Of a DNA stretch of 64,000 bases, positions 1-64,000 are shown piece after piece; the stretch's first letter is position 1, and each line of letters starts with the position of its first letter. Under the pieces are notes generated by a model. The model was given only the letters and a program-made list of their open reading frames with translations, had not been told where the DNA came from and did not search any database. Position numbers and translations under genes: made by a program. This DNA comes from Ensifer sp. IC3342 (GTDB lineage Bacteria > Pseudomonadota > Alphaproteobacteria > Rhizobiales > Rhizobiaceae), in NCBI RefSeq assembly GCF_020193655.1, contig NZ_JADYVE010000005.1, forward strand, positions 248,001 to 312,000, read 5' to 3'.

Positions 1-2
1 AA

Positions 3-875
3 GACCACCCGTTCTTCAAGACCGTCTTGAAGAGGGCCGGCCTGCACGAGGCCTTCTACGAGATGGGACTCGAAATCGCCGGGAACGTCGTCGAGCTGTT
101 CCGCGACCTGCCTCCGGACCACCCGTTCTTCCAGCAGCTCACCTTCATGGCGGCGGAAGAAATCCCGGCCTATGAGGCGCTTCTCCAGAAGCTGAGGGGA
201 CGGGCAATCGACGAAGTTTCCGAGGATGATGCCATCAAGATCATCCGCCTGTGCTTCGGCTACATCGAGCCACGCCACCGCTTCGGCCTGCTGTCCGAAG
301 AACTTATGTCTCAGATCGTCAAGGCGCGGCGGGAATTCAGCGAAGGTCTGCCCGAGGACCTCATCGGTATCATCGAGCACTATCAGCCGAACCACTATAT
401 GGCATCGGCCAGCATCATCGATAACGTGCTCTTTGGTCGTATCGGCCATAGGCACACCGACGGCTCCGAGAGAATCCGCGCGATCGTGCGCGACCTTTTC
501 GAAACGCTCGGACTTTACAACAACGTGCTTGCCTTCGGACTTGACTTCGACGTCGGCGCCGGCGGCAAGCGGTTGACGGCGGGGCAGCGGCAGAAGCTCA
601 ATCTTGCGCGTGCATTGATCCGCATGTCGGATTTCTACATCTTCAATCAACCGCTGCTCGCCCTTGACCAGCGGGCACAGGAGCAGATCACCCGCAACGT
701 CTTTGCCTTCTTGAGGCAGGACGACCGTAAACCGGCGATCGTCTGGGTTCTCGCCAATCCGGCTCTTTCCGAGTTGTTCGATCGCCAGGCGCACTTCGAA
801 AACGGCCATCTCGTAAGGGACGAAGCTGTGGAAACAGCGGCGAAAGACAGCGACTACAAGGAACTGGCATCTTGA
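3..875 (+). CDS. ABC transporter ATP-binding domain, 5' partial, degenerate catalytic motifs
   Basis: The frame is open to the left edge, so this is the last 290 residues of a longer protein. The C-terminal half is an ABC nucleotide-binding domain: a Q-loop-following segment (SIIDNVLFG), a signature-like LTAGQRQKLNLARAL and the Walker B/D-loop region FYIFNQPLLALD. About 110 residues rich in helix separate the missing Walker A part from this segment, and the phrase DHPFF occurs both at the left edge and about 40 residues later. The Walker B Asp and the catalytic Glu are Asn and Gln, and the H-loop His position reads Asn (WVLANPAL). Hydrolysis by this domain is therefore doubtful. Membrane segments, if any, lie outside the window. 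The next gene, a cNMP-binding protein, starts 60 bp on and is probably cotranscribed. Substrate unknown. Confidence 0.75.
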   Translation, partial: DHPFFKTVLKRAGLHEAFYEMGLEIAGNVVELFRDLPPDHPFFQQLTFMAAEEIPAYEALLQKLRGRAIDEVSEDDAIKIIRLCFGYIEPRHRFGLLSEELMSQIVKARREFSEGLPEDLIGIIEHYQPNHYMASASIIDNVLFGRIGHRHTDGSERIRAIVRDLFETLGLYNNVLAFGLDFDVGAGGKRLTAGQRQKLNLARALIRMSDFYIFNQPLLALDQRAQEQITRNVFAFLRQDDRKPAIVWVLANPALSELFDRQAHFENGHLVRDEAVETAAKDSDYKELAS

Positions 876-935
876 TGTAATATAAATGTGAGGGCGCAAG
901 CATATCTTCCCGATTGCAAGGGGAGGGAGGTGCTT

Positions 936-1433
936 ATGCTCGCGACACACTCGGAGAAACGAACTGTTATGCTCCTAAAAGACGAAGTGGAAATGCTGCG
1001 CCGGATCACGCTGTTTTCCGGCTTGCCGCCAGCCAAGCTCAAACTTCTGGCATTCACCTCCGACAGGGTAATATACGGCGCGGGAGAAAGTCTGTTCCAT
1101 CAGGGCGATATCGGCGACGCGGCCTATGTGATCCTTTCCGGTAGAGCCGATGTGCTGGTTGCGACGCAAACCGGGCAATTGAAGGTCGCCGAGGTGGAGC
1201 AGAATTCGATCGTCGGCGAGATCGCCATTCTCTGCAACACGCCGCGCACGGCGACCGTCAAGACCACCACGGCCCTCGAGGCGCTGCGCATTCGCAAGGA
1301 CGATTTCCTGAAATTGCTGGCCGACTTCCCGGAAATGGCAGTGGAAATCATGCGCGTGCTTGCCGACCGCCTCAGCCAGACAACCTCCGAACTCACCGAA
1401 GCGCGCAGCCGCGCCCAGCGGGCAGAGGCGTAA
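936..1433 (+). CDS. Cyclic nucleotide-binding domain protein (Crp-like sensor domain only)
   Basis: 165 residues. A single cNMP-binding beta-barrel: LFSGLPPAKLKLLAF, then GESLFHQGDIGDAAYVILSG and the phosphate-binding-cassette-like VGEIAILCNTPRTATV, ending in a helix and a short charged tail. There is no helix-turn-helix after the sensor domain, so it is not a classical Crp/Fnr regulator. The start chosen is the ATG preceded by GGGAGG at 924-929 with normal spacing; an upstream GTG at 888 has no ribosome site. It follows the ABC gene closely, and an ABC protein paired with a cNMP-binding protein suggests ligand control of the transporter (inference). Confidence 0.75.
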   Translation: MLATHSEKRTVMLLKDEVEMLRRITLFSGLPPAKLKLLAFTSDRVIYGAGESLFHQGDIGDAAYVILSGRADVLVATQTGQLKVAEVEQNSIVGEIAILCNTPRTATVKTTTALEALRIRKDDFLKLLADFPEMAVEIMRVLADRLSQTTSELTEARSRAQRAEA

Positions 1434-1499
1434 GCGCCATTCGGCAGTCGAACCTCGCGCCCGAGCGGTGTCACCCTGACTCTTTATTTGCCCGTCCTC

Positions 1500-1606
1500 C
1501 TACAGCGCCGCGGGTCTTATCAGACGCGCGAGGCACGCTGGAGCACCTTGAATTGCTGCATGCTCTTATCCGTACGCCAGCTACGATTTAGGGAAACATG
1601 CAGTAG
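1500..1606. repeat. RIME-type double-palindrome intergenic repeat, copy 1
   Basis: About 107 bp with two adjacent palindromes: one built on CTACAGCGCC...CGCTGGAG with TCTTATCAGA at its centre, and one built on TTGCTGCATG...CATGCAGTAG. The second copy in this window (61113-61217) shares the order, spacing and most bases, so this is a dispersed element. The architecture agrees with rhizobial intergenic mosaic elements (RIME1). This copy has more mismatches in its arms than the second. It lies between the cNMP-binding gene and the FkbM gene. Confidence 0.75.
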
Positions 1607-1652
1607 CGGGAGCCGCTTCACACGTCGCCCCGAAATGCATTAAAGAGGCGCG

Positions 1653-2402
1653 ATGCGTGCGATAACCTATTTTCAGAAGACTGTATATTTCCCCGACAAG
1701 CCGGAGAAGGCCCGCTTCTTTGCCCGGCTGGAAGGCGGGCAATGGGAGCCCGGCACATTCCGCAACATCGAGCGTCTCGTCGACGGTACGACCACCTTCA
1801 TCGATATCGGAGGCTGGATCGGCGTGACGCCCTACTGGGCGGCGCAGATCGCCGACAATGTCATTACCGTCGAACCTGATCCAGTGTGCTTCGAGATCCT
1901 TTCGGAGATGCAGCGCGAGAATGCGGGCGAAGTGAAGCTTGTCAACGCGGCGCTCTCCCAGGATGAATGCCTGGTGCTGCACTCGGTCGGCGGCGGCTTC
2001 GGCAGTTCCGAAACCTCCGCGCTGATTGCCGACGACACCGGCTTGGCCGTCACGGCGCAGACGGTCACCATTCCCGAGCTTCAGGAAATGGCGAGGACGG
2101 AGCGGCTCTGCTTCAAGATCGACATCGAAGGCTACGAATACAAGGCGCTCGATCAGTTTCGAGCGATCGACCGCAAAAGGACAGCGGGCGTGCTGATCGC
2201 GGTGCATCCGCAGATCCTCGCCGCCTCACTCTCCGGTCCGCGGTTTGTCCGCGCGCTGCGAACGATCGCCGCCACGGTGCGCCTTATCCGGAGCTTCCGC
2301 GGGTTCAGGCTCGAGAATCCGTCCGCGATCTGGGCGGCGATCCGCAAGTCGGTATCGCGGCGCGAGTTCAGGGGTTTCGATCTGCTTTTCGTCGCGAAAT
2401 AA
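1653..2402 (+). CDS. FkbM family SAM-dependent methyltransferase
   Basis: 249 residues. The Rossmann SAM-binding motif is TFIDIGGWIGVTPYWAA (around residues 49-65), followed by the acidic ribose-binding strand end VEPDP and the FkbM hallmark FKIDIEGYEYKAL near residue 151. Family members O-methylate sugars or small molecules, often in polysaccharide or secondary-metabolite loci. Nothing nearby names the acceptor. An AGAGG ribosome site precedes the ATG. It stands alone, with a RIME repeat upstream and the convergent copper regulator downstream. Confidence 0.8.
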   Translation: MRAITYFQKTVYFPDKPEKARFFARLEGGQWEPGTFRNIERLVDGTTTFIDIGGWIGVTPYWAAQIADNVITVEPDPVCFEILSEMQRENAGEVKLVNAALSQDECLVLHSVGGGFGSSETSALIADDTGLAVTAQTVTIPELQEMARTERLCFKIDIEGYEYKALDQFRAIDRKRTAGVLIAVHPQILAASLSGPRFVRALRTIAATVRLIRSFRGFRLENPSAIWAAIRKSVSRREFRGFDLLFVAK

Positions 2403-2476
2403 CCCTCACCGCCCCATAACAGCGCCATGCGCCTGATCAGACGCCACAGTCCAAACATGCAGCCGGCCGCGGCCCA

Positions 2477-2944
2477 TCATCCTGACTTGACCCGCACGGG
2501 GTCGATGCCGTTTCGGCCGAAGCGGGCGGGTTCCCGGGCCTGTTCGGAATTCACTTTTGCTTCGGCGAGGTCGTCAAGGATCGGGCAATCCGGCCGCTCG
2601 TCGCCGTGGCAATGGGCGGCAAGATGCTTGAGCGTCCGGCTCATAGCCTTCAGCTCTTCGGCCTTGCGCTCCAGGATTTCCACTTGGTCGAGCGCGATCT
2701 TCTTGACTTCGCTGCTGGCGCGCGAGCGGTCGCGCCAGAGCGCCAGCAGATCCGCCATTTGCTCGACCGTAAAGCCGAGATCGCGCGCACGGCGGATGAA
2801 GCGCAGCGTATGGACGTCCTTGTCGCCGTAGTTGCGGTAGCCGGATTCGCTGCGGCTGGCCGGTGGGATAAGGCCGATCGTCTCGTAGTAGCGGATCATT
2901 TTCGTCGAAACGCCGGAGGCGCGCGCGACATCGCCGATATTCAT
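2477..2944 (-). CDS. hmrR: Cu(I)-responsive MerR-family regulator
   Basis: 155 residues. N-terminal winged helix (MNIGDVARASGVSTKMIRYYE), a dimerisation helix, and a metal-binding loop with Cys112 and Cys120 (HCHGDERPDCPIL), the spacing of CueR/HmrR copper sensors. Such proteins activate copper-efflux promoters by untwisting a long spacer between -35 and -10. It is the last gene of the minus-strand run chaperone-ATPase-regulator, 167 bp after the ATPase, with a dispersed palindromic element between them. The C-terminal tail after the metal loop is longer than in enterobacterial CueR. Confidence 0.9.
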   Translation of the reverse strand: MNIGDVARASGVSTKMIRYYETIGLIPPASRSESGYRNYGDKDVHTLRFIRRARDLGFTVEQMADLLALWRDRSRASSEVKKIALDQVEILERKAEELKAMSRTLKHLAAHCHGDERPDCPILDDLAEAKVNSEQAREPARFGRNGIDPVRVKSG

Positions 2945-2957
2945 GACATCACCTTCC

Positions 2958-3049
2958 AGAGCAATTCCAGGAAAAGTGTGTAACGGTTTTCCGTCCGGAA
3001 CTGCGTAGTTTCAAAGAGTCAGATCGTTGCAATGAGCCGTGAAACGATC
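2958..3049. repeat. Palindromic intergenic element between hmrR and the copper ATPase
   Basis: An imperfect palindrome built on GCAATTCCAGGAAAA...TTTTCCGTCCGGAACTGC, followed by a second inverted pair CAGATCGTT...AACGATCTG. The composition and layout resemble the short dispersed palindromes common between rhizobial genes. Only this copy is in the window, so repeat status rests on general knowledge of these genomes. It might act as an mRNA processing or partial termination site between the ATPase and hmrR. Confidence 0.45.
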
Positions 3050-3111
3050 TGGCAGCGGGGGTATTCCCGTTGATATAGGAAATTCGCTTGCGAGGCGCCA
3101 ATGGCGCCGCG

Positions 3112-5634
3112 CTATTGAACGGCGGCAGCCTCGTGCGACATGCTCCTGAACCGCTTGAGACGCAACGCATTACCGACGACGAAGACGCTTGAAAGTGCCA
3201 TGGCACCAGCCGCAAAGATGGGCGAAAGCAGCACGCCATAGGCCGGATAAAGCACGCCCGCGGCGACCGGTATCAACACCACATTATAGGCGAAGGCCCA
3301 GAACAGGTTCTCCTTGATGTTGCGGATTGTCGCCTTCGAAAGCGCGATGGCATTCGGCACACCGAGGAGATCGCCGGACATCAGCACGACGTCGGCGCTC
3401 TCGATGGCGACATCCGTTCCGGTGCCGATCGCCAGCCCGACATCCGCTGCCGCGAGCGCCGGCGCATCGTTGATGCCGTCGCCGACGAAGGCGACATTGC
3501 GCCCTTCCGCTTTCAGCCGCATCAGAGCCGCGACCTTTCCGTCCGGCAAGACCTCGGCCACGACCTCGTCGATCCCGAGTTTGCGGGCGATCGCCTCCGC
3601 CGTGCGGCGGTTGTCGCCGGTGACGATCGCTATCTTCAGGCCGAGCTGATGCAGCATGCGGATCGCCTGCGGCGTCGTCTCCTTGATCGGATCGGCGACG
3701 GCGATGATCGCCGCCAGCTTGCCGTCGATCGCCGCGTAAAGCGGGCTCTTGCCTTCGTCACCGAGGCGGCGGGCGTGATCAGTGAAGACGGCGATGTCGA
3801 TGCCCTCGCGCGCCATCAGCCTGTCGGCCCCGACAAGAACCGTGTGTCCGGAAACGTTGGCGCGGGTCCCGAAACCGGGGATCGCCTCGAATTGCTCCGC
3901 TTCGCCGATCGTCAAACCCGCGTTCCTTGCCGCGGAAACGATCGCTTCCGCGATTGGATGTTCGGAGCGTGCTTCGACGCTTGCAATGAGGGCAAGGACG
4001 GAATTGCTGTCAAAGCCCGCAGCGGTTTTGAGATCGGTCAGTTCGGGCCGGCCCCGGGTCAGTGTGCCGGTCTTGTCGATCGCGATGATTTCGGCGTTGC
4101 GCAGCGTCTGCAAGGCTTCCCCCTTGCGGAAGAGCACGCCCATTTCCGCAGCGCGACCGGTTCCGACCATGATGGAGGTGGGCGTTGCGAGCCCCATGGC
4201 GCAAGGGCAGGCGATGATGAGGACGGCAACGCCATTGACAAGCGCGAAGGTCAGCGCAGGATCCGGGCCGAGGACGAGCCAGACGAGGAACGTTGCAAAG
4301 GCGATCGCCATAACCGCGGGCACGAACCAGGCGGTGACGCGATCGACGAGCGACTGGATCGGCAGCTTCGCGCCCTGGGCCTGTTCGACCATGCGGATGA
4401 TCTGCGCCAGCACCGTATCCGCTCCGACCTTGGTGGCGCGGAAGCTGAAGGCTCCGGTTTTGTTGATCGTACCGCCGACGACTTCGGCCCCATCCGCTTT
4501 CTGAACGGGAACCGGCTCGCCGGTGATCATAGATTCGTCGACATAGGAGTTGCCCTCGACGACCACGCCATCGACGGCGATCTTTTCGCCGGGCCGCACG
4601 ACAACGACGTCGCCGGCACGCACATCGGCAATCTCAACCTCCACCGTTTCGCCATTGCGGATGACTCGAGCCGTCTTCGGCTGCAGCCCCATAAGGTGCC
4701 GGATTGCTTCCGACGTGCGACCTTTGGCGCGTGCTTCAAGGAAGCGGCCAAGCAGGATCAGCGTGACGATCACGGCCGCGGCCTCGTAATAGACGTTGGC
4801 GGTGTCGGCCGGCAGCAGGCCGGGCGCAAAGGTTGCCATCACGGAGTAACCCCAGGCGGCAAACGCGCCGATCGCGACCAGCGAGTTCATGTCCGGCGCC
4901 GCTCTGGCGAGCGCCGGAACGCCTTTCTGAAAAAAGCGCAGACCCGGCCCGAAGAGAGCGAGCGATGTGAGCACAAACTGCAGATACCAGCTTTCCTGCA
5001 TGCCGATGCGGATCATTACGAAATCGTGGATCGCAGGAACGAAATGCGATCCCATCTCGAGCACGAAAATGGGGAGTGTCAGAAGGGCGGCGATCGTGAG
5101 AGACAGCTTCAGGCGACGGCTTTCCCCTTCGCGTTTCTCCGTTTCCTGATCAACGTCCTTTTTGTCGGCGATGCGCCTGGCGTCGTAGCCCGCGCCGCGG
5201 ACGGCTTCGACCAGCATGTCCACGGAGGCGAGACCCTTGACGACGCGAACGGTGGCCTTCTCGGTGGCAAGATTGACGCTCGCCTCCACAATTCCGGGCA
5301 CGATTTTGAGCGCCTTCTCGATGCGGGCGACGCAGGAGGCGCAGGTCATGCCGTCGATGGCGAGCTCGATCAGCTCTTCGGATGCGCCATAACCCGTATT
5401 CTCGATCGCCTTGACGATATCTGCGGGGTTCGCCGCTGCGTCAAAGCGTATATCGGCCCGCTCCGTCGCCAGATTGACGGAGGCCGACAGGACGCCCGGC
5501 ACCGCGCGTATGGCCTTCTCCACTCTCGCGACGCAGGAGGCGCAGGCCATGCCCTCCACGGCGATGCTGGCCGTACGTCCCGACCCGGCAATCGGTTCGG
5601 CATTTCTCGTTTGGATGATCGTCGCGGATCCCAT
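3112..5634 (-). CDS. actP: Cu(I)-exporting P1B-type ATPase
   Basis: 840 residues. Two N-terminal heavy-metal-associated domains with GMACASC (Cys31, Cys34) and GMTCASC (Cys98, Cys101), eight predicted membrane segments, the actuator motif TGEPVP, the transmembrane copper motif CPC in [11 protein letters not shown], the phosphorylation motif DKTGTLTRG and the hinge [16 protein letters not shown]. It pumps Cu(I) from cytoplasm to periplasm. It follows the small HMA chaperone by 111 bp and precedes hmrR, so the unit is a copper-tolerance operon, probably induced from the CueR-type promoter at 5975-6005. In Sinorhizobium this ATPase is called ActP; copA is the wider name. Confidence 0.93.
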
Positions 5635-5745
5635 GATCGCGCTCCCTGCAATGCGACTGCGAACTAAGATGAGACTTCCGAGGAAGGCAGATCCGGTCGG
5701 CGCCAGCTGTGTCTGGGCGCCAGGCGACCGGCCATCCGCCGAACT

Positions 5746-5943
5746 CTACAGCGGCAGACTGTCGTAACCGACTGTCTTCAACGCCTCTACGATGACACCG
5801 CTGTCCGCGGTCGTTTCGACGCGCACTTCCTTCGTCCCGAGATTCGCTTCGACCTTGGCCACCGGATCGATGGCCCGGATTGCCTTTTCAATCGTGCCGA
5901 CACAGTGGCCGCAGTTCATCTCGTCGATCTTGTAGCGTTGCAT
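5746..5943 (-). CDS. copZ: Small copper chaperone (HMA domain, CopZ-like)
   Basis: 65 residues forming one ferredoxin-like heavy-metal-associated domain with the metal site MNCGHC (Cys11, Cys14). The His between the cysteines is common in CopZ-type Cu(I) carriers. It probably hands Cu(I) to the N-terminal domains of the ATPase encoded next. The ATG is preceded by AGGAGA at good spacing; the longer open frame upstream crosses the promoter and the next gene and is not coding. Confidence 0.88.
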   Translation of the reverse strand: MQRYKIDEMNCGHCVGTIEKAIRAIDPVAKVEANLGTKEVRVETTADSGVIVEALKTVGYDSLPL

Positions 5944-5974
5944 GCTTGTCTCCTTTGCTTTCCGTGATGGGAGG

Positions 5975-6005
5975 AACATGGGGCTTCCCATCGTTGGAAG
6001 GTCAA
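5975..6005 (-). promoter_or_regulatory. CueR/HmrR-type copper promoter
   Basis: On the minus strand a -35 TTGACC is followed by CTTCCAACGATGGGAAG and a weak -10 (CATGTT) about 19 bp away. The inverted repeat CTTCC...GGAAG in an overlong spacer is the signature of MerR-family copper promoters. It lies 32-62 bp upstream of the chaperone start and would drive copZ-actP-hmrR. Confidence 0.7.
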
Positions 6006-6166
6006 GGGTTAATCGTATTTCCTCGACGTCGGGATAAATTTGATGGTGCAAATACAATTTGACGCAGAGCAAAAAAGCCAAAACCAATGAGACGTGAAGC
6101 AGCGCCGGTCTCCGGTAACTGCAGGAAATGCCAGCGGTCCGCACCCGCTCAAAGCGAGCGATTCGG

Positions 6167-7048
6167 TTATATTGATTGCATAATTCGCGTAAGCCAGTCG
6201 GCGAAAATCCTCGCCAAGCGGCGTTGGCTGCCTGATTTCGGATAGGCCAGGTAGTGCCCGATGTAGCGCGTGTCACGACACCTGCCTGCGAAGGGCCGCA
6301 CCAGTTTTCCGTTCTCCAATTCACGGCGTGCCAGCACATCCGATTCCAGTGCGACACCCAACCCGTTAGCGGCGGCGTCTACCGCAAGGAAGCTCCTGTC
6401 GAAGCTCATCGTTGGCGCGGGCGGCGGTCCGAGGTTGTTTGCCTCGAACCAGTCGACCCACTGGATGCGCTTCAGATCGCTGCGTATGAGCGGCTTTCTT
6501 AGGAGGTCGCGGGGCGATTTGAGATCCTTGGCCATCTCCGGCGAGCAAAGGGGAGCGACGATCTCCCCTCCGAGAGGAATAACGATGAGGTCCTCGCGAT
6601 CCAGAGGCTCGCCATAGACGATGTCCGCATCGAAAAGACCGTCCACGAAGCGGGCATAGTTCGTGCTAGCGGCGAACCTCACTTCAATGCCGGGGTTCTC
6701 TTTCAGGAACAGCGGCAGGCGCGGTGACAGCACCTGAGCGGCAAAACTTGGCGCGCAATGCACGCGCAGCAACTGCGCTCTTTTGGATGAAATGAGTTCA
6801 ACACCACGGCGCAGTTCCTCGAAAGCGTTGGAAGCATGGGTGAGCAGCGTTTGCCCCGCCAGTGTCAGCTCGACATTGCGTGTCGTCCGCTCGAAAAGAC
6901 TGGCGCCGAGATCGCGCTCCAGTCGCATTATCGCGTGGCTTATGGCGCTTGGCGAAAGCCTGAGCTCTTCGGCAGCGGCTCGAAAAGAGCCGAGGCGGGC
7001 GGCCGACTCGAAGATGCGCATGGCGGAAAGTGAAATCATGTTCAGCAT
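6167..7048 (-). CDS. LysR-family regulator (GcvA-like)
   Basis: 293 residues. N-terminal winged HTH (AMRIFESAARLGSFRAAAEE, LSPSAISHAIMRLE) followed by a periplasmic-binding-like effector domain. The SAMRIFESAARLGSF start and FADWL end are typical of the GcvA-like branch. Transcribed away from the SDR-transketolase-TRAP genes across a 139 bp gap, so it probably controls them. An internal ATG at 7039 (MISLSAM) is an equally good start. Confidence 0.82.
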   Translation of the reverse strand: MLNMISLSAMRIFESAARLGSFRAAAEELRLSPSAISHAIMRLERDLGASLFERTTRNVELTLAGQTLLTHASNAFEELRRGVELISSKRAQLLRVHCAPSFAAQVLSPRLPLFLKENPGIEVRFAASTNYARFVDGLFDADIVYGEPLDREDLIVIPLGGEIVAPLCSPEMAKDLKSPRDLLRKPLIRSDLKRIQWVDWFEANNLGPPPAPTMSFDRSFLAVDAAANGLGVALESDVLARRELENGKLVRPFAGRCRDTRYIGHYLAYPKSGSQRRLARIFADWLTRIMQSI

Positions 7049-7187
7049 CGAATTAGTGAAGCAGAGTCATCTACCGATGTAAACTTGGCGTTTGAAGTAG
7101 ACCGCTTGTTCATTCAATTCTCTCTCCATCGAAGCGGCGGACCGCCATGCGGACGAAGAGGACCAGAGGCTTCGGGAGGAGATCTGT

Positions 7188-7949
7188 ATGCTACTGCGAG
7201 GAAAGACCGCGGTCATTTCGGGCGCGGCAAGCAAGCGCGGCATCGGCCGTGCTACTGCCGAGCTATTTGCGGAGAATGGCGCCAGGGTGGCCATCCTGGA
7301 CATCGAAGCCGAGGCCGCCAGTGAAGCGGCGTCGACCCTGGCACCGGTCGAACATGGCAAGCACATCGGCCTCGGCTGCGACGTCACCAACCGGGCGTCT
7401 TGCAATTCTGCAGCTCACGCGGCCATCGAGGCGTTTGGCGCTGTCGACGTGCTCATCAACAACGCAGGCATCACGCAGCCAGTAAAGACGCTCGAGATTT
7501 CCGACGCTGATTGGCAGCGTGTCGTTGCGGTCAACATGACGGGCGTACTGAACCTCAGCCAGTCCTTCATTCCGAATATGCGCGACAATGGCGGCGGATC
7601 AATTGCCTGCATGTCATCGGTCTCCGCCCAGCGGGGAGGCGGCATCTTCGGCGGTCCGCACTATTCGGCGGCCAAAGCTGGCGTTCTTGGCCTCGCAAAG
7701 GCGATGGCACGCGAATTCGGTCCTGCCGGCATTCGCGTCAATTCGGTAACCCCCGGTCTGATCCAGACCGACATCACCGGCGGCAAGCTGAGCGAGGAGA
7801 TGCGGGCCGAGATCATCGGGGGCATCCCGTTGAACAGGCTCGGCGAGGCACGCGACGTCGCCAACATCTATCTGTTCCTCGCCTCGGACCTTTCAGCCTA
7901 TGTGACCGGCGCCGTGATCGACGTCAACGGCGGGATGCTGATCCACTGA
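7188..7949 (+). CDS. Short-chain dehydrogenase/reductase
   Basis: 253 residues, classical SDR. Cofactor motif SGAASKRGIG near the N-terminus, DIE after the second strand (Asp favours NAD), NNAG, a catalytic Ser in CMSSVSAQ, the YSAAK active-site pair, and the C-terminal YVTGAVIDVNGGML. A GGAGGAG ribosome site precedes the ATG. First gene of a run with the two transketolase subunits and a TRAP transporter; it probably oxidises the imported sugar, polyol or a derivative (inference). Confidence 0.85.
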   Translation: MLLRGKTAVISGAASKRGIGRATAELFAENGARVAILDIEAEAASEAASTLAPVEHGKHIGLGCDVTNRASCNSAAHAAIEAFGAVDVLINNAGITQPVKTLEISDADWQRVVAVNMTGVLNLSQSFIPNMRDNGGGSIACMSSVSAQRGGGIFGGPHYSAAKAGVLGLAKAMAREFGPAGIRVNSVTPGLIQTDITGGKLSEEMRAEIIGGIPLNRLGEARDVANIYLFLASDLSAYVTGAVIDVNGGMLIH

Positions 7950-7992
7950 GCTCGTAACAAAGCCTCCAGTACAAATCGGAAGGAAAGAACGA

Positions 7993-8832
7993 ATGACCGA
8001 GATTGGTCATAATGTGAGCTTGCGCGAGCGCGCGAGGCGCATCCGGCGCAACGCGCTCCGGATGGGCGAGGTCCAGGGCCAAGGATATATCGCGCAAGCG
8101 CTTGGTGTGGCCGACGTGCTCGCGGTGTCCTACTTCCACGCCACCAACTATCGTCCGGAGGATCCGGAGTGGGAAGATCGCGATCGGTTCCTGCTCTCGA
8201 TCGGCCACTACGCGATTGCTCTTTATGCCGCCCTGATCGAGGCGAAGATCATCCCCGAAGACGAGCTCGAGACCTATGGCACCGATGATAGCCGGCTGCC
8301 GATGTCAGGCATGGCGGCCTATACGCCCGGCATGGAGATCACCGGCGGGTCGCTCGGCCACGGGCTCGGCATCGCAGTCGGCATGTGCCTGGCGTTGAAG
8401 CGCAAGAGCTCGAAATCGTTTGTCTACAATCTCTTCTCGGACGGTGAGTTGGACGAGGGTTCGACCTGGGAAGCGGCGATGTCAGCCGGTTCCTACAAGC
8501 TCGACAACCTGATCGGCATCGTCGACGTCAACCAGATGCAGGCCGACGGGCCGTCCCTCGGCGTGATGAACTTCGAGCCGCTCGTACCGAAGTTCGAAGC
8601 ATTCGGCTGGTTCGTGCAGCGCGTCGACGGAAACGACATAGACGCGCTTGTCGGGGCCTTCGACGCCGCCCGCCACCACGACGGGGTACAGCCGCGGCTG
8701 ATCATCTGCGACACGAAGATGGCGAAGGGCGTGCCGTTCCTGGAGGCGCGCGAGCGCAATCACTTCCTGCGGGTCGAGCCGCATGAATGGGCCGAAGCCC
8801 TTGATATCATCGATGCGGGAGCCGTGGCATGA
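7993..8832 (+). CDS. Transketolase-like, N-terminal (TPP pyrophosphate-binding) subunit
   Basis: 279 residues covering the N-terminal third of transketolase. Seen are the substrate/TPP segments SIGHYAIALYAAL, GGSLGHGLGIAVGM and the metal/diphosphate motif SDGELDEGSTWEAAMSAG...VDVNQ. Its stop overlaps the start of the C-terminal subunit (ATGA), so the two make one split enzyme. Split transketolases in sugar operons transfer two-carbon units from unusual ketoses or ketose phosphates. The substrate cannot be read from sequence alone. Confidence 0.87.
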   Translation: MTEIGHNVSLRERARRIRRNALRMGEVQGQGYIAQALGVADVLAVSYFHATNYRPEDPEWEDRDRFLLSIGHYAIALYAALIEAKIIPEDELETYGTDDSRLPMSGMAAYTPGMEITGGSLGHGLGIAVGMCLALKRKSSKSFVYNLFSDGELDEGSTWEAAMSAGSYKLDNLIGIVDVNQMQADGPSLGVMNFEPLVPKFEAFGWFVQRVDGNDIDALVGAFDAARHHDGVQPRLIICDTKMAKGVPFLEARERNHFLRVEPHEWAEALDIIDAGAVA

Positions 8833-9866
8833 GGCGTTCCAAATACATTCGGCAGCCGCACTTGCTGAATAACGGCGACGGGCCGCGGCTCACAACTTCC
8901 GCTATGATCGCGTCCATTGCCGGGCCGGACCAGCCGACGAAGCCGGCGCCTTTCGGCCACACGCTCGCCGCGATTGCTGACAGAGAGCCTCGCATCCTCG
9001 GTCTTTCCGCCGACCTGGCGAAATACACCGACCTGCACATCTTCCGCGCCGCCCATCCCGACCGGTTCTACCAGATGGGAATGGCCGAGCAGCTTCTGAT
9101 GATGGCCGCGGCCGGCATGGCGCGGGAAGGCTTCCAGCCGTGGGTCACCACCTATGCGGTCTTCGCCTCTCGCCGCGCCTACGATTTTATCTGCCTCGCG
9201 ATCGCCGAGGAGATGCTGGACGTCAAGATCGTCTGCGCGCTTCCCGGCCTCACCACCGGTTACGGGCCGAGCCATCAGGCGACCGAGGATGTAGCGATGT
9301 TCCGCGGCATGCCGAACCTGACGATCATCGATCCTTGCGACGCGCACGAGATCGAGCAGGCGGTGCCGGCGATCGCTGCCCACAAGGGGCCGGTCTACAT
9401 GCGGCTGTTGCGCGGCAACGTGCCGCTCGTGCTCGACGAATACGGCTACCAGTTCGAGCTCGGCAAGGCGCAGCTGATCCGGGATGGACGGGACACGCTG
9501 ATCATCTCGTCCGGCCTTATGACGATGCGGGCTCTCGAAGCGGCAAAGGAGCTCCAGAGGGACGGCGTGGACGCGGCCGTGCTGCACGTTCCCACTGTCA
9601 AGCCGCTCGACGAGGCGACGATCCTTGCGGAGTGCGGGAAGGGCGGCCGCCTGGTCGTGGTGGCCGAAAATCACACGATCATCGGCGGGCTCGGCGAGGC
9701 CGTCGCCGCCACGCTCATGCGCTCGGACGTCCGCCCCGCGGCGTTCCGACAAATTGCCCTGCCGGATCGTTTTCTCGAGGCAGGCGCCCTGCCGACGCTG
9801 CACGACCAGTACGGACTTTCCACGGGCAGGGTGGTGTCGGCGATCAAAGGCTGGCTGAACGAATAA
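8829..9866 (+). CDS. Transketolase-like, C-terminal (pyrimidine-binding) subunit
   Basis: 345 residues. Pyrimidine-binding domain with FYQMGMAEQLLMMAAAGMAR (the catalytic Glu that activates TPP), followed by the C-terminal transketolase domain (LIISSGLMTMRALEAA, VVVAENHTIIGGLGEAV). Begins inside the stop of the N-terminal subunit, as expected for translational coupling. The first ~30 residues are an extension before the family core. Confidence 0.87.
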   Translation: MRRSKYIRQPHLLNNGDGPRLTTSAMIASIAGPDQPTKPAPFGHTLAAIADREPRILGLSADLAKYTDLHIFRAAHPDRFYQMGMAEQLLMMAAAGMAREGFQPWVTTYAVFASRRAYDFICLAIAEEMLDVKIVCALPGLTTGYGPSHQATEDVAMFRGMPNLTIIDPCDAHEIEQAVPAIAAHKGPVYMRLLRGNVPLVLDEYGYQFELGKAQLIRDGRDTLIISSGLMTMRALEAAKELQRDGVDAAVLHVPTVKPLDEATILAECGKGGRLVVVAENHTIIGGLGEAVAATLMRSDVRPAAFRQIALPDRFLEAGALPTLHDQYGLSTGRVVSAIKGWLNE

Positions 9867-9928
9867 GGGGGAGATCCGGCTTGGAGGAGCTGGATCGCCT
9901 TCGATCTAAGCACATGATGGAGGAGACA

Positions 9929-10933
9929 ATGAGCTTGCAGATTCAGAGACGTACCTTTCTCGCATCGGCCGTGGCAGTTCTCACCGCGCCCGCGCTTGTC
10001 AGCACGATCCGGCCCGCCAGGGCCGAAACGACATTGACGCTGGGTCATGGCGCTGCGCCCGGCAATCCGCGCACCGTCGCAGCCGCGAAGTTTGCAGAAC
10101 TCGTAGCCGAGAAGACCTCGGGCCGCGTGACGATCAACGTTGCGGGGGCGGAGACGCTTGGTAGCGATGCGGCCATGTTGACGAGCTTGCGAACCGGTGC
10201 CCTGGACTTCACGGCAAACAGCCAAGGTGCCACCTCGGCTCTGGTTCCGGAACTGGCGGCGCTCGGCTTGCCCTTCCTGTTCGAGAGCACCGAGAAGGCG
10301 ATGAAGCTTCTCAACGGTGCCGTCGGAGAGGAGCTGAACAAGCGCTTCGAAGCGGTCGGCGTCGTTCCGCTCGACTGGTGGGACAACGGCATTCGCCATC
10401 TCACCAATTCGAAGCGCAAGGTGGTCGCACCCGGCGATGTCGCCGGTATGAAGATTCGCACGCCCGCAGATCCGATGACCATCGATATTTTCGAGACGCT
10501 GGGCGCGACGACGGAGCAGATCGCATTTGGCGAGCTATACATCGCGCTCCAGCAGGGCGTCGTCGACGGGCAGGAGAATCCCCTTGCCAATATCGAGAGC
10601 TCGAAGCTCTACGAGGTCAATCGCCACATCAGCCTGACCGCGCACAAGTGGGAGTCGACACCATTCCTGATGTCGAAGATCGCGGAGGCGCGGCTTGGAA
10701 GCGACCGCGAGGCGGTGAAAGCTGCGGCCAAGGAGGCTGGCAACCTGCAGCGAAAGCTCTCCACCGAGAAGGCGTCGGAGGTCCTGGCCGCCTTCAAGAG
10801 CAACGCGAATGTCGAAGTCGTCGAGGTCGATCGCGAGGCATTCGTGAAGGCGACGGCTCCTGTTGCCGAAATCTGGAAGAAGAAGCCTTTTGGCGATTTC
10901 GTCAGCCAGATCGAAACGGAGGCGAGGGCGTAA
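9929..10933 (+). CDS. TRAP transporter substrate-binding protein (DctP family)
   Basis: 334 residues. A Tat-like signal (QRRTFLASAVAVLTAP) ends near ARA-E, then a DctP fold with LGHGAAPGNPRTVAAAKFAE, the conserved Arg region GMKIRTPADP, and QEGVVDGQENP-like LQQGVVDGQENPLANI. Binds the substrate in the periplasm for the DctQM permease that follows. The ATG with GGAGGA just upstream (9919-9924) is chosen; the open frame runs far upstream but overlaps the transketolase. Confidence 0.9.
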   Translation: MSLQIQRRTFLASAVAVLTAPALVSTIRPARAETTLTLGHGAAPGNPRTVAAAKFAELVAEKTSGRVTINVAGAETLGSDAAMLTSLRTGALDFTANSQGATSALVPELAALGLPFLFESTEKAMKLLNGAVGEELNKRFEAVGVVPLDWWDNGIRHLTNSKRKVVAPGDVAGMKIRTPADPMTIDIFETLGATTEQIAFGELYIALQQGVVDGQENPLANIESSKLYEVNRHISLTAHKWESTPFLMSKIAEARLGSDREAVKAAAKEAGNLQRKLSTEKASEVLAAFKSNANVEVVEVDREAFVKATAPVAEIWKKKPFGDFVSQIETEARA

Positions 10934-10960
10934 CTGTCCTCCCCAAGCCGGAGCCCCGTC

Positions 10961-11491
10961 ATGCTTACGCTGTTGCAGCTCGTCGACGCCATCGAGAAGA
11001 TCATCGTGCGGCTCGCCCGCTTCGTCGTGATAGCGAGCGGGATCGCACTCACCCTCGTTACCACCAGCAATGTGCTCGCCCGCTATACGTTGAGCGGCGG
11101 TGGCTTCTCCTTCGCACAGGAGCTGCCGATGCTGATCTTCCCCTGGTTCATTCTGGCCGGCATCGTTCTCGCCGCACATATGGGCGGACACATGGCCGTC
11201 GAATGGCTCTACGAAAGGCTCGGCGAACGGCTCCGTTATGCCGCTTTCGTGCTCGCCAGTGCCATGAGCGCCTTCGCCTTCCTGGTGCTCAGCTACCAGG
11301 CAATCGTCGTCGCCGAGATCGCGGGCGTGGAACACAGTCCCGTGCTGCAACTGCCGAACAGCGTTGGGTACTACTCGCTCGCGATCGGCGCCTTCCTTGT
11401 GGCCATCGTCACGATCTCCGTCGCGGTGAGGGTACTTCGTTTCGGCTGGGGCCAGCGGACCCAGGCCGGGGCAGAGGAGATGCCGCTATGA
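10961..11491 (+). CDS. TRAP transporter small permease (DctQ family)
   Basis: 176 residues, four predicted membrane helices, with the family motif around FAQELPMLIFPWFILAGIVLAA and the charged GHMAVEWLYERL loop. Joins the large subunit to make the sodium-driven importer. Its stop overlaps the DctM start (ATGA). Confidence 0.87.
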   Translation: MLTLLQLVDAIEKIIVRLARFVVIASGIALTLVTTSNVLARYTLSGGGFSFAQELPMLIFPWFILAGIVLAAHMGGHMAVEWLYERLGERLRYAAFVLASAMSAFAFLVLSYQAIVVAEIAGVEHSPVLQLPNSVGYYSLAIGAFLVAIVTISVAVRVLRFGWGQRTQAGAEEMPL

Positions 11492-12747
11492 CGTTGGTGA
11501 TGATCATCTCGTTCTCTATTCTCATGGTCCTGGCCGTGCCAGTGGGCTACGCCCTCATCATTGCCGCGGGCTTTGGTGTGCTTTTCAACGGCTACGTACC
11601 GCTCTCCGTCGTCGCGCAGCAGGTTTACGACCAGACCCAGTCGTTCCCCATGCTGGCCCTGCCATTTTTTATGCTGGCCGGGACGCTGATGCTCGGAGGC
11701 GAACTCGGCCGGCAGCTCCTGGCGCTTGCATCGAAGGCGATGCAACGCTGGCGCGGAGGCCCGTTGTCGACGACGGTCGTCTCCTCCGTCGTCTTTGGCG
11801 GCGTATCGGGCTCGGCTGTAGCAAATGCCAGCGCGCTCGGATCGGTGCTCATTCCCTGGCAGAAGAAGCAGGGCTATCCACCGGCGCTCTGTGCCGCCAA
11901 CAATGCGACCTCGGCGGTCATCGACGTGCTCATCCCGCCGTCGATCCCGATGATCCTCTATTCACTCATCAGCGGTGTCAGCGTCGGCAACCTGTTTCTC
12001 GCGGGCGTCCTGCCCGGCCTCATCATGGCGGCGAGCTTCGTCTTCGTCTGCTGGTTCGTGTCGGTTCGGCGTGGGTACCACGCGCAAGCCGCGAAAGTGA
12101 AGAAGAGTGAGCTGGCGATGCTCGCGCTCAAGAGCTTTCCCGCAATTCTGCTGCCTGTTCTGATCGTTCTATTCCTGCGCTTCGGCTTCGCGACCCCGAC
12201 CGAGGTGGCCGTGCTGTCGGTCATATATTCCCTGTTGCTGAGCCTCTTGTTTTACCGCGACCTGACCTGGACTCGCTTCTGCGAGAATGTGGTCGAGGCC
12301 GGCGTTGCGACCGGCGTCGTCATGCTTGTCATCATGGGAAGCGCCGCTGTCGGCTGGGTCCTGACCTTCGACCAGGCGCCGCAACAGATGGCGGCATGGG
12401 TAGCGAACAACATTTCGAGCCCGATCCTCATCATCCTGCTGATGAATGTCTTGATGCTGATTGTCGGTATGCCGCTCGACATGCCGCCGGCAGTCCTGCT
12501 GCTCGGCCCGATCTTCGTGCCTCTGGCGGACGCAATCGGTCTCGACCGTGTGCAACTCGGCCTGATGATGGTGATCAATCTCGGCATCGGCCTCTACACG
12601 CCACCGATTGGCACAACCCTCTTCATCTCGTCTTCGATCGCCAAGGCCCCACTCGGAGCGACGACGGGGGAACTATGGCCATTCTTCGGCATGGCGATGC
12701 TTCTTCTGCTCGCCGTCAGCTTCATTCCCGGTCTGACGATCTATTGA
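11488..12747 (+). CDS. TRAP transporter large permease (DctM family)
   Basis: 419 residues, about twelve hydrophobic segments. Family motifs include PFFMLAGTLMLGGELGRQL, GGVSGSAVANASALGSVLIP and the repeat-like GLYTPPIGTTLFISSSIAK. It is the transport subunit of the SBP-DctQ-DctM system and closes the SDR-transketolase-TRAP operon. Confidence 0.9.
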   Translation: MTLVMIISFSILMVLAVPVGYALIIAAGFGVLFNGYVPLSVVAQQVYDQTQSFPMLALPFFMLAGTLMLGGELGRQLLALASKAMQRWRGGPLSTTVVSSVVFGGVSGSAVANASALGSVLIPWQKKQGYPPALCAANNATSAVIDVLIPPSIPMILYSLISGVSVGNLFLAGVLPGLIMAASFVFVCWFVSVRRGYHAQAAKVKKSELAMLALKSFPAILLPVLIVLFLRFGFATPTEVAVLSVIYSLLLSLLFYRDLTWTRFCENVVEAGVATGVVMLVIMGSAAVGWVLTFDQAPQQMAAWVANNISSPILIILLMNVLMLIVGMPLDMPPAVLLLGPIFVPLADAIGLDRVQLGLMMVINLGIGLYTPPIGTTLFISSSIAKAPLGATTGELWPFFGMAMLLLLAVSFIPGLTIY

Positions 12748-12807
12748 CAGGAGAAGCGTGATGGCGGACGCACGTCATTCGTCGCATCGGTGAAGAGGCT
12801 GACCAGT

Positions 12808-12917
12808 CCTACGGCGCTACTCCGTTCTCAACGGTGTCGATTTTTCGGTTGCTCGCGGTGAAGTCCATGCGCGCCTCGGAGGAAATGGCGCGGGATACGA
12901 GACGACGCTCGGTGCTG
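12808..12917 (+). pseudogene. Fragment of a sugar ABC transporter ATPase (RbsA/MglA type)
   Basis: Joining two frames gives SYGAT, then VLNGVDFSVARGEVHARLGG and NGAGYETTL, which matches the start of ribose/galactose-type ABC ATPases (usual form: YGAT.AL.GVDF.V..GEVHALLGENGAGKSTL). The Walker A Lys-Ser is now Tyr-Glu, and a frameshift lies at about 12821. Nothing downstream continues the protein. It suggests the TRAP genes or the neighbouring cat locus were inserted beside, or replaced, a sugar ABC system. Confidence 0.6.
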
Positions 12918-13018
12918 GCGTGGCGGAGGTCTCACTCTAAGCATTTGCCGAAGGCCACGTCCTCGCGTAATCGGCATGGCGAGCTTTGGCTGCCTGCAAT
13001 GCGGCTCCGAAGAGAACC

Positions 13019-13951
13019 TTAGGCCCTGTCGAGTTGCACGTTGGACAGCTGCAGCCAAGGCGGGTTGTCGGCGTACATCTCGCGAATGAGTTGCTTGATC
13101 TCTTCGATCCTTCCTTTCGCATCGTCGCGCCTAAAACTCATGATGATCGGCGATGTGGCGTTCTCATCTTTTATGATGCGGTAACACACGTCGTCGGGTC
13201 TTTGCCGCTGCGAGGCTGTGGGAATGATGCACAAGCTCATACCGGCCGCTACGATGCCCAGCGCGGTCTGGATTTCACGGACCTCTTCCACGCTGCCAGG
13301 AGAAATGCCTTGCTCGCTCAACATGTTGAGGACCTCGTCGGCAAAGCTCGGCCGCGGCGCAGACGGATAGATGACCAGCGGTTCCCCGTCCAGTTCGGCA
13401 AGGCCGATCGGTTCGGTGGAGAGCGATTTCGGATGCCCCTTGGGGAACGCGACGACCAGTCGTTCCTCCCGGAGCGTCAGCCTCTCGATCTCCCGATCGT
13501 TGAAGCGGACCCTGCCGAAGCCGACATCGATCCGCCTTTCCTTGAGAGCGGTGACCTGCTCGGTCGACATCATTTCCCGGATCTCGATGTCGAGATCCGG
13601 CCAGCGCTCGCGCATGCGGCGGACGAGGTCCGGTATACCGCCATAAAGCGTCGAGCCGACGCAGCCAATGACGTAGCGCTCCCGTCGAGATAGCCCGATC
13701 TTGCGCGTCTGCTCGCGCATATTTTCGATGCGGGCAATGATCTGTCCGGCCTGCTCGTAGAAGAAGCGGCCAGCCTCCGTCAAATCGAGCGGTCGGTTCG
13801 ACCGATCGATAAGCAGAACACCGAGTTCGTCTTCCAATTGCTGGATCTGCCGGCTGAGGGGCGGCTGGGCGATATGCAAGATCTCCGCGGCACGCGAGAA
13901 GTTCCGCTCGCGCGCGACGGCGAGAAAATAACGCAATTGCCTCAGTTCCAT
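13019..13951 (-). CDS. catR: LysR-family regulator of the catechol/benzoate genes
   Basis: 310 residues from the ATG of MELRQLRYFLAVARERNFSR, the canonical LysR N-terminus of the CatR/BenM/CatM group, followed by HIAQPPLSRQIQQLEDELG and an effector domain. Such proteins activate cat and ben promoters in response to cis,cis-muconate or benzoate. It is divergent from catB. A start six bases further up (13957) would overlap the operator at 13956-13970. No second regulator for the ben genes is present, so it probably controls the whole cat-ben run (inference). Confidence 0.85.
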   Translation of the reverse strand: MELRQLRYFLAVARERNFSRAAEILHIAQPPLSRQIQQLEDELGVLLIDRSNRPLDLTEAGRFFYEQAGQIIARIENMREQTRKIGLSRRERYVIGCVGSTLYGGIPDLVRRMRERWPDLDIEIREMMSTEQVTALKERRIDVGFGRVRFNDREIERLTLREERLVVAFPKGHPKSLSTEPIGLAELDGEPLVIYPSAPRPSFADEVLNMLSEQGISPGSVEEVREIQTALGIVAAGMSLCIIPTASQRQRPDDVCYRIIKDENATSPIIMSFRRDDAKGRIEEIKQLIREMYADNPPWLQLSNVQLDRA

Positions 13952-13955
13952 GATC

Positions 13956-13970
13956 ATACCTTTTAGGTAT
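13956..13970. promoter_or_regulatory. ATAC-N7-GTAT operator for the LysR regulator
   Basis: The perfect inverted repeat ATACCTTTTAGGTAT matches the ATAC-N7-GTAT site known for CatM/BenM-type regulators. It begins 4 bp upstream of the regulator's ATG, over its ribosome site, and 77 bp before the catB start. A second inverted pair, ATAAAA-N6-TTTTAT, follows directly at 13969-13986 and could be the activation subsite. Confidence 0.7.
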
Positions 13971-14046
13971 AAAATTCAACTTTTATAGTTTTGGACTGAT
14001 TTTAAAGTGGACGCTAATTTCCTCGTAATCAAGGGAGGAAAGCCTG

Positions 14047-15198
14047 GTGTCTACGGCAATCCGCATCAGCGCGATTGAAACAATTATACTCGATCTGCCC
14101 ACCATCCGGCCACATCGGCTGTCGATGGTCACCATGAACCGGCAGAGCATGACCATCGTTCGCCTCCGCTGTTCCGACGGCTTCGAGGGGCTCGGAGAGG
14201 GGACGACGATCGGCGGTCTCGCCTACGGGGCGGAAAGCCCGGAAGGCATGAAACTGACGATCGACGAGTACATCGCGCCGCTGCTGATCGGCCGTGACGC
14301 GACGCGCATTCAGGCAGCCATGGACCTCGTCGTCAAAGCGGTAAAGGGAAATCACTTCGCCAAATGCGCTGTCGAGGCGGCCCTGTTCGATTGCCATGCG
14401 CGCCGCCTCGGTCTGCCGATGTCGGAACTGCTCGGTGGCCGGCGCCGCGATAGCCTCCCAATCGCCTGGACGCTCGCCTCCGGCGACACGGCCAGGGACA
14501 TCGACGAGGCGCAAGCCATGCTCGACCGGCGGCGCCACAAGGACTTCAAGCTGAAGATCGGCGTGAAATCGATCGAAGAGGATGTCCGCCATGTGGGCGC
14601 GATCCGCAAGGCACTACCGGACATGGCCTCCATCCGGGTCGACGTGAACATGGCGTGGCGGGAGCGGGAGGCGCGCAATGCCATCCAAGCTCTGGCTGAC
14701 GCCGGCTGCGTGCTGGTCGAACAGCCGGTACAGGGCATAACAGCCCTCGCCCGTCTGCGGCTCGCTTCCCCGATCGCGATCATGGCCGACGAGGTTCTGG
14801 TTGGACCTGAGAGCGCGCTCGAAGCGGCGACTGCGCGGGCTGCCGACGTGTTCTCGATCAAGATCGAGCAGGCCGGAGGGTTGTTTGCCGCCGCCCGGGT
14901 GATCGCGATCGCGGAAGCTGCGGGCGTCAGCGTTTACGGCGGCACCATGCTGGAGGGGCCAATCGGCACGATCGCCGCCTCTCAGTTGATGGCGACGGTC
15001 AAGGAACTGGAATGGGGCACTGAGTTCTTCGGACCGCTGCTTCTGACTGAGGAGCTCCTGGAGGAGCCGCTACGCTTCGAGAACTTTGAGCTGCGATTAC
15101 CAACGGGTCCAGGGCTCGGCGTGATGCTCTCCGAGGAAGCCGTCAATCGCTTTCGCAGGGATGGCAAGTTAGCTTCGACCTTGCGCGTGGTGGGGTGA
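14047..15198 (+). CDS. catB: Muconate cycloisomerase
   Basis: 383 residues, enolase superfamily. Barrel residues expected for the reaction are visible: the FKLKIG lysine pair, metal ligands in RVDVNMAW, VEQPV and MADEV, and the lysine in FSIKIEQAGG. Converts cis,cis-muconate to muconolactone. Starts with GTG behind GGGAGG. First gene after the CatR-type promoter; catC follows after 3 bp. Confidence 0.92.
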   Translation: MSTAIRISAIETIILDLPTIRPHRLSMVTMNRQSMTIVRLRCSDGFEGLGEGTTIGGLAYGAESPEGMKLTIDEYIAPLLIGRDATRIQAAMDLVVKAVKGNHFAKCAVEAALFDCHARRLGLPMSELLGGRRRDSLPIAWTLASGDTARDIDEAQAMLDRRRHKDFKLKIGVKSIEEDVRHVGAIRKALPDMASIRVDVNMAWREREARNAIQALADAGCVLVEQPVQGITALARLRLASPIAIMADEVLVGPESALEAATARAADVFSIKIEQAGGLFAAARVIAIAEAAGVSVYGGTMLEGPIGTIAASQLMATVKELEWGTEFFGPLLLTEELLEEPLRFENFELRLPTGPGLGVMLSEEAVNRFRRDGKLASTLRVVG

Positions 15199-15201
15199 AT
15201 T

Positions 15202-15492
15202 ATGCTTTTTCATGTGCGGATGAACGTGAACCTTCCCCATGACCTGCCCGCTGCCGAGGCGGCCGATGTCATCGCCCGGGAGAAGGCCTATTCGCAGGAA
15301 CTGCAGCGTACCGGCAAGTGGCGGCATATCTGGCGGATTGCCGGTCAGTACGCGAACTACAGCGTGTTTGACGTCAGGGACAATGCGGAGCTGCACGAGG
15401 TTCTCTCGGGACTTCCGCTGTTCAAATTCATGGACATCGAGGTGACGCCGCTTCTGAGGCACCCCTCTGCGATCCGCGAGGACGACACCTAG
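15202..15492 (+). CDS. catC: Muconolactone delta-isomerase
   Basis: 96 residues, the usual size. Conserved start MLFHVRMNVNLPHDL, the AREKAYSQELQRTGKWRHIWR segment and YSVFDV. Isomerises muconolactone to 3-oxoadipate enol-lactone in the cytoplasm. Lies between catB and catA. Confidence 0.93.
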   Translation: MLFHVRMNVNLPHDLPAAEAADVIAREKAYSQELQRTGKWRHIWRIAGQYANYSVFDVRDNAELHEVLSGLPLFKFMDIEVTPLLRHPSAIREDDT

Positions 15493-15566
15493 AACCGTCG
15501 TCAGCGGTGGTCCCGGGAGGACGGGAACCGCCGCAGTTTCAAAACAATCCAAGTGGAGGAATCGAC

Positions 15567-16505
15567 ATGAACGTGAATATTTTCAACAGGCCCGATATTC
15601 AGGACTTTCTCAAGGCACTGAGCGGTTTGGACAAGACCGACGGTAATCCGCGCGTCAAAGAGATCGTTCATCGAATTGTGTCCGATCTGTTCAAGGCGAT
15701 CGATGATCTCGATATCACTCCCGACGAATACTGGACCGGCATCGCCTGGCTCAATGAGATCGGCGCCGCGGGTCAGGCTGGCCTGATCTCGCCAGGTCTT
15801 GGTCTCGACCATTTCCTCGACGAGCGCCTCGACGCGATCGACGAGGCCCTCGGCATCGATAATCCGACCCCGCGCACCATCGAGGGGCCGCTCTATGTCG
15901 CCGGTGCGCCGGTTTCACACGGCTTTGCCCGCCTAGACGACGGCACCGACGAGAACGGCCACACCCTCGTCATGCACGGCACCGTCTCTGGTGCCGACGG
16001 CAGGCCGCTGCCGGGCGCCATGGTCGAAGTCTGGCACTGCGATACCCGCGGCTTCTACTCGCATTTCGATCCGACGGGAAAGCAGGCGCCGTTCAACATG
16101 CGCCGCACGATCATCGCCGACGCAAACGGCTGTTACAAGTTCCGGAGCATCGTGCCACACGGCTACGGTGTGCCGCCGGGCAGCCCGACCGAGCAACTGC
16201 TTTCCGCGCTCGGCCGCCATGGTCAACGCCCGGCGCATATCCACTTCTTCATCAGCGCCGATGGTCACCGTAAGCTAACGACGCAGATCAATATTGAGGG
16301 CGATCCGCTGGTCAACGACGATTTCGCCTATGCGACGCGCGACGGCCTGGTTCCTGCCGTCATCGAGCGGACCGACGAGGCCAGCATCAAGGCCAATGAT
16401 CTGAGCGGCCCCTTTGCGGAGATCAGGTTCGACATTCATCTTACGGCACTGGTAAACGGCGTGGACAACCAGATCAACGAGCAGCGCAAGCGCGCGGCCG
16501 CCTGA
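15567..16505 (+). CDS. catA: Catechol 1,2-dioxygenase
   Basis: 312 residues, intradiol dioxygenase. A helical N-terminal dimer domain is followed by the catalytic beta-sandwich (RTIEGPLYVAGAP, VEVWHCDTRGFYSHFD, GQRPAHIHFFISADGHRKLTTQ), which carries the two Tyr and two His that bind Fe(III). Cleaves catechol to cis,cis-muconate. The ATG with GTGGAGGA upstream is chosen over an earlier in-frame start that has none. Confidence 0.95.
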   Translation: MNVNIFNRPDIQDFLKALSGLDKTDGNPRVKEIVHRIVSDLFKAIDDLDITPDEYWTGIAWLNEIGAAGQAGLISPGLGLDHFLDERLDAIDEALGIDNPTPRTIEGPLYVAGAPVSHGFARLDDGTDENGHTLVMHGTVSGADGRPLPGAMVEVWHCDTRGFYSHFDPTGKQAPFNMRRTIIADANGCYKFRSIVPHGYGVPPGSPTEQLLSALGRHGQRPAHIHFFISADGHRKLTTQINIEGDPLVNDDFAYATRDGLVPAVIERTDEASIKANDLSGPFAEIRFDIHLTALVNGVDNQINEQRKRAAA

Positions 16506-16612
16506 CAGACAATGCCGGCGGCTCGTACGGGCCGCCAACTACCCTTACCGTCAGTATCGACACAGTTGCAGGGCAGCGCCGGTCGGAGCGCGCCTTCTGC
16601 GGGAGATAACCC

Positions 16613-17971
16613 ATGTCTGCGATTATCGATAAAGCCCGGGACCTCGATCATCTGCTCGCCACTGCCGTGCAGGACGACAAGGAGGCCGGCATATTCCGCT
16701 GTCGCCGCGACATCTTCACCAATGAAGACCTGTTCGAACTGGAGATGAAGCACATCTTCGAGAGCAACTGGGTCTATCTGGCCCATGAAAGCCAGATTCC
16801 GGAGAACAACGACTACTACACGACCTATATCGGACGCCAGCCGGTGGTCGTCACCCGTGACAAGAACGGCGAACTCAACGCTGTCATCAATGCCTGCGCG
16901 CACCGCGGGGCCATGCTGTGCCGGCGCAAGCACGGCAACAAGGGCAGCTTCACCTGTCCCTTCCATGGCTGGACCTTCTCCAACACCGGCAAGCTCCTCA
17001 AGGTTAAGGACGAGAAGACCACCCAGTACCCGCCCCAGTTCGCTAAGAACGGCTCGCACGACCTGAAGCGCGTTCCCCGTTTCGAGAGCTATCGTGGCTT
17101 TCTCTTCGGCAGTCTGAACGAGGAGGTGGCGCCGCTCGCGCACTATCTCGGCGAGGCGAAGGTCATCATCGACCAGATCGTCGACCAGGCGCCGAACGGG
17201 CTGGAAGTGCTGCGGGGCAATTCATCCTACATCTACGACGGCAATTGGAAGCTGCAGATGGAGAACGGTTGCGACGGCTATCACGTCAGCTCCGTGCACT
17301 GGAACTATGCCGCGACGATGGGCCGGCGCAAGGAAGAGGGTACGAAGGCGGTCGACGCCAACAGCTGGAGCCGCTCCGTCGCGGGCGTCTACGGTTTCGA
17401 GAACGGCCATATCCTGCTGTGGACGAACACCATGAATCCCGAGGTCCGTCCGATTTACAACCGCCGGGACGAGATCAAGGCACGAGTTGGCGAAGATAAG
17501 GCGGACTTCATCGTCAATCAGACCCGTAATCTCTGCATCTATCCCAACGTATTCCTCATGGACCAGTTCTCGACGCAGATCCGCGTGACGCGCCCGATCA
17601 GCGTCGACAAGACCGAGATCAGCATCTTCTGTTTTGCGCCGAAGGGCGAAAGTGCCGCGGATCGCGCGCTGCGCATCCGGCAATACGAGGATTTCTTCAA
17701 TGTCTCCGGCATGGGCACGGCCGACGACCTCGAAGAATTCCGTGCCTGCCAGGCTGGCTATGCCGGCACCGCCGCACTCTGGAATGACCTGTCGCGGGGC
17801 GCGCCGCTCTGGATCGACGGTCCTGACGAAAACGCAAAGAGGATGGGCATAGTGCCGCGTCTCTCCGGCGAACGCAGCGAGGACGAGGGGCTGTTCGTCC
17901 GCCAGCACGAATACTGGGCCAAGGTGATGCGTCAGGCGCTGGCCGCCGAAAAGGAAGGGGCCGTCGCATGA
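16613..17971 (+). CDS. benA: Benzoate 1,2-dioxygenase, large subunit
   Basis: 452 residues. The Rieske [2Fe-2S] site is Cys95-x-His97 (CAHRG) with Cys115-x2-His118 (CPFHGW). The mononuclear iron site is in [13 protein letters not shown] near residue 220. With BenB it forms the terminal oxygenase that dihydroxylates benzoate to the cis-diol. Its last four bases overlap benB. The gene order catBCA-benABCD is a full benzoate-to-3-oxoadipate lactone route. Confidence 0.95.
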
Positions 17972-18456
17972 ACATTTCCTATGAAGCCGCCTGTGCGTTC
18001 CTCTACCGGGAAGCGCGTCTTCTGGACGACCGCGAGTGGGATGAATGGCTCACCTGCTATGCGCCTGATGTGACCTACTGGATGCCGGCCTGGGACGACG
18101 ACGATCAGCTCACTGAGGATCCGCGGACGCAGCTCTCGCTGATCTATTATTCGAGCCGTGACGGCCTGGAAGACCGGGTCTTCCGCATCAAGACCGAGCG
18201 TTCGGGCGCCTCGACGCCGGAGCCGCGCACCAGCCACAACGTGACCAATGTCGAGTTCGTGGAGAACCGAGGCGACGAGGTCGACCTTCGCTACAACTTC
18301 CACACGCTCAATCACCGCTACAAGGTCACCGACCACTTCTTCGGCACCATGTTCGTCACGCTGCGCAGGAGCGACGACCGCCTGGTGATCTCGCGCAAGA
18401 AGATCGTGCTGAAGAATGACTATATCCGCCAGGTCATCGACGTCTATCACATCTGA
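17968..18456 (+). CDS. benB: Benzoate 1,2-dioxygenase, small subunit
   Basis: 162 residues with the ring-hydroxylase beta-subunit fold: [24 protein letters not shown], a central [18 protein letters not shown] and C-terminal [15 protein letters not shown]. Structural partner of BenA. Overlaps benA by 4 bp. Confidence 0.94.
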
Positions 18457-18497
18457 CGGCGTCGCCGGACGGCACAGGGACTGGTGAGGAGGGTTCC

Positions 18498-19523
18498 ATG
18501 GCCAGCTACAGCATCGCTTTGAACTTCGAGGACGGCGTTACCCGTTTCATCGAATGCAAAGACGGCGAGAAGGTTCTCGACGCCGCCTTCCGCAATAAGA
18601 TCAACTTGCCGATGGACTGTTCCGACGGCGTGTGCGGCACCTGCAAGTGCCGCGCCGAGAGCGGCAGCTATGAACTCGGCGACGATTATATCGATGATGC
18701 GCTGACGGCCGACGAGGCTGGGAGCGGTCTCGTGTTGACCTGCCAGATGAGGCCGTCCTCCGACTGCATCATCGCGGTTCCCACGACCTCGATCGCCTGC
18801 AAGACCGGGCAGCAGACCTTCGCCGCCACCGTCGCCGCTGTGGTGCCGCACAACGATGCGGCAATCGTACTGGAACTGGATGTCGACGCTCAGGCGCCCG
18901 CGTTCCTGCCCGGCCAGTACGTCAATATCGGCGTGCCGGGCAGCGGCGAGCACCGCTCCTATTCCTTCAGCACGGCGCCCGGCGAACGGCGCATCGGTTT
19001 CCTGATCAAGAAGATTCCCGGCGGCGTCATGAGCAGCTGGCTGGAGCGCGCCGAAACCGGGACGAGGCTCGAGTTGACCGGTCCCTTGGGCAGTTTCTAC
19101 CTGAGAGAGGTCGAGCGACCGCTCCTGTTCCTGGCCGGCGGCACGGGTCTTGCGCCGTTCCTGTCGATGCTCGAGGTGCTGGCGCGCGAGAATTCGCAAG
19201 AGCGGGTTCATCTCGTCTACGGCGTCACCCGGGATCTGGATCTGGTTCTCGTCGACGAGATCGAGGCTTACGCAAAACGGCTCGCCAACTTCACTTACAG
19301 TACCGTCGTGGCCGAGGAGTCGTCCAGCCACCCGCGCAAGGGCTGGGTGACCCAGCATTTGCCGGCCGAGGCGCTCAATGGCGGCGATGTCGACGTTTAT
19401 CTGTGCGGTCCGCCGCCGATGGTCGACGCTGTGCGTACCTATTTCGACGACAACGGGGTGAAGCCCCACAGCTTCCACTACGAGAAGTTCACGCCCAATG
19501 CGTCAGCGAGGGTGGCTGCATGA
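18498..19523 (+). CDS. benC: Benzoate 1,2-dioxygenase electron-transfer component
   Basis: 341 residues. An N-terminal plant-type ferredoxin domain has CSDGVCGTCKC (Cys41, 46, 49) and a fourth Cys in VLTCQM. A ferredoxin-reductase module follows, with FAD motif HRSYSFST and the NAD-binding LFLAGGTGLAPFLSML and YLCGPPPMVDAV. Passes electrons from NADH to BenAB. Its stop overlaps the benD start. Confidence 0.95.
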   Translation: MASYSIALNFEDGVTRFIECKDGEKVLDAAFRNKINLPMDCSDGVCGTCKCRAESGSYELGDDYIDDALTADEAGSGLVLTCQMRPSSDCIIAVPTTSIACKTGQQTFAATVAAVVPHNDAAIVLELDVDAQAPAFLPGQYVNIGVPGSGEHRSYSFSTAPGERRIGFLIKKIPGGVMSSWLERAETGTRLELTGPLGSFYLREVERPLLFLAGGTGLAPFLSMLEVLARENSQERVHLVYGVTRDLDLVLVDEIEAYAKRLANFTYSTVVAEESSSHPRKGWVTQHLPAEALNGGDVDVYLCGPPPMVDAVRTYFDDNGVKPHSFHYEKFTPNASARVAA

Positions 19524-20305
19524 GCACGGCGCGTTTCGAAGGCCGCTTCGCGGGCAAGGTGCTGGTCGTCACGGGTGCCGCGCAGGGTATCGGCCGGGCC
19601 GTGGCGATCCGCGCGGCGGAGGAGGGCGGCCAAGTGTTGTTCGTCGACCGCGCCGACTTCGTCGCCGAGGTGGCGATGGCGGCCGGCGAGAATGCCGCGG
19701 CCTTCAACGCCGATCTCGAAACCTATGAGGGGGCGGCGGCGGCGATGCGGTTTGCGGTCGACCGGTTCGGCGGCATCGACATCCTGATCAACAATATCGG
19801 TGGGGCGATCCGCATGCGTCCCTACGCCGAATTCGAGCCGCGGCAGATCGATGCGGAAATACGCCGCTCGCTGATGCCGACGCTCTACGGCTGCCACGCC
19901 GTGCTGCCGCATCTCTTCGCCCGTGGCGGCGGCACGATCGTCAACGTGTCCTCGAACGCCACGCGCGGCATCCACCGCGTGCCCTATTCGGCGGCGAAGG
20001 GCGGCGTGAATGCGATCACCCAATCGCTGGCCATGGAGCTCGCGGCGCGGAACATCCGCGTCGTCGCCACGGCCCCCGGCGGCACCGAGGCTCCGCCGCG
20101 CCGCGTCCCGCGCAACGCGGCGGGCGATAGCGAGGCCGAAAAGGGCTGGATGGCCGAGGTCGTGAGCCAGGTGAAGCAATCCAGCTTCATGAAGCGGTAC
20201 GCAACGATCGAGGAACAGGCCGCACCAATCCTGTTCCTGGCCTCGGAAGAGGCGTCCTACATCACCGGCAGTGTGCTGCCGGTTGCCGGAGGTGATCTCG
20301 GCTGA
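19520..20305 (+). CDS. benD: Benzoate cis-diol dehydrogenase (SDR)
   Basis: 261 residues. SDR motifs TGAAQGIGRAV, NNIGG, the VSSNATRG serine and YSAAKGG. Oxidises and decarboxylates 1,6-dihydroxycyclohexadiene carboxylate to catechol. The ATG shares ATGA with the benC stop, so it is translationally coupled. Confidence 0.93.
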   Translation: MSTARFEGRFAGKVLVVTGAAQGIGRAVAIRAAEEGGQVLFVDRADFVAEVAMAAGENAAAFNADLETYEGAAAAMRFAVDRFGGIDILINNIGGAIRMRPYAEFEPRQIDAEIRRSLMPTLYGCHAVLPHLFARGGGTIVNVSSNATRGIHRVPYSAAKGGVNAITQSLAMELAARNIRVVATAPGGTEAPPRRVPRNAAGDSEAEKGWMAEVVSQVKQSSFMKRYATIEEQAAPILFLASEEASYITGSVLPVAGGDLG

Positions 20306-20345
20306 AAGCTCATTTTTACCATGCGTAACAACTCGGGGAGGAGTG

Positions 20346-21680
20346 ATGATGCGCACCATCGATGTCAATGAAACAATAGACAATACCCCTTTCGGGGCCT
20401 TCCAATGGACGGTGGTCGCTCTCTGCGGGCTGCTGCTGATCGTCGATGGCTACGACGTCTTCGTCGCCGGTACCGTGCTGCCGACGCTGATCGCCGAATG
20501 GGGCCTGAGCAAGCCACAGGCCGGGGCGCTGCAGGCATGGGCGCTGTTCGGCATGATGTTCGGCGCGCTCATTTTCGGCCCGTTGGCGGACAAGATCGGA
20601 CGGAAGAGGGGCATCGCGATCAGTTTCATGCTGTTTACCGTTTCCACCCTTCTCACCGGTTTCGCCAACTCGCCGGACCAGTTCAAAGTCTTCCGTTTCT
20701 TCGCCGGTCTCGGCTGCGGCGGGCTGATGCCGAACGCGGTGGCACTGATGAACGAGTATGCGCCGAAGCGCCTTCGCGGCACCATGGTCGCCCTGATGTT
20801 CTCCGGATATTCGGTCGGCGGCATGCTCGCGGCGAGCCTCGGTGTCGGTCTCATCCCGCAATACGGCTGGAAGCCGATGTTCTTCATCGCCGCGGTTCCG
20901 CTGCTGATGCTGCCGCTGGTCCTGTGGAAGTTGCCGGAATCCTTGGGCTTTCTCACCCGCCAGGGTAAGCAGGAAGAGGCGAAGCGGATTTACGGGAAGA
21001 TCGCTCCCTCCTCGCGCTTCAGCGATACGGACACGCTGGTCTTTTCAGAAGCGAAGGGTGCTTCGGCGTCGGTCATCGAACTGTTCCGTCATGCGCGGAC
21101 GCTGCGTACGCTCATGCTTTGGGCGGCTTTCTTCTGCTGCCTTTTGCTCGTCTATCTGCTGTCGTCTTGGCTGCCGAAAGTCCTGCAAGAAGCCGGCTAC
21201 GCCGAGAAGGCCAGCCTCCTGAGCCTCTTCTCGCTCAATTTCGGCGGCATGGTCGGAGCGATCGCCGGCGGCCGGCTGGGAGACCGGTTCGGTCTGGCGA
21301 AGGTGGTGGTCGGCTTCTTCGTCGCCGCTGCCGTGTCGATTGCGCTGATCGGGTTCAATCCGCCCGCAATTCTGCTGTTCCTGGTGGTGTTCGTGGCCGG
21401 CGCCACCACGATCGGCACGCAGATCCTGCTCTATGCCAGCGTGGCCCAGCTTTATAACCTTTCCGTCCGCTCCACGGGACTGGGCTGGGCTTCGGGCGTC
21501 GGCCGCCTCGGCGCCATTGTCGGCCCCACGCTCGGCGGTGTTCTGCTGGCGATGGAATTGCCGCTCCAGCAGAACTTCCTGATCTTCTCCATTCCTGCGG
21601 CGATCTCGGCTCTGGCGATGCTGGTGTTCGCGATAAGCAACGCACGCCGCTCCGGTGCCGTGCAGCTTGCCACGGCATGA
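20346..21680 (+). CDS. benK: MFS aromatic acid transporter (BenK/PcaK type)
   Basis: 444 residues, twelve membrane segments. The aromatic-acid:H+ symporter hallmarks are present: LLIVDGYDVFVAGTVLPTL in helix 1 and the loop motif GPLADKIGRKRG. Probably brings benzoate into the cell. A GGGGAGGAG site precedes two possible ATGs (20346 and 20349). The gene name is by family and position in the ben run. Confidence 0.82.
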   Translation: MMRTIDVNETIDNTPFGAFQWTVVALCGLLLIVDGYDVFVAGTVLPTLIAEWGLSKPQAGALQAWALFGMMFGALIFGPLADKIGRKRGIAISFMLFTVSTLLTGFANSPDQFKVFRFFAGLGCGGLMPNAVALMNEYAPKRLRGTMVALMFSGYSVGGMLAASLGVGLIPQYGWKPMFFIAAVPLLMLPLVLWKLPESLGFLTRQGKQEEAKRIYGKIAPSSRFSDTDTLVFSEAKGASASVIELFRHARTLRTLMLWAAFFCCLLLVYLLSSWLPKVLQEAGYAEKASLLSLFSLNFGGMVGAIAGGRLGDRFGLAKVVVGFFVAAAVSIALIGFNPPAILLFLVVFVAGATTIGTQILLYASVAQLYNLSVRSTGLGWASGVGRLGAIVGPTLGGVLLAMELPLQQNFLIFSIPAAISALAMLVFAISNARRSGAVQLATA

Positions 21681-21903
21681 GGGGAGGAGCGACGACCGGC
21701 ATTGGAAGGCAATCCTTACGCGGATACCTCTCTCCCGGCTGTTCCCGCCGGCATGGCATCCACAGTGAGCGCATCTGCCGGACCGCTGGTCGTCGCGTCT
21801 CAGCAGTGCCAAGCACGAACCCGTTACTGCTTGAATCGGGTGATCGCATGGCCGGCGCCAAGGATCACCCTTCTCCGCCGTTCCTATTGTGAGTACTTGA
21901 CCT

Positions 21904-22725
21904 GTGCCTTATCTCGATCTTGCCACCCATCGCCTCCATTACCGCATCGACGACGACACGGACGGTAGCCGAAACAAGCCCTGGCTTATGTTCTGCAATT
22001 CGCTCGGCACTGACCTGCACATGTGGGACGCGCAGGTGGCCGAACTGTCGCGGGACTTCCGCGTGCTGCGTTATGATCGTCGCGGTCATGGACTGTCGTC
22101 GGCTCCACCGCCGCCATACGGTTTGTCCGACCTCGGCAACGACGTCCTCGCGCTGCTCGACGCGCTGGAGATAGAGCGGGCGCATTTCTGCGGTCTTTCT
22201 ATCGGCGGCCTCACAGGGCAATGGCTGGGTGTCCATGCCGGAGAGCGCTTCGGCAAGATCGCTGTGTGCGCGACATCCGCGAAGATCGGTACCGCAGAAA
22301 GCTGGACCGCACGAATGAACACCGTTCGGGAGAATGGTCTCGCGGCGCTGACCGCCGCCACCGTCGAGCGCTGGTTCACTCCGGGGTTCAACGCAATTGA
22401 ACCCGGCAAAGTCGGCAAGGTGCTCGACAGTTTTGTCGCGACCTCGGTGGATGGGTACATCGGCTGCTGCGCGGCTTTGGCCGGAGCTGACCTGCGGGAG
22501 GATATTGAACGGATCGCCAACCCTCTGCTGGCCGTTTCCGGCGATGACGACCCGGTGTGCCCGCCAGCCGACCTAGAAGACATTGCCGCGCGCGTCCAGC
22601 GGGGCCGGCATCTGTCGTTGCCGGGCCGGCACATCGTCAACATCGAGTCGAGTCAGGCATTCAATGCCGCGCTTCTGGAATTTTTTGAAAGCAAGGCGGC
22701 TGATGATAATGAGCCACCCCTTTGA
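21904..22725 (+). CDS. catD: 3-oxoadipate enol-lactonase
   Basis: 273 residues, alpha/beta-hydrolase. Oxyanion-side NSLGTDLHMWDAQ, the nucleophile elbow GLSIGG, the acid in SGDDDPVCPP and the His in PGRHIVNIE. Hydrolyses 3-oxoadipate enol-lactone to 3-oxoadipate, the final step in this cluster. It starts with GTG, 223 bp after the transporter; that gap holds nothing recognisable. Naming pcaD or catD depends on the route; the cat context favours catD. Confidence 0.87.
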   Translation: MPYLDLATHRLHYRIDDDTDGSRNKPWLMFCNSLGTDLHMWDAQVAELSRDFRVLRYDRRGHGLSSAPPPPYGLSDLGNDVLALLDALEIERAHFCGLSIGGLTGQWLGVHAGERFGKIAVCATSAKIGTAESWTARMNTVRENGLAALTAATVERWFTPGFNAIEPGKVGKVLDSFVATSVDGYIGCCAALAGADLREDIERIANPLLAVSGDDDPVCPPADLEDIAARVQRGRHLSLPGRHIVNIESSQAFNAALLEFFESKAADDNEPPL

Positions 22726-22947
22726 TGCGCGAAGGCGCATTTGGCAGGCCCGGTGAGCGGTGGACGCTGGAACCTTGCTTTGGATATCGCAAGGAATCTC
22801 TTCATCCATTTGGAGCAGACTTCGTCGTGCCTCATCCCCTCGCAGGGGCCGCCGATCTTCAAATGCTGTGGGGTACGATGCACGGCCGGGCCATAGGCGT
22901 GAGCTGCCTTCGTAAGCCGTGTAATACTCGGGGCGCGGCCTGTAGCG

Positions 22948-23997
22948 TCACGTCGCGTGCCAGTAGGCGGCGACCGATTGCTCCTCTTTCGTGAATCCTC
23001 GGTCGCGGAGGGTTGCGCGAACAGCCTTTGCCGTCTTGCTTTCACTGGCCATCCAGACAAATCTCTTCCGGGAAGCATCCGGAAGTTCCATGCTGGCAAT
23101 TGTTCGCGCCAAGCCTCGACAGTCGCCGTCGTGATCCTCCCGATAAAGCCATCTGGTTTCGACGGCCGCCGGGCTTGTGAAGGCGATCGTATCAGTCGGG
23201 CTGCCAACTTCGATCACCACCGTCGCGGTCGCACGCTCATCGAGCGATTCCAGAATGCGCGAAATTGCCGGCAGAGCAGTCTCGTCTCCCGCAAGCAGAT
23301 ACCATGCCGCATCCCCGCATCCCCCGCCACTCGGTCCCGCCGCACCGACCACGTCACCACGCCTTGCCCCGGCGGCCCATCGGGAACCGGGACCTTCCGC
23401 GCTGTGCAGCACGAAATCGACGGCAATTATATGATTTTCGGGTTCGACAAAACGGACTGTGTAGGCCCGCCAGATCGGCGAGAGGTCCAAGGGTGACGAT
23501 CCCAGTCGGCTTCCCCGCGATGCGTGCTCATCGGCAAGCTTTTGGAAATTGAATAGGATTCGCAGATGCATGTCGTCCAACGTCTCGAAGGACCGAGCGT
23601 CGGCTGTCCTGAAACGGATCCGCCTCATCCTGGGTGTAATATCGACGATGTCGTCCACCGTCAGGACGGAGAAGCTGGGCGGCAGATGACGCTGAAGACA
23701 GTCTTCGCTCCACACGATGCGAATTGTCCCGGAGGCCCGTTCCTCTGCAACAGCGTCCTGGAGCCAGACCTTGGCGAAATACAAGCTCTCAAGATCGGCA
23801 GCGGCAATCTGCACCTCGATGCCACCGTCCATCAGCCTCAGTGTGCCTGAGACCGCAGGCAGATCGACGAACAACCTGTCGCCGGATAAGCGGGCGTCGA
23901 CATCGTGTTCGAGCAGGTGGGTGTGCAGGCGTTCGAAGAGGTACTCGGACCTTTTCGCGACGATTTTTGCGCGCAGCTTGTAAGGGAGCTCTTTCAT
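22948..23997 (-). CDS. Siderophore-interacting protein (FAD-binding ferric-siderophore reductase)
   Basis: 349 residues. An N-terminal DUF2218-like domain (about 1-95: HLLEHDVDARLSGDRLFVDL) is followed by the SIP FAD-binding domain (MRRIRFRT, AYTVRFVEPENHIIAVDFVLH, GSRWAAGARRGDVVGAAGPSGG) and a C-terminal NAD(P)H-binding-like domain (YLLAGDETALPAISRILE, YWHAT). Such proteins reduce ferric siderophores in the cytoplasm to release iron. The ATG overlaps the stop of the acyltransferase before it (ATGA), so it belongs to the rhtA operon and probably acts on ferri-rhizobactin. Confidence 0.85.
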   Translation of the reverse strand: MKELPYKLRAKIVAKRSEYLFERLHTHLLEHDVDARLSGDRLFVDLPAVSGTLRLMDGGIEVQIAAADLESLYFAKVWLQDAVAEERASGTIRIVWSEDCLQRHLPPSFSVLTVDDIVDITPRMRRIRFRTADARSFETLDDMHLRILFNFQKLADEHASRGSRLGSSPLDLSPIWRAYTVRFVEPENHIIAVDFVLHSAEGPGSRWAAGARRGDVVGAAGPSGGGCGDAAWYLLAGDETALPAISRILESLDERATATVVIEVGSPTDTIAFTSPAAVETRWLYREDHDGDCRGLARTIASMELPDASRKRFVWMASESKTAKAVRATLRDRGFTKEEQSVAAYWHAT

Positions 23998-25106
23998 AAA
24001 CTTGCCTCGTCCGCGACGACGCCCGGGTGCCAAAGCCGGTTCGAGAAGAAGCGCTGCCTGGAGATCGACATGATCGCTGCTCGCTTGGTCGGGAGGTCAA
24101 CGCTTCGCATGTGAGCAAATCCCGAGCGTTGCAGATTGCACAGTTGGCGGTGGTGCGCCGCGCTCGGCTCTTGCACGATCCGCTCGGTCCGTGGGTCGTC
24201 GAGAAACATCAGGTGCAAAAGGGAGGGTAGCCAGGCCGTGAACCAGGGCTTTCCGCGGAAGGCTCCCTCGCCGACGATGACGTGGCAGCCTCGGTCGTAG
24301 TCGCCGGCGCCGCAGAAGGGGCCGATTAAATCCTCTTTCGCCCAGTAGATCTCGAAATAGGAGAATGCCTGTTCATTGAAGCGGCCGATCAGCGGTATGA
24401 CGTGCGGATCCGCGAGCATGCGCTCGAGATAACGTTTGTGGGCGGCTTCGCTTCCCGCTTCGTTCCAGAATTCGTCGACCCTTGGATCGTTCATCCAGCG
24501 ATGAACGTCAGGCAAGTCGTCGAGTGAGGCGGCGTGGAACGAAAGCGTGCCGGAAAGCCACGGGATGAACCGGGCATAGAGGCATTCGGTCGGCTTTGGC
24601 GGCCGTAGAGGATGCTCGCTCTTTCCGTCGAAAACGTCGCGTCTTGGATAGGCAAAAGACGAGGAGGCCATCCAGATCTCCGGCGTCTGCCAGAACATCT
24701 CCGCGAACACCGATGGCTGCGTGTGCGCATCGGCGCTTTCGACAAGAAGGCCTTTCGACCTCAATGTCGGCAACAGGACCTGCCAGCCGTCTCCCGCGAG
24801 CGTTACTGAAACGAGTTCCCGTTTCGTCGCGAAGAGATACTCAAAGGCCGCGCAAGCAAGCCGTGCTCCCTCAGCGGCGTCCGCACGGAAGTCGGTAAGG
24901 CGGAGCTCACCATTAACAAGCTTGAAGGTCGCGCGTTCGTTCCTGGCGGTCGAGACCGCCAACAAGGGTCCGGCTTCGGACACGTCGACTGGCCCGCGCG
25001 GGTGGAGCTCGAAGGATCGAAATGCTCCGACTCGAATGGGAGTCGTTCCGGGTTCGCGTGTCGTTCCGGCGAATGAGTGCTGCGGTCCCTGACGAGATTG
25101 ATCCAT
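23994..25106 (-). CDS. Acyltransferase of siderophore biosynthesis (RhbD-like GNAT C-terminus)
   Basis: 370 residues. The C-terminal 190 residues are clearly related to RhbD in this window: HRWMNDPRVDEFWNEAG, IGRFNEQAFSYFEIYWAKED, CHVIVGEGAFRG, LFLDDPRTERIVQEPS. The N-terminal 180 residues are a separate domain without a motif I recognise. In rhizobactin 1021 producers a gene at this place has been proposed to add the lipid (decenoyl) tail (from memory). Its ATG overlaps the rhtA stop by one base. Its enzymatic role is inference. Confidence 0.78.
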   Translation of the reverse strand: MDQSRQGPQHSFAGTTREPGTTPIRVGAFRSFELHPRGPVDVSEAGPLLAVSTARNERATFKLVNGELRLTDFRADAAEGARLACAAFEYLFATKRELVSVTLAGDGWQVLLPTLRSKGLLVESADAHTQPSVFAEMFWQTPEIWMASSSFAYPRRDVFDGKSEHPLRPPKPTECLYARFIPWLSGTLSFHAASLDDLPDVHRWMNDPRVDEFWNEAGSEAAHKRYLERMLADPHVIPLIGRFNEQAFSYFEIYWAKEDLIGPFCGAGDYDRGCHVIVGEGAFRGKPWFTAWLPSLLHLMFLDDPRTERIVQEPSAAHHRQLCNLQRSGFAHMRSVDLPTKRAAIMSISRQRFFSNRLWHPGVVADEASL

Positions 25107-27352
25107 CAAAAGACTTTCGTCAGCGAGATTGCGAATGTGCGTCCGCGCCCCTTGTAGTCGAACACCGCTTCGTCGGCCAAGGCGCCATAAAGGGCTTTGG
25201 CACGGGAGCCCCACACCGTCGTGTAGTCGGTGTCGAAAACGTTCTGGATGCCGAAATTCAAGGTGGTCTCCGTGTTCTCGAAAGTGTAGCCGCCGATCAG
25301 GTCGAACAGCGTGTAATCATCGATCGAGAAGCCATCGGCGTCGGTGAGCTCAAAGACGTGCTGGCCGGAAAATTTCACGCTGAGCGCGTCATTGCTCCAG
25401 CCGACATAGCCACCGAGCTTCGAGACGCTTGCGCTGCCGATCGAGTCCTTTTCCCAGCCGTCGTCATCCTTGACCTCGGTTCTCACCCAGTGGCCCAGCA
25501 TTCCCACATCGAAGCCGTGGTCGAGCTTCACGCCCACCTTCCCCTCGATGCCGTAAACGCGTCTCTCCTGATCAACGACCTCGACCGCAAGCGTCGTGCG
25601 GTCGAGATTGATGGAGCGGTCCGAGAACGAGTAATAGGCTGCGGTTTCAAAATTGTAGGTGCCGTCATCAAGACGATAGCCGATTTCGAACGAGTTGGTC
25701 TTGATCGCCTCGAGCGCTGAATCGCCGACGTTCACGCTGTTGACAAGCGAGTAATGTCCGCCCGACAGCGAGTAGACGCCAATTCCATAGTACTTTGCTG
25801 GATCCGGCAACTCGAAGCCCTGGCTGAAGTTGGCGTAGATCTGCTGCGTATCGGACAATTGATAGGTCGCGCCAGCGGTGAACAAAGCTGCGTCGTAATC
25901 AACTTCGCCGCCCGGTATGGCATCGGCGGAGTTCGCTCGCCCCTGAAGGATGGCGACCTGTTGCGCCGCCCCGATGAAATCGGACACCTTGGTGTTAACG
26001 AACTGATAGCGCACGCCCCCATTCAGCGTCAGCATGTCAGTCGCCTCGTATGAGGCTTCTGCAAATCCGGCGACGGTCGTGACATCGATAGACGGATAGA
26101 GGCCGGTTACACCGATCGTGTTGAAGTTCAGGCCGCCGGTTTGCGCGGCGGTCAGCATGTCGAAAACACTCTGACGCGACTTGAAGGAATCCCGATCGGC
26201 ATCGATACCGTAGGTTATCCTCAGTGCATCGGTGGGTTCCGCGACCAATGCGGCTTTAACAGTGTAATAATCCGTATCCTGCGAGCTGCCCGCGAAATAA
26301 GTGCCGGTTTCGGCATTGCCGCTGGTGGGGAAGGGGTTGAACTTGATTTTTTCGGTTCTATAGGACCCCTGCAGCAACAGTTGCTGGCCGAGGACGTCGT
26401 CGTCGGTATAGGTGACGTTGAACATCGAACGCCGGGTCTGCGGGTTGAAGTCGGACTCGTAGCCTCTTCGCGTTTCAAACAGGCTCGGATCGGCAAGCGC
26501 AGCGAAAAAGGGCCCATAATAAAGCCCGTAATCCGACTCCTGTTTGCTGTCGAAATATTGCCCGGAGAATTCGAGCCGGCGGCCCTCGTCGATCTGGAAG
26601 CCGACCGATCCCATTAGATCGATGCGCTTGTTGAAGGCGGTGGACGTCTGCGTGATGTCCGGGATGACCATCGTGCCGCTGCCATCGTAAAAGGCGCCGG
26701 TTCGGTTGCCGGCAATCGAGAAGCGGGCATCCCAATAGTCGCTGTTGTAGGTGACGGCGCCCGCGGCATTACCATCGAAATCCTGGCTGCCCGCAAAGCC
26801 GCTCTCCATGCCGCCGGTGACTTCCGCGTGAAGCCCCGGTTCTGCGTCCTTGCCCTTCTTCGTTATGATGTTGATGATGCCGCCGGTCGCGTTCCCGCCG
26901 TAGATCGCGGTCGCCCCGGACAGGACCTCGACCCGTTCGATATTGAAGGGATCGATGGAATCGAACTGGCGGCTGAGCGAACGTGCAGAATTCATCGAGA
27001 CGCCGTCGATAAGGATCAACGCTGGCCGGCCGCGCAGATTCTGGCCGAAGGATGTACGCGCTCCCTCGCTCGCTGGATCGAAGCTCGGGACGGTTTCACC
27101 GAGAATCTGCTGCAGCGTCTTGCCCGACCGTGCCTCGGCCTGGATTTCATCCGACTCGATGACGTAGATGGTCCTCGGGATTTCCGAAATCTGCTGCGCG
27201 GATCGACCACCTGTCACGACGATCGCTTCCAGGTTGGTGGCCACGTCGGATTGACCGGTAACGCCTCCCTCCTGGGCAACCGCACTCGTGCCGACAGCCA
27301 TCGCCACGGCGAAGACGCAAAGGCCGACGCCGCCATTTTCATTCTTATCCAT
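25106..27352 (-). CDS. rhtA: TonB-dependent outer-membrane receptor for rhizobactin
   Basis: 748 residues. Signal peptide to about VAQ, a TonB-box-like LEAIVVTGG, plug domain (TIYVIESDEIQ, LGETVPSFDPASEGARTSFGQNLRGRPALILIDGV, IERVEVLSGATAIYGGNATGGIINIITKKG) and a 22-strand-type barrel ending in a C-terminal Phe (ISLTKVF). Imports ferri-rhizobactin. First gene of a three-gene operon with the acyltransferase and the siderophore-interacting protein, behind the tandem operator at 27456-27492. Confidence 0.93.
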   Translation of the reverse strand: MDKNENGGVGLCVFAVAMAVGTSAVAQEGGVTGQSDVATNLEAIVVTGGRSAQQISEIPRTIYVIESDEIQAEARSGKTLQQILGETVPSFDPASEGARTSFGQNLRGRPALILIDGVSMNSARSLSRQFDSIDPFNIERVEVLSGATAIYGGNATGGIINIITKKGKDAEPGLHAEVTGGMESGFAGSQDFDGNAAGAVTYNSDYWDARFSIAGNRTGAFYDGSGTMVIPDITQTSTAFNKRIDLMGSVGFQIDEGRRLEFSGQYFDSKQESDYGLYYGPFFAALADPSLFETRRGYESDFNPQTRRSMFNVTYTDDDVLGQQLLLQGSYRTEKIKFNPFPTSGNAETGTYFAGSSQDTDYYTVKAALVAEPTDALRITYGIDADRDSFKSRQSVFDMLTAAQTGGLNFNTIGVTGLYPSIDVTTVAGFAEASYEATDMLTLNGGVRYQFVNTKVSDFIGAAQQVAILQGRANSADAIPGGEVDYDAALFTAGATYQLSDTQQIYANFSQGFELPDPAKYYGIGVYSLSGGHYSLVNSVNVGDSALEAIKTNSFEIGYRLDDGTYNFETAAYYSFSDRSINLDRTTLAVEVVDQERRVYGIEGKVGVKLDHGFDVGMLGHWVRTEVKDDDGWEKDSIGSASVSKLGGYVGWSNDALSVKFSGQHVFELTDADGFSIDDYTLFDLIGGYTFENTETTLNFGIQNVFDTDYTTVWGSRAKALYGALADEAVFDYKGRGRTFAISLTKVF

Positions 27353-27412
27353 AACGCCCCCTGCGCGCAGACAACCAATGCCGCCCCGGGCAGCGGACGA
27401 TCTGCAAATACA

Positions 27413-27427
27413 AGACTATTTAAGTCA
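27413..27427 (-). promoter_or_regulatory. Iron-box-like element TGA-N9-TCT upstream of rhtA
   Basis: On the minus strand TGACTTAAATAGTCT, close to the TGA-N9-TCA iron-responsive (IRO) box of rhizobial RirA. It lies 61-75 bp upstream of rhtA and 28 bp beyond the end of the RhrA-type repeats, nearly the same offset as the matching element before rhtX. RirA control of rhizobactin genes is known in S. meliloti; binding here is inference. Confidence 0.45.
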
Positions 27428-27455
27428 TGTTTTATGGGCTATGGGTGTTCGCCGC

Positions 27456-27492
27456 TTGGATAATGGCGAACCTCATTTGGACGGATGCGAAC
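27456..27492 (-). promoter_or_regulatory. Tandem direct-repeat operator (RhrA-type) upstream of rhtA
   Basis: On the minus strand, two copies of GTTCGC-N5-TCCAA spaced exactly 21 bp apart (27492-27477 and 27471-27456). Two helical turns between direct repeats is typical for AraC-family activators. The same arrangement precedes rhtX (38300-38336). It sits between divergent rhtA and rhrA, 104 bp from the rhtA ATG. Confidence 0.65.
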
Positions 27493-27518
27493 GTCAACAG
27501 GAAAGGCTGGCTCACGAC

Positions 27519-28466
27519 ATGGAGATAATCCGACCGCTGAAATTCGGGACGCTTTCTCTGACTGATCGCGAAAGCAGGCTCGTTTGCAGGAGCATTCTTG
27601 TCGATATGCTCGGGGAGGCGACGATTGGCACGGAAGAGGGCGATTTGGCCGGCGTCACCGGATTGTTCTGGCGATATGTCTCTCTTTCGCTGGCTACGGT
27701 CTATTTTCCCAAAACGCCGCTTCGGGTTGCGGCAAACGGGATCAGGGATGCCGGCATTGTAATCGTGCGCGCGATGGACGGCCCGCTCATCGTCCATCAT
27801 CGCCGCAAGAAGGTGGAGGCGGCGAGGGGAGATGTCATCTTTCTTCCCGCGGACGCCTCATGCGAATTCACGCTGCCGGAGGGTGGGCGCTTCGATTGTG
27901 CGCACCTTCCTGCCTATGCCGTTGCCTCGGTGCGCGCACTTTTGAGGCCGGTGATGATGCAACCGCTTGCAGCGGAGTGCTTGCCGCTACAACTGCTGAC
28001 CAACTACGCCGGCTACCTTTTGCGACAGGAGTATCAGAGCGAGGAGCATGCCAGCATGATGGTCGCTCACTTCTACGACCTTCTGCCGGTGCTCGCTCAG
28101 CATGTCAGCAATTTGGGGCCGCGAGAGACGCCGCAGAACCGCATGGCCTCCATCAAGAAGCTGATCGAACAGAACCTCGTGAACGGCTCCTTCTCGATCA
28201 CCGACGTGGCAGAGGCCGAGGGAATCACACCGCGGGCAATCCAGAAATTCTTCAGCCGGGAGGGAACGACTTTCTCCCGCTATTTGCTCGGGCGGCGGCT
28301 TGCGCTCGCAAAGGGCCTGATATTGGCGGAAGGCGGTTCCAGCTCGATCAGCCAGATCGCCTACAATGTGGGATTCAACGATCTCTCATACTTCAACCGC
28401 ACGTTCAGAAGCCGCTATGGCGTGCGCCCCTCCGACTTGCGCCGGCTCGCTGCAATGGCGGCCTGA
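27519..28466 (+). CDS. rhrA: AraC-family activator of rhizobactin genes
   Basis: 315 residues from this ATG. N-terminal AraC-binding-like beta domain (MDGPLIVHHRRKKVEAARGD) and a C-terminal pair of HTHs: ITDVAEAEGITPRAIQKFFSRE and ISQIAYNVGFNDLSYFNRTF, ending RYGVRPSDLRR. RhrA is the known positive regulator of rhb and rhtA. An in-frame ATG at 27441 exists, but the stretch from there to 27492 is the operator conserved before rhtX, so I place the start at 27519; the ribosome site (AGGAAAGG) is somewhat distant. Confidence 0.85.
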   Translation: MEIIRPLKFGTLSLTDRESRLVCRSILVDMLGEATIGTEEGDLAGVTGLFWRYVSLSLATVYFPKTPLRVAANGIRDAGIVIVRAMDGPLIVHHRRKKVEAARGDVIFLPADASCEFTLPEGGRFDCAHLPAYAVASVRALLRPVMMQPLAAECLPLQLLTNYAGYLLRQEYQSEEHASMMVAHFYDLLPVLAQHVSNLGPRETPQNRMASIKKLIEQNLVNGSFSITDVAEAEGITPRAIQKFFSREGTTFSRYLLGRRLALAKGLILAEGGSSSISQIAYNVGFNDLSYFNRTFRSRYGVRPSDLRRLAAMAA

Positions 28467-28529
28467 CAATTTCCAGTGCGAAGGGCCACCCGTCGGGGCA
28501 GCCCTTCCTGTTCTTCGGTTTGAGCACAC

Positions 28530-30335
28530 CTACGCCGCGTTGCTGCGCTTCTCGAAGGCGACCAGCGGATTGTCCACCATACCCTGGAAGTCCGGAACCG
28601 GGCGTTCGTCGTCGTCGGCATAGCCATGCGTGAAGAGGCGAACCCGGTTCAGGCAAAGGCGCGGATATTCCTCGCCGAAGAGATCGAACGTCGCGAAACG
28701 GGATTCCATCTCCGGGAAGCGTCTTTGATACCGGAGCACCGTGTCGCGCACCAAGGCCCAAAAGGCGCTTTCGGAGAGGCCGGAGCGCTGATCGAGCAGG
28801 ACCGACATGTAGCGGAAGACGCAAATGAAGAGCGTCGTCTGGATGAAATGGATCAGGAAGTCCGCCGGCAAGCACAGGAGGACGGCTCGAACCTTCTCCG
28901 GCATGGTGGCGGTTTCGGGAAATTCCTGATCGCAGACGATGACGTCGTCGATAAAGTCGCGTAGCGCCAAGCGTTCCGGGCGGCCATCCTTCAGAATGAG
29001 CGTCGCATTCTGGCCATGGGCCGAGAAGGCAAGGCCGTGCTTCGCAAGCAGGTGGAAAACCGGCGGGATGACGACATCGAAGAAGCGTGCCATCCAATCC
29101 GATACGGTAATGCCTGCTTTCCCGGCCAGTGCCTGGATGACCGGCTTGCCGTCCGTGCCGGCATGCAGGAGCGCAGCAAGTGGCATGCCCATCTCGCCAG
29201 GCTTCAGATGTGCGGCCAGGCTGTCGCGCCACAGGCAGCCGAGCATCTCGTTGAACTGATAGGGTGCGCCCTCGATCCCAGAGAATTGCGGATGGACATA
29301 GTGCATGCCCGCGCGCTCGCCGAGCAGGACGAGACCGCACTCCTCGGAGAGGAAACGGTCGGTGGCTACCAGTCGGTCGAGCCATGTCGTCAGCGGTGCG
29401 GCCGTCAGCGCGCGCTTTCCGGGGATGCCGCGGTAGACGGCCGTGTTGAGGATTGTCATGCATAGTTTCAACGTCGATTTCTCCGGGTGGGAGATATTCG
29501 ACAAGGTCCGCACGGATTGCTGCGGCAGGTAGAGATCGTCTCCCTTGCCAAGTAGCACGATATGCCCGCAGGCGATGTCGGCGGCGAAATGCGGAACGAC
29601 CATATGGTCCCACTGCCAAGGATGGACCGGCATCATGTAATGCGTTTCTGTGGAGCCCCCATGCGCGCCGAGCTCGGCGCAAAAAGCGTCGTAGCGCGAC
29701 ACGCCGACAGCCTCGCGAACAAGCCCCTCGTTCGTGAGCGTAGGCTCCGCGACGAAGGAGGCGCGATCCTTGTTTACACCGAGCCAGAGCACCTCCGTCG
29801 GCGCCTGGTTCTCCGGCGCAAAGGCGAGATAGTCGGAATAGCCGAGACCGATGCGACCTTTGCTGACGGTCACCCAGGGATGGCCCGTGGTCTCGCCTTC
29901 CATGCGAACATCGTCGAGTTCAGCAAGCTCCGCACCGGTCTTCGACGACCGGGCGGCGATATGCGCATCGGCGACGAGCGTATTGCCGAGCTCCTTGATG
30001 AAATGCGCGACCGTCATCGGCTTGACGCCGAGCTTCGGCAGCACCTCCGCGCAGAAGGCAAGCGGGTCATGGATGAGAACGTCGCTGCTGCTTTCTCTCC
30101 TGACGATGCTCGCAGGATCGACCGAGAGGTTGTCGAAGACATAGCGCTTGGCTTTGAAGCGATACTGAACCCCGCCGATATCGAAGCTGTAGTGTCCCGG
30201 TCTTTCCTCTTCGACGCCGAAGACGCGCTCGTAGGCGAACTCCTCTATGACCTTGGCGAGAAGACGTCTGGAAACCTGCTGCCAGAGTTCCTTGGAAAAG
30301 GCACCGGGAAGAAGGGGATCATGACGCATGGGCAT
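28530..30335 (-). CDS. rhbF: Rhizobactin synthetase, IucA/IucC family
   Basis: 601 residues. An NIS synthetase: N-terminal YRFKAKRYVFDNLSVDP, the ATP-site segment HPWVTVSKGRIG, PVHPWQWDHM, PQQSVRTLSN and LKLCMTILNTAVYRGIPG, then a FhuF-like C-terminal domain (LAFSAHGQNATLILKDG). Condenses a hydroxamate arm with the citrate carboxylate. AGGAGA lies 7 bp before this ATG. The start overlaps the rhbE stop by 17 bp. The open frame extends about 340 codons upstream antisense-like through rhbE and is not real there. Confidence 0.92.
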   Translation of the reverse strand: MPMRHDPLLPGAFSKELWQQVSRRLLAKVIEEFAYERVFGVEEERPGHYSFDIGGVQYRFKAKRYVFDNLSVDPASIVRRESSSDVLIHDPLAFCAEVLPKLGVKPMTVAHFIKELGNTLVADAHIAARSSKTGAELAELDDVRMEGETTGHPWVTVSKGRIGLGYSDYLAFAPENQAPTEVLWLGVNKDRASFVAEPTLTNEGLVREAVGVSRYDAFCAELGAHGGSTETHYMMPVHPWQWDHMVVPHFAADIACGHIVLLGKGDDLYLPQQSVRTLSNISHPEKSTLKLCMTILNTAVYRGIPGKRALTAAPLTTWLDRLVATDRFLSEECGLVLLGERAGMHYVHPQFSGIEGAPYQFNEMLGCLWRDSLAAHLKPGEMGMPLAALLHAGTDGKPVIQALAGKAGITVSDWMARFFDVVIPPVFHLLAKHGLAFSAHGQNATLILKDGRPERLALRDFIDDVIVCDQEFPETATMPEKVRAVLLCLPADFLIHFIQTTLFICVFRYMSVLLDQRSGLSESAFWALVRDTVLRYQRRFPEMESRFATFDLFGEEYPRLCLNRVRLFTHGYADDDERPVPDFQGMVDNPLVAFEKRSNAA

Positions 30336-31683
30336 AGAAATCTCCTGATATCGAGGACGGGCCGGTCTGGTCGGAAGGGAGACCGAAGTTCTGGAAAGAC
30401 GCCGGCGCGCCCACCCGATAGTGCTCGCGGCCGAGAAGCTGGTTGACAATGACAGCGTTGCGGAAGGCGCCGAGGCCGAGATCGGGCGCGCCGACGCCGT
30501 GATGGAAGGTTTCGGCGTTCTGGATGAAGACATTGCCCCTGCCGCCATCGCTGCGGCGGGCGCGGAAATCCTCCCCGACGATAAGGTCGCCCCGATCTGA
30601 GGTTTCAAGGATGCCGCCCTTGAGATTGTCGAGCCATTCCGGCCAGGCATGCCGGTAGCCGGTCGCGGCGACGATCGCGTCCGTCTCGACGGTCGCCTTC
30701 TCGTCGAGATGGTTGTGGGCGATGCGGATGCGCAATGCTCCTGACGATCCTGTCCCCTCCAGCGTCTCGACCTCGCAATTGGAAAAGAGCGAGAGACCGG
30801 GGTCGCGTCCACCGACCGAGCGTTCGTACATGAGATCGAAGATCTCGCCGATGGTCGAAAAGCTGATGCCCTTATAGAGCAGTCCCTGGTTCGCGACGAT
30901 CTCACGGCGCCTGTCCGGCGCGATCTGATGGAAATGGCGCATATAGTCAGGCGTGAAATATTCGAGCCCAAGCTTGGAATACTCCATCGGGAAGAAGCCG
31001 GCCGAGCGGGTGATCCACTGGATTGACGCACCGGCTGCGACCACCTCGGGCGTGAGCTCGTTGTAGAGCGCAAGAACGCACTCGGCGGCGCTTTGCCCGG
31101 AGCCGATAACGGTAACGCGGCGTCGTTTCGCAAGCTCCATGCGTCGCTTGCCGAACTCGCTGGAGTGGAACAACGGGGCCGTCGTCTTGATCCGCGCCCA
31201 TTGCGGCAGGAAGGGAGCCGTGCCGACGCCGATCGCGATGTTGCGGCTTCGATATTGCTGCCTGCCGGCCGAGGCGGTGCGGCTTTCGACGACGAAGCTA
31301 TCGGAGGCCGCATCGCGCGTGACATCGACCACGTCCTCGCCGAAGCGGCAGGAGGCAAGCTCATGCGAAGCCCAACGGCAATAGTGGTCGTATTCCTGCC
31401 GCGGGATCATGAAGTTTTCGTAGAAGTAGAACTTGTACAAACGATCGTGCACCGCAAGATAGTTGAGAAAGCTCAAGCGATGCGTCGGGTCCGCCATGGT
31501 GACGAGGTCGGCCATGAAAGGGACCTGCAGCGTCGTTCCGGGAAGGATGAGCCCCTCGTGCCAGCGAAACGCGGGCTTGCGCTCGAGAAAGACGCTCGAG
31601 AGATTCTTGTGAGAGGAGAGAAGGGCGGCGAGGCCGAGATTGAACGGCCCGATGCCGATTCCCGCCAGATCGAAATCCGTCAT
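30319..31683 (-). CDS. rhbE: N-hydroxylating monooxygenase (IucD-like)
   Basis: 454 residues. FAD site GIGIGPFNLGLAALL at the N-terminus, substrate/FAD segment RKPAFRWHEGLILPGTTLQ, NADPH site VIGSGQSAAECVLAL and the ATGYRHAWPEWL motif. Hydroxylates the terminal amine of the 1,3-diaminopropane moiety before acylation. Two bases separate it from rhbD. Confidence 0.93.
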   Translation of the reverse strand: MTDFDLAGIGIGPFNLGLAALLSSHKNLSSVFLERKPAFRWHEGLILPGTTLQVPFMADLVTMADPTHRLSFLNYLAVHDRLYKFYFYENFMIPRQEYDHYCRWASHELASCRFGEDVVDVTRDAASDSFVVESRTASAGRQQYRSRNIAIGVGTAPFLPQWARIKTTAPLFHSSEFGKRRMELAKRRRVTVIGSGQSAAECVLALYNELTPEVVAAGASIQWITRSAGFFPMEYSKLGLEYFTPDYMRHFHQIAPDRRREIVANQGLLYKGISFSTIGEIFDLMYERSVGGRDPGLSLFSNCEVETLEGTGSSGALRIRIAHNHLDEKATVETDAIVAATGYRHAWPEWLDNLKGGILETSDRGDLIVGEDFRARRSDGGRGNVFIQNAETFHHGVGAPDLGLGAFRNAVIVNQLLGREHYRVGAPASFQNFGLPSDQTGPSSISGDFYAHAS

Positions 31684-31685
31684 GG

Positions 31686-32276
31686 TTATAATCCGAATTG
31701 GTGGATGAAGCGTTCCCGGTGGCAAAACATCAGTTTGGCGCGCTTGTCGGGAAGCTCGATCTCGCCCTGCTCCTCGAAGGCGCAGACCGGCGCATAGCGA
31801 AGCAGACGTCGGGCCGCGACGCTCGGTTCGCCGACGACCTTGCGGGTCTCGGGATCGTCGAGAAAGAGGAAGCGGGTAAAGGCACGGATGACCGCCGGGG
31901 CAATGCCGCGGCCGAAGAAGGCGGGTTCGCCGACCAGCATGTGCCAGCCCCGGTCCTTCTCCTCGGCCGGATAATACCGCCCGAGAATATCGTCCTTCGC
32001 CCAATAGGCCTCCCAATAGCTCATCGGGGTGTCGTCGATGAAGCCGATATAAGGGTCCTGATGCGGATCGGCGAGATTGGTGTCGATGTAGGCGGCGATG
32101 TCTCCAATCGGCTTCGCCATCTTCCACTGCGGCACGACATGCGCCTGGTTCATCCATCGCCACAGGAGCTCCAGATCGCGCTCCTTCTCCAGAAGGCGGA
32201 AGCTGATCGTCCGCCCGATGTCGGGATCGTAGCGCGAATAGGCCAAGGCCGTGCCCGACTTGCTGATCTCAAGCAT
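31686..32276 (-). CDS. rhbD: N-acetyltransferase (IucB/AlcB-like GNAT)
   Basis: 196 residues. GNAT fold with [51 protein letters not shown] (acetyl-CoA loop) and [15 protein letters not shown]. Acetylates the hydroxylamine made by RhbE. The ATG overlaps the ancestral rhbC stop (32269-32271), which supports the start. The second half resembles the acyltransferase downstream of rhtA. Confidence 0.91.
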
Positions 32277-32397
32277 CGGCCAACGCCTTATCGGTCGCAA
32301 GCAGAGGGTTGGCGATTTCGAGATAGACCGATTGCGTTTCGAGCGGACCGACGAGCTCGTCCATGCGTGCGAGGCGCGTCTTGAGGTTGGCCTTGCA
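32269..32397 (-). pseudogene. rhbC: C-terminal tail of rhbC cut off by a TAG codon
   Basis: In the same frame as rhbC, 42 sense codons follow the TAG at 32398-32400 (starting [16 protein letters not shown]) and end at TGA 32269-32271, which overlaps the rhbD ATG in the compact style of the rest of the operon. The stretch therefore reads as the original end of rhbC, untranslated unless the TAG is read through. Confidence 0.75.
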
Positions 32398-34023
32398 CTA
32401 CAAGGTCGGTGCAAGCATCTTGCGCACGAGGCGGGAATTCGCGCCCTCCAGCGCCTCAAGCCGCAGCAGTTCGCTGCGTAGCATCGAAAGCAACACCGTC
32501 TCGTCGACAAGTCCTTCCCGTCCAAGCGCTCCGATCATGCCGAGGACCGAATTGATGAAGGCGTAATAGAGCAGGCGCTCGTCCACCGCCTCCTCGCCGA
32601 AGACAGACTCGCTCGGCTCGCCGAGACCGGGCAGCGCCTCGACAAGCGCCTGGTGCGCGCGCTCATGGTGGAAAAAGCCCTGATTGTCGCGATAGAACAC
32701 GCCGATCGGATAACCGTCCTCGATCTCGATCACGATGTTCTGCTGGTGAGCCTCCATGGCGATGCCGTGGCGCAGATAGAGCCCGAAAACCGGCCGGACG
32801 AAGACGGTCAGAAACCGCTCGAACCAGTCTCGCGCAACAACATCGAGAGGACGTCCTTCCAGCCGCGAACGATTGCGGATCAGGTCCCCGAGCCGGCTGC
32901 CGCGGCCCGGCAAGTGCTCGCATAGGGAAGCGAGCAGCGACACGTTGCGATCGGCATCCGCGCCGGTGAAGGAATTCTCGCGCATCGATACGGAGAGGCC
33001 GTCGATCACGGTGCCGTCGACGCTGACGCCCATATAGGCCGGATCGGGCACGAGCGTCAGTCCCGGGTAGCCGCGCGAGAAATCCTGCCAGAGCCGATGG
33101 CGGCGGAAGCGGTACATGTCGTCGCCGCGAAGCAGTTCGCGGGCAAGATTGACGCGAACGGAATTGGTGATGCCGACGCCCAGTGAAAGCTTCAGCATGA
33201 AGGGCGCGTCGGCACGGTAGAGCGTGCGCACGGACGATGTCGGGAACCACGGCTTGCCGGCCTCGCCGAAATCGACCACTCGGCCGTCTGCCGTAAGCGC
33301 CGCCACGGCGGGATCCTTCAGCATCTGATCCGCCTGCCAGGGATGCACCGGCAGCAAGGCGAAGTCCCCCGCGGGCAAACGCGCTCTGATGCCATCGAGG
33401 TCGTGCCCCACTGCCGCCTTCAACCACTCCTCGGCCGAGAGCGAGCCCTCGGAATGGCCGGTATGGAATAGGCGGCGCTCGACGGCGAACCAGCGCAGGG
33501 CAAACCCGGCTGCGAATTCCGGCGAATAGCGACGCGATTCTGCCTCCGTCATTCCTTCCCGGCTCTTCGGGCAGGGATGAATGCCGTGGCCGGCAATCAG
33601 CCCCTGTTCCGCCGCGATGAAGGAGACCTCTTCCGCGGCGAGACCGGCAAGGTCGGCATGGCGCGCCTCAAGCGCCGCTTCGATGCAGAGCCGGCTCGAA
33701 TGCGTGCGGTTCAGCAGGTCGGCCCGGCCGTCCCTTGCCGCGGCGGAAGGTTCGAGACGCTCTATTATGGCCGTTATCGCTTCTGCCGCGCCGATCGTCG
33801 CCGAACCGTCGTCGGTCAGCGTCACTGGTTCGCCGAACAGGTTATGGCCGGTCGAGGAGCGGTAAAGAACTGGCAGGTCGAGGCTTCCGCCACCCTCCGG
33901 GAACGTCAGCGTGAAGCGCACTTCTCCAAGCCCTTCCGACCAGCGGACGCGGTCGGCATATTCGCGCGCCACGCAATTGAGAAGAGAGCGCAGGGTAAGC
34001 GTAGCAGCATCACGTGCGTGCAT
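32398..34023 (-). CDS. rhbC: Rhizobactin synthetase, IucA/IucC family, prematurely stopped
   Basis: 541 residues as encoded; 584 positions if the TAG is read through to the natural stop. NIS synthetase features: [60 protein letters not shown] and a FhuF-like domain with [15 protein letters not shown]. Joins the first hydroxamate arm to citrate. The in-frame TAG (from CAG by one change, for example) removes the last 43 positions, part of the C-terminal helical region. Activity of the short form is uncertain. The start overlaps the end of rhbB by 14 bp. Confidence 0.85.
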
Positions 34024-35497
34024 GGTGGGCCTCCAGTTCGCGGGCCGTTTCGCCGATCGCATCGAGGACGCGGTGGACGACGTCGGGGGTTGAACGCGGA
34101 TTGAGCAGAGTAAGCTTGAAATGAACGCGACCGTCGAGAACGGTCGTTGCGAGGGCCGCGATACCGGCATGAAAAAGCGCGGCTCGCGTCTTCAGCGTAA
34201 TCGCATCGGAGAGTTCTGGTCCGCCCGCCGAGATGTAACGGAAGAGCACGGTCGATAATGACGGCGGTCGGGCGAGATGCAGGTATTCGCGCGCCTCCAC
34301 GGCCGCGGCCGCAGCACGGGTGTTCTCCAATGTCTGGCAGATCAATGCGTCGAGGCCATCGCGACCGATCGCGCGCATGGTCATGAGGACTTTCAGTGCA
34401 TCGGCCCTGCGCGTGGTTTGCATCGAACGCTCGACGAGATTGGGCGCATCGGCGAAGACGGCATCCTCCGGATTGAGGTAGTCGGCTTTGCTGGCAAGCG
34501 GCGCGAAATACGCGCGGTCGGCAAGGAGAAGCGCGCCGCAACTGATCGGCTGAAACAGCATCTTGTGAAAATCGAGCGCGATCGAATGGGCGCGCTCGAG
34601 TCCGGCAAGACGGTCGCGATGACGGGAAAACAGAAGCCCGCCGCCATAGGCGGCGTCCACATGCATCCAAATGTCCCGCGCGGCAGCGAGGTCGGCGATT
34701 TCCGGAAGCGGATCGATGGCGCCGAGATCCGTCGTCCCCGCCGTCGCCACCACGGCAACCGGCACGCGACCCTCTCCTGCAATCCGCCGCAGCGCGGCTT
34801 CCAAGGCCGGCACGGACATCCGGCCCGCTTCGTCCGATGCGATGGAAGTGACAGCATCATCCGCAAAGCCTAGGACGGCGGCACTCTTGCGGATGCTGAA
34901 ATGCGAGTGCTCCGAGGTGAGAATAACGCCGGACTGCCGTGCGTCGGCACCGTACCGCTCGGCCGCTAGATACAAGGCGGTCATGTTCGACTGGCTGCCG
35001 CCGCTCGTGAAATTGCCGCTTGCCGAGGCGGGCAGCCCTACAAGTTCCGTGAGCAGCGTGAGCACCCGCTCCTCGACGAGTGTAGCAAACGGCGACTGAT
35101 CCCACGAATCGAGCGATTGGTTGGTGGCCGAGATCAGCACTTCGGCGGCCAATGCCGGCACGGCAACCGGGCAATGAAGATGCGCCATTGCTGCCGGATG
35201 ACCGACCATCAGCGCATGCTCGAGCGCCGGCCGCCCTATCTCGGCGAGCGCGGCGGCGATGCCTGTTCCGACCTTCGGGAGCGGATCAAGATCGTCAAGA
35301 AGCGCGCGCAGTCCGTGCACGCTCGTTCCGGAGTAAAGGCTGCTTGCGGCCGCCGTCCCATGGGTGACCATGTCGATGGCTTGCAGCATCGCGTCTTTGA
35401 AAGCCAGGCGCGATGGCATGTCTGTGCCGAGTATCTGATCGGCGTGATCCGTCTCAGCGGCCGGAGCGAGCTTGAATGCGGCGACATTCATGTTCAT
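34010..35497 (-). CDS. rhbB: L-2,4-diaminobutyrate decarboxylase
   Basis: 495 residues, PLP group II decarboxylase. GNFTSGGSQSNMTALYLA, the cofactor His in SEHSHFSIRKSA, HVDAAYGGGLL and the Schiff-base Lys in ALDFHKMLFQP. Makes 1,3-diaminopropane, the backbone amine of rhizobactin, from the RhbA product. The ATG overlaps the rhbA stop (ATGA). Confidence 0.93.
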   Translation of the reverse strand: MNMNVAAFKLAPAAETDHADQILGTDMPSRLAFKDAMLQAIDMVTHGTAAASSLYSGTSVHGLRALLDDLDPLPKVGTGIAAALAEIGRPALEHALMVGHPAAMAHLHCPVAVPALAAEVLISATNQSLDSWDQSPFATLVEERVLTLLTELVGLPASASGNFTSGGSQSNMTALYLAAERYGADARQSGVILTSEHSHFSIRKSAAVLGFADDAVTSIASDEAGRMSVPALEAALRRIAGEGRVPVAVVATAGTTDLGAIDPLPEIADLAAARDIWMHVDAAYGGGLLFSRHRDRLAGLERAHSIALDFHKMLFQPISCGALLLADRAYFAPLASKADYLNPEDAVFADAPNLVERSMQTTRRADALKVLMTMRAIGRDGLDALICQTLENTRAAAAAVEAREYLHLARPPSLSTVLFRYISAGGPELSDAITLKTRAALFHAGIAALATTVLDGRVHFKLTLLNPRSTPDVVHRVLDAIGETARELEAHHART

Positions 35498-36867
35498 GCC
35501 GCCTTGCGTCCAAGGCGCTCGAAGGCGGAGGCAAGGACACCCGAGACTTGATCGATCTCCTCGTCCGAGATGACCAGCGGCGGCAGAAGGCGCAGCACGC
35601 TGCCGTAGCGTCCGCCGGTTTCCAGAATGACACCGGCGCGGAATACGTCGTTCTGGATCATCCGGGCGATCTCCGGCCCATGCGGCGGATGGCCAAGCGC
35701 ATCCGGCCGACCGGCTGGATCGACAACTTCGACGCCGAGCATCAGGCCTTCGCCACGGACCTCGCCGATATAGGGCGTCTCGGCCGCGATGCGTTCGAGA
35801 TTGGCGCGCAGCCTCCGCCCGGCCATCGCGGCGCGTTCGACAAGCCCATCCCGCTCGATGATCTCCAGCGTCTTGGAGCCGGCCGCCATGGCCAGCTGGT
35901 TGCCGCGGAAAGTGCCCGCATGGGCGCCCGGCTTCCAGAGGTCGAGACCCTCGCGATAGACGACGACGGCGAGCGGAAGACCGCCGCCGATCGCCTTGGA
36001 GAGCACCATCATATCGGGAACGATGCCGGCTTTCTGAAAAGCGTAGAAGCTGCCGGTTCGGCCGACACCGCTCTGGACCTCGTCGAGGATCAGCGGAATG
36101 CCGAGATCGCGCGTCACCCGGCGAACCGCGCGCAGCCATTCGGCCGGAGCCGGAATGACGCCGCCTTCGCCCTGCACGGCTTCAAGAATGACGGCAGCCG
36201 GGAGGTTGATGCCGCCCTCGGGATCACGCAGGGCCCGCTCGAAATATTCGGCGGCGAGGCTCGCGGTTTCCTCGCCACCGCGGCCGAACGGGCATCGATA
36301 GGCATAGGGGTAGGGAAAGAAATGCGCACCCGGCACGAGTTGGCCGACGGAACCCTTCGGGCCGAGCGACCCCATGAGCGAAAGCGATCCCTGCGACATG
36401 CCGTGATAGGCGCCGCGGAACGAGACGATATCGGTGCGGCAGGTGGCGGTCTTTGCAAGCTTGATGGCGGCCTCGACGGCATCCGTACCGCTCGGGGAGC
36501 AAAACTGGATCCTGGCCTCCTCGCGCAGCCCGGAGGGAAGGGTGTCGAAGATATCGGCGACAAACTGGTCCTTTACCGGCGTCGTCAGGTCGAGCGTGTG
36601 GAGCGGCAGCCCGGAGCTGAGCACGTCCTGCAGCGTCTCGATCACTTCCGGGTGGTTATGGCCGAGGGCCAGCGTTCCGGCGCCCGCAAGGCAATCAAGA
36701 TAGGTTCTGCCGTCGACATCGGTGAACGTTGAGCCGAAGGCCGATTTCAGCGCAACGGGAAAGCGCCGCGGATAGCTGCGGGCATTCGACTCTCGTCTCG
36801 CCTGCCGGTCGAGATAGAAAGCATTGCTGGCGCGTGCGGAAGCATCCATGAGATCAACTCCGTTCAT
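35494..36867 (-). CDS. rhbA: Diaminobutyrate-2-oxoglutarate aminotransferase
   Basis: 457 residues, class III PLP aminotransferase. Motifs [15 protein letters not shown], the [14 protein letters not shown] phosphate loop, [14 protein letters not shown] and the PLP Lys in [15 protein letters not shown]. Forms L-2,4-diaminobutyrate from aspartate semialdehyde. A second ATG at 36849 (MDASARAS) has a better ribosome site (GGAG, 8 bp) and may be the true start. Lies 28 bp after rhtX. Confidence 0.92.
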
Positions 36868-36895
36868 GATTTTCCGATGAGGTCTGGTGGCGGGC

Positions 36896-38179
36896 TCAGG
36901 CGCCCGACAGAGCGGGGGCAGGCCGCGCCTTGATCCTTTCCAGCATCCAGGCGGCGACTCCGATGCCGAGCACCGAAATGACCGTCGCTAAGGAAAAGAG
37001 CGTTGCGTAGCCGAACTGGTCGGCAAGGTAGCCTGCGATCGAGGTGCCTATCAGGTAGACGACCAGTTCGGCGCAGCTCAGGATCGTGAAGTCCGTGCCC
37101 GGCTGATCGTCGGAAGAGGACGCCATGAAGAAGGAATAGATCGCGACCAGTTCCATGTAGCGGATCAGCGTCTGGGCGGCGGAGGCCGACATGGCGACCG
37201 CTATTCCGGGCCAGATGCCGAATGCATTAAGGGCAAAGGCGAGGAAGCAGAGGCTGCGAAGCCCGCCAAGCAGGATGAGCGTCGTCGTCAACCCCGCCTT
37301 GCGGATGATCAGCGCGGCAATCACCGCGCCGAGTAGTCCCGCTGTCGCGGCCGCACCTCCGGACAGATAGCCGATCCAGGCGGTCGGCACTTTGCTATCG
37401 ACGAGATAAGCGCCTTCCATGCCGCGCACGAGACCTTCGCTCGCCCGGTAGGTGAGGGCGAAGGCGAGGATCATCCAGGCGTTCGGCCGCCGGAAGAAGC
37501 CGACGAGGCTGGCTCGCTTGGGGCTTTCTCGCACGGGCAAGGTCGCATCCGGGCTGCGCTCGACCTTGTCCTGCATCCAGATTGCCGCGACGAGCGGCAT
37601 CAGGGACAGGCCCGCGACCAGCAGGATCGTCGGCTGCCAGCCGATCCAATGGAAGAGCACCAGCGTCAGTGTGCCGCCGACGATGACGCCGAGAGCGACC
37701 GAGCCCGCCTGCACCGCATTGCCGACTGGCCGCGTCGTTCCGGTCAAGTGCCGCACCGCATAGCCATCGGTCGCGATGTCCTGCACCGAAGAGAGAAGTG
37801 TTATGCAGATGCCGATCGCGAAGAGTATGCCTGCCTGGTTCGGCTCGACCAGGGCCATCGAGGCGATGCCGGCACTGACGAGAAGCTGCGTCGGCACTAC
37901 CCAGCCGCGCCGATGGCCGAGACGCGGCCAAAGCGCCCACCGATCGACCAGCGGCGCGATCGCGAACTTCAGCACCAGCGGCAGCATGAGCAGAGAGAAC
38001 AGGCCGATCGCGGTGCGCGATGCGCCGCTCTCGCGCATCAGAGGCGGCAGCGCCACGAGCAGGAGATAAGTCGGAATCCCCTGGGCGAGATAGAGCCCGC
38101 CCAATACCGCATAGAGCCTTCCGGCGCCTTGCCCTGCCGTCCCCTCGAGGACCCGTGAAGAAGCCTGCATAATTGTCAT
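36896..38179 (-). CDS. rhtX: MFS siderophore uptake permease
   Basis: 427 residues with about twelve membrane segments, N-terminal LGGLYLAQGIPTYLLLVALPPLMRE, VDRWALWPRLGHRRGWV and VQDIATDGYAVR, as in the RhtX/FptX single-protein ferri-siderophore permeases. Moves ferri-rhizobactin across the inner membrane after RhtA. First gene of the rhtX-rhbABCDEF operon, with the tandem operator 121 bp before its ATG. Confidence 0.9.
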   Translation of the reverse strand: MTIMQASSRVLEGTAGQGAGRLYAVLGGLYLAQGIPTYLLLVALPPLMRESGASRTAIGLFSLLMLPLVLKFAIAPLVDRWALWPRLGHRRGWVVPTQLLVSAGIASMALVEPNQAGILFAIGICITLLSSVQDIATDGYAVRHLTGTTRPVGNAVQAGSVALGVIVGGTLTLVLFHWIGWQPTILLVAGLSLMPLVAAIWMQDKVERSPDATLPVRESPKRASLVGFFRRPNAWMILAFALTYRASEGLVRGMEGAYLVDSKVPTAWIGYLSGGAAATAGLLGAVIAALIIRKAGLTTTLILLGGLRSLCFLAFALNAFGIWPGIAVAMSASAAQTLIRYMELVAIYSFFMASSSDDQPGTDFTILSCAELVVYLIGTSIAGYLADQFGYATLFSLATVISVLGIGVAAWMLERIKARPAPALSGA

Positions 38180-38257
38180 GATCGAAAGGTTCCTTGCTCC
38201 GCAGTGCCGAGCATCCGTGATGGCCGCTGCCTCGCGCGGTGCAGTTGCCGATAAACA

Positions 38258-38272
38258 GGAGTATTTTTCTCA
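38258..38272 (-). promoter_or_regulatory. Iron-box-like element TGA-N9-TCC upstream of rhtX
   Basis: Minus strand TGAGAAAAATACTCC, 79-93 bp upstream of rhtX and 27 bp beyond the proximal operator repeat. It matches the element before rhtA in sequence and position and resembles the RirA iron box (TGA-N9-TCA). Confidence 0.45.
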
Positions 38273-38299
38273 TGTTTAATCGGGCAAACGGCCAAAGGC

Positions 38300-38336
38300 T
38301 TGGATGTGAGCGAACCTGATTAAGACAATTGCGAAC
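38300..38336 (-). promoter_or_regulatory. Tandem direct-repeat operator (RhrA-type) upstream of rhtX
   Basis: Minus strand: GTTCGC-N5-TCTTA at 38336-38321 and GTTCGC-N5-TCCAA at 38315-38300, 21 bp apart. The proximal unit is the better one. Sequence conservation with the rhtA promoter continues downstream (GCCC, then AAACATGA). It is the likely RhrA activation site for rhtX-rhbABCDEF. Confidence 0.65.
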
Positions 38337-38340
38337 GAGT

Positions 38341-38878
38341 ACACGAGAGAGGGCAACAACCCAAGCCGCGCCAAGCGCGGAGGAAACCCAGGCTCTTCGG
38401 AGCGTCGCGAAGATTGGCGCCATCGATGACAAGAGCGATTCCCTGCGCGGATCGAGCATTGCGGCCTACCGAAATTGCGTGGCGGCAACGCCGCGGCAGT
38501 TCGCTCGGCGCCGGGCGATCCTCACGCCTTTCCGGCTCATGCGAGCAAGGCCAATCCCGACGCTAAGGGGAACGCTGTGCAACATGGTTTGTCTTCCATC
38601 GTCAGTTGAGATGGAGGGCAAACGGGCAACCTTGCGGCCTATTCCGGCCGATGTGACACTTCTTTGACGCTCGGCGGGCCGATTCCGGTAAGGCTCGAAA
38701 TGACATCCCAAGCGACCGGACAACTTTCACACCGCGAAAAAATTTGGCCGGTTTCGCCACACAGCCGTTGGACCGGCTCCTTTCAGACGGAAAGTCCATC
38801 GCGTCCTGCCGCGGTCGGTGCAGCTTTGTGCTTGCGGATCGTTGTGCTGGTATGATTTGAGACTAGGCATAGGCTGCC
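38341..38878. other. Intergenic stretch with no recognised gene
   Basis: About 540 bp between the rhtX operator and the LacI-family gene. No open frame with a ribosome site and no repeat shared with the rest of the window was found. It presumably holds the LacI-gene promoter, which I cannot place. Confidence 0.4.
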
Positions 38879-39949
38879 ATGCGCAGCGCATGGCGAACGG
38901 GTCGGATCGTGGAGCGAAAGACGAATCTCAAGGAGGTGGCGCGCGAGGCGGGGGTTTCGCTTAGCACCGCATCGCATGCGCTGAACGGAACCGCGCCGCT
39001 GACCGTAGAGGTGCGCGAGCGGGTGCTCGAATCCGCCCGCCGGCTCGGCTATCTTGAAAGCCGGCGGAAAAAAGCGACCATCGCCGCGCTGCGCGTCGTG
39101 CTTCTCGCCTTGACCAGTGACGCGGCGCCCCAGAGCGACCTCAACATGGTGAGCTGGACGATCCTCAATGGCCTGCGGCGCGAATGTGAAAGGCGAGGCA
39201 TCCGCGTCGTGCCTTTCGTCAGCGCCAGCACGCGGCTTGATCCCGCCGAGGTGCGCGATGTCGCCCACGGTGAGAACGTCGACGGCATCATCGTCCTGAA
39301 CGACGACCGGCCGGAGCTTATCCGGGCGCTTTCCGGCGCCGGCAAGTCAATGGTGATCCTCAACGGCGAAGATCCCTCCATGCTGGTCGATACGGTGACG
39401 GTCGAGAACCGCTTCGGGGCGCGACTCGGCACCGAGCATCTTCTTTCGCTCGGCCACCGCCGCATCCTGCATCTGACATGGCAGGGACGCACCACCATCC
39501 GCAGGCGCTACGACGGCTATGTCGATGCCCATCTGGTCGCGGGCCTACCAGCGCCGGAGAACATGGTCGTGGTGGCCGAGAGCTACGAACCACGCCATGG
39601 CGAGCAGGTGATCCGCTCCCTTCTGGAAACAGACCGAAAGCTGCGTGGAGCCACCGCGATCTTCTGTGCGGCCGACAATCTCGCGCTCGGCTGCCTGAAG
39701 GCGCTCGCTGAGGCCGGCATCCGCGTGCCGGAGGACGTCTCGGTGCTCGGTTTCGACGATATCGTGCCAGGCGAGTTCAGCTCGCCGCCGCTCAGCACGA
39801 TCCAGATGCCCGCCGACCGGTTGGGTGCGGCCGCGCTTTTGCTGCTGGAGCAACGCTTGCTCGCCAATGACCCGCTCCGCCCGGCGCACCGGCTGGAGCT
39901 CGGTTGCCGGCTGATCCTCAGGGGCAGCATCGCGCCGCCCCGGAGGTGA
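38879..39949 (+). CDS. LacI-family regulator of the oligogalacturonide/pectin locus
   Basis: 356 residues. HTH TNLKEVAREAGVSLSTASHALNG with hinge helix ESARRLGYLES, then a sugar-binding effector domain (VDGIIVLNDDRPELI, LGHRRILHLT, AIFCAADNLALGCLKAL, VLGFDDIVPGEFSSPPLSTI). A GTG at 38909 (VERKTNLKEV) is an alternative start nearer the HTH. It converges on the permease gene with a 7 bp gap. The palindromes at 48114-48127 and 48255-48268 are its likely operators. Confidence 0.85.
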   Translation: MRSAWRTGRIVERKTNLKEVAREAGVSLSTASHALNGTAPLTVEVRERVLESARRLGYLESRRKKATIAALRVVLLALTSDAAPQSDLNMVSWTILNGLRRECERRGIRVVPFVSASTRLDPAEVRDVAHGENVDGIIVLNDDRPELIRALSGAGKSMVILNGEDPSMLVDTVTVENRFGARLGTEHLLSLGHRRILHLTWQGRTTIRRRYDGYVDAHLVAGLPAPENMVVVAESYEPRHGEQVIRSLLETDRKLRGATAIFCAADNLALGCLKALAEAGIRVPEDVSVLGFDDIVPGEFSSPPLSTIQMPADRLGAAALLLLEQRLLANDPLRPAHRLELGCRLILRGSIAPPRR

Positions 39950-39956
39950 CTACCCG

Positions 39957-41015
39957 CTACTTCATCCCCGTCCCGGCGATGCCGGCCGTGATGTAGCGCT
40001 GGAGGAAGAGGAATACGACCGTCACGGGCACTAGGCTAAGGAAGGTCATCGCGAGGATATAATGCCATTGCACCGAGAACTCGCCCTGGAAGGCATTGAG
40101 GCCGACCTGCAGCGTGAAGTTCTCGCGGCTGCTGAGCACGATCAAGGGCCACAGGAAGTCGTTCCAGCGCCAGAGCACCGAGAAGATCGCCAGAACGGCG
40201 AGTGCCGGGGCCGTCAGCGGCAGGACGATGCGCCAGAAGATGCGGAACTCGCTCGCTGCATCGACGCGCGCCGCCTCGATCAGCTCGTCGGGAATGGTGA
40301 GCATGTATTGTCTGAGCAGGAAGACGCCCGTGGGCGAAGCGACCGTGGGGATGATCACACCCCAAAGATTGTCTACGAGACCCACGCCGACGATGACGAG
40401 ATAGGCCGGCACCATCACGACGGTGAGCGGAATCATCAGCGTCGAGATGATCAAGACGAAGATCGCCTTGTCGCCGCGGAAGCGGTATTTGGAAAGCGCG
40501 AAAGCCGCCAGCGCGTTGACGATGAGCGTCAGCAGAGTCGCCACGAGGGTGACGAAGACCGAATTCTTGAGAAAGGTCAGGAAGCTGAAGCGCGTCAGCG
40601 GGTCGGTGTAGTTCTCCGTCGCGACCGTCATCCGCTGGACCGGAGAAATGCTCTTCGTGTCGACGCTGATAGGTTTGCCGGGATTTTCCGGATCGACCAT
40701 TTGCGCCTTGAGGCCGATGCGGCGGACCATTGCCATTTCGCGGGTCTCGCCTTCGATCATGACGTTCCAGAGGCTCAACGGCTTGTCGAAGCCCGGGACC
40801 TCCGCCTGCATCGCGGCGCGCGGCAGCAGCGTCGGCGGAAAGCGGGTGATCTCCGCCTCTGGTTTCAGCGAAGATAGGCCGGCCCAGGCGACGGGCACGA
40901 GGACCGCGAGCGTGCCGCCGATCAGCCACAGCCATGAGAGGATATCGGTGATGCCGATCCGGCCGGGGCGGCGGGTGCGGGTGAGAAAGCCGATGGTGTT
41001 GAAGGTGCCGTGCAT
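39957..41015 (-). CDS. ABC sugar transporter permease (MalG family)
   Basis: 352 residues, six membrane segments. One helix near the N-terminus is followed by a roughly 90-residue periplasmic segment (FPPTLLPRAAMQAEVPG..., DTKSISPVQRMTVATENY), longer than usual for MalG. The EAA loop is in IDELIEAARVDAASEFRIFWRIVLPLTAP. Pairs with the next permease; imports oligosaccharides bound by the SBP encoded at the far end of the locus. Confidence 0.88.
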   Translation of the reverse strand: MHGTFNTIGFLTRTRRPGRIGITDILSWLWLIGGTLAVLVPVAWAGLSSLKPEAEITRFPPTLLPRAAMQAEVPGFDKPLSLWNVMIEGETREMAMVRRIGLKAQMVDPENPGKPISVDTKSISPVQRMTVATENYTDPLTRFSFLTFLKNSVFVTLVATLLTLIVNALAAFALSKYRFRGDKAIFVLIISTLMIPLTVVMVPAYLVIVGVGLVDNLWGVIIPTVASPTGVFLLRQYMLTIPDELIEAARVDAASEFRIFWRIVLPLTAPALAVLAIFSVLWRWNDFLWPLIVLSSRENFTLQVGLNAFQGEFSVQWHYILAMTFLSLVPVTVVFLFLQRYITAGIAGTGMK

Positions 41016-41017
41016 GA

Positions 41018-42003
41018 TCAGGACTCCACCTTTTTCCCCAGGCGCAATTGCGCGAGGGTAAGCACCAGAAGCACCAGTCCCATGAGGACGGATGCGGCTG
41101 CGGCAAGGCCGAACAGTCTCAAGTCGCCGGCAAAAGCCGTCTGGTAGATATACTGGACGAGAAAGGTATTGGCCGTGCCCGGGCCGCCGCCATTGGTCAG
41201 CACCCAGGCCTCGTCGAAGATCTGCACCGAGCGGATCATCAACAGGATGAGAACGACGAGCAGGTTCGGGCCGAGGAGCGGGAGGGTTATCCGGAACAAG
41301 GTGCGCGACGGCGTGGCGGCGTCGATCGCGGCCGCCTCATAGAGATCCTTCGGTATCGCCTGAAGCCCGGCGAGCAGGATCAGCGTGTAGAAGCCCATAT
41401 GGAACCAGACCGAGACGACGACGACGAAGAAGCGTGACCAGCCGACGTCGAGTAGGAAGATCTCCGGCGGCACGCCGAGCATCTGCAAGAACGCATTGAG
41501 TAGCCCGTTGCGGTCGAGGAACCATTTCCAGATGAGGCCGATGACGACCGGCGACAGGAGCACCGGGTAGAAAAACATCGCCCGGAAGAAGCCGCGCGCG
41601 GCGATCGCGCGATTGAGGATCAGCGCGGTGATGAGGGCGACCAGAAGGGTGGCGACCACATTGAAGCCGACGAACCAGAGCGTGTTCCAGATCGCCGTCC
41701 AGAAGAGCGATTCCCCGCAACTTCCCGGGGTAAGATAGTCCGCGCAGGACAGAAGCTTGCGGAAATTGTCGAGGCCGACGAAGGGGCGGTTGGAGATCAA
41801 CAGCTCCGTGCCGCCAGTGAAGGCGTAGCCTACGGCAATCGCGATCGGCAGGAAGGTGAAGATACCGAAGAGCACGAGATTCGGCGCGAGGAAGAGATAG
41901 GGCATACGCCGCTTGCCGATCAGCCGCTCGACGGCATTGATCGGCGCCTCGACCAGCGCCATGGCGAAGTCGACCGCACGGTCCGCGAGTCCCGTCGACC
42001 GGA

Positions 42004-42007
<4 letters not shown>
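41018..42007 (-). CDS. ABC sugar transporter permease (MalF family)
   Basis: 329 residues, six membrane segments, EAA loop [30 protein letters not shown]. Its start overlaps the ATPase stop by 4 bp and only 2 bp separate it from the MalG-type gene, so all three are cotranscribed. Confidence 0.88.
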
Positions 42008-43116
<1,109 letters not shown>

Positions 43117-43129
43117 CGCCCTGCTCCCG

Positions 43130-44464
43130 TCAGGTCAATTCTTCGATAATGTTCGTCGCATTCCAGCCGTCCGGCAGGCGCGCTGGACGCTTTACAGCCA
43201 CCTCCCGCGCGGACAATCCCCGCACGCCTTTGAGATAGACCGCAGGCATGCCGCCCGGATAGTCGACAAGCCCGACGATCCTTCCGTCGGCGCCGCGCGT
43301 CCAGGCGTTCGCCCGCCCCGCCGCATCGGCACTCGGCGCGATATCCGCAAAGGTCGGCCGCAGATCGTAGCGAAGGCCGGTGCCGAGCGGCCCGGGCTCT
43401 TGGGCGAGCGTGATCCGGCGAAGCGCCACATTGTGGATGCCGGCGTCCGAGGCGGATACGAGGTTGATCGCACCCTGCATGCGCCCGGTGATGTCCTCCA
43501 CCACCAGGTTCTCGACCGCACCCGCCCTCCGTTCGGGGCGCCGGTCGACGACCGTCACGGTCAGCGCCTCGCCCGAGCCCCAGAACCCGTCGGGCGTTTC
43601 GTGGCAGTCGACCTCGATCCGGGAAAAGCGCACGTTTCTCATGTGACCGCCGTCGCGGGAGAAGAGGCCGAGCCCGCGATTGGACTGGGTGACCTTGCAG
43701 TCCTCGAAGACGATAGTGTTGAAATCGCCGTAGGACTCCGTTCCGAGCTTGAGCGCGCAGCTCAGGCTCGAGACGGTAGAGCGGCGGACCACGACATTCT
43801 CGCATGTCCCGATCGCCCTGCCGTCCGGCCCGGCACTCGTCTTCAGGCAGATGCCGTCGTCGGCGGTCGAGATCGCACAATCCTCGATCAGCACGCGGCG
43901 GCAGGCATCGAGCACCATGCCGTCGGTGTTCGGCAGACGCCTGTCATTGGCGATCGTGACGTTGCGGATGGCGACGTCCTCGCAATCGGCGAGGTGCAGG
44001 GTCCACATCGGCGAGCCGGCGACATGAAAGCCTTCGAAGGCGACCTTGCGACATCCTTCGAACACGACCACACGCGGGCGGAGCTCCGCCGGGATGAAGG
44101 TACCCACCGTCGCATCATCGCCTGTGATGAAATGCTCGCCGCCTGCCTCGATCCTGCCCCGGCCGGTGATCCGCACATTCTCGGCATCGCGCGCGACGAT
44201 CATGCCCCGGTCCGATTTTTCGGCGATGACGCGAACGGTCGTGTCGCGATAGGCCTCGTAATCGGGCAGGGGGCGAAGCACGGCGCCTTCGGCGAGATGG
44301 AAATCGACGCCGCTCTTCAATTGCACTCCGCCGGCTACGTGCTCGCCAGGGAGAAGCGACACGCGCCCGCCGCCGCTGACGGCCGCCGCGTCGATCGCGG
44401 ACTGGATCTCGGCGGTCGCGTCCCGGCCGGTCGGTGTGATGCTGAATGGCTGAGGGCTCGTCAC
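43130..44464 (-). CDS. Glycoside hydrolase family 28 (polygalacturonase-like)
   Basis: 444 residues, right-handed beta-helix with repeated short strands. The N-terminal [24 protein letters not shown] and the catalytic-region motifs NTDGMVLDA and [10 protein letters not shown] fit GH28. The GHG and RIK motifs of typical polygalacturonases are not visible; the equivalent region reads [13 protein letters not shown], so the substrate is probably rhamnogalacturonan-type rather than plain homogalacturonan. No signal peptide is seen, so it acts inside the cell on imported oligomers. Confidence 0.85.
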
Positions 44465-45561
44465 GTCCTGACATCTCCCTTGAGCAGGACGTCGATCAGC
44501 AGCAGCATGGTCAGCGCCTGGCCGTAGGGCGTCGGCAGGTTGGGGATCCGCCGATAGAAATCGAGGTCATGGCCCATCGGCGTTCCGTCGGAGACGCCCT
44601 GGACGACGCCTTCCTCGTCGATCCGTCCGAGCACCGCCATCAGGGCCAGGTCCGCATGGACGCGGTCTTCCTTGTCGAGGATACCGGCCTCGATGCCGCG
44701 CAGGATTCCGTAGGCGATCCCCGCTGTGGCGGAGGTCTCCAGAGGCGACGTCGGGTCGTCGACCAGCGTGTGGAACATGCCGTCGTCTCGCTGGTGGCGC
44801 TTCAGCGAGCGAACCTGGCTTTTGAGCACGTTCGCCAGGAAACGCTGGTCGTTGGGGGAAAGCGACGGCACCAGTTCGAAGAGTTCGGGGATCGCGACGG
44901 TGATCCAGGCGTTCCCCCGCGCCCAGAAGGCCCTGGCGAAGTTGTGGCGGCCGTTGAATGTCCAGCCGTGGTACCAGAGGCCGGTGACCGGGTCGGAGAG
45001 ATAACGGGCGTGGATCATGAACTGGTAGACGCCTTCGTCGATCCAATCCGGCCGGTCGCAGATGACGCCGGCGCGAGCGAGGAAGAGACCGGCCATGAAC
45101 AGCGTGTCGTCCCAGAGCTCGCCTTCGTTCAGGCGCTCCTTCACCACATGCTGGAAACCGCCATCTTCGGTTTTCGGCAGGTGATGCACGAGCCAGTCCG
45201 CCCAGTCCTCGACGAGCGCGCGGAAATCGGCGCGATCGACATGTTCCGTCAGGATGGCGAGCGGCAGCATCGGCGCAGTGCTGTTGATCTGGCGCGGCGG
45301 CAGGCCGCGTTCGATCTGCCGGGCATACCAGGCGACGAGCTCGTCGAGCGCCTTGCGGTCGCCGGTCGCGAGCGCCCGGCGCAGGAAGCCGTAGAGACCG
45401 ACACCGACCTCCCAGTCCCATTCGTCGAACTGGATGCCGCCGGCATCATTCGCGCCGACCAGACCTTCCTTGATGCCCTTCAAGCGGCTGAAGGCGGCTG
45501 CGACCTTGTCGATCGTGGTCTTAAGCGAGGATCGCTCGATGGTGATCTGGTTCATCTGCAT
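44461..45561 (-). CDS. GH105/GH88-type unsaturated glucuronyl or rhamnogalacturonyl hydrolase
   Basis: 366 residues, alpha/alpha-barrel of the YesR/YteR type: LWDDTLFMAGLFLARAG (catalytic Asp region), RYLSDPVTGLWYHGWTF, FWARGNAWITVAIPELFE, SATAGIAYGILRGIEAG. Removes the unsaturated uronic acid left by lyases. Overlaps GH28 by 4 bp. A second ATG six bases later (45555) is possible. No signal peptide, again pointing to cytoplasmic processing. Confidence 0.85.
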   Translation of the reverse strand: MQMNQITIERSSLKTTIDKVAAAFSRLKGIKEGLVGANDAGGIQFDEWDWEVGVGLYGFLRRALATGDRKALDELVAWYARQIERGLPPRQINSTAPMLPLAILTEHVDRADFRALVEDWADWLVHHLPKTEDGGFQHVVKERLNEGELWDDTLFMAGLFLARAGVICDRPDWIDEGVYQFMIHARYLSDPVTGLWYHGWTFNGRHNFARAFWARGNAWITVAIPELFELVPSLSPNDQRFLANVLKSQVRSLKRHQRDDGMFHTLVDDPTSPLETSATAGIAYGILRGIEAGILDKEDRVHADLALMAVLGRIDEEGVVQGVSDGTPMGHDLDFYRRIPNLPTPYGQALTMLLLIDVLLKGDVRT

Positions 45562-45568
45562 GTTCCAC

Positions 45569-48091
45569 TCATGAATAGAAGAGAGGATCCGCGCCACTGG
45601 CGGAATCGGCGCTGTCGAAGGTGATTTCCGGCTTCGGCTGCCTGTGGTCGAAGGAGAGCGGCCGGCCGCCGATCGAGAAAGCGCCGTCATAGGCGAGCCG
45701 CAGCTCCGGACGACCCGGCGGCGCGACCGAAAGCAGCCGCCGCTCAGGATCGAAGGCGACCTTGGTGGCGAGGATCCGCTTGCGGAAGCCGTCGAAAGCG
45801 TCACCGTCACCGCAGCCGACGGCGGCGATCCAGCCGCAGCGCTGGTCCTCGGAGCGGATTTCCCGCCCCGCGGTGGCACCCTGCGTGACCATGGTGAGGC
45901 CGTTGGTGGCGTGAAGTGCTGCAAAGCCGGCGCCCGAACGGACGATCAGCCACCCCTCATCGAGCACGACCTCGTCGAGACCATCGCGCCCGAGATAGGC
46001 GTGGGTCCAGGCGTTGCGATGATCTCTGGTATCGAAGATCATCAGCGCGAGATCCCGGTGCTGGGCGACCCGCGGTAGGATGCCGCTGCCGGCCCAATAG
46101 GAAGGCCGCTGCGTGCCCCAGGGATCGTCCTCGCCGGGGTGGTTCACCCATAGTCGCGCCATTGGATGGCCGGAAAGGCGGATATCCAGCACGTGCTGCT
46201 GGTGGCCCTTCTCTCCGGTCTTGTGATCGACGACGGTCGAGAGCTGTGCAGCCACGTTCTTGAAGAGGATGAGCTTGGCGGCGTCGAGCCCCTGCGCGTA
46301 ACGGGCCTCGACGGCGCGGCTGGGCTCCAGCCTCGCGAGGTGAGCGAGTTGGGCGGGCGGAATGTAGTCCGAACAGCAGAACATCGGCAGCGAGGCCACG
46401 CCGCCATTCAGCCAGCCCTCGCCGAAGGCAACGGCAGCAAAGGGGGCAAGCTCGGTCAGCGGGCCGGCGCGCAATTCCTTGTCGTAGGCGCGCCCTTGCG
46501 AGCCTGCCGGCACGCCGGCAAGCGTATGCAGCGCCATCATTTCGAAGATCAGGTCGAGCTGGCGTCGGGCACGCTCAGCGAGTTCGGGTTCGGCCCAATG
46601 TTCGACCGCGAGCAGGCCGATGAAATCGATTGGGTAATAGGCGGCCGAGTTCCATTCCGCCAATCCATGCGCCTCGACGGCGTCGAACCAGCGGGCAAGG
46701 CGTGCCGTCGCCAGTGCCGCCTGCTCCCTGCCGGTCCTGCCCGAGGCTTCGAAGACCGCATCCGGCAGGAACTCGCCGGCAAGCAACTGGCTCACGTGGA
46801 AGCAGAGAACGTGGTTCTCGCTCCAGAACCACATGACGTCATTGCCGGGCTCGTCCACCCAATAGCGGTAGCCGAGGACTGATGCCCGAATTCGCTCGAG
46901 AGTCTCCGGCGGCAATTGTCCACCATAGGCGCGCGCCAGCCAGAGGAGCGGCACCATGACGAAATCCGAGCAATCCTCCCGGCTGTCGATCGCCTCAAGG
47001 GTCGCCGATATGATGCGATCGATCCTCTCCCGGTCGTCGCTGCCCGCGGCCACCATCGCAAGGACGCGACCGATGCGCTCTGCGCCGTGACGGGCACTGA
47101 AGGCGAGAGCTGCCCGCTTTCGCGCGGAGATCGACGACGCGATCGTGCTCGGCAAAAGGCGGCTGAGGAAGGCGGCGTCGATGACGCGGGTCACTGTTCC
47201 CGCTCCGGATCCGATCGTCAGCCGCACGCCATGATAGCCGTCCGGGATGCCGAGCGTTTCGGGAATGGCGAGGCCGGTTTCGGTGGCGCCGAGCGTCGCT
47301 GCCACCTGCGCCAGGACAGCGCGATCGTGGCCATGGCTGTAGACCTCGACGAAAACCGGCAGATCGGCGCCCGGTGCGGCATCGAAGACGATTTCGAGTA
47401 TTTCCTCAACGAAGACGTCGCGGCTCGGCCGGACATCGCGCACCAGCGCGGCGAGCCGCCTGACCTCGTCCTGGTCGAGAGGCACGGGCAGCACGACGGT
47501 AAGCGGCGTCTCGTCCAGAAGTTCGAGCTCGAAGAACCAGATCGTGTCCCGTTCTGCAAGGTCTTCGCAGTGGAGGAGGATTTCGTTGTCGCCGGCCGCA
47601 AGCTCGAGCGTCACCTCCGTCGTGCTCTCAACGTTGCGCCGGAAGGGTTCGAAGCGCACCTGCTCGACGCCGTTCACCCAGATGCGCACGCCGCCGCAGG
47701 TGCCGAGCCTGAGATGAAGCCGGCGCGGAGCCTCGGTTCGGAAGGTGCCCTTCAGCCATCGGCGGAGATGGGTCGGCACATGCCAGAAACCGGTGAACTC
47801 GACGCGGCGGTTGGAACCGGGGAGATTGAGATGCGCTGCCGGCCAATCGCGTTCCGCCTCGACCGTGCGGCCGACCATCTCGGCCCAGAAGGCCTTGCGG
47901 CAGGGCAGGTCGCCGACATCGACGAAGCCGTTGATGAAGCGGTAGTTGACGCGGTCATCCGCCGGGGCCGCGATGCCGGGAAAGCCGGCGCTGATCAGAT
48001 CGGAGACGATCCAGGCGGTAATCGTCTCGCCCTTGGAGACCTCATAGGCAGGATCGAAGGACGCCGCTTCCATTGGGGAATTGCGCTCCAT
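45569..48091 (-). CDS. Unrecognised 840-residue protein of the pectin locus (beta-sandwich, helical core)
   Basis: No family recognised. Residues about 100-190 look like a jelly-roll carbohydrate-binding module (LHLRLGTCGGVRIWVNGVEQ, AAGDNEILLHCEDL). Residues about 330-620 are helix-rich with aromatic and acidic clusters (DVMWFWSENHVLCFHVSQLL, WFDAVEAHGLAEWNSAAYYP, VASLPMFCCSDY), as in alpha/alpha-toroid lyases and hydrolases. The C-terminal 200 residues are strand-rich (RLWVNHPGEDDPWGTQRPSYWAG). No signal peptide is seen. GGAGG stands 7 bp before the ATG. First gene of the minus-strand operon. It is probably a glycan-active enzyme on the same oligosaccharide (inference). Confidence 0.7.
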   Translation of the reverse strand: MERNSPMEAASFDPAYEVSKGETITAWIVSDLISAGFPGIAAPADDRVNYRFINGFVDVGDLPCRKAFWAEMVGRTVEAERDWPAAHLNLPGSNRRVEFTGFWHVPTHLRRWLKGTFRTEAPRRLHLRLGTCGGVRIWVNGVEQVRFEPFRRNVESTTEVTLELAAGDNEILLHCEDLAERDTIWFFELELLDETPLTVVLPVPLDQDEVRRLAALVRDVRPSRDVFVEEILEIVFDAAPGADLPVFVEVYSHGHDRAVLAQVAATLGATETGLAIPETLGIPDGYHGVRLTIGSGAGTVTRVIDAAFLSRLLPSTIASSISARKRAALAFSARHGAERIGRVLAMVAAGSDDRERIDRIISATLEAIDSREDCSDFVMVPLLWLARAYGGQLPPETLERIRASVLGYRYWVDEPGNDVMWFWSENHVLCFHVSQLLAGEFLPDAVFEASGRTGREQAALATARLARWFDAVEAHGLAEWNSAAYYPIDFIGLLAVEHWAEPELAERARRQLDLIFEMMALHTLAGVPAGSQGRAYDKELRAGPLTELAPFAAVAFGEGWLNGGVASLPMFCCSDYIPPAQLAHLARLEPSRAVEARYAQGLDAAKLILFKNVAAQLSTVVDHKTGEKGHQQHVLDIRLSGHPMARLWVNHPGEDDPWGTQRPSYWAGSGILPRVAQHRDLALMIFDTRDHRNAWTHAYLGRDGLDEVVLDEGWLIVRSGAGFAALHATNGLTMVTQGATAGREIRSEDQRCGWIAAVGCGDGDAFDGFRKRILATKVAFDPERRLLSVAPPGRPELRLAYDGAFSIGGRPLSFDHRQPKPEITFDSADSASGADPLFYS

Positions 48092-48113
48092 AGATCGCCT
48101 CCCGTCGACCTTA

Positions 48114-48127
48114 TGAAAATATTTTCA
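48114..48127. promoter_or_regulatory. Palindromic operator, 840-residue gene side
   Basis: Perfect palindrome TGAAAATATTTTCA, 23 bp upstream of the minus-strand operon's first ATG. It shares the arms TGAAAA/TTTTCA with the site at 48255. Arm length and symmetry suit a LacI-family dimer. Confidence 0.6.
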
Positions 48128-48254
48128 CCAAAATACGAAACGGCGGTTGAACGCCGTCCGTGACCTTCTTCGACAGAAACAGCTTGACGCCGGGCCTGTC
48201 AAGTCGCAAAAAGGTGAAAATCGAAACTGGAAGGGGAGCTCCGGTTTGATTTAA

Positions 48255-48268
48255 TGAAAAAGTTTTCA
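48255..48268. promoter_or_regulatory. Palindromic operator, binding-protein side
   Basis: TGAAAAAGTTTTCA: six-base perfect arms with a two-base centre, just before the AGGAGG ribosome site of the sugar-binding protein gene. Placement beside the start suggests repression by roadblock, with both operators serving the divergent promoters. Confidence 0.6.
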
Positions 48269-48283
48269 TGAGGAGGAATGCGC

Positions 48284-49561
48284 ATGTCGAAGCTTTTTTC
48301 AGGCGTAAGTGCCCTTGTAATCGCCAGTTTTGTCGGAGTTGCCTCGGGCCAGGCAGAAACCAAGACGATCACGTTCCTGTTCACGGATGACGACCAGGGC
48401 TATGTCCAGCGTATGGCCGAGCTCAGCAAAGAGTTCGAGGCCGCCCATCCGGATGTGAAGGTCAACTTCGTCTCGTCAGGCTATGATGCCGTCGCCAAGC
48501 AGTTGCCGGTGCAACTGGCCGTCGGCGAGGGGCCAGACCTCGCCAAAATCACCGACTGGCAACTCGCACCCTACTACCTCGACATGCGGCCCCACATGAA
48601 GGATCCGGATGCCTTCGCCAAGCTGCACGGCGCGAGCCTCGAGCAACTGCGACTGCCGGGCATCAACGATCCGAATTCCATCAACGGCTACGTGGCATCC
48701 CAGACGTTCAATCTGCCCTTCGTCAACAAGACGCTGTTCGAGCAGGCGGGTGAGCCGCTTCCCGGTCCTACTGCGACGTTGAAGGAGACCGTCGAGGCCT
48801 CCGCCCGGGTGGCGAAGGCGACGGGCGTGCAGATCCCCTTCACCATGGACCGCTCCGGCCACCGCTTCTCGGGCGCGGCCTTCTCCTATGGCGCGACCTA
48901 TGTGAAGGATGGCAAGTTCAGCTTCCCGGACGAGGCGGCAAAGAAATACATCGCCGATCTCTATGCCTGGACCGAGGACGGCAGCTTCCCCAAGGAGATG
49001 TGGGGTGCGGCCGGCGGATCCCAGTACAAGAACATGGGCGACGAGTTCGTCAACGGCAATGTCGTGACGTATATTGCCGGCAACTGGATGGTGAACCCCT
49101 TCCAGACCAAGATCGGCGACGCCTTCGACTGGACGGCGATCAATGCGCCTTGCGGCGATGCCGGCTGCTTCGCCATGCCGGGCGCAACCGCGATCGTGGG
49201 CTTCAAGCGCACGAAGCATCCCGAGGCGGTTGCCGAGTTCATCGAATTCCTCGGCTCCGAAAAGATCCAGCGCGAGATTGCGGAGAATTATGTCATCCTG
49301 ACCGGCGCCGAGATCAAGGATCCGCAGTACAAGCTTTCAAGCGATGACGCCAAGGAGTCCATGGCGGTCTTCCTGGCCAACAGGAAGAATGCGCCGCAAG
49401 CGGCGCTCGACTTCGAGCGGCAGAAGGGCGGCTCGGCGCTGTACCAGCAGATCGTCCAGCGCATGAGCCAGTTGATCGTCGGTGAACTGTCGCTGGAGGA
49501 AACCTACAAGGTTCTCGAGGACGACGTCCGCAAGATCAACGAAGCCCGTGCGTCACAGTAA
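48284..49561 (+). CDS. ABC sugar-binding protein (family 1 extracellular solute-binding)
   Basis: 425 residues. Signal peptide MSKLFSGVSALVIASFVGVA ending near GQAET, then a MalE-type fold (FTDDDQGYVQRMAELSKEFE, VGEGPDLAKITDWQLAPY, IPFTMDRSGHRFSGAAFSYGA). Captures oligosaccharides for the permease encoded on the other strand. The ATG at 48284 is chosen because AGGAGG (48271-48276) is 7 bp before it; the ATG at 48278 is too close. Confidence 0.9.
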   Translation: MSKLFSGVSALVIASFVGVASGQAETKTITFLFTDDDQGYVQRMAELSKEFEAAHPDVKVNFVSSGYDAVAKQLPVQLAVGEGPDLAKITDWQLAPYYLDMRPHMKDPDAFAKLHGASLEQLRLPGINDPNSINGYVASQTFNLPFVNKTLFEQAGEPLPGPTATLKETVEASARVAKATGVQIPFTMDRSGHRFSGAAFSYGATYVKDGKFSFPDEAAKKYIADLYAWTEDGSFPKEMWGAAGGSQYKNMGDEFVNGNVVTYIAGNWMVNPFQTKIGDAFDWTAINAPCGDAGCFAMPGATAIVGFKRTKHPEAVAEFIEFLGSEKIQREIAENYVILTGAEIKDPQYKLSSDDAKESMAVFLANRKNAPQAALDFERQKGGSALYQQIVQRMSQLIVGELSLEETYKVLEDDVRKINEARASQ

Positions 49562-49596
49562 ATCGGCCCATTCTTGCAAAGCCCCTCCCAGGCTTG

Positions 49597-49627
49597 GACG
49601 ACGTGCCCGATCGGCGGGCACGTCGTC
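49597..49627 (+). terminator. Stem-loop after the sugar-binding protein gene
   Basis: Perfect 12-bp inverted repeat GACGACGTGCCC / GGGCACGTCGTC with a 7-base loop, 36 bp after the stop. No T-run follows, so it may act as an mRNA 3'-end stabiliser or weak terminator. Confidence 0.6.
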
Positions 49628-49770
49628 TCGCGCTCAGAGCAAAAGAAGAGGAACGCCATCCAAGTCGCCGATAACTGTTCGCCATGCTACGGCATCTATC
49701 CGGTGACGTCGATCGGCAGGCTGTTCATCGAAACCAACCGGCCGCGACGGCCCGGTGATATCAGGTCCCT

Positions 49771-50394
49771 CTAGGCGAGCAGTTCGACCTTTCCGCTCGC
49801 AATGTCATAGCGGGCCGCCACAACCTTCAGCTTGCCCTCCTTGATCGCTCCGGCAATGATGGGGGAGGCTTGGCTGATTAGTGTCGCCTGGATCCTAGCA
49901 TTGGCGTCAATGGCGGCGTTGAGGTTGGGGCCTGCCTCATTCACAGCCGGCCAGATGGGAGCATAGAGGGCGCCGATCTGGCCGGGAACTGCCTTGCCTT
50001 CTATGGTTGCCTTGACCGCCCCGCAATTGCTGTGCCCCAGCACCATGAGGGTCTTGGTGCCTAGAACGGCGACGCCATATTCGAGGCTCGCTATGATCTC
50101 GGGCGTGGCGACGTTCCCCGCCACGCGGACAACGAACAGCTGGCCAATACTCTGGTCGAAGACAAACTCCACCGGCACCCGAGAATCGGCGCAGGACAGC
50201 AGGGCAGCGAAAGGTTCCTGCTTCTCGGCTGTTTTCGCCTTGAGGATCGACAAGTCTTCGTTGAGGGATTGGAGCTGGCCGCCGACGTAGCGCTGGTTGC
50301 CGTCCATCAACTCCTTGAGTGCGGCTTCGGGCGATAACGTGCTCTGGGCCAATGCGGGCCGCGTGGAAGAGACAACGGCGGCACTCCCCAGCAC
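49771..50394 (-). CDS. Beta-class carbonic anhydrase, exported
   Basis: 207 residues from the GTG at 50394. Zinc ligands are in LLSCADSRVPVE (Cys-x-Asp-x-Arg) and GHSNCGAV (His-x2-Cys), with the family segment EYGVAVLGTKTLMVLGH. Interconverts CO2 and bicarbonate. The frame continues upstream without a stop to about 50469 and there encodes DLTRRGFLCSAVAGTAVVLG, a Tat signal, but with no ATG, GTG or TTG before it. The protein is thus probably periplasmic with a start disturbed by a one-base change or using an unusual codon. A copy of the island motif lies upstream at 50603. Confidence 0.85.
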   Translation of the reverse strand: MLGSAAVVSSTRPALAQSTLSPEAALKELMDGNQRYVGGQLQSLNEDLSILKAKTAEKQEPFAALLSCADSRVPVEFVFDQSIGQLFVVRVAGNVATPEIIASLEYGVAVLGTKTLMVLGHSNCGAVKATIEGKAVPGQIGALYAPIWPAVNEAGPNLNAAIDANARIQATLISQASPIIAGAIKEGKLKVVAARYDIASGKVELLA

Positions 50395-50450
50395 GACGGC
50401 CGTGCCGGCGACAGCACTGCACAGGAAGCCGCGACGCGTCAGATCGGCAT

Positions 50451-50843
50451 CCTTCTTATCCGCCTCTTACTTCATCGAGCAGCTACAGCAGTTGCAGCCC
50501 ACACCAACGGGCTGGATGTCAATGTATTCATCTGACCCTCCAAGTGTATTTTAATGCAATTCATGGCAAGGAGACCGCGCCGCCACGCATGAGATGACTG
50601 GTTTCCCCTAAGTAATGCTCTACCCTCTGCAAACCGTTGGCAAGTCGTCTCTACCGATACGCGGAATAAAAAGCCTCGGATGTCAGCAGCAGTGATGAAT
50701 TTGTGCTGAGAACATCGATATTTAATCTTGGTTTCATCCCCCAGGAAGAAGAAGCGAGGTTGCCTGCCGCAGGAGGCTTGCCACCTAAGAAAGACATTGC
50801 GGAGCGACAGGTCCTTGGCAGTATTGGCGTGTTCGCGCCGCCG
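50451..50843. other. Intergenic region between carbonic anhydrase and the GltS-type gene
   Basis: About 390 bp. It holds one copy of the 16-bp island motif (50603-50618) and a minus-strand mini-frame of 19 codons (50531-50472, MNTLTSSPLVWAATAVAAR) behind GGAGG. That mini-frame could be a leader peptide, or the displaced original start of the carbonic anhydrase mRNA. Nothing else recognised. Confidence 0.4.
50603..50618 (+). promoter_or_regulatory. Island motif copy a (TTCCCCTAAGTAATGC)
   Basis: Matches the 16-bp consensus TTCCCCTAAGTACAAT at its first 12 positions and diverges at the end. It lies upstream of the carbonic anhydrase gene in the reverse orientation. Confidence 0.5.
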
Positions 50844-52064
50844 TCACAGGGCGGCAAGAAACAGCCGGATCACGAGCGCATTTGCTATGTCGATGAAGAA
50901 CGCGCCGACAAGAGGCACGATGAGAAACGCCACATGCGAAGGCCCGTGTCGCTGGGTCACCGCAGTCATATTGGCCATTGCGGTCGGCGTCGCGCCGAGC
51001 CCGAAGCCGATGAAGCCCGCCGTTACGACCGCCGCGTCGTAGCTCCGTCCGAGCGCCCGGAAGCAAATATAGATCGCAAAGAATACCGCCAGAACGAGTT
51101 GAAGCGCGAGCAGCACGGATAGCGGGCCGGCAAGGTCGACAAGCGTCCATAGCTTCATGCTCATCAGCGACATCGCGAGAAACACGCCCAGCGAGACCTC
51201 CGCTATGAGGGCGAGCGCCGCCGTGCGGCTAGGCCAGACGCCGGAAGGAAAGACGCGCAGCAGCAGGTTCGTCAGCAGGATTCCGGCGGCAAGGCACGGG
51301 AGAAACAGTGGCATCTTGATCCCCATGCTCTCGAGCCCGCGGTGAGCCATGATGCCGATCATCCCGGCAATGTGAATGGCAAGGATCGCGCGCAGGAAGG
51401 AGAAGTAATCTATCTGGGGATGCTGTGCCTCGACAGGCACGCCGACGTCATACAACTGATCCGCCGGCGCCTTGAGCCGGTTCCGCTGGATCAGGAAGCG
51501 GGCGACTGGGCCGCCGGCAAGGCTCGCTAGAACGAGACCCATGGTCGCGCAGACAATGCCGATCTCCACCGCATTTGCGACCCCATGGGTGTCGGCGATG
51601 ACAGGCGCCCACGCGATCGCCGTCCCGTGCCCACCTGTCATCGACACGCTGGCCGCCAGCAGCCCGACCGACGGGTCCAGCCCAAGTAGGCTGGCCGCGC
51701 CGACGCCGGCGAGGTTCCCCGCAAACATGAAAGCCACCGTGACCGCGAGAAGCACTGCGAGCGGCTTCCCGCCTCGCGCGAGATCACTGACATGGGCGTT
51801 GATGCCGATGACCGTGAAGAAATAGACGAGCAGAATGTCGCGTGCCGTCAGTTCGAAATCGACCTTGACGCCCGAGATGAGATACACCACCCAGAACGCA
51901 ACCGAGAAGAGGAGCCCCCCGGTCACGGGCTCCGGAATGTTGTACTTGCGGAGAGCGGCAAGGCGCTGGTTGAGCGCCTTGCCGACGAAGAGTACCACAA
52001 CCCCGGTGGTGACCGACAGGAAAGGGAGCACGTGGAGCACCTGCTCTGCATCGAGTATGACCAT
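50844..52064 (-). CDS. gltS: Sodium/glutamate symporter family carrier (GltS)
   Basis: 406 residues, ten or more membrane helices. Both halves carry GltS signatures: NIPEPVTGGLLFSV near the start, SVSMTGGHGTAIAWAPV in the centre and GFIGFGLGATPTAMANMTAV near the end, the pore-loop repeats. Imports glutamate with Na+. It sits alone in the minus-strand island; a link to the sulfatase genes is not evident. Confidence 0.88.
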   Translation of the reverse strand: MVILDAEQVLHVLPFLSVTTGVVVLFVGKALNQRLAALRKYNIPEPVTGGLLFSVAFWVVYLISGVKVDFELTARDILLVYFFTVIGINAHVSDLARGGKPLAVLLAVTVAFMFAGNLAGVGAASLLGLDPSVGLLAASVSMTGGHGTAIAWAPVIADTHGVANAVEIGIVCATMGLVLASLAGGPVARFLIQRNRLKAPADQLYDVGVPVEAQHPQIDYFSFLRAILAIHIAGMIGIMAHRGLESMGIKMPLFLPCLAAGILLTNLLLRVFPSGVWPSRTAALALIAEVSLGVFLAMSLMSMKLWTLVDLAGPLSVLLALQLVLAVFFAIYICFRALGRSYDAAVVTAGFIGFGLGATPTAMANMTAVTQRHGPSHVAFLIVPLVGAFFIDIANALVIRLFLAAL

Positions 52065-52367
52065 CTGGTTCCCCCAACGCCAAGTCTATCGTATCGCAGA
52101 CGGTATGGCCCCCTAACGACGTTCGCTGGCGTCCGAAAGAGCCAGCGAAGACCCACGGACTTCGTTTGAGAGCCAGTCGTTAGTTCAGGCCATGCGCAGA
52201 AGATAGTGGCTTTCGCCCTGACGCTCACGCTCGGGTCGCTCGGCGGTCGGGTGATTACCGGCCGGCGCCCATGCCTCTATATGGGTAGGATCAGGCCCGT
52301 CGAAACATCACGACGGTCGGCGGCAATGGCCACCGATCGGCTCTTCCATTGGCGTCGCGCTGGCTTT
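52065..52367. other. Intergenic region upstream of gltS with an inverted repeat
   Basis: About 300 bp without a gene. A perfect 9-bp inverted repeat with a 10-base loop (TTCGCTGGC / GCCAGCGAA, 52122-52149) lies 58 bp before the gltS start and could be a regulator site or the end of the LssY-type mRNA from the other side. Otherwise nothing recognised. Confidence 0.35.
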
Positions 52368-53123
52368 CTACTGGGGTAGAGACGCATTACCGGCGGGAGC
52401 CCCGCCTTGCCTGTTCTCGGTTCCGCTCGCCACGATACCGATCAACGCCAGGCCATCGGTAAAGTATCGATCGCCGCCGCCGTTCCGGCCATCCGTCGTC
52501 GCCCCGATGCCGTCAATCTCGTAGGTCGACTCGATTTGCCCGGCGGCTTGCAGGTCGCTGATAAGAAAGTCTCGTTCGGCGTCGATGTCCGCGCCGATAT
52601 GATGGGTGATCTGGCCCGTATCGTGACTTAGTCCGACCCCACGATCGAAGGTGGCCGAACCGAGCCAGACCGGTCGGCCGTCGTTGTCGCTCCGATCCGT
52701 CAGCCAGAATCGCACGTGATGGCGCTGATCGGCGCTTTCTCCAACCGCTTTTTCGAAGGCGAGGTCCTGCTTTCGGCCGTCATAGAACAGCGGGCTTACC
52801 GGCGCCTCGCGGTCCGGCCGGTCAAGCACGACGCTAAGGCCGATGTCGATCGAGGAGCGCAAGGTGATTGCATCGGCGGGATACCAACGGGCAGCCGCAA
52901 AGGCACGCACCACCTGTGCTTTTGAGCCGACCAGACCGACGTTGATCGGGTCGCCGGGAATGTCATCAGCGGTGGCCGTCACCATTGTATTCGAGGCGGA
53001 AAGCCGATGCCGGTCGCGAAAGATCCAGATCTCCGGCACCACGAAGTATGCGAGCAGGAGATAGGCGGCAAGCGAGATGAGGAGCGCGGCCAGGGCGGCG
53101 TGGACGACGGACAATTGGCGCAT
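52368..53123 (-). CDS. LssY C-terminal domain protein, membrane anchored
   Basis: 251 residues. One N-terminal membrane helix (VVHAALAALLISLAAYLLLAYF) and then a soluble domain matching the LssY_C family: DPINVGLVGSKAQVVRAFAAARWYPADAITLRSS, SPLFYDGRKQDLAFEK, RHHVRFW, WLGSATFDRGVG, THHIGADIDAERDFLI. The domain's biochemical function is unknown. The ATG with GAGGAT upstream is preferred to one 24 bp earlier. An adjoining small exported-protein gene is upstream. Confidence 0.78.
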   Translation of the reverse strand: MRQLSVVHAALAALLISLAAYLLLAYFVVPEIWIFRDRHRLSASNTMVTATADDIPGDPINVGLVGSKAQVVRAFAAARWYPADAITLRSSIDIGLSVVLDRPDREAPVSPLFYDGRKQDLAFEKAVGESADQRHHVRFWLTDRSDNDGRPVWLGSATFDRGVGLSHDTGQITHHIGADIDAERDFLISDLQAAGQIESTYEIDGIGATTDGRNGGGDRYFTDGLALIGIVASGTENRQGGAPAGNASLPQ

Positions 53124-53295
53124 GTGATCCTCTTCGTGGCGGCGCAATACCCAAATTCACCAGGGCGTGTCCCCGGCAGTGTCGGAGAAATTCCATGGCG
53201 ACAGGGACAATCCATCCGGCACGCCTGAGTCTGGAGCGGGATGCGGCCGCAAGAACCATGGGTGTTCCGCACCCCGCCTCACCGGCCCGGGAGTG

Positions 53296-53646
53296 TTAAC
53301 GAACGTAGATCGTCAGCCCGCCGTCAGTCGCCTGTTCAGCGCCGCCGATGTTGTTCATCTCGACATTCTGCGCCTTCAGCTTTTCAGCCAAGGGCTTGTT
53401 CGCTTCGACCGCCTCGAGCAGCGCCGCGCGTTGTTCCGGCGTCGCATTCTCGACCCACAAGCGCGTTTGGTCCTGCTCCGAGAGTGTGCTGACGTCGACG
53501 ACATTGATCTTGTCGCCGCTGTAGCTGCGCACGGTCTGCTCTATCTCTTTGGGCCAGTTCATTTCGGCGCCCTGACCGTGTGCGATCCCCGCGAAGCTCA
53601 GGGCGGCGAGGCTGGCAATCATGGAAAAAGTCGCAATGCGGTTCAT
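53296..53646 (-). CDS. Small exported protein of unknown function
   Basis: 116 residues. Signal peptide MNRIATFSMIASLAALSFAGIAHG, then a mature ~90-residue protein (WPKEIEQTVRSYSGDKINVVDVSTL, TPEQRAALLEAVEANKPLAEKL) with no cysteines and no motif I recognise. Its promoter region carries a 40-bp stretch nearly identical to that of the arylsulfatase gene, including the island motif, so the two are probably coregulated. Confidence 0.75.
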   Translation of the reverse strand: MNRIATFSMIASLAALSFAGIAHGQGAEMNWPKEIEQTVRSYSGDKINVVDVSTLSEQDQTRLWVENATPEQRAALLEAVEANKPLAEKLKAQNVEMNNIGGAEQATDGGLTIYVR

Positions 53647-53752
53647 TGTTATGCTCCTTCCTAGGTTTTGCGCTTGTGACCGGGCGGCAATCAAGCGCGG
53701 CGGCTTGAACAACTCGTCCCATCTAAGATTACGCGAGACTTCACCGAGTGAT

Positions 53753-53768
53753 ATTGTCCTTAGGTGAA
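53753..53768 (-). promoter_or_regulatory. Island motif copy b (TTCACCTAAGGACAAT)
   Basis: Identical over 16 bp to the copy before the arylsulfatase (60531-60546), and by eye 34 of 40 bases agree when the comparison runs toward the genes. It is 107 bp upstream of the small exported-protein gene. Confidence 0.6.
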
Positions 53769-53785
53769 GTCGTCTGAACTTGCTG

Positions 53786-53885
53786 ACCGCTTTCAGGTTC
53801 TCGTCGCAGCTCGCCGTGATGAACAAGACCGGCGGGCCAGAACCCCGCTGCTCTCAGTTGCCGGTCCGGTTTCGAGATCGGCGTC
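53786..53885 (-). pseudogene. Remnant of a response-regulator receiver domain
   Basis: Translates in part as FITASCDENLKAV, against FITASGDENLKAA in the intact receiver at 60629-61003, and nucleotide similarity continues upstream through the frame-shifted segment. The part after DENLKA is deleted up to the island motif. It sits just after the histidine kinase gene and was probably its cognate regulator or a copy of the other one. Confidence 0.65.
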
Positions 53886-53997
53886 GATCTCACGGCAGAC
53901 GTTCAGCAAACGACCTGAGCCGCCATCCTTGCCCCCAAACCGCTGCACACGTTTGGGCGACGTGCATTAGAGTTTGATGAAAGCGTCGACGACTTTG

Positions 53998-55593
53998 CTA
54001 GACGGTAGGCAGGCTGACGCGGATTATAGTCCCGGCGGATTTGGATGAAGCCGAGATTCGGCCGTTGTGATGCTCGACGATTGTTTGACAAATGGCCAAT
54101 CCCAGACCCATCCCGCTGGACTTCGTGGTCGTGAACGGCTCAAAAATTCGGTCCGCGAGCGAGGGCTCGATACCCGGTCCTGTATCCTCGAGTTCCACAA
54201 TGACATCGTTGTTGGTAACAGAGGTCCTTATCTTTATTCGGCGGTCATCCTCGGTAGCAATCATTGCCTCAATCGCGTTGTGAACGAGATTGGCGACTAC
54301 CTGTCGCAGTTGCCCCTTGTTGCCCAGTACAAGTGGTATTCGTGCCGTTAAATCCAGGCTTGCTTTTACGTGGTTTTCGATAAGAGCGTATCTTTCGTTG
54401 CTGAGTACTTCTAACACCACATCGTTGACGTTGACTGGCTCTTTTTTGAGCTTGGTTTTGCCGAAAACGCCTGTGATGCCTTTCAATATCTGACCGGCAC
54501 GGCGAACGTCAGCAACGATGTCGGCTAAGGCCTCTTGCGCAGTCTTGGGGTCGGGCGGGATTCGCGTCAGGCAGAGCCGCGCAACTTCACCATTGGTCGC
54601 AATAGCTCCCAACGGTTGTCTGACCTCGTGCGCGATGGAAGATGCCATCGCCTCCAGACTCATTAGCTTGTTGGCGCGTTCGCGCTGCAGCAGCATGTTT
54701 GAGAGCACCAGGCGTGCGTGCAACGCCGTCAGTTCGCTTATTCCAACGATCAACACGAAAGTTGAGGCGGCGTAGGAGAAGATCCGACTTCCGTACCATG
54801 CAAGGCTAAATCGGGCCGGAACAAGAAGAGTTCCAAGCGTTATCTCAAACAGAAAGGCTCCGCATACTGCAATCAGCCACAGGTCAAGGACGGAGCGCCG
54901 GCGGACCCATAAGAGCGTCAGGCCCGCAGCAGCCGGCAGTATCAACGCTCCACCGTATGCTAGGCGGAAACCCAGGTTCACCTCAACGCGGTCGCGCATG
55001 ACGATCGGCAGCAGGGATTCTTGAGCGGTCGTAAACCACGTCAATCCGCCCACCAGAGCAAGAACGATTCCGACGCTCCAGCCGATCGCGCGTCCCCATG
55101 AATCGTCAATGACGCCTGCCGAACCCGGTGCATCTTTCAGCAGCACATAGCTGATGACTGAGATTGGCAGCGCCGCATGCCAGAACCAGTAAAGCCACGG
55201 GGCAGTTTGCAGTCCACCGCCGAGGAGCCCCATCGACGAGAATGCTCCCGGAAACGTCAAGGCATAGGGAACGATGATAAGCGCCGAGAAGAGATACCCA
55301 GAAGCCAAGATCAGGAGTGCCCTCTTTCTCGCGGCGGCAAAATGAGAAAGCAGCAAAGCGGCCGTCACGAGGTCGTTGATCACGATGGCCGTTGCGAGCG
55401 CCGGGATGAAGCCGTCCAGGCGCGGCAGGCGAACATCCTTGAACGGGAGGAGTGCGACAAACGTGACGGAGAGGATCGCTAGAACGGAGAAAGCCAGTCG
55501 GATGTGAGTCTTTGATGGCGGCAGTTGGGAAAGCAGGAACGAATCCTGAGCTGAAGCATCTCGTTCAGGCCAAAAAGTAGTCTCCCGCAACAT
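53998..55593 (-). CDS. Membrane sensor histidine kinase with MASE4-like N-terminal domain
   Basis: 531 residues. About eight membrane helices (residues ~30-290) in a MASE4-like arrangement, then a His-kinase dimerisation domain with the phospho-His in SSIAHEVRQPLGAIATNG near residue 310, and a HATPase domain with the N-box NLVHNAIEAM, DTGPGIEPS and GMGLGLAICQTI. Such kinases sense a membrane-level signal. The ATG has GGAG 8 bp upstream. A partner regulator directly downstream is decayed (53786-53885), so the kinase is now orphan or acts with the regulators at 60.6-61.9 kb (inference). Confidence 0.85.
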   Translation of the reverse strand: MLRETTFWPERDASAQDSFLLSQLPPSKTHIRLAFSVLAILSVTFVALLPFKDVRLPRLDGFIPALATAIVINDLVTAALLLSHFAAARKRALLILASGYLFSALIIVPYALTFPGAFSSMGLLGGGLQTAPWLYWFWHAALPISVISYVLLKDAPGSAGVIDDSWGRAIGWSVGIVLALVGGLTWFTTAQESLLPIVMRDRVEVNLGFRLAYGGALILPAAAGLTLLWVRRRSVLDLWLIAVCGAFLFEITLGTLLVPARFSLAWYGSRIFSYAASTFVLIVGISELTALHARLVLSNMLLQRERANKLMSLEAMASSIAHEVRQPLGAIATNGEVARLCLTRIPPDPKTAQEALADIVADVRRAGQILKGITGVFGKTKLKKEPVNVNDVVLEVLSNERYALIENHVKASLDLTARIPLVLGNKGQLRQVVANLVHNAIEAMIATEDDRRIKIRTSVTNNDVIVELEDTGPGIEPSLADRIFEPFTTTKSSGMGLGLAICQTIVEHHNGRISASSKSAGTIIRVSLPTV

Positions 55594-56098
55594 GGGTGTG
55601 CTCCTGCTTCGCTCGGTCCCACCATCCGACGAAATTCGGCGTCGAGTCACAAATCGGGCCAATCTAGGGAGCTTCACGGCCCTGCGTTGCGCATTGCAGT
55701 CTAAACCGGGTCTGGTGCTGGACTTCCGCTCGTCGTGTGCGCAGCGCTTGTTCCGCGCCCTCATCGGAATTGCGCTGAACTCTCCCCCGTACCGCGCACA
55801 GAGCTGCCGGCTCTTCAAGGAGGCCGACCTAAATGAAAATGCCCCGGAATTCCCTAAATAACAAGATCAATACGTTTAAAGTTGCATTTTTTCGTTCCTA
55901 GGTTGTGGCGCTTCTAACATGAGCAGGACCCCCAGGGAGGCGAAGCTCGGACGCCGCCGCATAATCCTGGGCTTCACATATGCAAGGCTCTAAAGAAGAG
56001 AAGGAGCGCGCCCTCTGCAGGCTGCGATCCCATCTTCACTTTTTCAGGAAGGGGAGACTGCGGGTGCGCGGCGCCGTCCATCGCTGGAGCGCTGGTTG
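55594..56098. other. Intergenic stretch with no recognised gene
   Basis: About 500 bp between the kinase start and the end of the DUF1254 pseudogene. Only weak open frames without ribosome sites. No copy of the island motif was found here. Confidence 0.4.
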
Positions 56099-56990
56099 CT
56101 ACTCAACCAACTCAACATCGGCGAGCTTGAAGCTGCGGCTCCAGAACGGCTCATCTCCGCCGCAAAAGCGCATGAGCGGACCGGCCTCTTGCCTTGCGTC
56201 GGGATCCAGTTGGCTTCGAGTCCCTCGGGCCGAAGTAGCTGTCGACACTACCGTCTGCGTCTTCCTCATGCCAGCAGTGTCGTATGTCGACAGGCCAACC
56301 TCTCCAGGGTTGTAAATGAAGGCGAAGGTCGCGTAGCCGTAGACGATCAGGACCAGAACTGCTTGACCGGCATGTCCGCCGGCACGCGTAGACGATAGAA
56401 GCGCCCGGCTTCGTTCCATAGCAGCCTTGTATTTGGGCGGCGGATTGAAGGGCCTGCCTGCCTCGATGCCCAGGCTGGCCAGCATTCCCATGATGACCTT
56501 GTCGCGTGGACGTACGGGCTCCCCGTCGAGCGCCTCGTAGAGGTTGCGGAAGTAGCGAAGGTCGTAGAAGGCGAGCGTATGCATCGGCTGGGCCCACGTA
56601 TCGGCGAAGCGCGTCGGCTTGGGATTCGGTGCCTCGGCAAGCGGATACATGCGCAGACCAGATGGTTATATCGTTGTCCGCTCCCCGAACTACCGCATCT
56701 CCTTTGCCTTCCGGTCCGTCAAGTTTCCCGGAATGACGGACGATGACGCCCCTGCCTATGCGCAGAAGGTACCGCGCCGTCGTAGCCGGGAGGAAGGAAG
56801 AGGTACTTGCCTCCCCTTGCTGTGGTCAAAGCCGGACGGACCAACGGCAGCAATGGCCTCCTGCCATGCATCGACGACCTGCCCGAAAAGGACGCCCTCC
56901 TCTGAATGGGGCGGCCTCCTTTCGGGAAACTTGCGACCTCACTCCGGTCCAATCGGGCGCGGGAGCAAGATTCAGACGCTCCCGGGTCCA
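56099..56990 (-). pseudogene. DUF1254/DUF1214 protein, frameshifted and with an internal inversion
   Basis: Pieces of one protein are readable in order on the minus strand but in several frames: LFGQVVDAWQEAI and GGKYLFLPPGYDGAVP (about 56900-56767), MYPLAEAPNPKPTRF to FNPPPKYKAAMER (56650 to ~56410), RLRVPADMPVKQFW, YGYATFAFIYNPGEVGLSTYD and GGDEPFWSRSF at the end. The piece that belongs between GAVP and MYPLAEA, namely DGYIVVRSPNYRISFAFR to DDDAPAYAQ, is on the plus strand (about 56661-56765). At least three frameshifts are present besides the inversion. The family is exported and often adjoins sulfatases; its function is unknown. Confidence 0.8.
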
Positions 56991-57008
56991 GTTGGGAAGT
57001 CCCGGAGC

Positions 57009-57509
57009 CTATTGGGCTTCCTGGCAGGCGCGTAGCGCCTGAAACGCAGCATCGGTTCCGGCCAGGCTCAGCACGATGGGATCACGGCCGTTCGGCGTGA
57101 TCGTCAGCGTCTTCTTCTTGGCAAGGTCGTAGATGAAATCTGGATTGTTGAACCGGGCGTACGCTCCTTCGTAACCGTCGATCCGCTGACCGATAGCCTC
57201 ACCCTCGAACATCTGTCCGTCAATGTCGAACATCACGGACAACTTCTCTCCCGCGGCGATCGTGGCATCCGCCTTGTTGTAAAGCGCCATGTAGCCGTGC
57301 ACATCGTCTTTCGCGTTGATACCCATTTCAACCTGCTGGCCGGCCTCGTTAATTTTCGCGAGCAGGCATCCGGGGCCCATGTCCTTCCTGATAAAGATGT
57401 CCCAGCCAGCTTCCGAGCCGTATTTCTTGAACATCTCCTGAGCGCCCGCGCCTGTTGCGCACAGACCTGCAAGGACCAGCGCTGTACCGAATAAACTCTT
57501 CGCAAACAT
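57009..57509 (-). CDS. Exported protein of unknown function
   Basis: 166 residues. Signal peptide MFAKSLFGTALVLAGLCATGAGA, then EMFKKYGSEAGWDIFIRKD, GCLLAKINEAGQQVEMGIN, and ending DPIVLSLAGTDAAFQALRACQEAQ. Two cysteines, one early and one at the end, could pair. The closing segment (LSLAGTDAAFQALRAC) resembles the end of many small rhizobial periplasmic proteins. GGAGA precedes the ATG. Lies between the DUF1254 pseudogene and the Tat protein gene, probably in one unit with the latter. Confidence 0.75.
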   Translation of the reverse strand: MFAKSLFGTALVLAGLCATGAGAQEMFKKYGSEAGWDIFIRKDMGPGCLLAKINEAGQQVEMGINAKDDVHGYMALYNKADATIAAGEKLSVMFDIDGQMFEGEAIGQRIDGYEGAYARFNNPDFIYDLAKKKTLTITPNGRDPIVLSLAGTDAAFQALRACQEAQ

Positions 57510-57588
57510 GGTGTTCTCCGTTGTTGCTGTACTCCAAGCCATTCTCCGGCCCCGGCTACTTGCCCCGGCCCGACTGGCGGTGCTGCAC

Positions 57589-58113
57589 TCAGTAAAGGAA
57601 CGCACGCCTGTATGCGCGACGCGCCACGCCCGCATAGGATAGGGGCGTCAGTGGCATGCCTATGATGTCGATGAACACCGACACGTCGGCGCCCTTCTCC
57701 GGCAGCTCTCCGTCTATGACCTGGACCGCATAGGAAAGCCTGTCGGCGTTCAGTTCCGGATCCTTGAGGACGACCACGACCTGCTTGAGCTCGCCTCCCT
57801 CGAGGATCGACAAGTCGGCATTGGGCGGGTCGGAAAGGAAGCTGTCCTTGCCCTTGCTCCAGAATGGAACGAAGGCGGCCGTCTTCATGTTTCCGGCGAT
57901 ACGCTCCGGACGATCGGAAAAAAACAGGGTAGAACCGGAAACGCCTTCCAGCGTGATTTTGCTCGTACCCTTGTCGTAACTCATCGCATCCGCCGTTTGG
58001 ACGAAGAGGAAGTCCGCCACCTCATCGGCTGCGTGGACAGATCTCACCCTTGGCGAAACCGCCGCCACCGCCAAAGTGGAAGCCGCCAACAGAAGATTTC
58101 GTCGAGTGGTCAT
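57589..58113 (-). CDS. Tat-exported protein of unknown function
   Basis: 174 residues. Twin-arginine signal MTTRRNLLLAASTLAVAAV ending near HAADE, then a compact domain: FLFVQTADAMSYDKGTSKITL, TLFFSDRPERIAG, FVPFWSKGKDSFLSDPPNADL, LKQVVVVLKDPELNADRLSY. I know this as an uncharacterised exported family that accompanies DUF1254 and sulfatase genes. The island motif lies 148 bp before the ATG. Confidence 0.75.
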   Translation of the reverse strand: MTTRRNLLLAASTLAVAAVSPRVRSVHAADEVADFLFVQTADAMSYDKGTSKITLEGVSGSTLFFSDRPERIAGNMKTAAFVPFWSKGKDSFLSDPPNADLSILEGGELKQVVVVLKDPELNADRLSYAVQVIDGELPEKGADVSVFIDIIGMPLTPLSYAGVARRAYRRAFLY

Positions 58114-58260
58114 CTTTTCGCTCCGTTGATAGTTGATGACAGGTATTGTTGGCCTACCGGCCCCATCTCGCTTGATCGCCCGGCCACACGTCGGGCCGCA
58201 CCTGCATGTATCGCGGCCCCTGATCCTCGACGATACTGATCTGAAATCTGCTAGGGGGCT

Positions 58261-58276
58261 ATTGTCCTAAAGGGAA
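58261..58276 (-). promoter_or_regulatory. Island motif copy c (TTCCCTTTAGGACAAT)
   Basis: Two or three changes from the consensus, ending in the same GGACAAT as copies b, d and e. It lies 148 bp upstream of the Tat-exported protein gene and directly after the HAD remnant. Confidence 0.55.
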
Positions 58277-58302
58277 GCTGGCGCTCTTCACCCACACCAG
58301 GT

Positions 58303-58443
58303 GGCGGGGCCGGTCGTCCACTGGAGCATATCGAGGTCGTCGTCCGAATTGCCGAATGCGGCAATCGGACGAATGCCGATCTGCTCGTGTATGCTCATCG
58401 ACGTGCCGGGGCCGTCGTCAACGAAATTGATCTGCGGCATGCG
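58303..58443 (-). pseudogene. Fragment of a HAD-family phosphatase
   Basis: About 45 codons remain: MPQINFVDDGPG, IGIRPIAAFGNSDDDLDML and QWTTG. The FGNSDxDxxML motif is HAD motif IV of the phosphoserine-phosphatase-like group. The N-terminal half with the nucleophile Asp and the last ~40 residues are missing. It follows the arylsulfatase terminator. Confidence 0.7.
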
Positions 58444-58565
58444 GAAAAAACGTCGGGATTCCTTCGCGCATCTGAAAAATGCGTCTTGATCGAGGAGCCA
58501 ACGACCTGATCGGGGGGCACCCCGCAGGGGAAGAAGGTAGCGCGGATAGGCGCTTCCTTGAAGCA

Positions 58566-58592
58566 AACGGGCGGCCGAGAGAGCCGCCCGTT
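58566..58592 (-). terminator. Rho-independent-type terminator of the arylsulfatase gene
   Basis: Perfect 10-bp stem AACGGGCGGC / GCCGCCCGTT with a 7-base loop, 10 bp after the stop codon; on the minus strand it is followed by TGCTT rather than a long T-run. Confidence 0.7.
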
Positions 58593-58602
58593 CGATTCTA
58601 TC

Positions 58603-60291
58603 CTAGTTACCGGGCTTGTTTCGGATTGCCTCGTCGATCCGCTTTTTGACGGCGTCAAGATTGAAGGAAGCCGGGTCCTGCATCGGCGGATAGTCAATCG
58701 CGGTGAGGGCGAGTTTCGCGACCTCCTGCTGAACGCTGACAAATCGCCAGAACTCGCGTGCATAGAAGTCATTCATGTAGCCCCCGCCGAGGTCGTTAAG
58801 GCTTTGACCGCCAATTGATGGCGTCCGCTCGAAGGGATCCTGGCGGATGTTCACCATGGTGGGCATGTCGGTCGTCACCTTGGGGCCGGGCCAACCGCCT
58901 GGCTGCTCATAGAACTGGAACTTGAAGTCACCGATGCGGATGGCGCCAAGGTGCGGACCGCCGAAATAGAAGAATTCGTGACGCGCAGACGGTCCTTTGC
59001 CCTGCAGCAGGTCCAACTGGTTGTAGCCGTCAAGGTGGTTCTTGTAGGTCCGGTCGCCAAACTTCACACCCTTCAGAAGTTGCTCGCTGATGTTGGGATT
59101 GCCGGCTGCTGCCAACAGCGTGGGGAACCAGTCCATGGCTGAGAAGATACCGTTCTCAACCGTGCCCGGCTTGACCATGCCCGGCCAGCGAATGATTGCC
59201 GGAGCGCGGAAGCCGCCTTCAAACACGGTACCCTTGGTGCCCTTGAACGGGGTCATGCCGCCATCGGGCCAGGTGAAGACTTCTGCGCCATTGTCGGTGG
59301 TGAAGATGACGATGGTGTTGTCAGTCTCGCCCGCGTCCTCCACGCACTTCAAGAGGGCGCCGACGCTGTCATCCAGTTGCGCCATGCCGGCTTCTTCAAG
59401 GCCATAGTTGGTCTTGCTGTCCATAAGCGCCCGGTATTTCGGCGACAGAAACGTCCACACGTGCATGCGCGTGGTGTTGTGCCAAACAAAGAACGGCTTG
59501 CTGTCGGTCTTGGCTTTGTCCATGAAGTCGCACGAAGCCTTGACCAGCACCTCATCAAACGTACCCATGTCGTATTTGGCCTTGGGCGTGATGTCGTGCA
59601 TGTTCGGCACGTTGGACATGTCGGGGTACGGCGCCAGCGGCCCCTCATCGACGATCCTCTGCTTGCCGATCTTGCCCCAGCGCGGCTGTTCTGTCGCGTC
59701 GTCGGTATCGGTCGCGAATGCATGCACCAGATTTCGCGGCCCGACTTTGTCACGGTACGACTGGTCATCCGGGAACGAATACCAATAGGGATCCGACATT
59801 GCGTCGAGGTGGTACAGGTATCCGAAGAATTCGTCGAAGCCGTGTAACGTGGGCAGGTATTTGTTCAGGTCGCCGAGATGGTTCTTGCCGAATTGGCCGG
59901 TGGAGTAACCCTCGGACTTGAGGGCGGCGGCTATGGTAGCCGCTTTGTCGGGCATACCGACGTCCGCGCCGGCCTGGCCAACGGTCGTCAAGCCCGTCCG
60001 CAACGGGATCTCGCCTGTGATGAAGGCCGCCCGCCCTGCAGTACAGCTTGCTTCAGCATAATAATCGGTGAACATCATGCCTTCGGACGCAAGCTTGTCC
60101 AGGTTCGGCGTCTTCCCGGACATGATGCCCCGGTGATAGGCGCCGATATTGAACCAACCGACATCGTCGCCCATGATCACCAGGATGTTGGGCTTGGGTT
60201 GGTTCTGTGCTTGGACCACTGACGTGCTGCTCAAAAGAACAGCCCCGATAGTCAGTGCCGTCGCAATGCAAGTTGCTCTTGTTCCTCTCAT
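58603..60291 (-). CDS. Exported arylsulfatase (type I, formylglycine-dependent)
   Basis: 562 residues. Signal peptide to about VVQAQ, metal ligands Asp42-Asp43 in VIMGDDVGW, and the sulfatase signature CTAGR with Cys83, which must be converted to formylglycine; then GKNHLG, TDNGAEVFTWPDGGMTPFKGTKGTVFEGG. Releases sulfate from sulfate esters in the periplasm. The expected sulfatase-maturing enzyme is not in this window. The start at MRGTRAT is chosen because GAGGAAGG lies 9 bp before it; MNNMRG at 60300 leaves no spacing. Its promoter carries island motif copy d. Confidence 0.9.
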   Translation of the reverse strand: MRGTRATCIATALTIGAVLLSSTSVVQAQNQPKPNILVIMGDDVGWFNIGAYHRGIMSGKTPNLDKLASEGMMFTDYYAEASCTAGRAAFITGEIPLRTGLTTVGQAGADVGMPDKAATIAAALKSEGYSTGQFGKNHLGDLNKYLPTLHGFDEFFGYLYHLDAMSDPYWYSFPDDQSYRDKVGPRNLVHAFATDTDDATEQPRWGKIGKQRIVDEGPLAPYPDMSNVPNMHDITPKAKYDMGTFDEVLVKASCDFMDKAKTDSKPFFVWHNTTRMHVWTFLSPKYRALMDSKTNYGLEEAGMAQLDDSVGALLKCVEDAGETDNTIVIFTTDNGAEVFTWPDGGMTPFKGTKGTVFEGGFRAPAIIRWPGMVKPGTVENGIFSAMDWFPTLLAAAGNPNISEQLLKGVKFGDRTYKNHLDGYNQLDLLQGKGPSARHEFFYFGGPHLGAIRIGDFKFQFYEQPGGWPGPKVTTDMPTMVNIRQDPFERTPSIGGQSLNDLGGGYMNDFYAREFWRFVSVQQEVAKLALTAIDYPPMQDPASFNLDAVKKRIDEAIRNKPGN

Positions 60292-60300
60292 GTTATTCAT

Positions 60301-60628
60301 CCTTCCTCGGAACGTCTTCTGTCAGCGCGGCCAAGGCTTGTCTTGACTTGCGCTGACGTGGTCTGCACATCACGACAAAATTCCACGCGAATACCGGCAC
60401 TTGGTGCCGTCATCCTTCTTCTCGGCTTTTCGCCATTATCGGGGGCGGTTGTATCGCCTCCATTGTATGGGTGATGGCAACGCTCCCGCATCACGCCAGA
60501 TTAGACTTACGCAGGATTTGCCCGAGCGATATTGTCCTTAGGTGAAGCCCGTTATGATCTAGCAGGATACGCGCAGAGGTGATGAACCGACCTGCGCAAT
60601 CGGCGCTGTCCGGTGAAAATCCGTCCGC
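60301..60628. other. Promoter region of the arylsulfatase gene
   Basis: About 330 bp between the response regulator end and the sulfatase start. It holds island motif copy d (60531-60546) with a 40-bp extension shared with the region at 53.75 kb. The leader between motif and start is about 240 bp, longer than for the other units; no small gene was recognised in it. Confidence 0.5.
60531..60546 (-). promoter_or_regulatory. Island motif copy d (TTCACCTAAGGACAAT)
   Basis: Identical to copy b. Oriented toward the arylsulfatase gene, 240 bp before its ATG. Confidence 0.6.
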
Positions 60629-61003
60629 CTACCGATCGCGCAGGGCGCTCGTGACGGCAGCAATCAGCGCTTCCGGCGGAAACGGCTTCTGCAAATAGGC
60701 GGCGCAATGCAAACTGATCGCGGCCGCTTTCAGGTTCTCGTCGCCGCTCGCGGTGATGAAGATAACCGGCAGGCTGGAGCCCGCCGCCGTCAGTCGACGT
60801 CGCAAGTCGAGACCGGACATGCCCGCAAGGCGGATGTCTAGCACGAGGCAGGCAAGCTGACTGTCTTGATTGCGGTCGAGAAACGCTTCCGCCGAGGCAA
60901 ACGCCTCGACGGCAAAGCGACTTGCCGTCAGCAGGCGTTGGATGCTCCTGAGCATGCTGGGGTCGTCTTCGACGACTGCGATCGTGTACAGCTGGCCGTC
61001 CAA
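60629..61003 (-). CDS. Single-domain response regulator (receiver only)
   Basis: 124 residues from a TTG preceded by AAGGAAAGG at 6 bp. Receiver motifs: acidic pair VVEDD (residues 13-14), phospho-acceptor Asp56 in LVLDIRLAGMSG, Thr in FITASGDE, and Lys106 in YLQKPF. It belongs to the FixJ-like receiver group but has no output domain, so it may act as a phosphate shuttle or sink. A longer TTG start at 61054 lacks a ribosome site and would leave only 25 bp to motif copy e. A decayed relative lies at 53786-53885. Confidence 0.82.
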   Translation of the reverse strand: MDGQLYTIAVVEDDPSMLRSIQRLLTASRFAVEAFASAEAFLDRNQDSQLACLVLDIRLAGMSGLDLRRRLTAAGSSLPVIFITASGDENLKAAAISLHCAAYLQKPFPPEALIAAVTSALRDR

Positions 61004-61078
61004 AGTCTGCCTTTCCTTAACCGCTGGATGGCGATGCCAGCGTACTCCAGTCAATGAGCCGAAACGCGAATTGTTCCT

Positions 61079-61094
61079 ATTGTCCTTTCGGGAA
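61079..61094 (-). promoter_or_regulatory. Island motif copy e (TTCCCGAAAGGACAAT)
   Basis: Shares both ends of the consensus (TTCCC and GGACAAT) with changes in the middle. It lies 76 bp before the TTG start of the single-domain response regulator. Confidence 0.5.
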
Positions 61095-61112
61095 ACAGCT
61101 CGCGTGGGCTAT

Positions 61113-61217
61113 CTACAGCGTCCTTTGCGCGTCTTATCAGACGAGCGAAGGACGCTGTAGCACGTTGAATTGCTGCATGTTTCCTTAAATCGGCTACGAT
61201 TTAAGGAAACATGCAGC
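61113..61217. repeat. RIME-type double-palindrome intergenic repeat, copy 2
   Basis: About 105 bp with two near-perfect palindromes, ACAGCGTCCTTTGCGC...GACGCTGT and GCTGCATGTTTCCTTAAATC...ATGCAGC. Its arms are better preserved than in copy 1 (1500-1606), so it may be the younger insertion. It separates the two response-regulator genes and could process or attenuate a joint transcript. Confidence 0.8.
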
Positions 61218-61287
61218 TGGGTCTGCACTCACGAGTGCATAACCAGATCGGAAACAGGATTCGCGGGTTTGGGTCTGGAGACCGGTT

Positions 61288-61929
61288 TCACGGCTTATGT
61301 GGAGTGGCAGAGTGGTCCAGCAGGCCGAGTTGCTCGGCGATCGAGACCAGTTCTGCCAGTGATTGCGCTCCGAGCTTTTCCATGATGCTTCGCCGGTGCG
61401 CCTTAACGGTTCTCTCAGAGGTGCCAAGCTCATAAGCAACCTGCTTGTTCCGTTTGCCGCGCACAATGAGATTGAAGACGACGGACTCTCGTTGCGTCAG
61501 GCTCGCCACGAGCGTTTGGAGCATGACGCCGTGTTCATGTTCGATCGCCCGTTGCTGGTAGCGATACATCGCCCGTTCGATGGCTGCCAGCAAGGCGCTG
61601 CTCGAAGCGGTCTTCTCAAGGAAGTCTTCGGCCCCCGCCTTTATCGCCCGCACCGTAGTCTCGATATCGCCATGCCCCGTTAGGAAAACAATCGGCAGCA
61701 GCGGCGCTGCCTCGGCCAGACGATCCTGCAGTTCGAGCCCGCCAAGGCCCGGCATGCGTAAATCAAGCAGAATGCATCCAGGTTCCTCGATCGGCAGTCG
61801 TGCCAGAAACTCGGTGCCCGATTCGTAGCATGCGGATCTGAATCCCGATGCCTCAACCAGACGTCCGACCGACGTGCGATATGCCTTATCGTCATCGACG
61901 ATGTGCACGATCGGGATGGGGGAGCTCAT
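61288..61929 (-). CDS. FixJ/NarL-type response regulator
   Basis: 213 residues. Receiver with VDDD, phospho-acceptor Asp56 in ILLDLRMPGLGG, FLTGHGDIETTVRAIKAGAEDFLEK (Lys106; the usual following Pro is Thr), then a LuxR-type HTH (LTQRESVVFNLIVRG, RNKQVAYELGTSERTVKAHR, IMEKLGA). Its ATG overlaps the stop of the kinase remnant (ATGA), so it was translated together with that kinase. It is the best candidate in the window to bind the 16-bp island motif (inference). Confidence 0.88.
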   Translation of the reverse strand: MSSPIPIVHIVDDDKAYRTSVGRLVEASGFRSACYESGTEFLARLPIEEPGCILLDLRMPGLGGLELQDRLAEAAPLLPIVFLTGHGDIETTVRAIKAGAEDFLEKTASSSALLAAIERAMYRYQQRAIEHEHGVMLQTLVASLTQRESVVFNLIVRGKRNKQVAYELGTSERTVKAHRRSIMEKLGAQSLAELVSIAEQLGLLDHSATPHKP

Positions 61930-62216
61930 GACGCCTGCACCAAGCTGACCACGGCACCGGCGCCGCCGTCCCGGCGTTTGCCGGGCCATATCTTCCCGCC
62001 GTATGTTTCGATCGGCCGCACTCTGGCGATCTCACCGATGATGCTCGTCGCAGCAAGCCGTTCATCGTAGGGATAAACGATCAGGACGGGAGGGGCACGC
62101 CTGATGATTTCAGCCTCGGCTTTGCCGATAGCACTGAGGAAAAAGAGCAGCAGCAAAACTGAACATTCGGCGATACCAGCTAGGCTGCTCCGCCGACAGC
62201 TGACAAGACCCCGCAT
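61926..62216 (-). pseudogene. Sensor kinase reduced to its two ends by an internal deletion
   Basis: A 96-codon frame. The N-terminal part is a signal-anchor (LLLLFFLSAIGKAEA) followed by PPVLIVYPYDERLAATSIIGE, like kinases with a periplasmic ABC-binding-type sensor. The C-terminal part, ETYGGKIWPGKRRDGGAGAV, is the last strand segment of a HATPase domain (usual form EAHGGRIW...DGGAVF). Everything between, including the His and ATP sites, is gone. The frame is kept, so coupling to the FixJ-type gene persists. Confidence 0.75.
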
Positions 62217-62589
62217 GATGAGACCAATGTTTCGCTAGCAAACTGTCAATGCCGACGGTTACGGGCTCAAGATACCTTGACATCACTGCTTCTGTAAAGG
62301 CGCGGCTTTGCCGGTCGATGTAACGACAAAGTAGGGGTGCAGATTCCCCTAAGTACAATGTAGCTAACGCAAATTTCGCTTAGGTTATTGTAGAGTAATC
62401 ATCCTCGCGAAGGCGGTTGCTAATCACGACCCCATACGGCGTCACGCGCGCGCCTCAAGAGGTCGGCGCGGACTTTGCAAGCGCAAAAGGAGGGGAAAGG
62501 ACAAAAAAGTTACCTGTCCGGCCGCCGTCTCCTTTGTCGGCAAAACTTGAAAAAGGCGAGGCTGCCAAATACCACTGGCTTGCTGGCTG
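62217..62589. other. Intergenic region upstream of the kinase remnant
   Basis: About 370 bp with one island motif copy (62344-62359) and a looser related string (TTCGCTTAGGTTATT, 62375-62389) 31 bp away. No gene recognised. Confidence 0.4.
62344..62359 (+). promoter_or_regulatory. Island motif copy f (TTCCCCTAAGTACAAT)
   Basis: The copy taken as the reference. It lies 128 bp upstream of the kinase remnant/FixJ-type unit, in the reverse orientation to that unit, and 230 bp upstream of the plus-strand barrel fragment. Confidence 0.55.
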
Positions 62590-63432
62590 GTGATCGCTTT
62601 TACGAGTTGCTTGTCATGGCGCATGAACATGATAGCTATACTCATGTTATGTGAGTCCAAGGAACCCGTTGGAATGCCTCCAGGCGCCACCTACAGAGCC
62701 ACTGCAGCATTCGCTCCAATGAGACGGTATTTCGGCACGCTTGGTCTAGCGGGCAAAGTATCACGCATCTCAGAGAGCGCTGGATTCCCGATCTATGGCC
62801 TCGGCGCGATCGAGGCCAACGGCTATGGCTTCGGCGGCACGCTCACCTGGTACGGCAATGGCGGCCTCTATGTCGACGGCCAGGCGCAGGCGACCTGGTA
62901 TGACAGCGATCTCACCTCGGCCACGCTTGGCAGAACGCTTGCCGACGGCAACGACGGCTTCGGCTACGGCCTCAGCATCGAGGCCGGACAGAAGATCACA
63001 CTCAGGAGCAACTGGTCGATCACCCCGCAGGCGCAACTCGTCTATTCCTCGGTCAGGTTCAGCGACTTCACCGATCCCTTCGGCGCCCGGGTGTCACTCG
63101 ACGACGGCGAATTCCTGATCGGCCGCATCGGCCTTTCGGCGGATTACGAGAGCGAGTGGCGCAGCGCGACGGGCGGGATCAACCGGGTGCATGTCTACGG
63201 CATCGCCAATCTCTATTACGACTTCCTCGGCCGGATGACGACCGAGGTCGCCGGTACCCGCTTTACCAGCGGGAACGAGGATCTTTGGGGCGGGATCGGC
63301 GTCGGCGGCTCGCTTAACTGGGCCGACGACAAATATTCGGTCTATGGAGAGGCAACGGCAAAAACCAGCATCAACGATTTCGGCGACAGCGGCACCGTCA
63401 GTGGCACGGTCGGCTTCCGGGTCCGATGGTAG
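62590..63432 (+). pseudogene. Autotransporter barrel, C-terminal fragment
   Basis: From about 62775 the frame reads as an autotransporter beta-barrel: GYGFGGTLTWYGNGGLYVDG, WYDSDLTSATLGRTLADGNDGFGYGLSIEAG, RVHVYGIANLYYDFL, LWGGIGVGGSLNWADDKYSVYGE and the C-terminal GTVGFRVRW with final aromatic residue. The ~60 codons before it have no signal peptide or passenger character, and the passenger is absent, so this is a 5'-truncated gene joined to unrelated sequence. A terminator follows. Confidence 0.7.
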
Positions 63433-63446
63433 CAGGGATCTCGACT

Positions 63447-63471
63447 TGCCCCGGCGTCCTTCGCCGGGGCA
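63447..63471 (+). terminator. Terminator after the autotransporter fragment
   Basis: Perfect 10-bp stem TGCCCCGGCG / CGCCGGGGCA with a 5-base loop, 14 bp after the stop codon; no clear T-run. Confidence 0.6.
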
Positions 63472-63505
63472 GCAAATCAACCAGGAACGAGAAAGGTAGT
63501 CCGTT

Positions 63506-64000
63506 ATGACTATGGCGAAATTCCGTCTCGCCGCGGCCGCGGCCGCCTTGGTTGCGTTCACCGCGCCCGCCGCGGCTCAGGAGGCGACGTCAAAGCTGCC
63601 AGGCGGGGCTTCCTCGCTCCAGGAAACCTATGAGGCCTGGAGCCTCGCCTGTCAGGGCATGCCTCAGACGGTCTGCGCCATCTCCCAGCAGCAGGTGCAG
63701 CAGAACGGCCAGCGCGTGCTGGCGATCGAGCTGAAGCGGGAGGCTGACGGCGCTCTCACGGGCACTCTCGTTCTTCCCGTCGGGCTCTCGCTCGATGCCG
63801 GGGCAACCCTGCAGATCGACGCCGCAGCGCCGCAGCCGCCCCTGCGCTTCTCCACCTGCCTGCCGGGCGGATGCCTCGTGCCGCTCACCTTCAATGGCGA
63901 AGCGGTGGCGGCCCTGCGCGCCGGCAAGGCCCTAAAGATCAACGTCCAGGGTATGGACAAGAAGGAGGTCGGGCTGTCGGTCGCATTGAAAGGACTGGCT
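63506..64000 (+). CDS. Invasion-associated locus B (IalB) family protein, 3' partial
   Basis: 165 codons are open to the right edge. Signal peptide AKFRLAAAAAALVAFTAPAAA ends at QEA, then IalB family features: ETYEAWSLACQ, VCAISQQQVQQNGQRVLAIEL, a second Cys pair in FSTCLPGGCLVPL, and LRAGKALKINVQGMDKKEV. These periplasmic proteins are common in Rhizobiales and are linked to envelope or invasion functions in Bartonella. ATGs at 63506 and 63512 are both possible. Confidence 0.85.
   Translation, partial: MTMAKFRLAAAAAALVAFTAPAAAQEATSKLPGGASSLQETYEAWSLACQGMPQTVCAISQQQVQQNGQRVLAIELKREADGALTGTLVLPVGLSLDAGATLQIDAAAPQPPLRFSTCLPGGCLVPLTFNGEAVAALRAGKALKINVQGMDKKEVGLSVALKGLA

Follow-up and report, generated by a model that had tools for sequence, protein, structure and literature searches.

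The 64-kb stretch of Ensifer sp. IC3342 DNA analysed here (the window) contains a sulfatase island in which, according to the first-pass annotation, six copies of a 16-bp motif precede as many transcription units and define a probable regulon. Two questions are raised by this locus: which of the copies are genuine members of one family of sites, and which protein is likely to read them?

Sites in the window

Matches to TTCCCCTAAGTACAAT with at most three mismatches occur at five positions of the window, i.e. 53753, 58261, 60531 and 61079 on the minus strand and 62344 on the plus strand (sites b, c, d, e and f, respectively), versus 0.15 expected from shuffles. With a matrix built from nine sites of relatives and none of the window, these five scored 21.9-29.6 bits. 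The runner-up in all 64 kb, at 48122, had 12.4 bits; there is therefore no comparable site in the first 50 kb, as initially noticed. The reported likeness of b and d was also borne out: they have the same 16 bp and their similarity reaches 41 nt at 85%. Extended to 20 bp, the motif has the consensus GCTTCCCCAAAGGACAATAT. The coordinates of the sites and of the surrounding features are given in Table 1.

The sixth copy, site a (50603), was discarded: it has TTCCCCTAAGTA alone in common with the others, is absent from the three-mismatch matches and scored 0.0 bits with an 18-site matrix. The carbonic anhydrase gene behind it, being without a site, was removed from the regulon. No site was found upstream of the MASE4 kinase gene (maximum of 12.1 bits, under every threshold used), and none of at least 8 bits in the right flank of the window, despite the presence there of proteins related to the Tat-type and to the small exported protein.

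Site f had been described as reversed relative to the FixJ operon. It does point away from that operon; by comparison with relatives, it would instead be a promoter for a gene on the divergent side, most often a sulfatase gene, which is missing here. Among its equivalents, 24 of 26 have their -10 on the divergent side, and the divergent sulfatase or HAD hydrolase gene of relatives stands where the window has the truncated autotransporter frame.

Table 1. Predicted operators, -10-like elements and genes of the island (scores from the relatives-only matrix)
Feature	Position	Strand	Remarks
LssY_C protein	52368..53147	-	Pfam; after the 116-aa exported protein gene
116-aa exported protein	53296..53646	-	94% identical in S. 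medicae (G017), site upstream there too
-10-like TAATCT of b	53726-53731		
Predicted operator b	53751..53770	-	29.0 bits; precedes exported-protein gene; orthologous promoter and site in S. medicae (L040:203)
Receiver-gene fragment	53787..53845	-	59 nt, adjoins b upstream; 85% identical to 60724-60782
MASE4 sensor histidine kinase	53998..55818	-	Pfam MASE4, HisKA, HATPase_c; no regulator gene beside it
Tat-type exported protein (Tat call by eye)	57589..58113	-	Open frame, no Pfam match; end overlaps next open frame (57009-57635)
Predicted operator c	58259..58278	-	24.0 bits; precedes Tat-type exported protein gene; weak -10
Arylsulfatase	58603..60300	-	Pfam Sulfatase
-10-like TAAGTC of d	60504-60509		
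Predicted operator d	60529..60548	-	29.6 bits; precedes arylsulfatase
Single-domain receiver (REC)	60629..61054	-	Pfam Response_reg
Predicted operator e	61077..61096	-	25.7 bits; precedes single-domain receiver gene; weak -10
FixJ/NarL-family response regulator	61288..61989	-	Pfam Response_reg and GerE; conserved start 61929
96-aa kinase remnant	61926..62216	-	In-frame; overlaps the regulator's conserved start
Predicted operator f	62342..62361	+	21.9 bits
-10 TAGGTT of f	62381-62386	+	
Autotransporter open frame, N-terminally truncated	62590..63432	+	Pfam Autotransporter, profile positions 42-254 of 255

Promoter layout and distribution of the motif

A -10 of the form TAnnnT lies 18-20 bp after the site in 37 of 60 sites from relatives, against a mean of 1.7 and a maximum of 7 for TAnnnT at a fixed distance in 1000 shuffles of the flanks. 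In the window, a strict TAnnnT with the proper spacing follows two of the five sites, b and f; d comes near it, and c and e are weak. Given this sigma70-like -10, the site would therefore be near -42, the position of a class II activator. The motif itself may be read as a degenerate inverted repeat, about 7-2-7, clearest as ATTGTACC-AA-GGTACAAT in distant relatives. Over 67 distinct 20-mers the best dyad centre is at position 9.5, with just 45% of matching pairs; the dyad is nearly perfect at loci L122 and L126, and its left half is degenerate in rhizobia.

The motif is not scattered without regard to promoters, an outcome that would have spoken against a regulon. The model scan of the own genome gave six sites: the five of the window and one before a DUF1254/DUF1214 gene (G000 C39). 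Site d was the top match of model R1 there (E 1.6e-6, with d in the training set of R1). In the genus Sinorhizobium/Ensifer, all 20 model matches at E < 0.01 fall in the six genomes that possess the FixJ-type regulator in a close form, part of which had contributed to the training of the model. Pattern matches were found in 7 of 33 genus genomes, six of these being the own genome and the five that have a regulator at 66-68% identity; the reversed pattern, used as a control, matched in none of the 33. The one pattern match of G014, within a reading frame, is probably due to chance. At the loose limit of E 0.5, some model match appears in 25 of the 33. S. meliloti 1021, a much-used laboratory strain, has two clusters on pSymA, with five sites.

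Outlying sites precede sulfatase or DUF1254/1214 genes in four cases (G000 C39, G019 C23, G017 C21 and G333 C24); for four other outlying matches (G017 C33, G337 C40 and C44, G334 C12), reading of the next open frame revealed no recognised target. The site of G019 (E 0.019, versus 0.016 for f) stands before a sulfatase gene in a genome without close regulator, and in R. ruizarguesonis two sites flank or adjoin a sulfatase gene, no regulator turning up less than about 6 kb away: these sites may be relics or belong to another regulator. Proteins 86-91% identical to the window arylsulfatase are found on five Rhizobium and Ensifer plasmids. A site of at least 17 bits accompanies three of five close sulfatase orthologues; a fourth has one of 16.2 bits and the fifth none at 14. 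Sulfatase and HAD genes also adjoin related regulators in Verrucomicrobia, Planctomycetes and Betaproteobacteria; no site of at least 14 bits is present at the four loci of Verrucomicrobia that have both genes.

The putative regulator and its sensor

The protein encoded at 61288-61989 combines a receiver (Response_reg, 2.3e-26) and a LuxR-type output domain (GerE, 1.6e-19), with SERTVKAHRRS as recognition helix. Its nearest solved structures are 1yio, named 'response regulatory protein' and which we take to be StyR, followed by FixJ (5xso). The position of e is conserved: of 36 loci whose regulator is at least 50% identical, 30 have a site no more than 170 bp downstream of its gene (27 of 33 once the three training contigs are removed), as do 7 of 44 loci below 50%; 200 column-shuffled matrices gave at most 1 and 2, respectively. 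The site tracks the recognition helix, since it is present for 43 of 59 regulators with an ERTVK helix versus none of 55 with another helix (Fisher, 4e-18); the remaining 16 ERTVK regulators have no nearby site of 17 bits. The initial proposal that this FixJ/NarL-type protein controls the regulon is thus well supported by cross-genome co-occurrence and by the helix, the protein being the proposed binder of the sites.

From the above, we consider it very probable that the 20-bp motif is the operator of this FixJ/StyR-like regulator. A phosphorylated dimer would bind at about -42, over the -35 region, and switch on sigma70-type promoters by class II activation, phosphorylation presumably being needed. 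Besides the receiver and the arylsulfatase, the regulon would take in the Tat-type protein, the small exported protein together with LssY_C, and one DUF1254/DUF1214 gene in another part of the genome; the single-domain receiver may play a feedback or phosphate-sink role.

A strongly conserved box at a fixed spacing from a conserved -10 would also be expected if the motif were no operator but part of promoters read by an alternative sigma factor (ECF or other). But the -10 has the sigma70 form, the box is 20 bp long with a dyad symmetry that is partial, and nearly perfect in Aminicenantes, it occurs in step with the helix of a response regulator, and none of the three stretches with annotation around the regulator lists a sigma factor gene; such an element is very improbable. 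The sites kept at sulfatase genes by G019 and R. ruizarguesonis could be taken to mean that the binder is another DNA-binding protein, e.g. a paralogous regulator of the FixJ type. Against this stand the 55 siteless regulators with a different helix, together with 24 more distant FixJ-type loci (L007-L030, 1.5 kb on each side) in which no site was found at 17 bits (best, 9.1), and we deem another binder very improbable.

The odds are slimmest for copies spread as a dispersed repeat or by segment duplication, devoid of regulatory meaning. Site b does adjoin a fragment of the receiver gene, whose intact counterpart lies beside d; the fragment is, as its alignment indicates, a trace of a duplicated receiver-promoter segment, and copy b therefore probably arrived with it. 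However, the flanks of most sites are unlike, apart from the 20-mer and the -10, the own-genome model scan gave just six sites, and their placement relative to the regulator and the -10 is conserved across genera.

The frame preceding the regulator gene, whose nature was missed in the earlier reading, is by alignment an in-frame deletion remnant of the cognate sensor kinase: its 96 aa fuse the signal-peptide/YPYDER start of the L037 and L039 kinases (633 and 630 aa) to their IETYGGKIW end. The window regulator has thus no intact histidine kinase beside it, and no full copy of the cognate kinase was found elsewhere in the genome; most other loci with at least 56% identity have a long kinase match before the regulator. 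In a profile search, the sensor domain of the relatives' kinases matched solved proteins of the solute-binding type, 3lkv (2e-8; named uncharacterized) and the ABC-type solute-binding protein 6hni (1.4e-6). With the cognate kinase reduced to a stub, the input would therefore come from another kinase, or be lost. The MASE4 kinase is perhaps a replacement; its best homologue found belongs to an island where a related regulator and a site occur, yet lies beside another regulator.

A wider scenario, tentative and rather unlikely in our estimate, is that rhizobia, Verrucomicrobia and Planctomycetes share a sulfatase-control set (sensor kinase, FixJ-like regulator, single-domain receiver, formylglycine enzyme, arylsulfatase and HAD hydrolase) in which sensors are exchangeable and the operator drifts. 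The window would then exemplify a sensor swap: the original kinase, with its periplasmic-binding-type sensor, would have been cut down in frame to the stub, which may retain translational coupling, and the MASE4 kinase would feed the old regulator.

Comparison with known systems

Searches of the open-access literature by motif sequence, gene number and keyword found no description of this regulon; an excerpt of PMC4560400 reports SMa1686 of S. meliloti as a FixJ-like core gene, RirA-regulated and of undefined role. For a group of regulators with no description found in that literature, the analysis predicts the operator, the promoter architecture and the regulon, and genes of undefined role (for sulfatases, DUF1254/DUF1214 proteins and HAD hydrolases) would be joined to one signal pathway. 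An ERTVK helix tied to one operator inside the large FixJ family is a testable specificity code, and the locus offers a natural case of a regulator retained after loss of its kinase.

FxkR of R. etli and R. leguminosarum is likewise a FixJ-analogous rhizobial regulator with its own operator, but its GTTACA-N4-GTTACA site, as given in part of PMC4999443, is unrelated to the motif. FixJ of rhizobia has the same NarL/FixJ domain order and recognises, upstream of fixK, an imperfect palindrome of 16-18 bp (same excerpt); its reported sites, TAAGTAATTTCCCTTA, GTAGTTTCCC and GTAMGTAG, differ from the motif, with TTCCC in common. With 182 bits against a cut-off of 255 for the NCBIfam FixJ model, the window regulator falls outside FixJ proper (oxygen-responsive, acting on fixK/nifA).

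The StyR/TodT/TmoT type, of the same family, has a 16-bp inverted repeat of similar geometry (ATAAACN4GTTTAT), but the letters of the half-site differ (ATAAACN versus TTGTACC in distant relatives here) and the targets here are sulfatase-related. Of the StyR DNA contacts listed in an excerpt of PMC5874301 (Lys175, Val176 and His179, in numbers that we assigned on the KVHRH stretch), the window protein keeps Lys, has Ala for Val176 and Arg for His179, and so departs from the StyR/TodT type; many of its relatives have the His179 equivalent, and part of them that of Val176. As to E. coli NarL, its output-domain dimer binds inverted heptamers with a 2-bp spacing, i.e. a 7-2-7 layout, exemplified by the engineered site TACCCCTAAAGGGGTA (PMC4549865, in part). 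The outer half-site bases and the regulon differ from those found here, and when the two are aligned on CCCCTAA, the centre of the NarL site falls one base away from our best dyad centre; CCCCTAA itself is common to that engineered site and to the motif.

Motif sites in the window and across genomes

With up to three mismatches, the 16-bp word TTCCCCTAAGTACAAT matches five places in the window, against 0.15 expected. The first-pass annotation had claimed six motif copies; those at b to f held up and the one at a did not, since it has no more than TTCCCCTAAGTA in common with the word, and the 18-site matrix (sites of the window and of five relatives) gives it 0.0 bits. A matrix made from nine relatives' sites, the window being left out, gave the five places 21.9-29.6 bits, and nowhere else in the window did it exceed 12.4 bits. 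The extended likeness of b and d, put at about 40 bp, was borne out (85% over 41 nt).

Coordinates of the features discussed, with the -10 sequences of the window sites
Feature	Sequence	Position	Gene behind, or content	-10
Site a	window	50603
Site b	window	53753	exported protein	TAATCT (strict fit)
Site c	window	58261	Tat-type exported protein	weak
Site d	window	60531	arylsulfatase	TAAGTC (near)
Site e	window	61079	single-domain receiver	weak
Site f	window	62344		TAGGTT (strict fit)
Regulator, from conserved start	window	61288-61929 (-)
Hairpins	window	61113-61160; 61172-61217	between regulator gene and operator e
Receiver-gene fragment	window	53787-53845	upstream of operator b
Receiver-like fragment	L039 (S. 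medicae)	19884-19994	before orthologous promoter
Gene group	L041, right of window	2371-5499	exported-protein relatives
Split kinase gene	L034 (G030)	13886-15677	before regulator
Site pair	L075 (Phyllobacterium)	8634; 8835	downstream of regulator
Site pair	L098 (deltaproteobacterial contig)	3804; 3825	before receiver-like frame
Site clusters	pSymA, NC_003037.1	about 523-526 kb; 949-951.5 kb

The two hairpins are perfect or near-perfect, with arms of 22 nt at 91% and 21 nt at 100% complementarity and loops of 4 nt. Because a receiver-like fragment precedes both operator b and the orthologous promoter of S. medicae, it is probable that a segment of receiver gene and promoter was duplicated first and that b took over the exported-protein gene later. 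Proteins related to the Tat-type (47%) and the small exported protein (82%) are encoded in the L041 gene group together with a DUF1254/DUF1214 gene; the group is without a motif site.

Strain IC3342 (7.4 Mb) belongs to the Sinorhizobium/Ensifer group. In a search of 60 genomes, its own included, the regulator was found at 66-68% identity in five others, the remaining matches with E up to 1e-40 being at 46% or less. The pattern TATTGTMCTTWGGKGAA, with one mismatch allowed, matches in 7 of 33 genus genomes, i.e. IC3342, the five other regulator carriers and G014, where the match falls within a reading frame; the reversed pattern, used as control, gave no match in the 33. A sequence model was built from 46 sites, five from the window and others from genomes including G003, G013, G017 and G030. 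All 20 of its genus-wide matches with E <0.01 are in the six genomes carrying the regulator; next come window site f (0.016), G019 (0.019) and a site on contig C39 of IC3342 (0.024), and at the loose limit of E up to 0.5 some match occurs in 25 of the 33 genomes. That C39 site, followed by a gene with DUF1254 and DUF1214 domains, and the five window sites are what the model found in IC3342, 150 of 771 first-look candidates being scored. Ten genomes or records reached via loci, mostly sources of training sites, have one to five matches each at E up to 0.05 (two to five in nine of them). On pSymA of S. meliloti 1021 there are five, in two clusters, and the open frames behind them resemble genes for receivers and sulfatases, with kinase-like frames on the reversed side. 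By eye, a second island (L061, contig C21 of G017) combines a pair of sites with a sulfatase gene and what looks like a degraded receiver gene.

Recognition helix, probable operator and promoter geometry

The genome collection was scanned with six regulator sequences, and the best 80 of 551 relatives were kept. Of these, 36 loci are at least 50% identical, and 30 of them have a site of at least 17 bits no more than 170 bp downstream of the regulator (27 of 33 when L070, L071 and L074, on the same contigs as training sites of the 18-site matrix, are removed); so do 7 of the 44 loci below 50%. With 200 column-shuffled matrices the figures were at most one and two loci, respectively. No such site was found within 1.5 kb on each side of 24 more distant FixJ-type regulators. 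When 114 non-redundant regulators are sorted by recognition helix, 43 of the 59 with ERTVK (training loci included) have a site in the 250 bp downstream, and none of the 55 with other helices does. ERTVK is over-sampled, SERTVKAH being one of two seed patterns; site score played no part in the choice. For regulators of less than 50% identity, and a threshold of 10 bits, the figures are 13 of 19 versus 1 of 54.

In the window's regulator, Thr follows the receiver's conserved Lys (EKT); Pro takes this place in the five close relatives of the alignment, and Thr recurs in 2 of 37 other regulators that could be scored. The two L075 sites are identical and 201 bp apart, perhaps through tandem duplication; those of L098 are separated by 21 bp, or some two turns of the helix.

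Promoter structure was examined on 60 relatives' sites of at least 20 bits, picked on the 20-mer only and with near-duplicates removed. TAnnnT begins 18-20 bp past the 20-mer in 37 (exactly 20 bp in 29), against a mean of 1.7 and a maximum of 7 in 1000 rounds of flank shuffling. If this -10 is placed at -12, the centre of the dyad comes to lie near -42, where class II activators of sigma70 promoters sit. The regulator, once phosphorylated, would be expected to bind the operator as a dimer and to activate the target genes. The lone receiver, a presumed target, might act as a sink for phosphate from the kinase and so dampen the response.

Reversed site f and the kinase remnant

Of 40 loci examined, 26 have a reversed site some 2 kb before the regulator, at the start of the relatives' kinase gene. 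The -10 is directed away from the kinase in 24 of these; a kinase-side -10 is also present in two of the 26, a wider span being allowed on that side. In an automated test with close strains kept in, the site faces a sulfatase gene as the first open frame at 17 loci, a HAD hydrolase gene at 6 and another frame at 3; at one of these three, L077, a sulfatase match of 92% exists in that place. The divergent gene of Ensifer adhaerens CTYH.Ch1 and R. jaguaris is a close relative (86-87%) of the window's arylsulfatase, which sits behind d, not at f. As the relatives' -10 and sulfatase or HAD gene face the side that a truncated autotransporter frame occupies here, f is best interpreted, by comparison, as a promoter whose gene has been lost.

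In L035, L037 and L039 a kinase frame of 623-633 aa immediately precedes the regulator, and a long kinase match is found there in most loci with at least 56% identity; L090, L095 and L097 have none. The sensor part resembles solute-binding proteins in a profile search, Pfam naming the kinase domains only. What is left in the window is a 96-aa remnant overlapping the regulator start, in which the kinase start (to IGEIARVR) is fused in frame to its end (IETYGGKIW...). The rest of the genome yielded no other long copy, only eight matches to the kinase domain at 31-38%. The L034 kinase is split into frames of 519 and 99 aa, which is either another sign of easy kinase loss or a sequencing error.

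The sulfatase island of the window contains a MASE4 kinase, possibly swapped in for the lost one. In 297 genomes of the order, IC3342 aside, its best homologue (44%, L198) shares an island with a regulator at 55% and a site of 26.1 bits, and L092 provides a second co-location. The homologue in L198 directly adjoins a different regulator (helix SPRTVEFHR) that could be its actual partner, and no site was found in the seven other stretches read (six of the 11 remaining matches and one S. medicae plasmid).

Gene neighbourhoods and known systems

The annotated record of R. indicum reads kinase, regulator, receiver, formylglycine-generating enzyme (FGE), arylsulfatase; those of S. meliloti and S. 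medicae read kinase, regulator, receiver, with arylsulfatase divergent. Arylsulfatase and HAD hydrolase genes also lie near the regulator in four loci of Verrucomicrobia (L107, L114, L123, L125), one of Planctomycetes (L104) and one of Betaproteobacteria (L103), the row in L107 being kinase, regulator, receiver, FGE, arylsulfatase, HAD hydrolase. A 22-bit site is present in L103 and in L104. The four Verrucomicrobia loci with these genes have none at 14 bits; a site does occur in two further Verrucomicrobia loci, L111 and L120. By eye, a receiver-like frame follows the site in L098, L120, L121, L122 and L126, from Deltaproteobacteria, Verrucomicrobiota, Desulfobacteraceae and Aminicenantes. 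A sulfatase gene set common to rhizobia, Verrucomicrobia and Planctomycetes, with exchangeable sensors, a drifting operator and a sensor swap in IC3342, is conceivable; we consider it rather unlikely, the odds being lowered by the other regulator that adjoins the MASE4 homologue in L198 and by the lack of a site in the four Verrucomicrobia loci.

The regulator belongs to the NarL/FixJ family, with 1yio as nearest solved structure. No description of this FixJ-like sulfatase regulon was found in the open-access literature searched. The operators reported for StyR-type regulators (PMC5874301), for FixJ and FxkR (PMC4999443) and for NarL (PMC4549865) all differ from the window motif.
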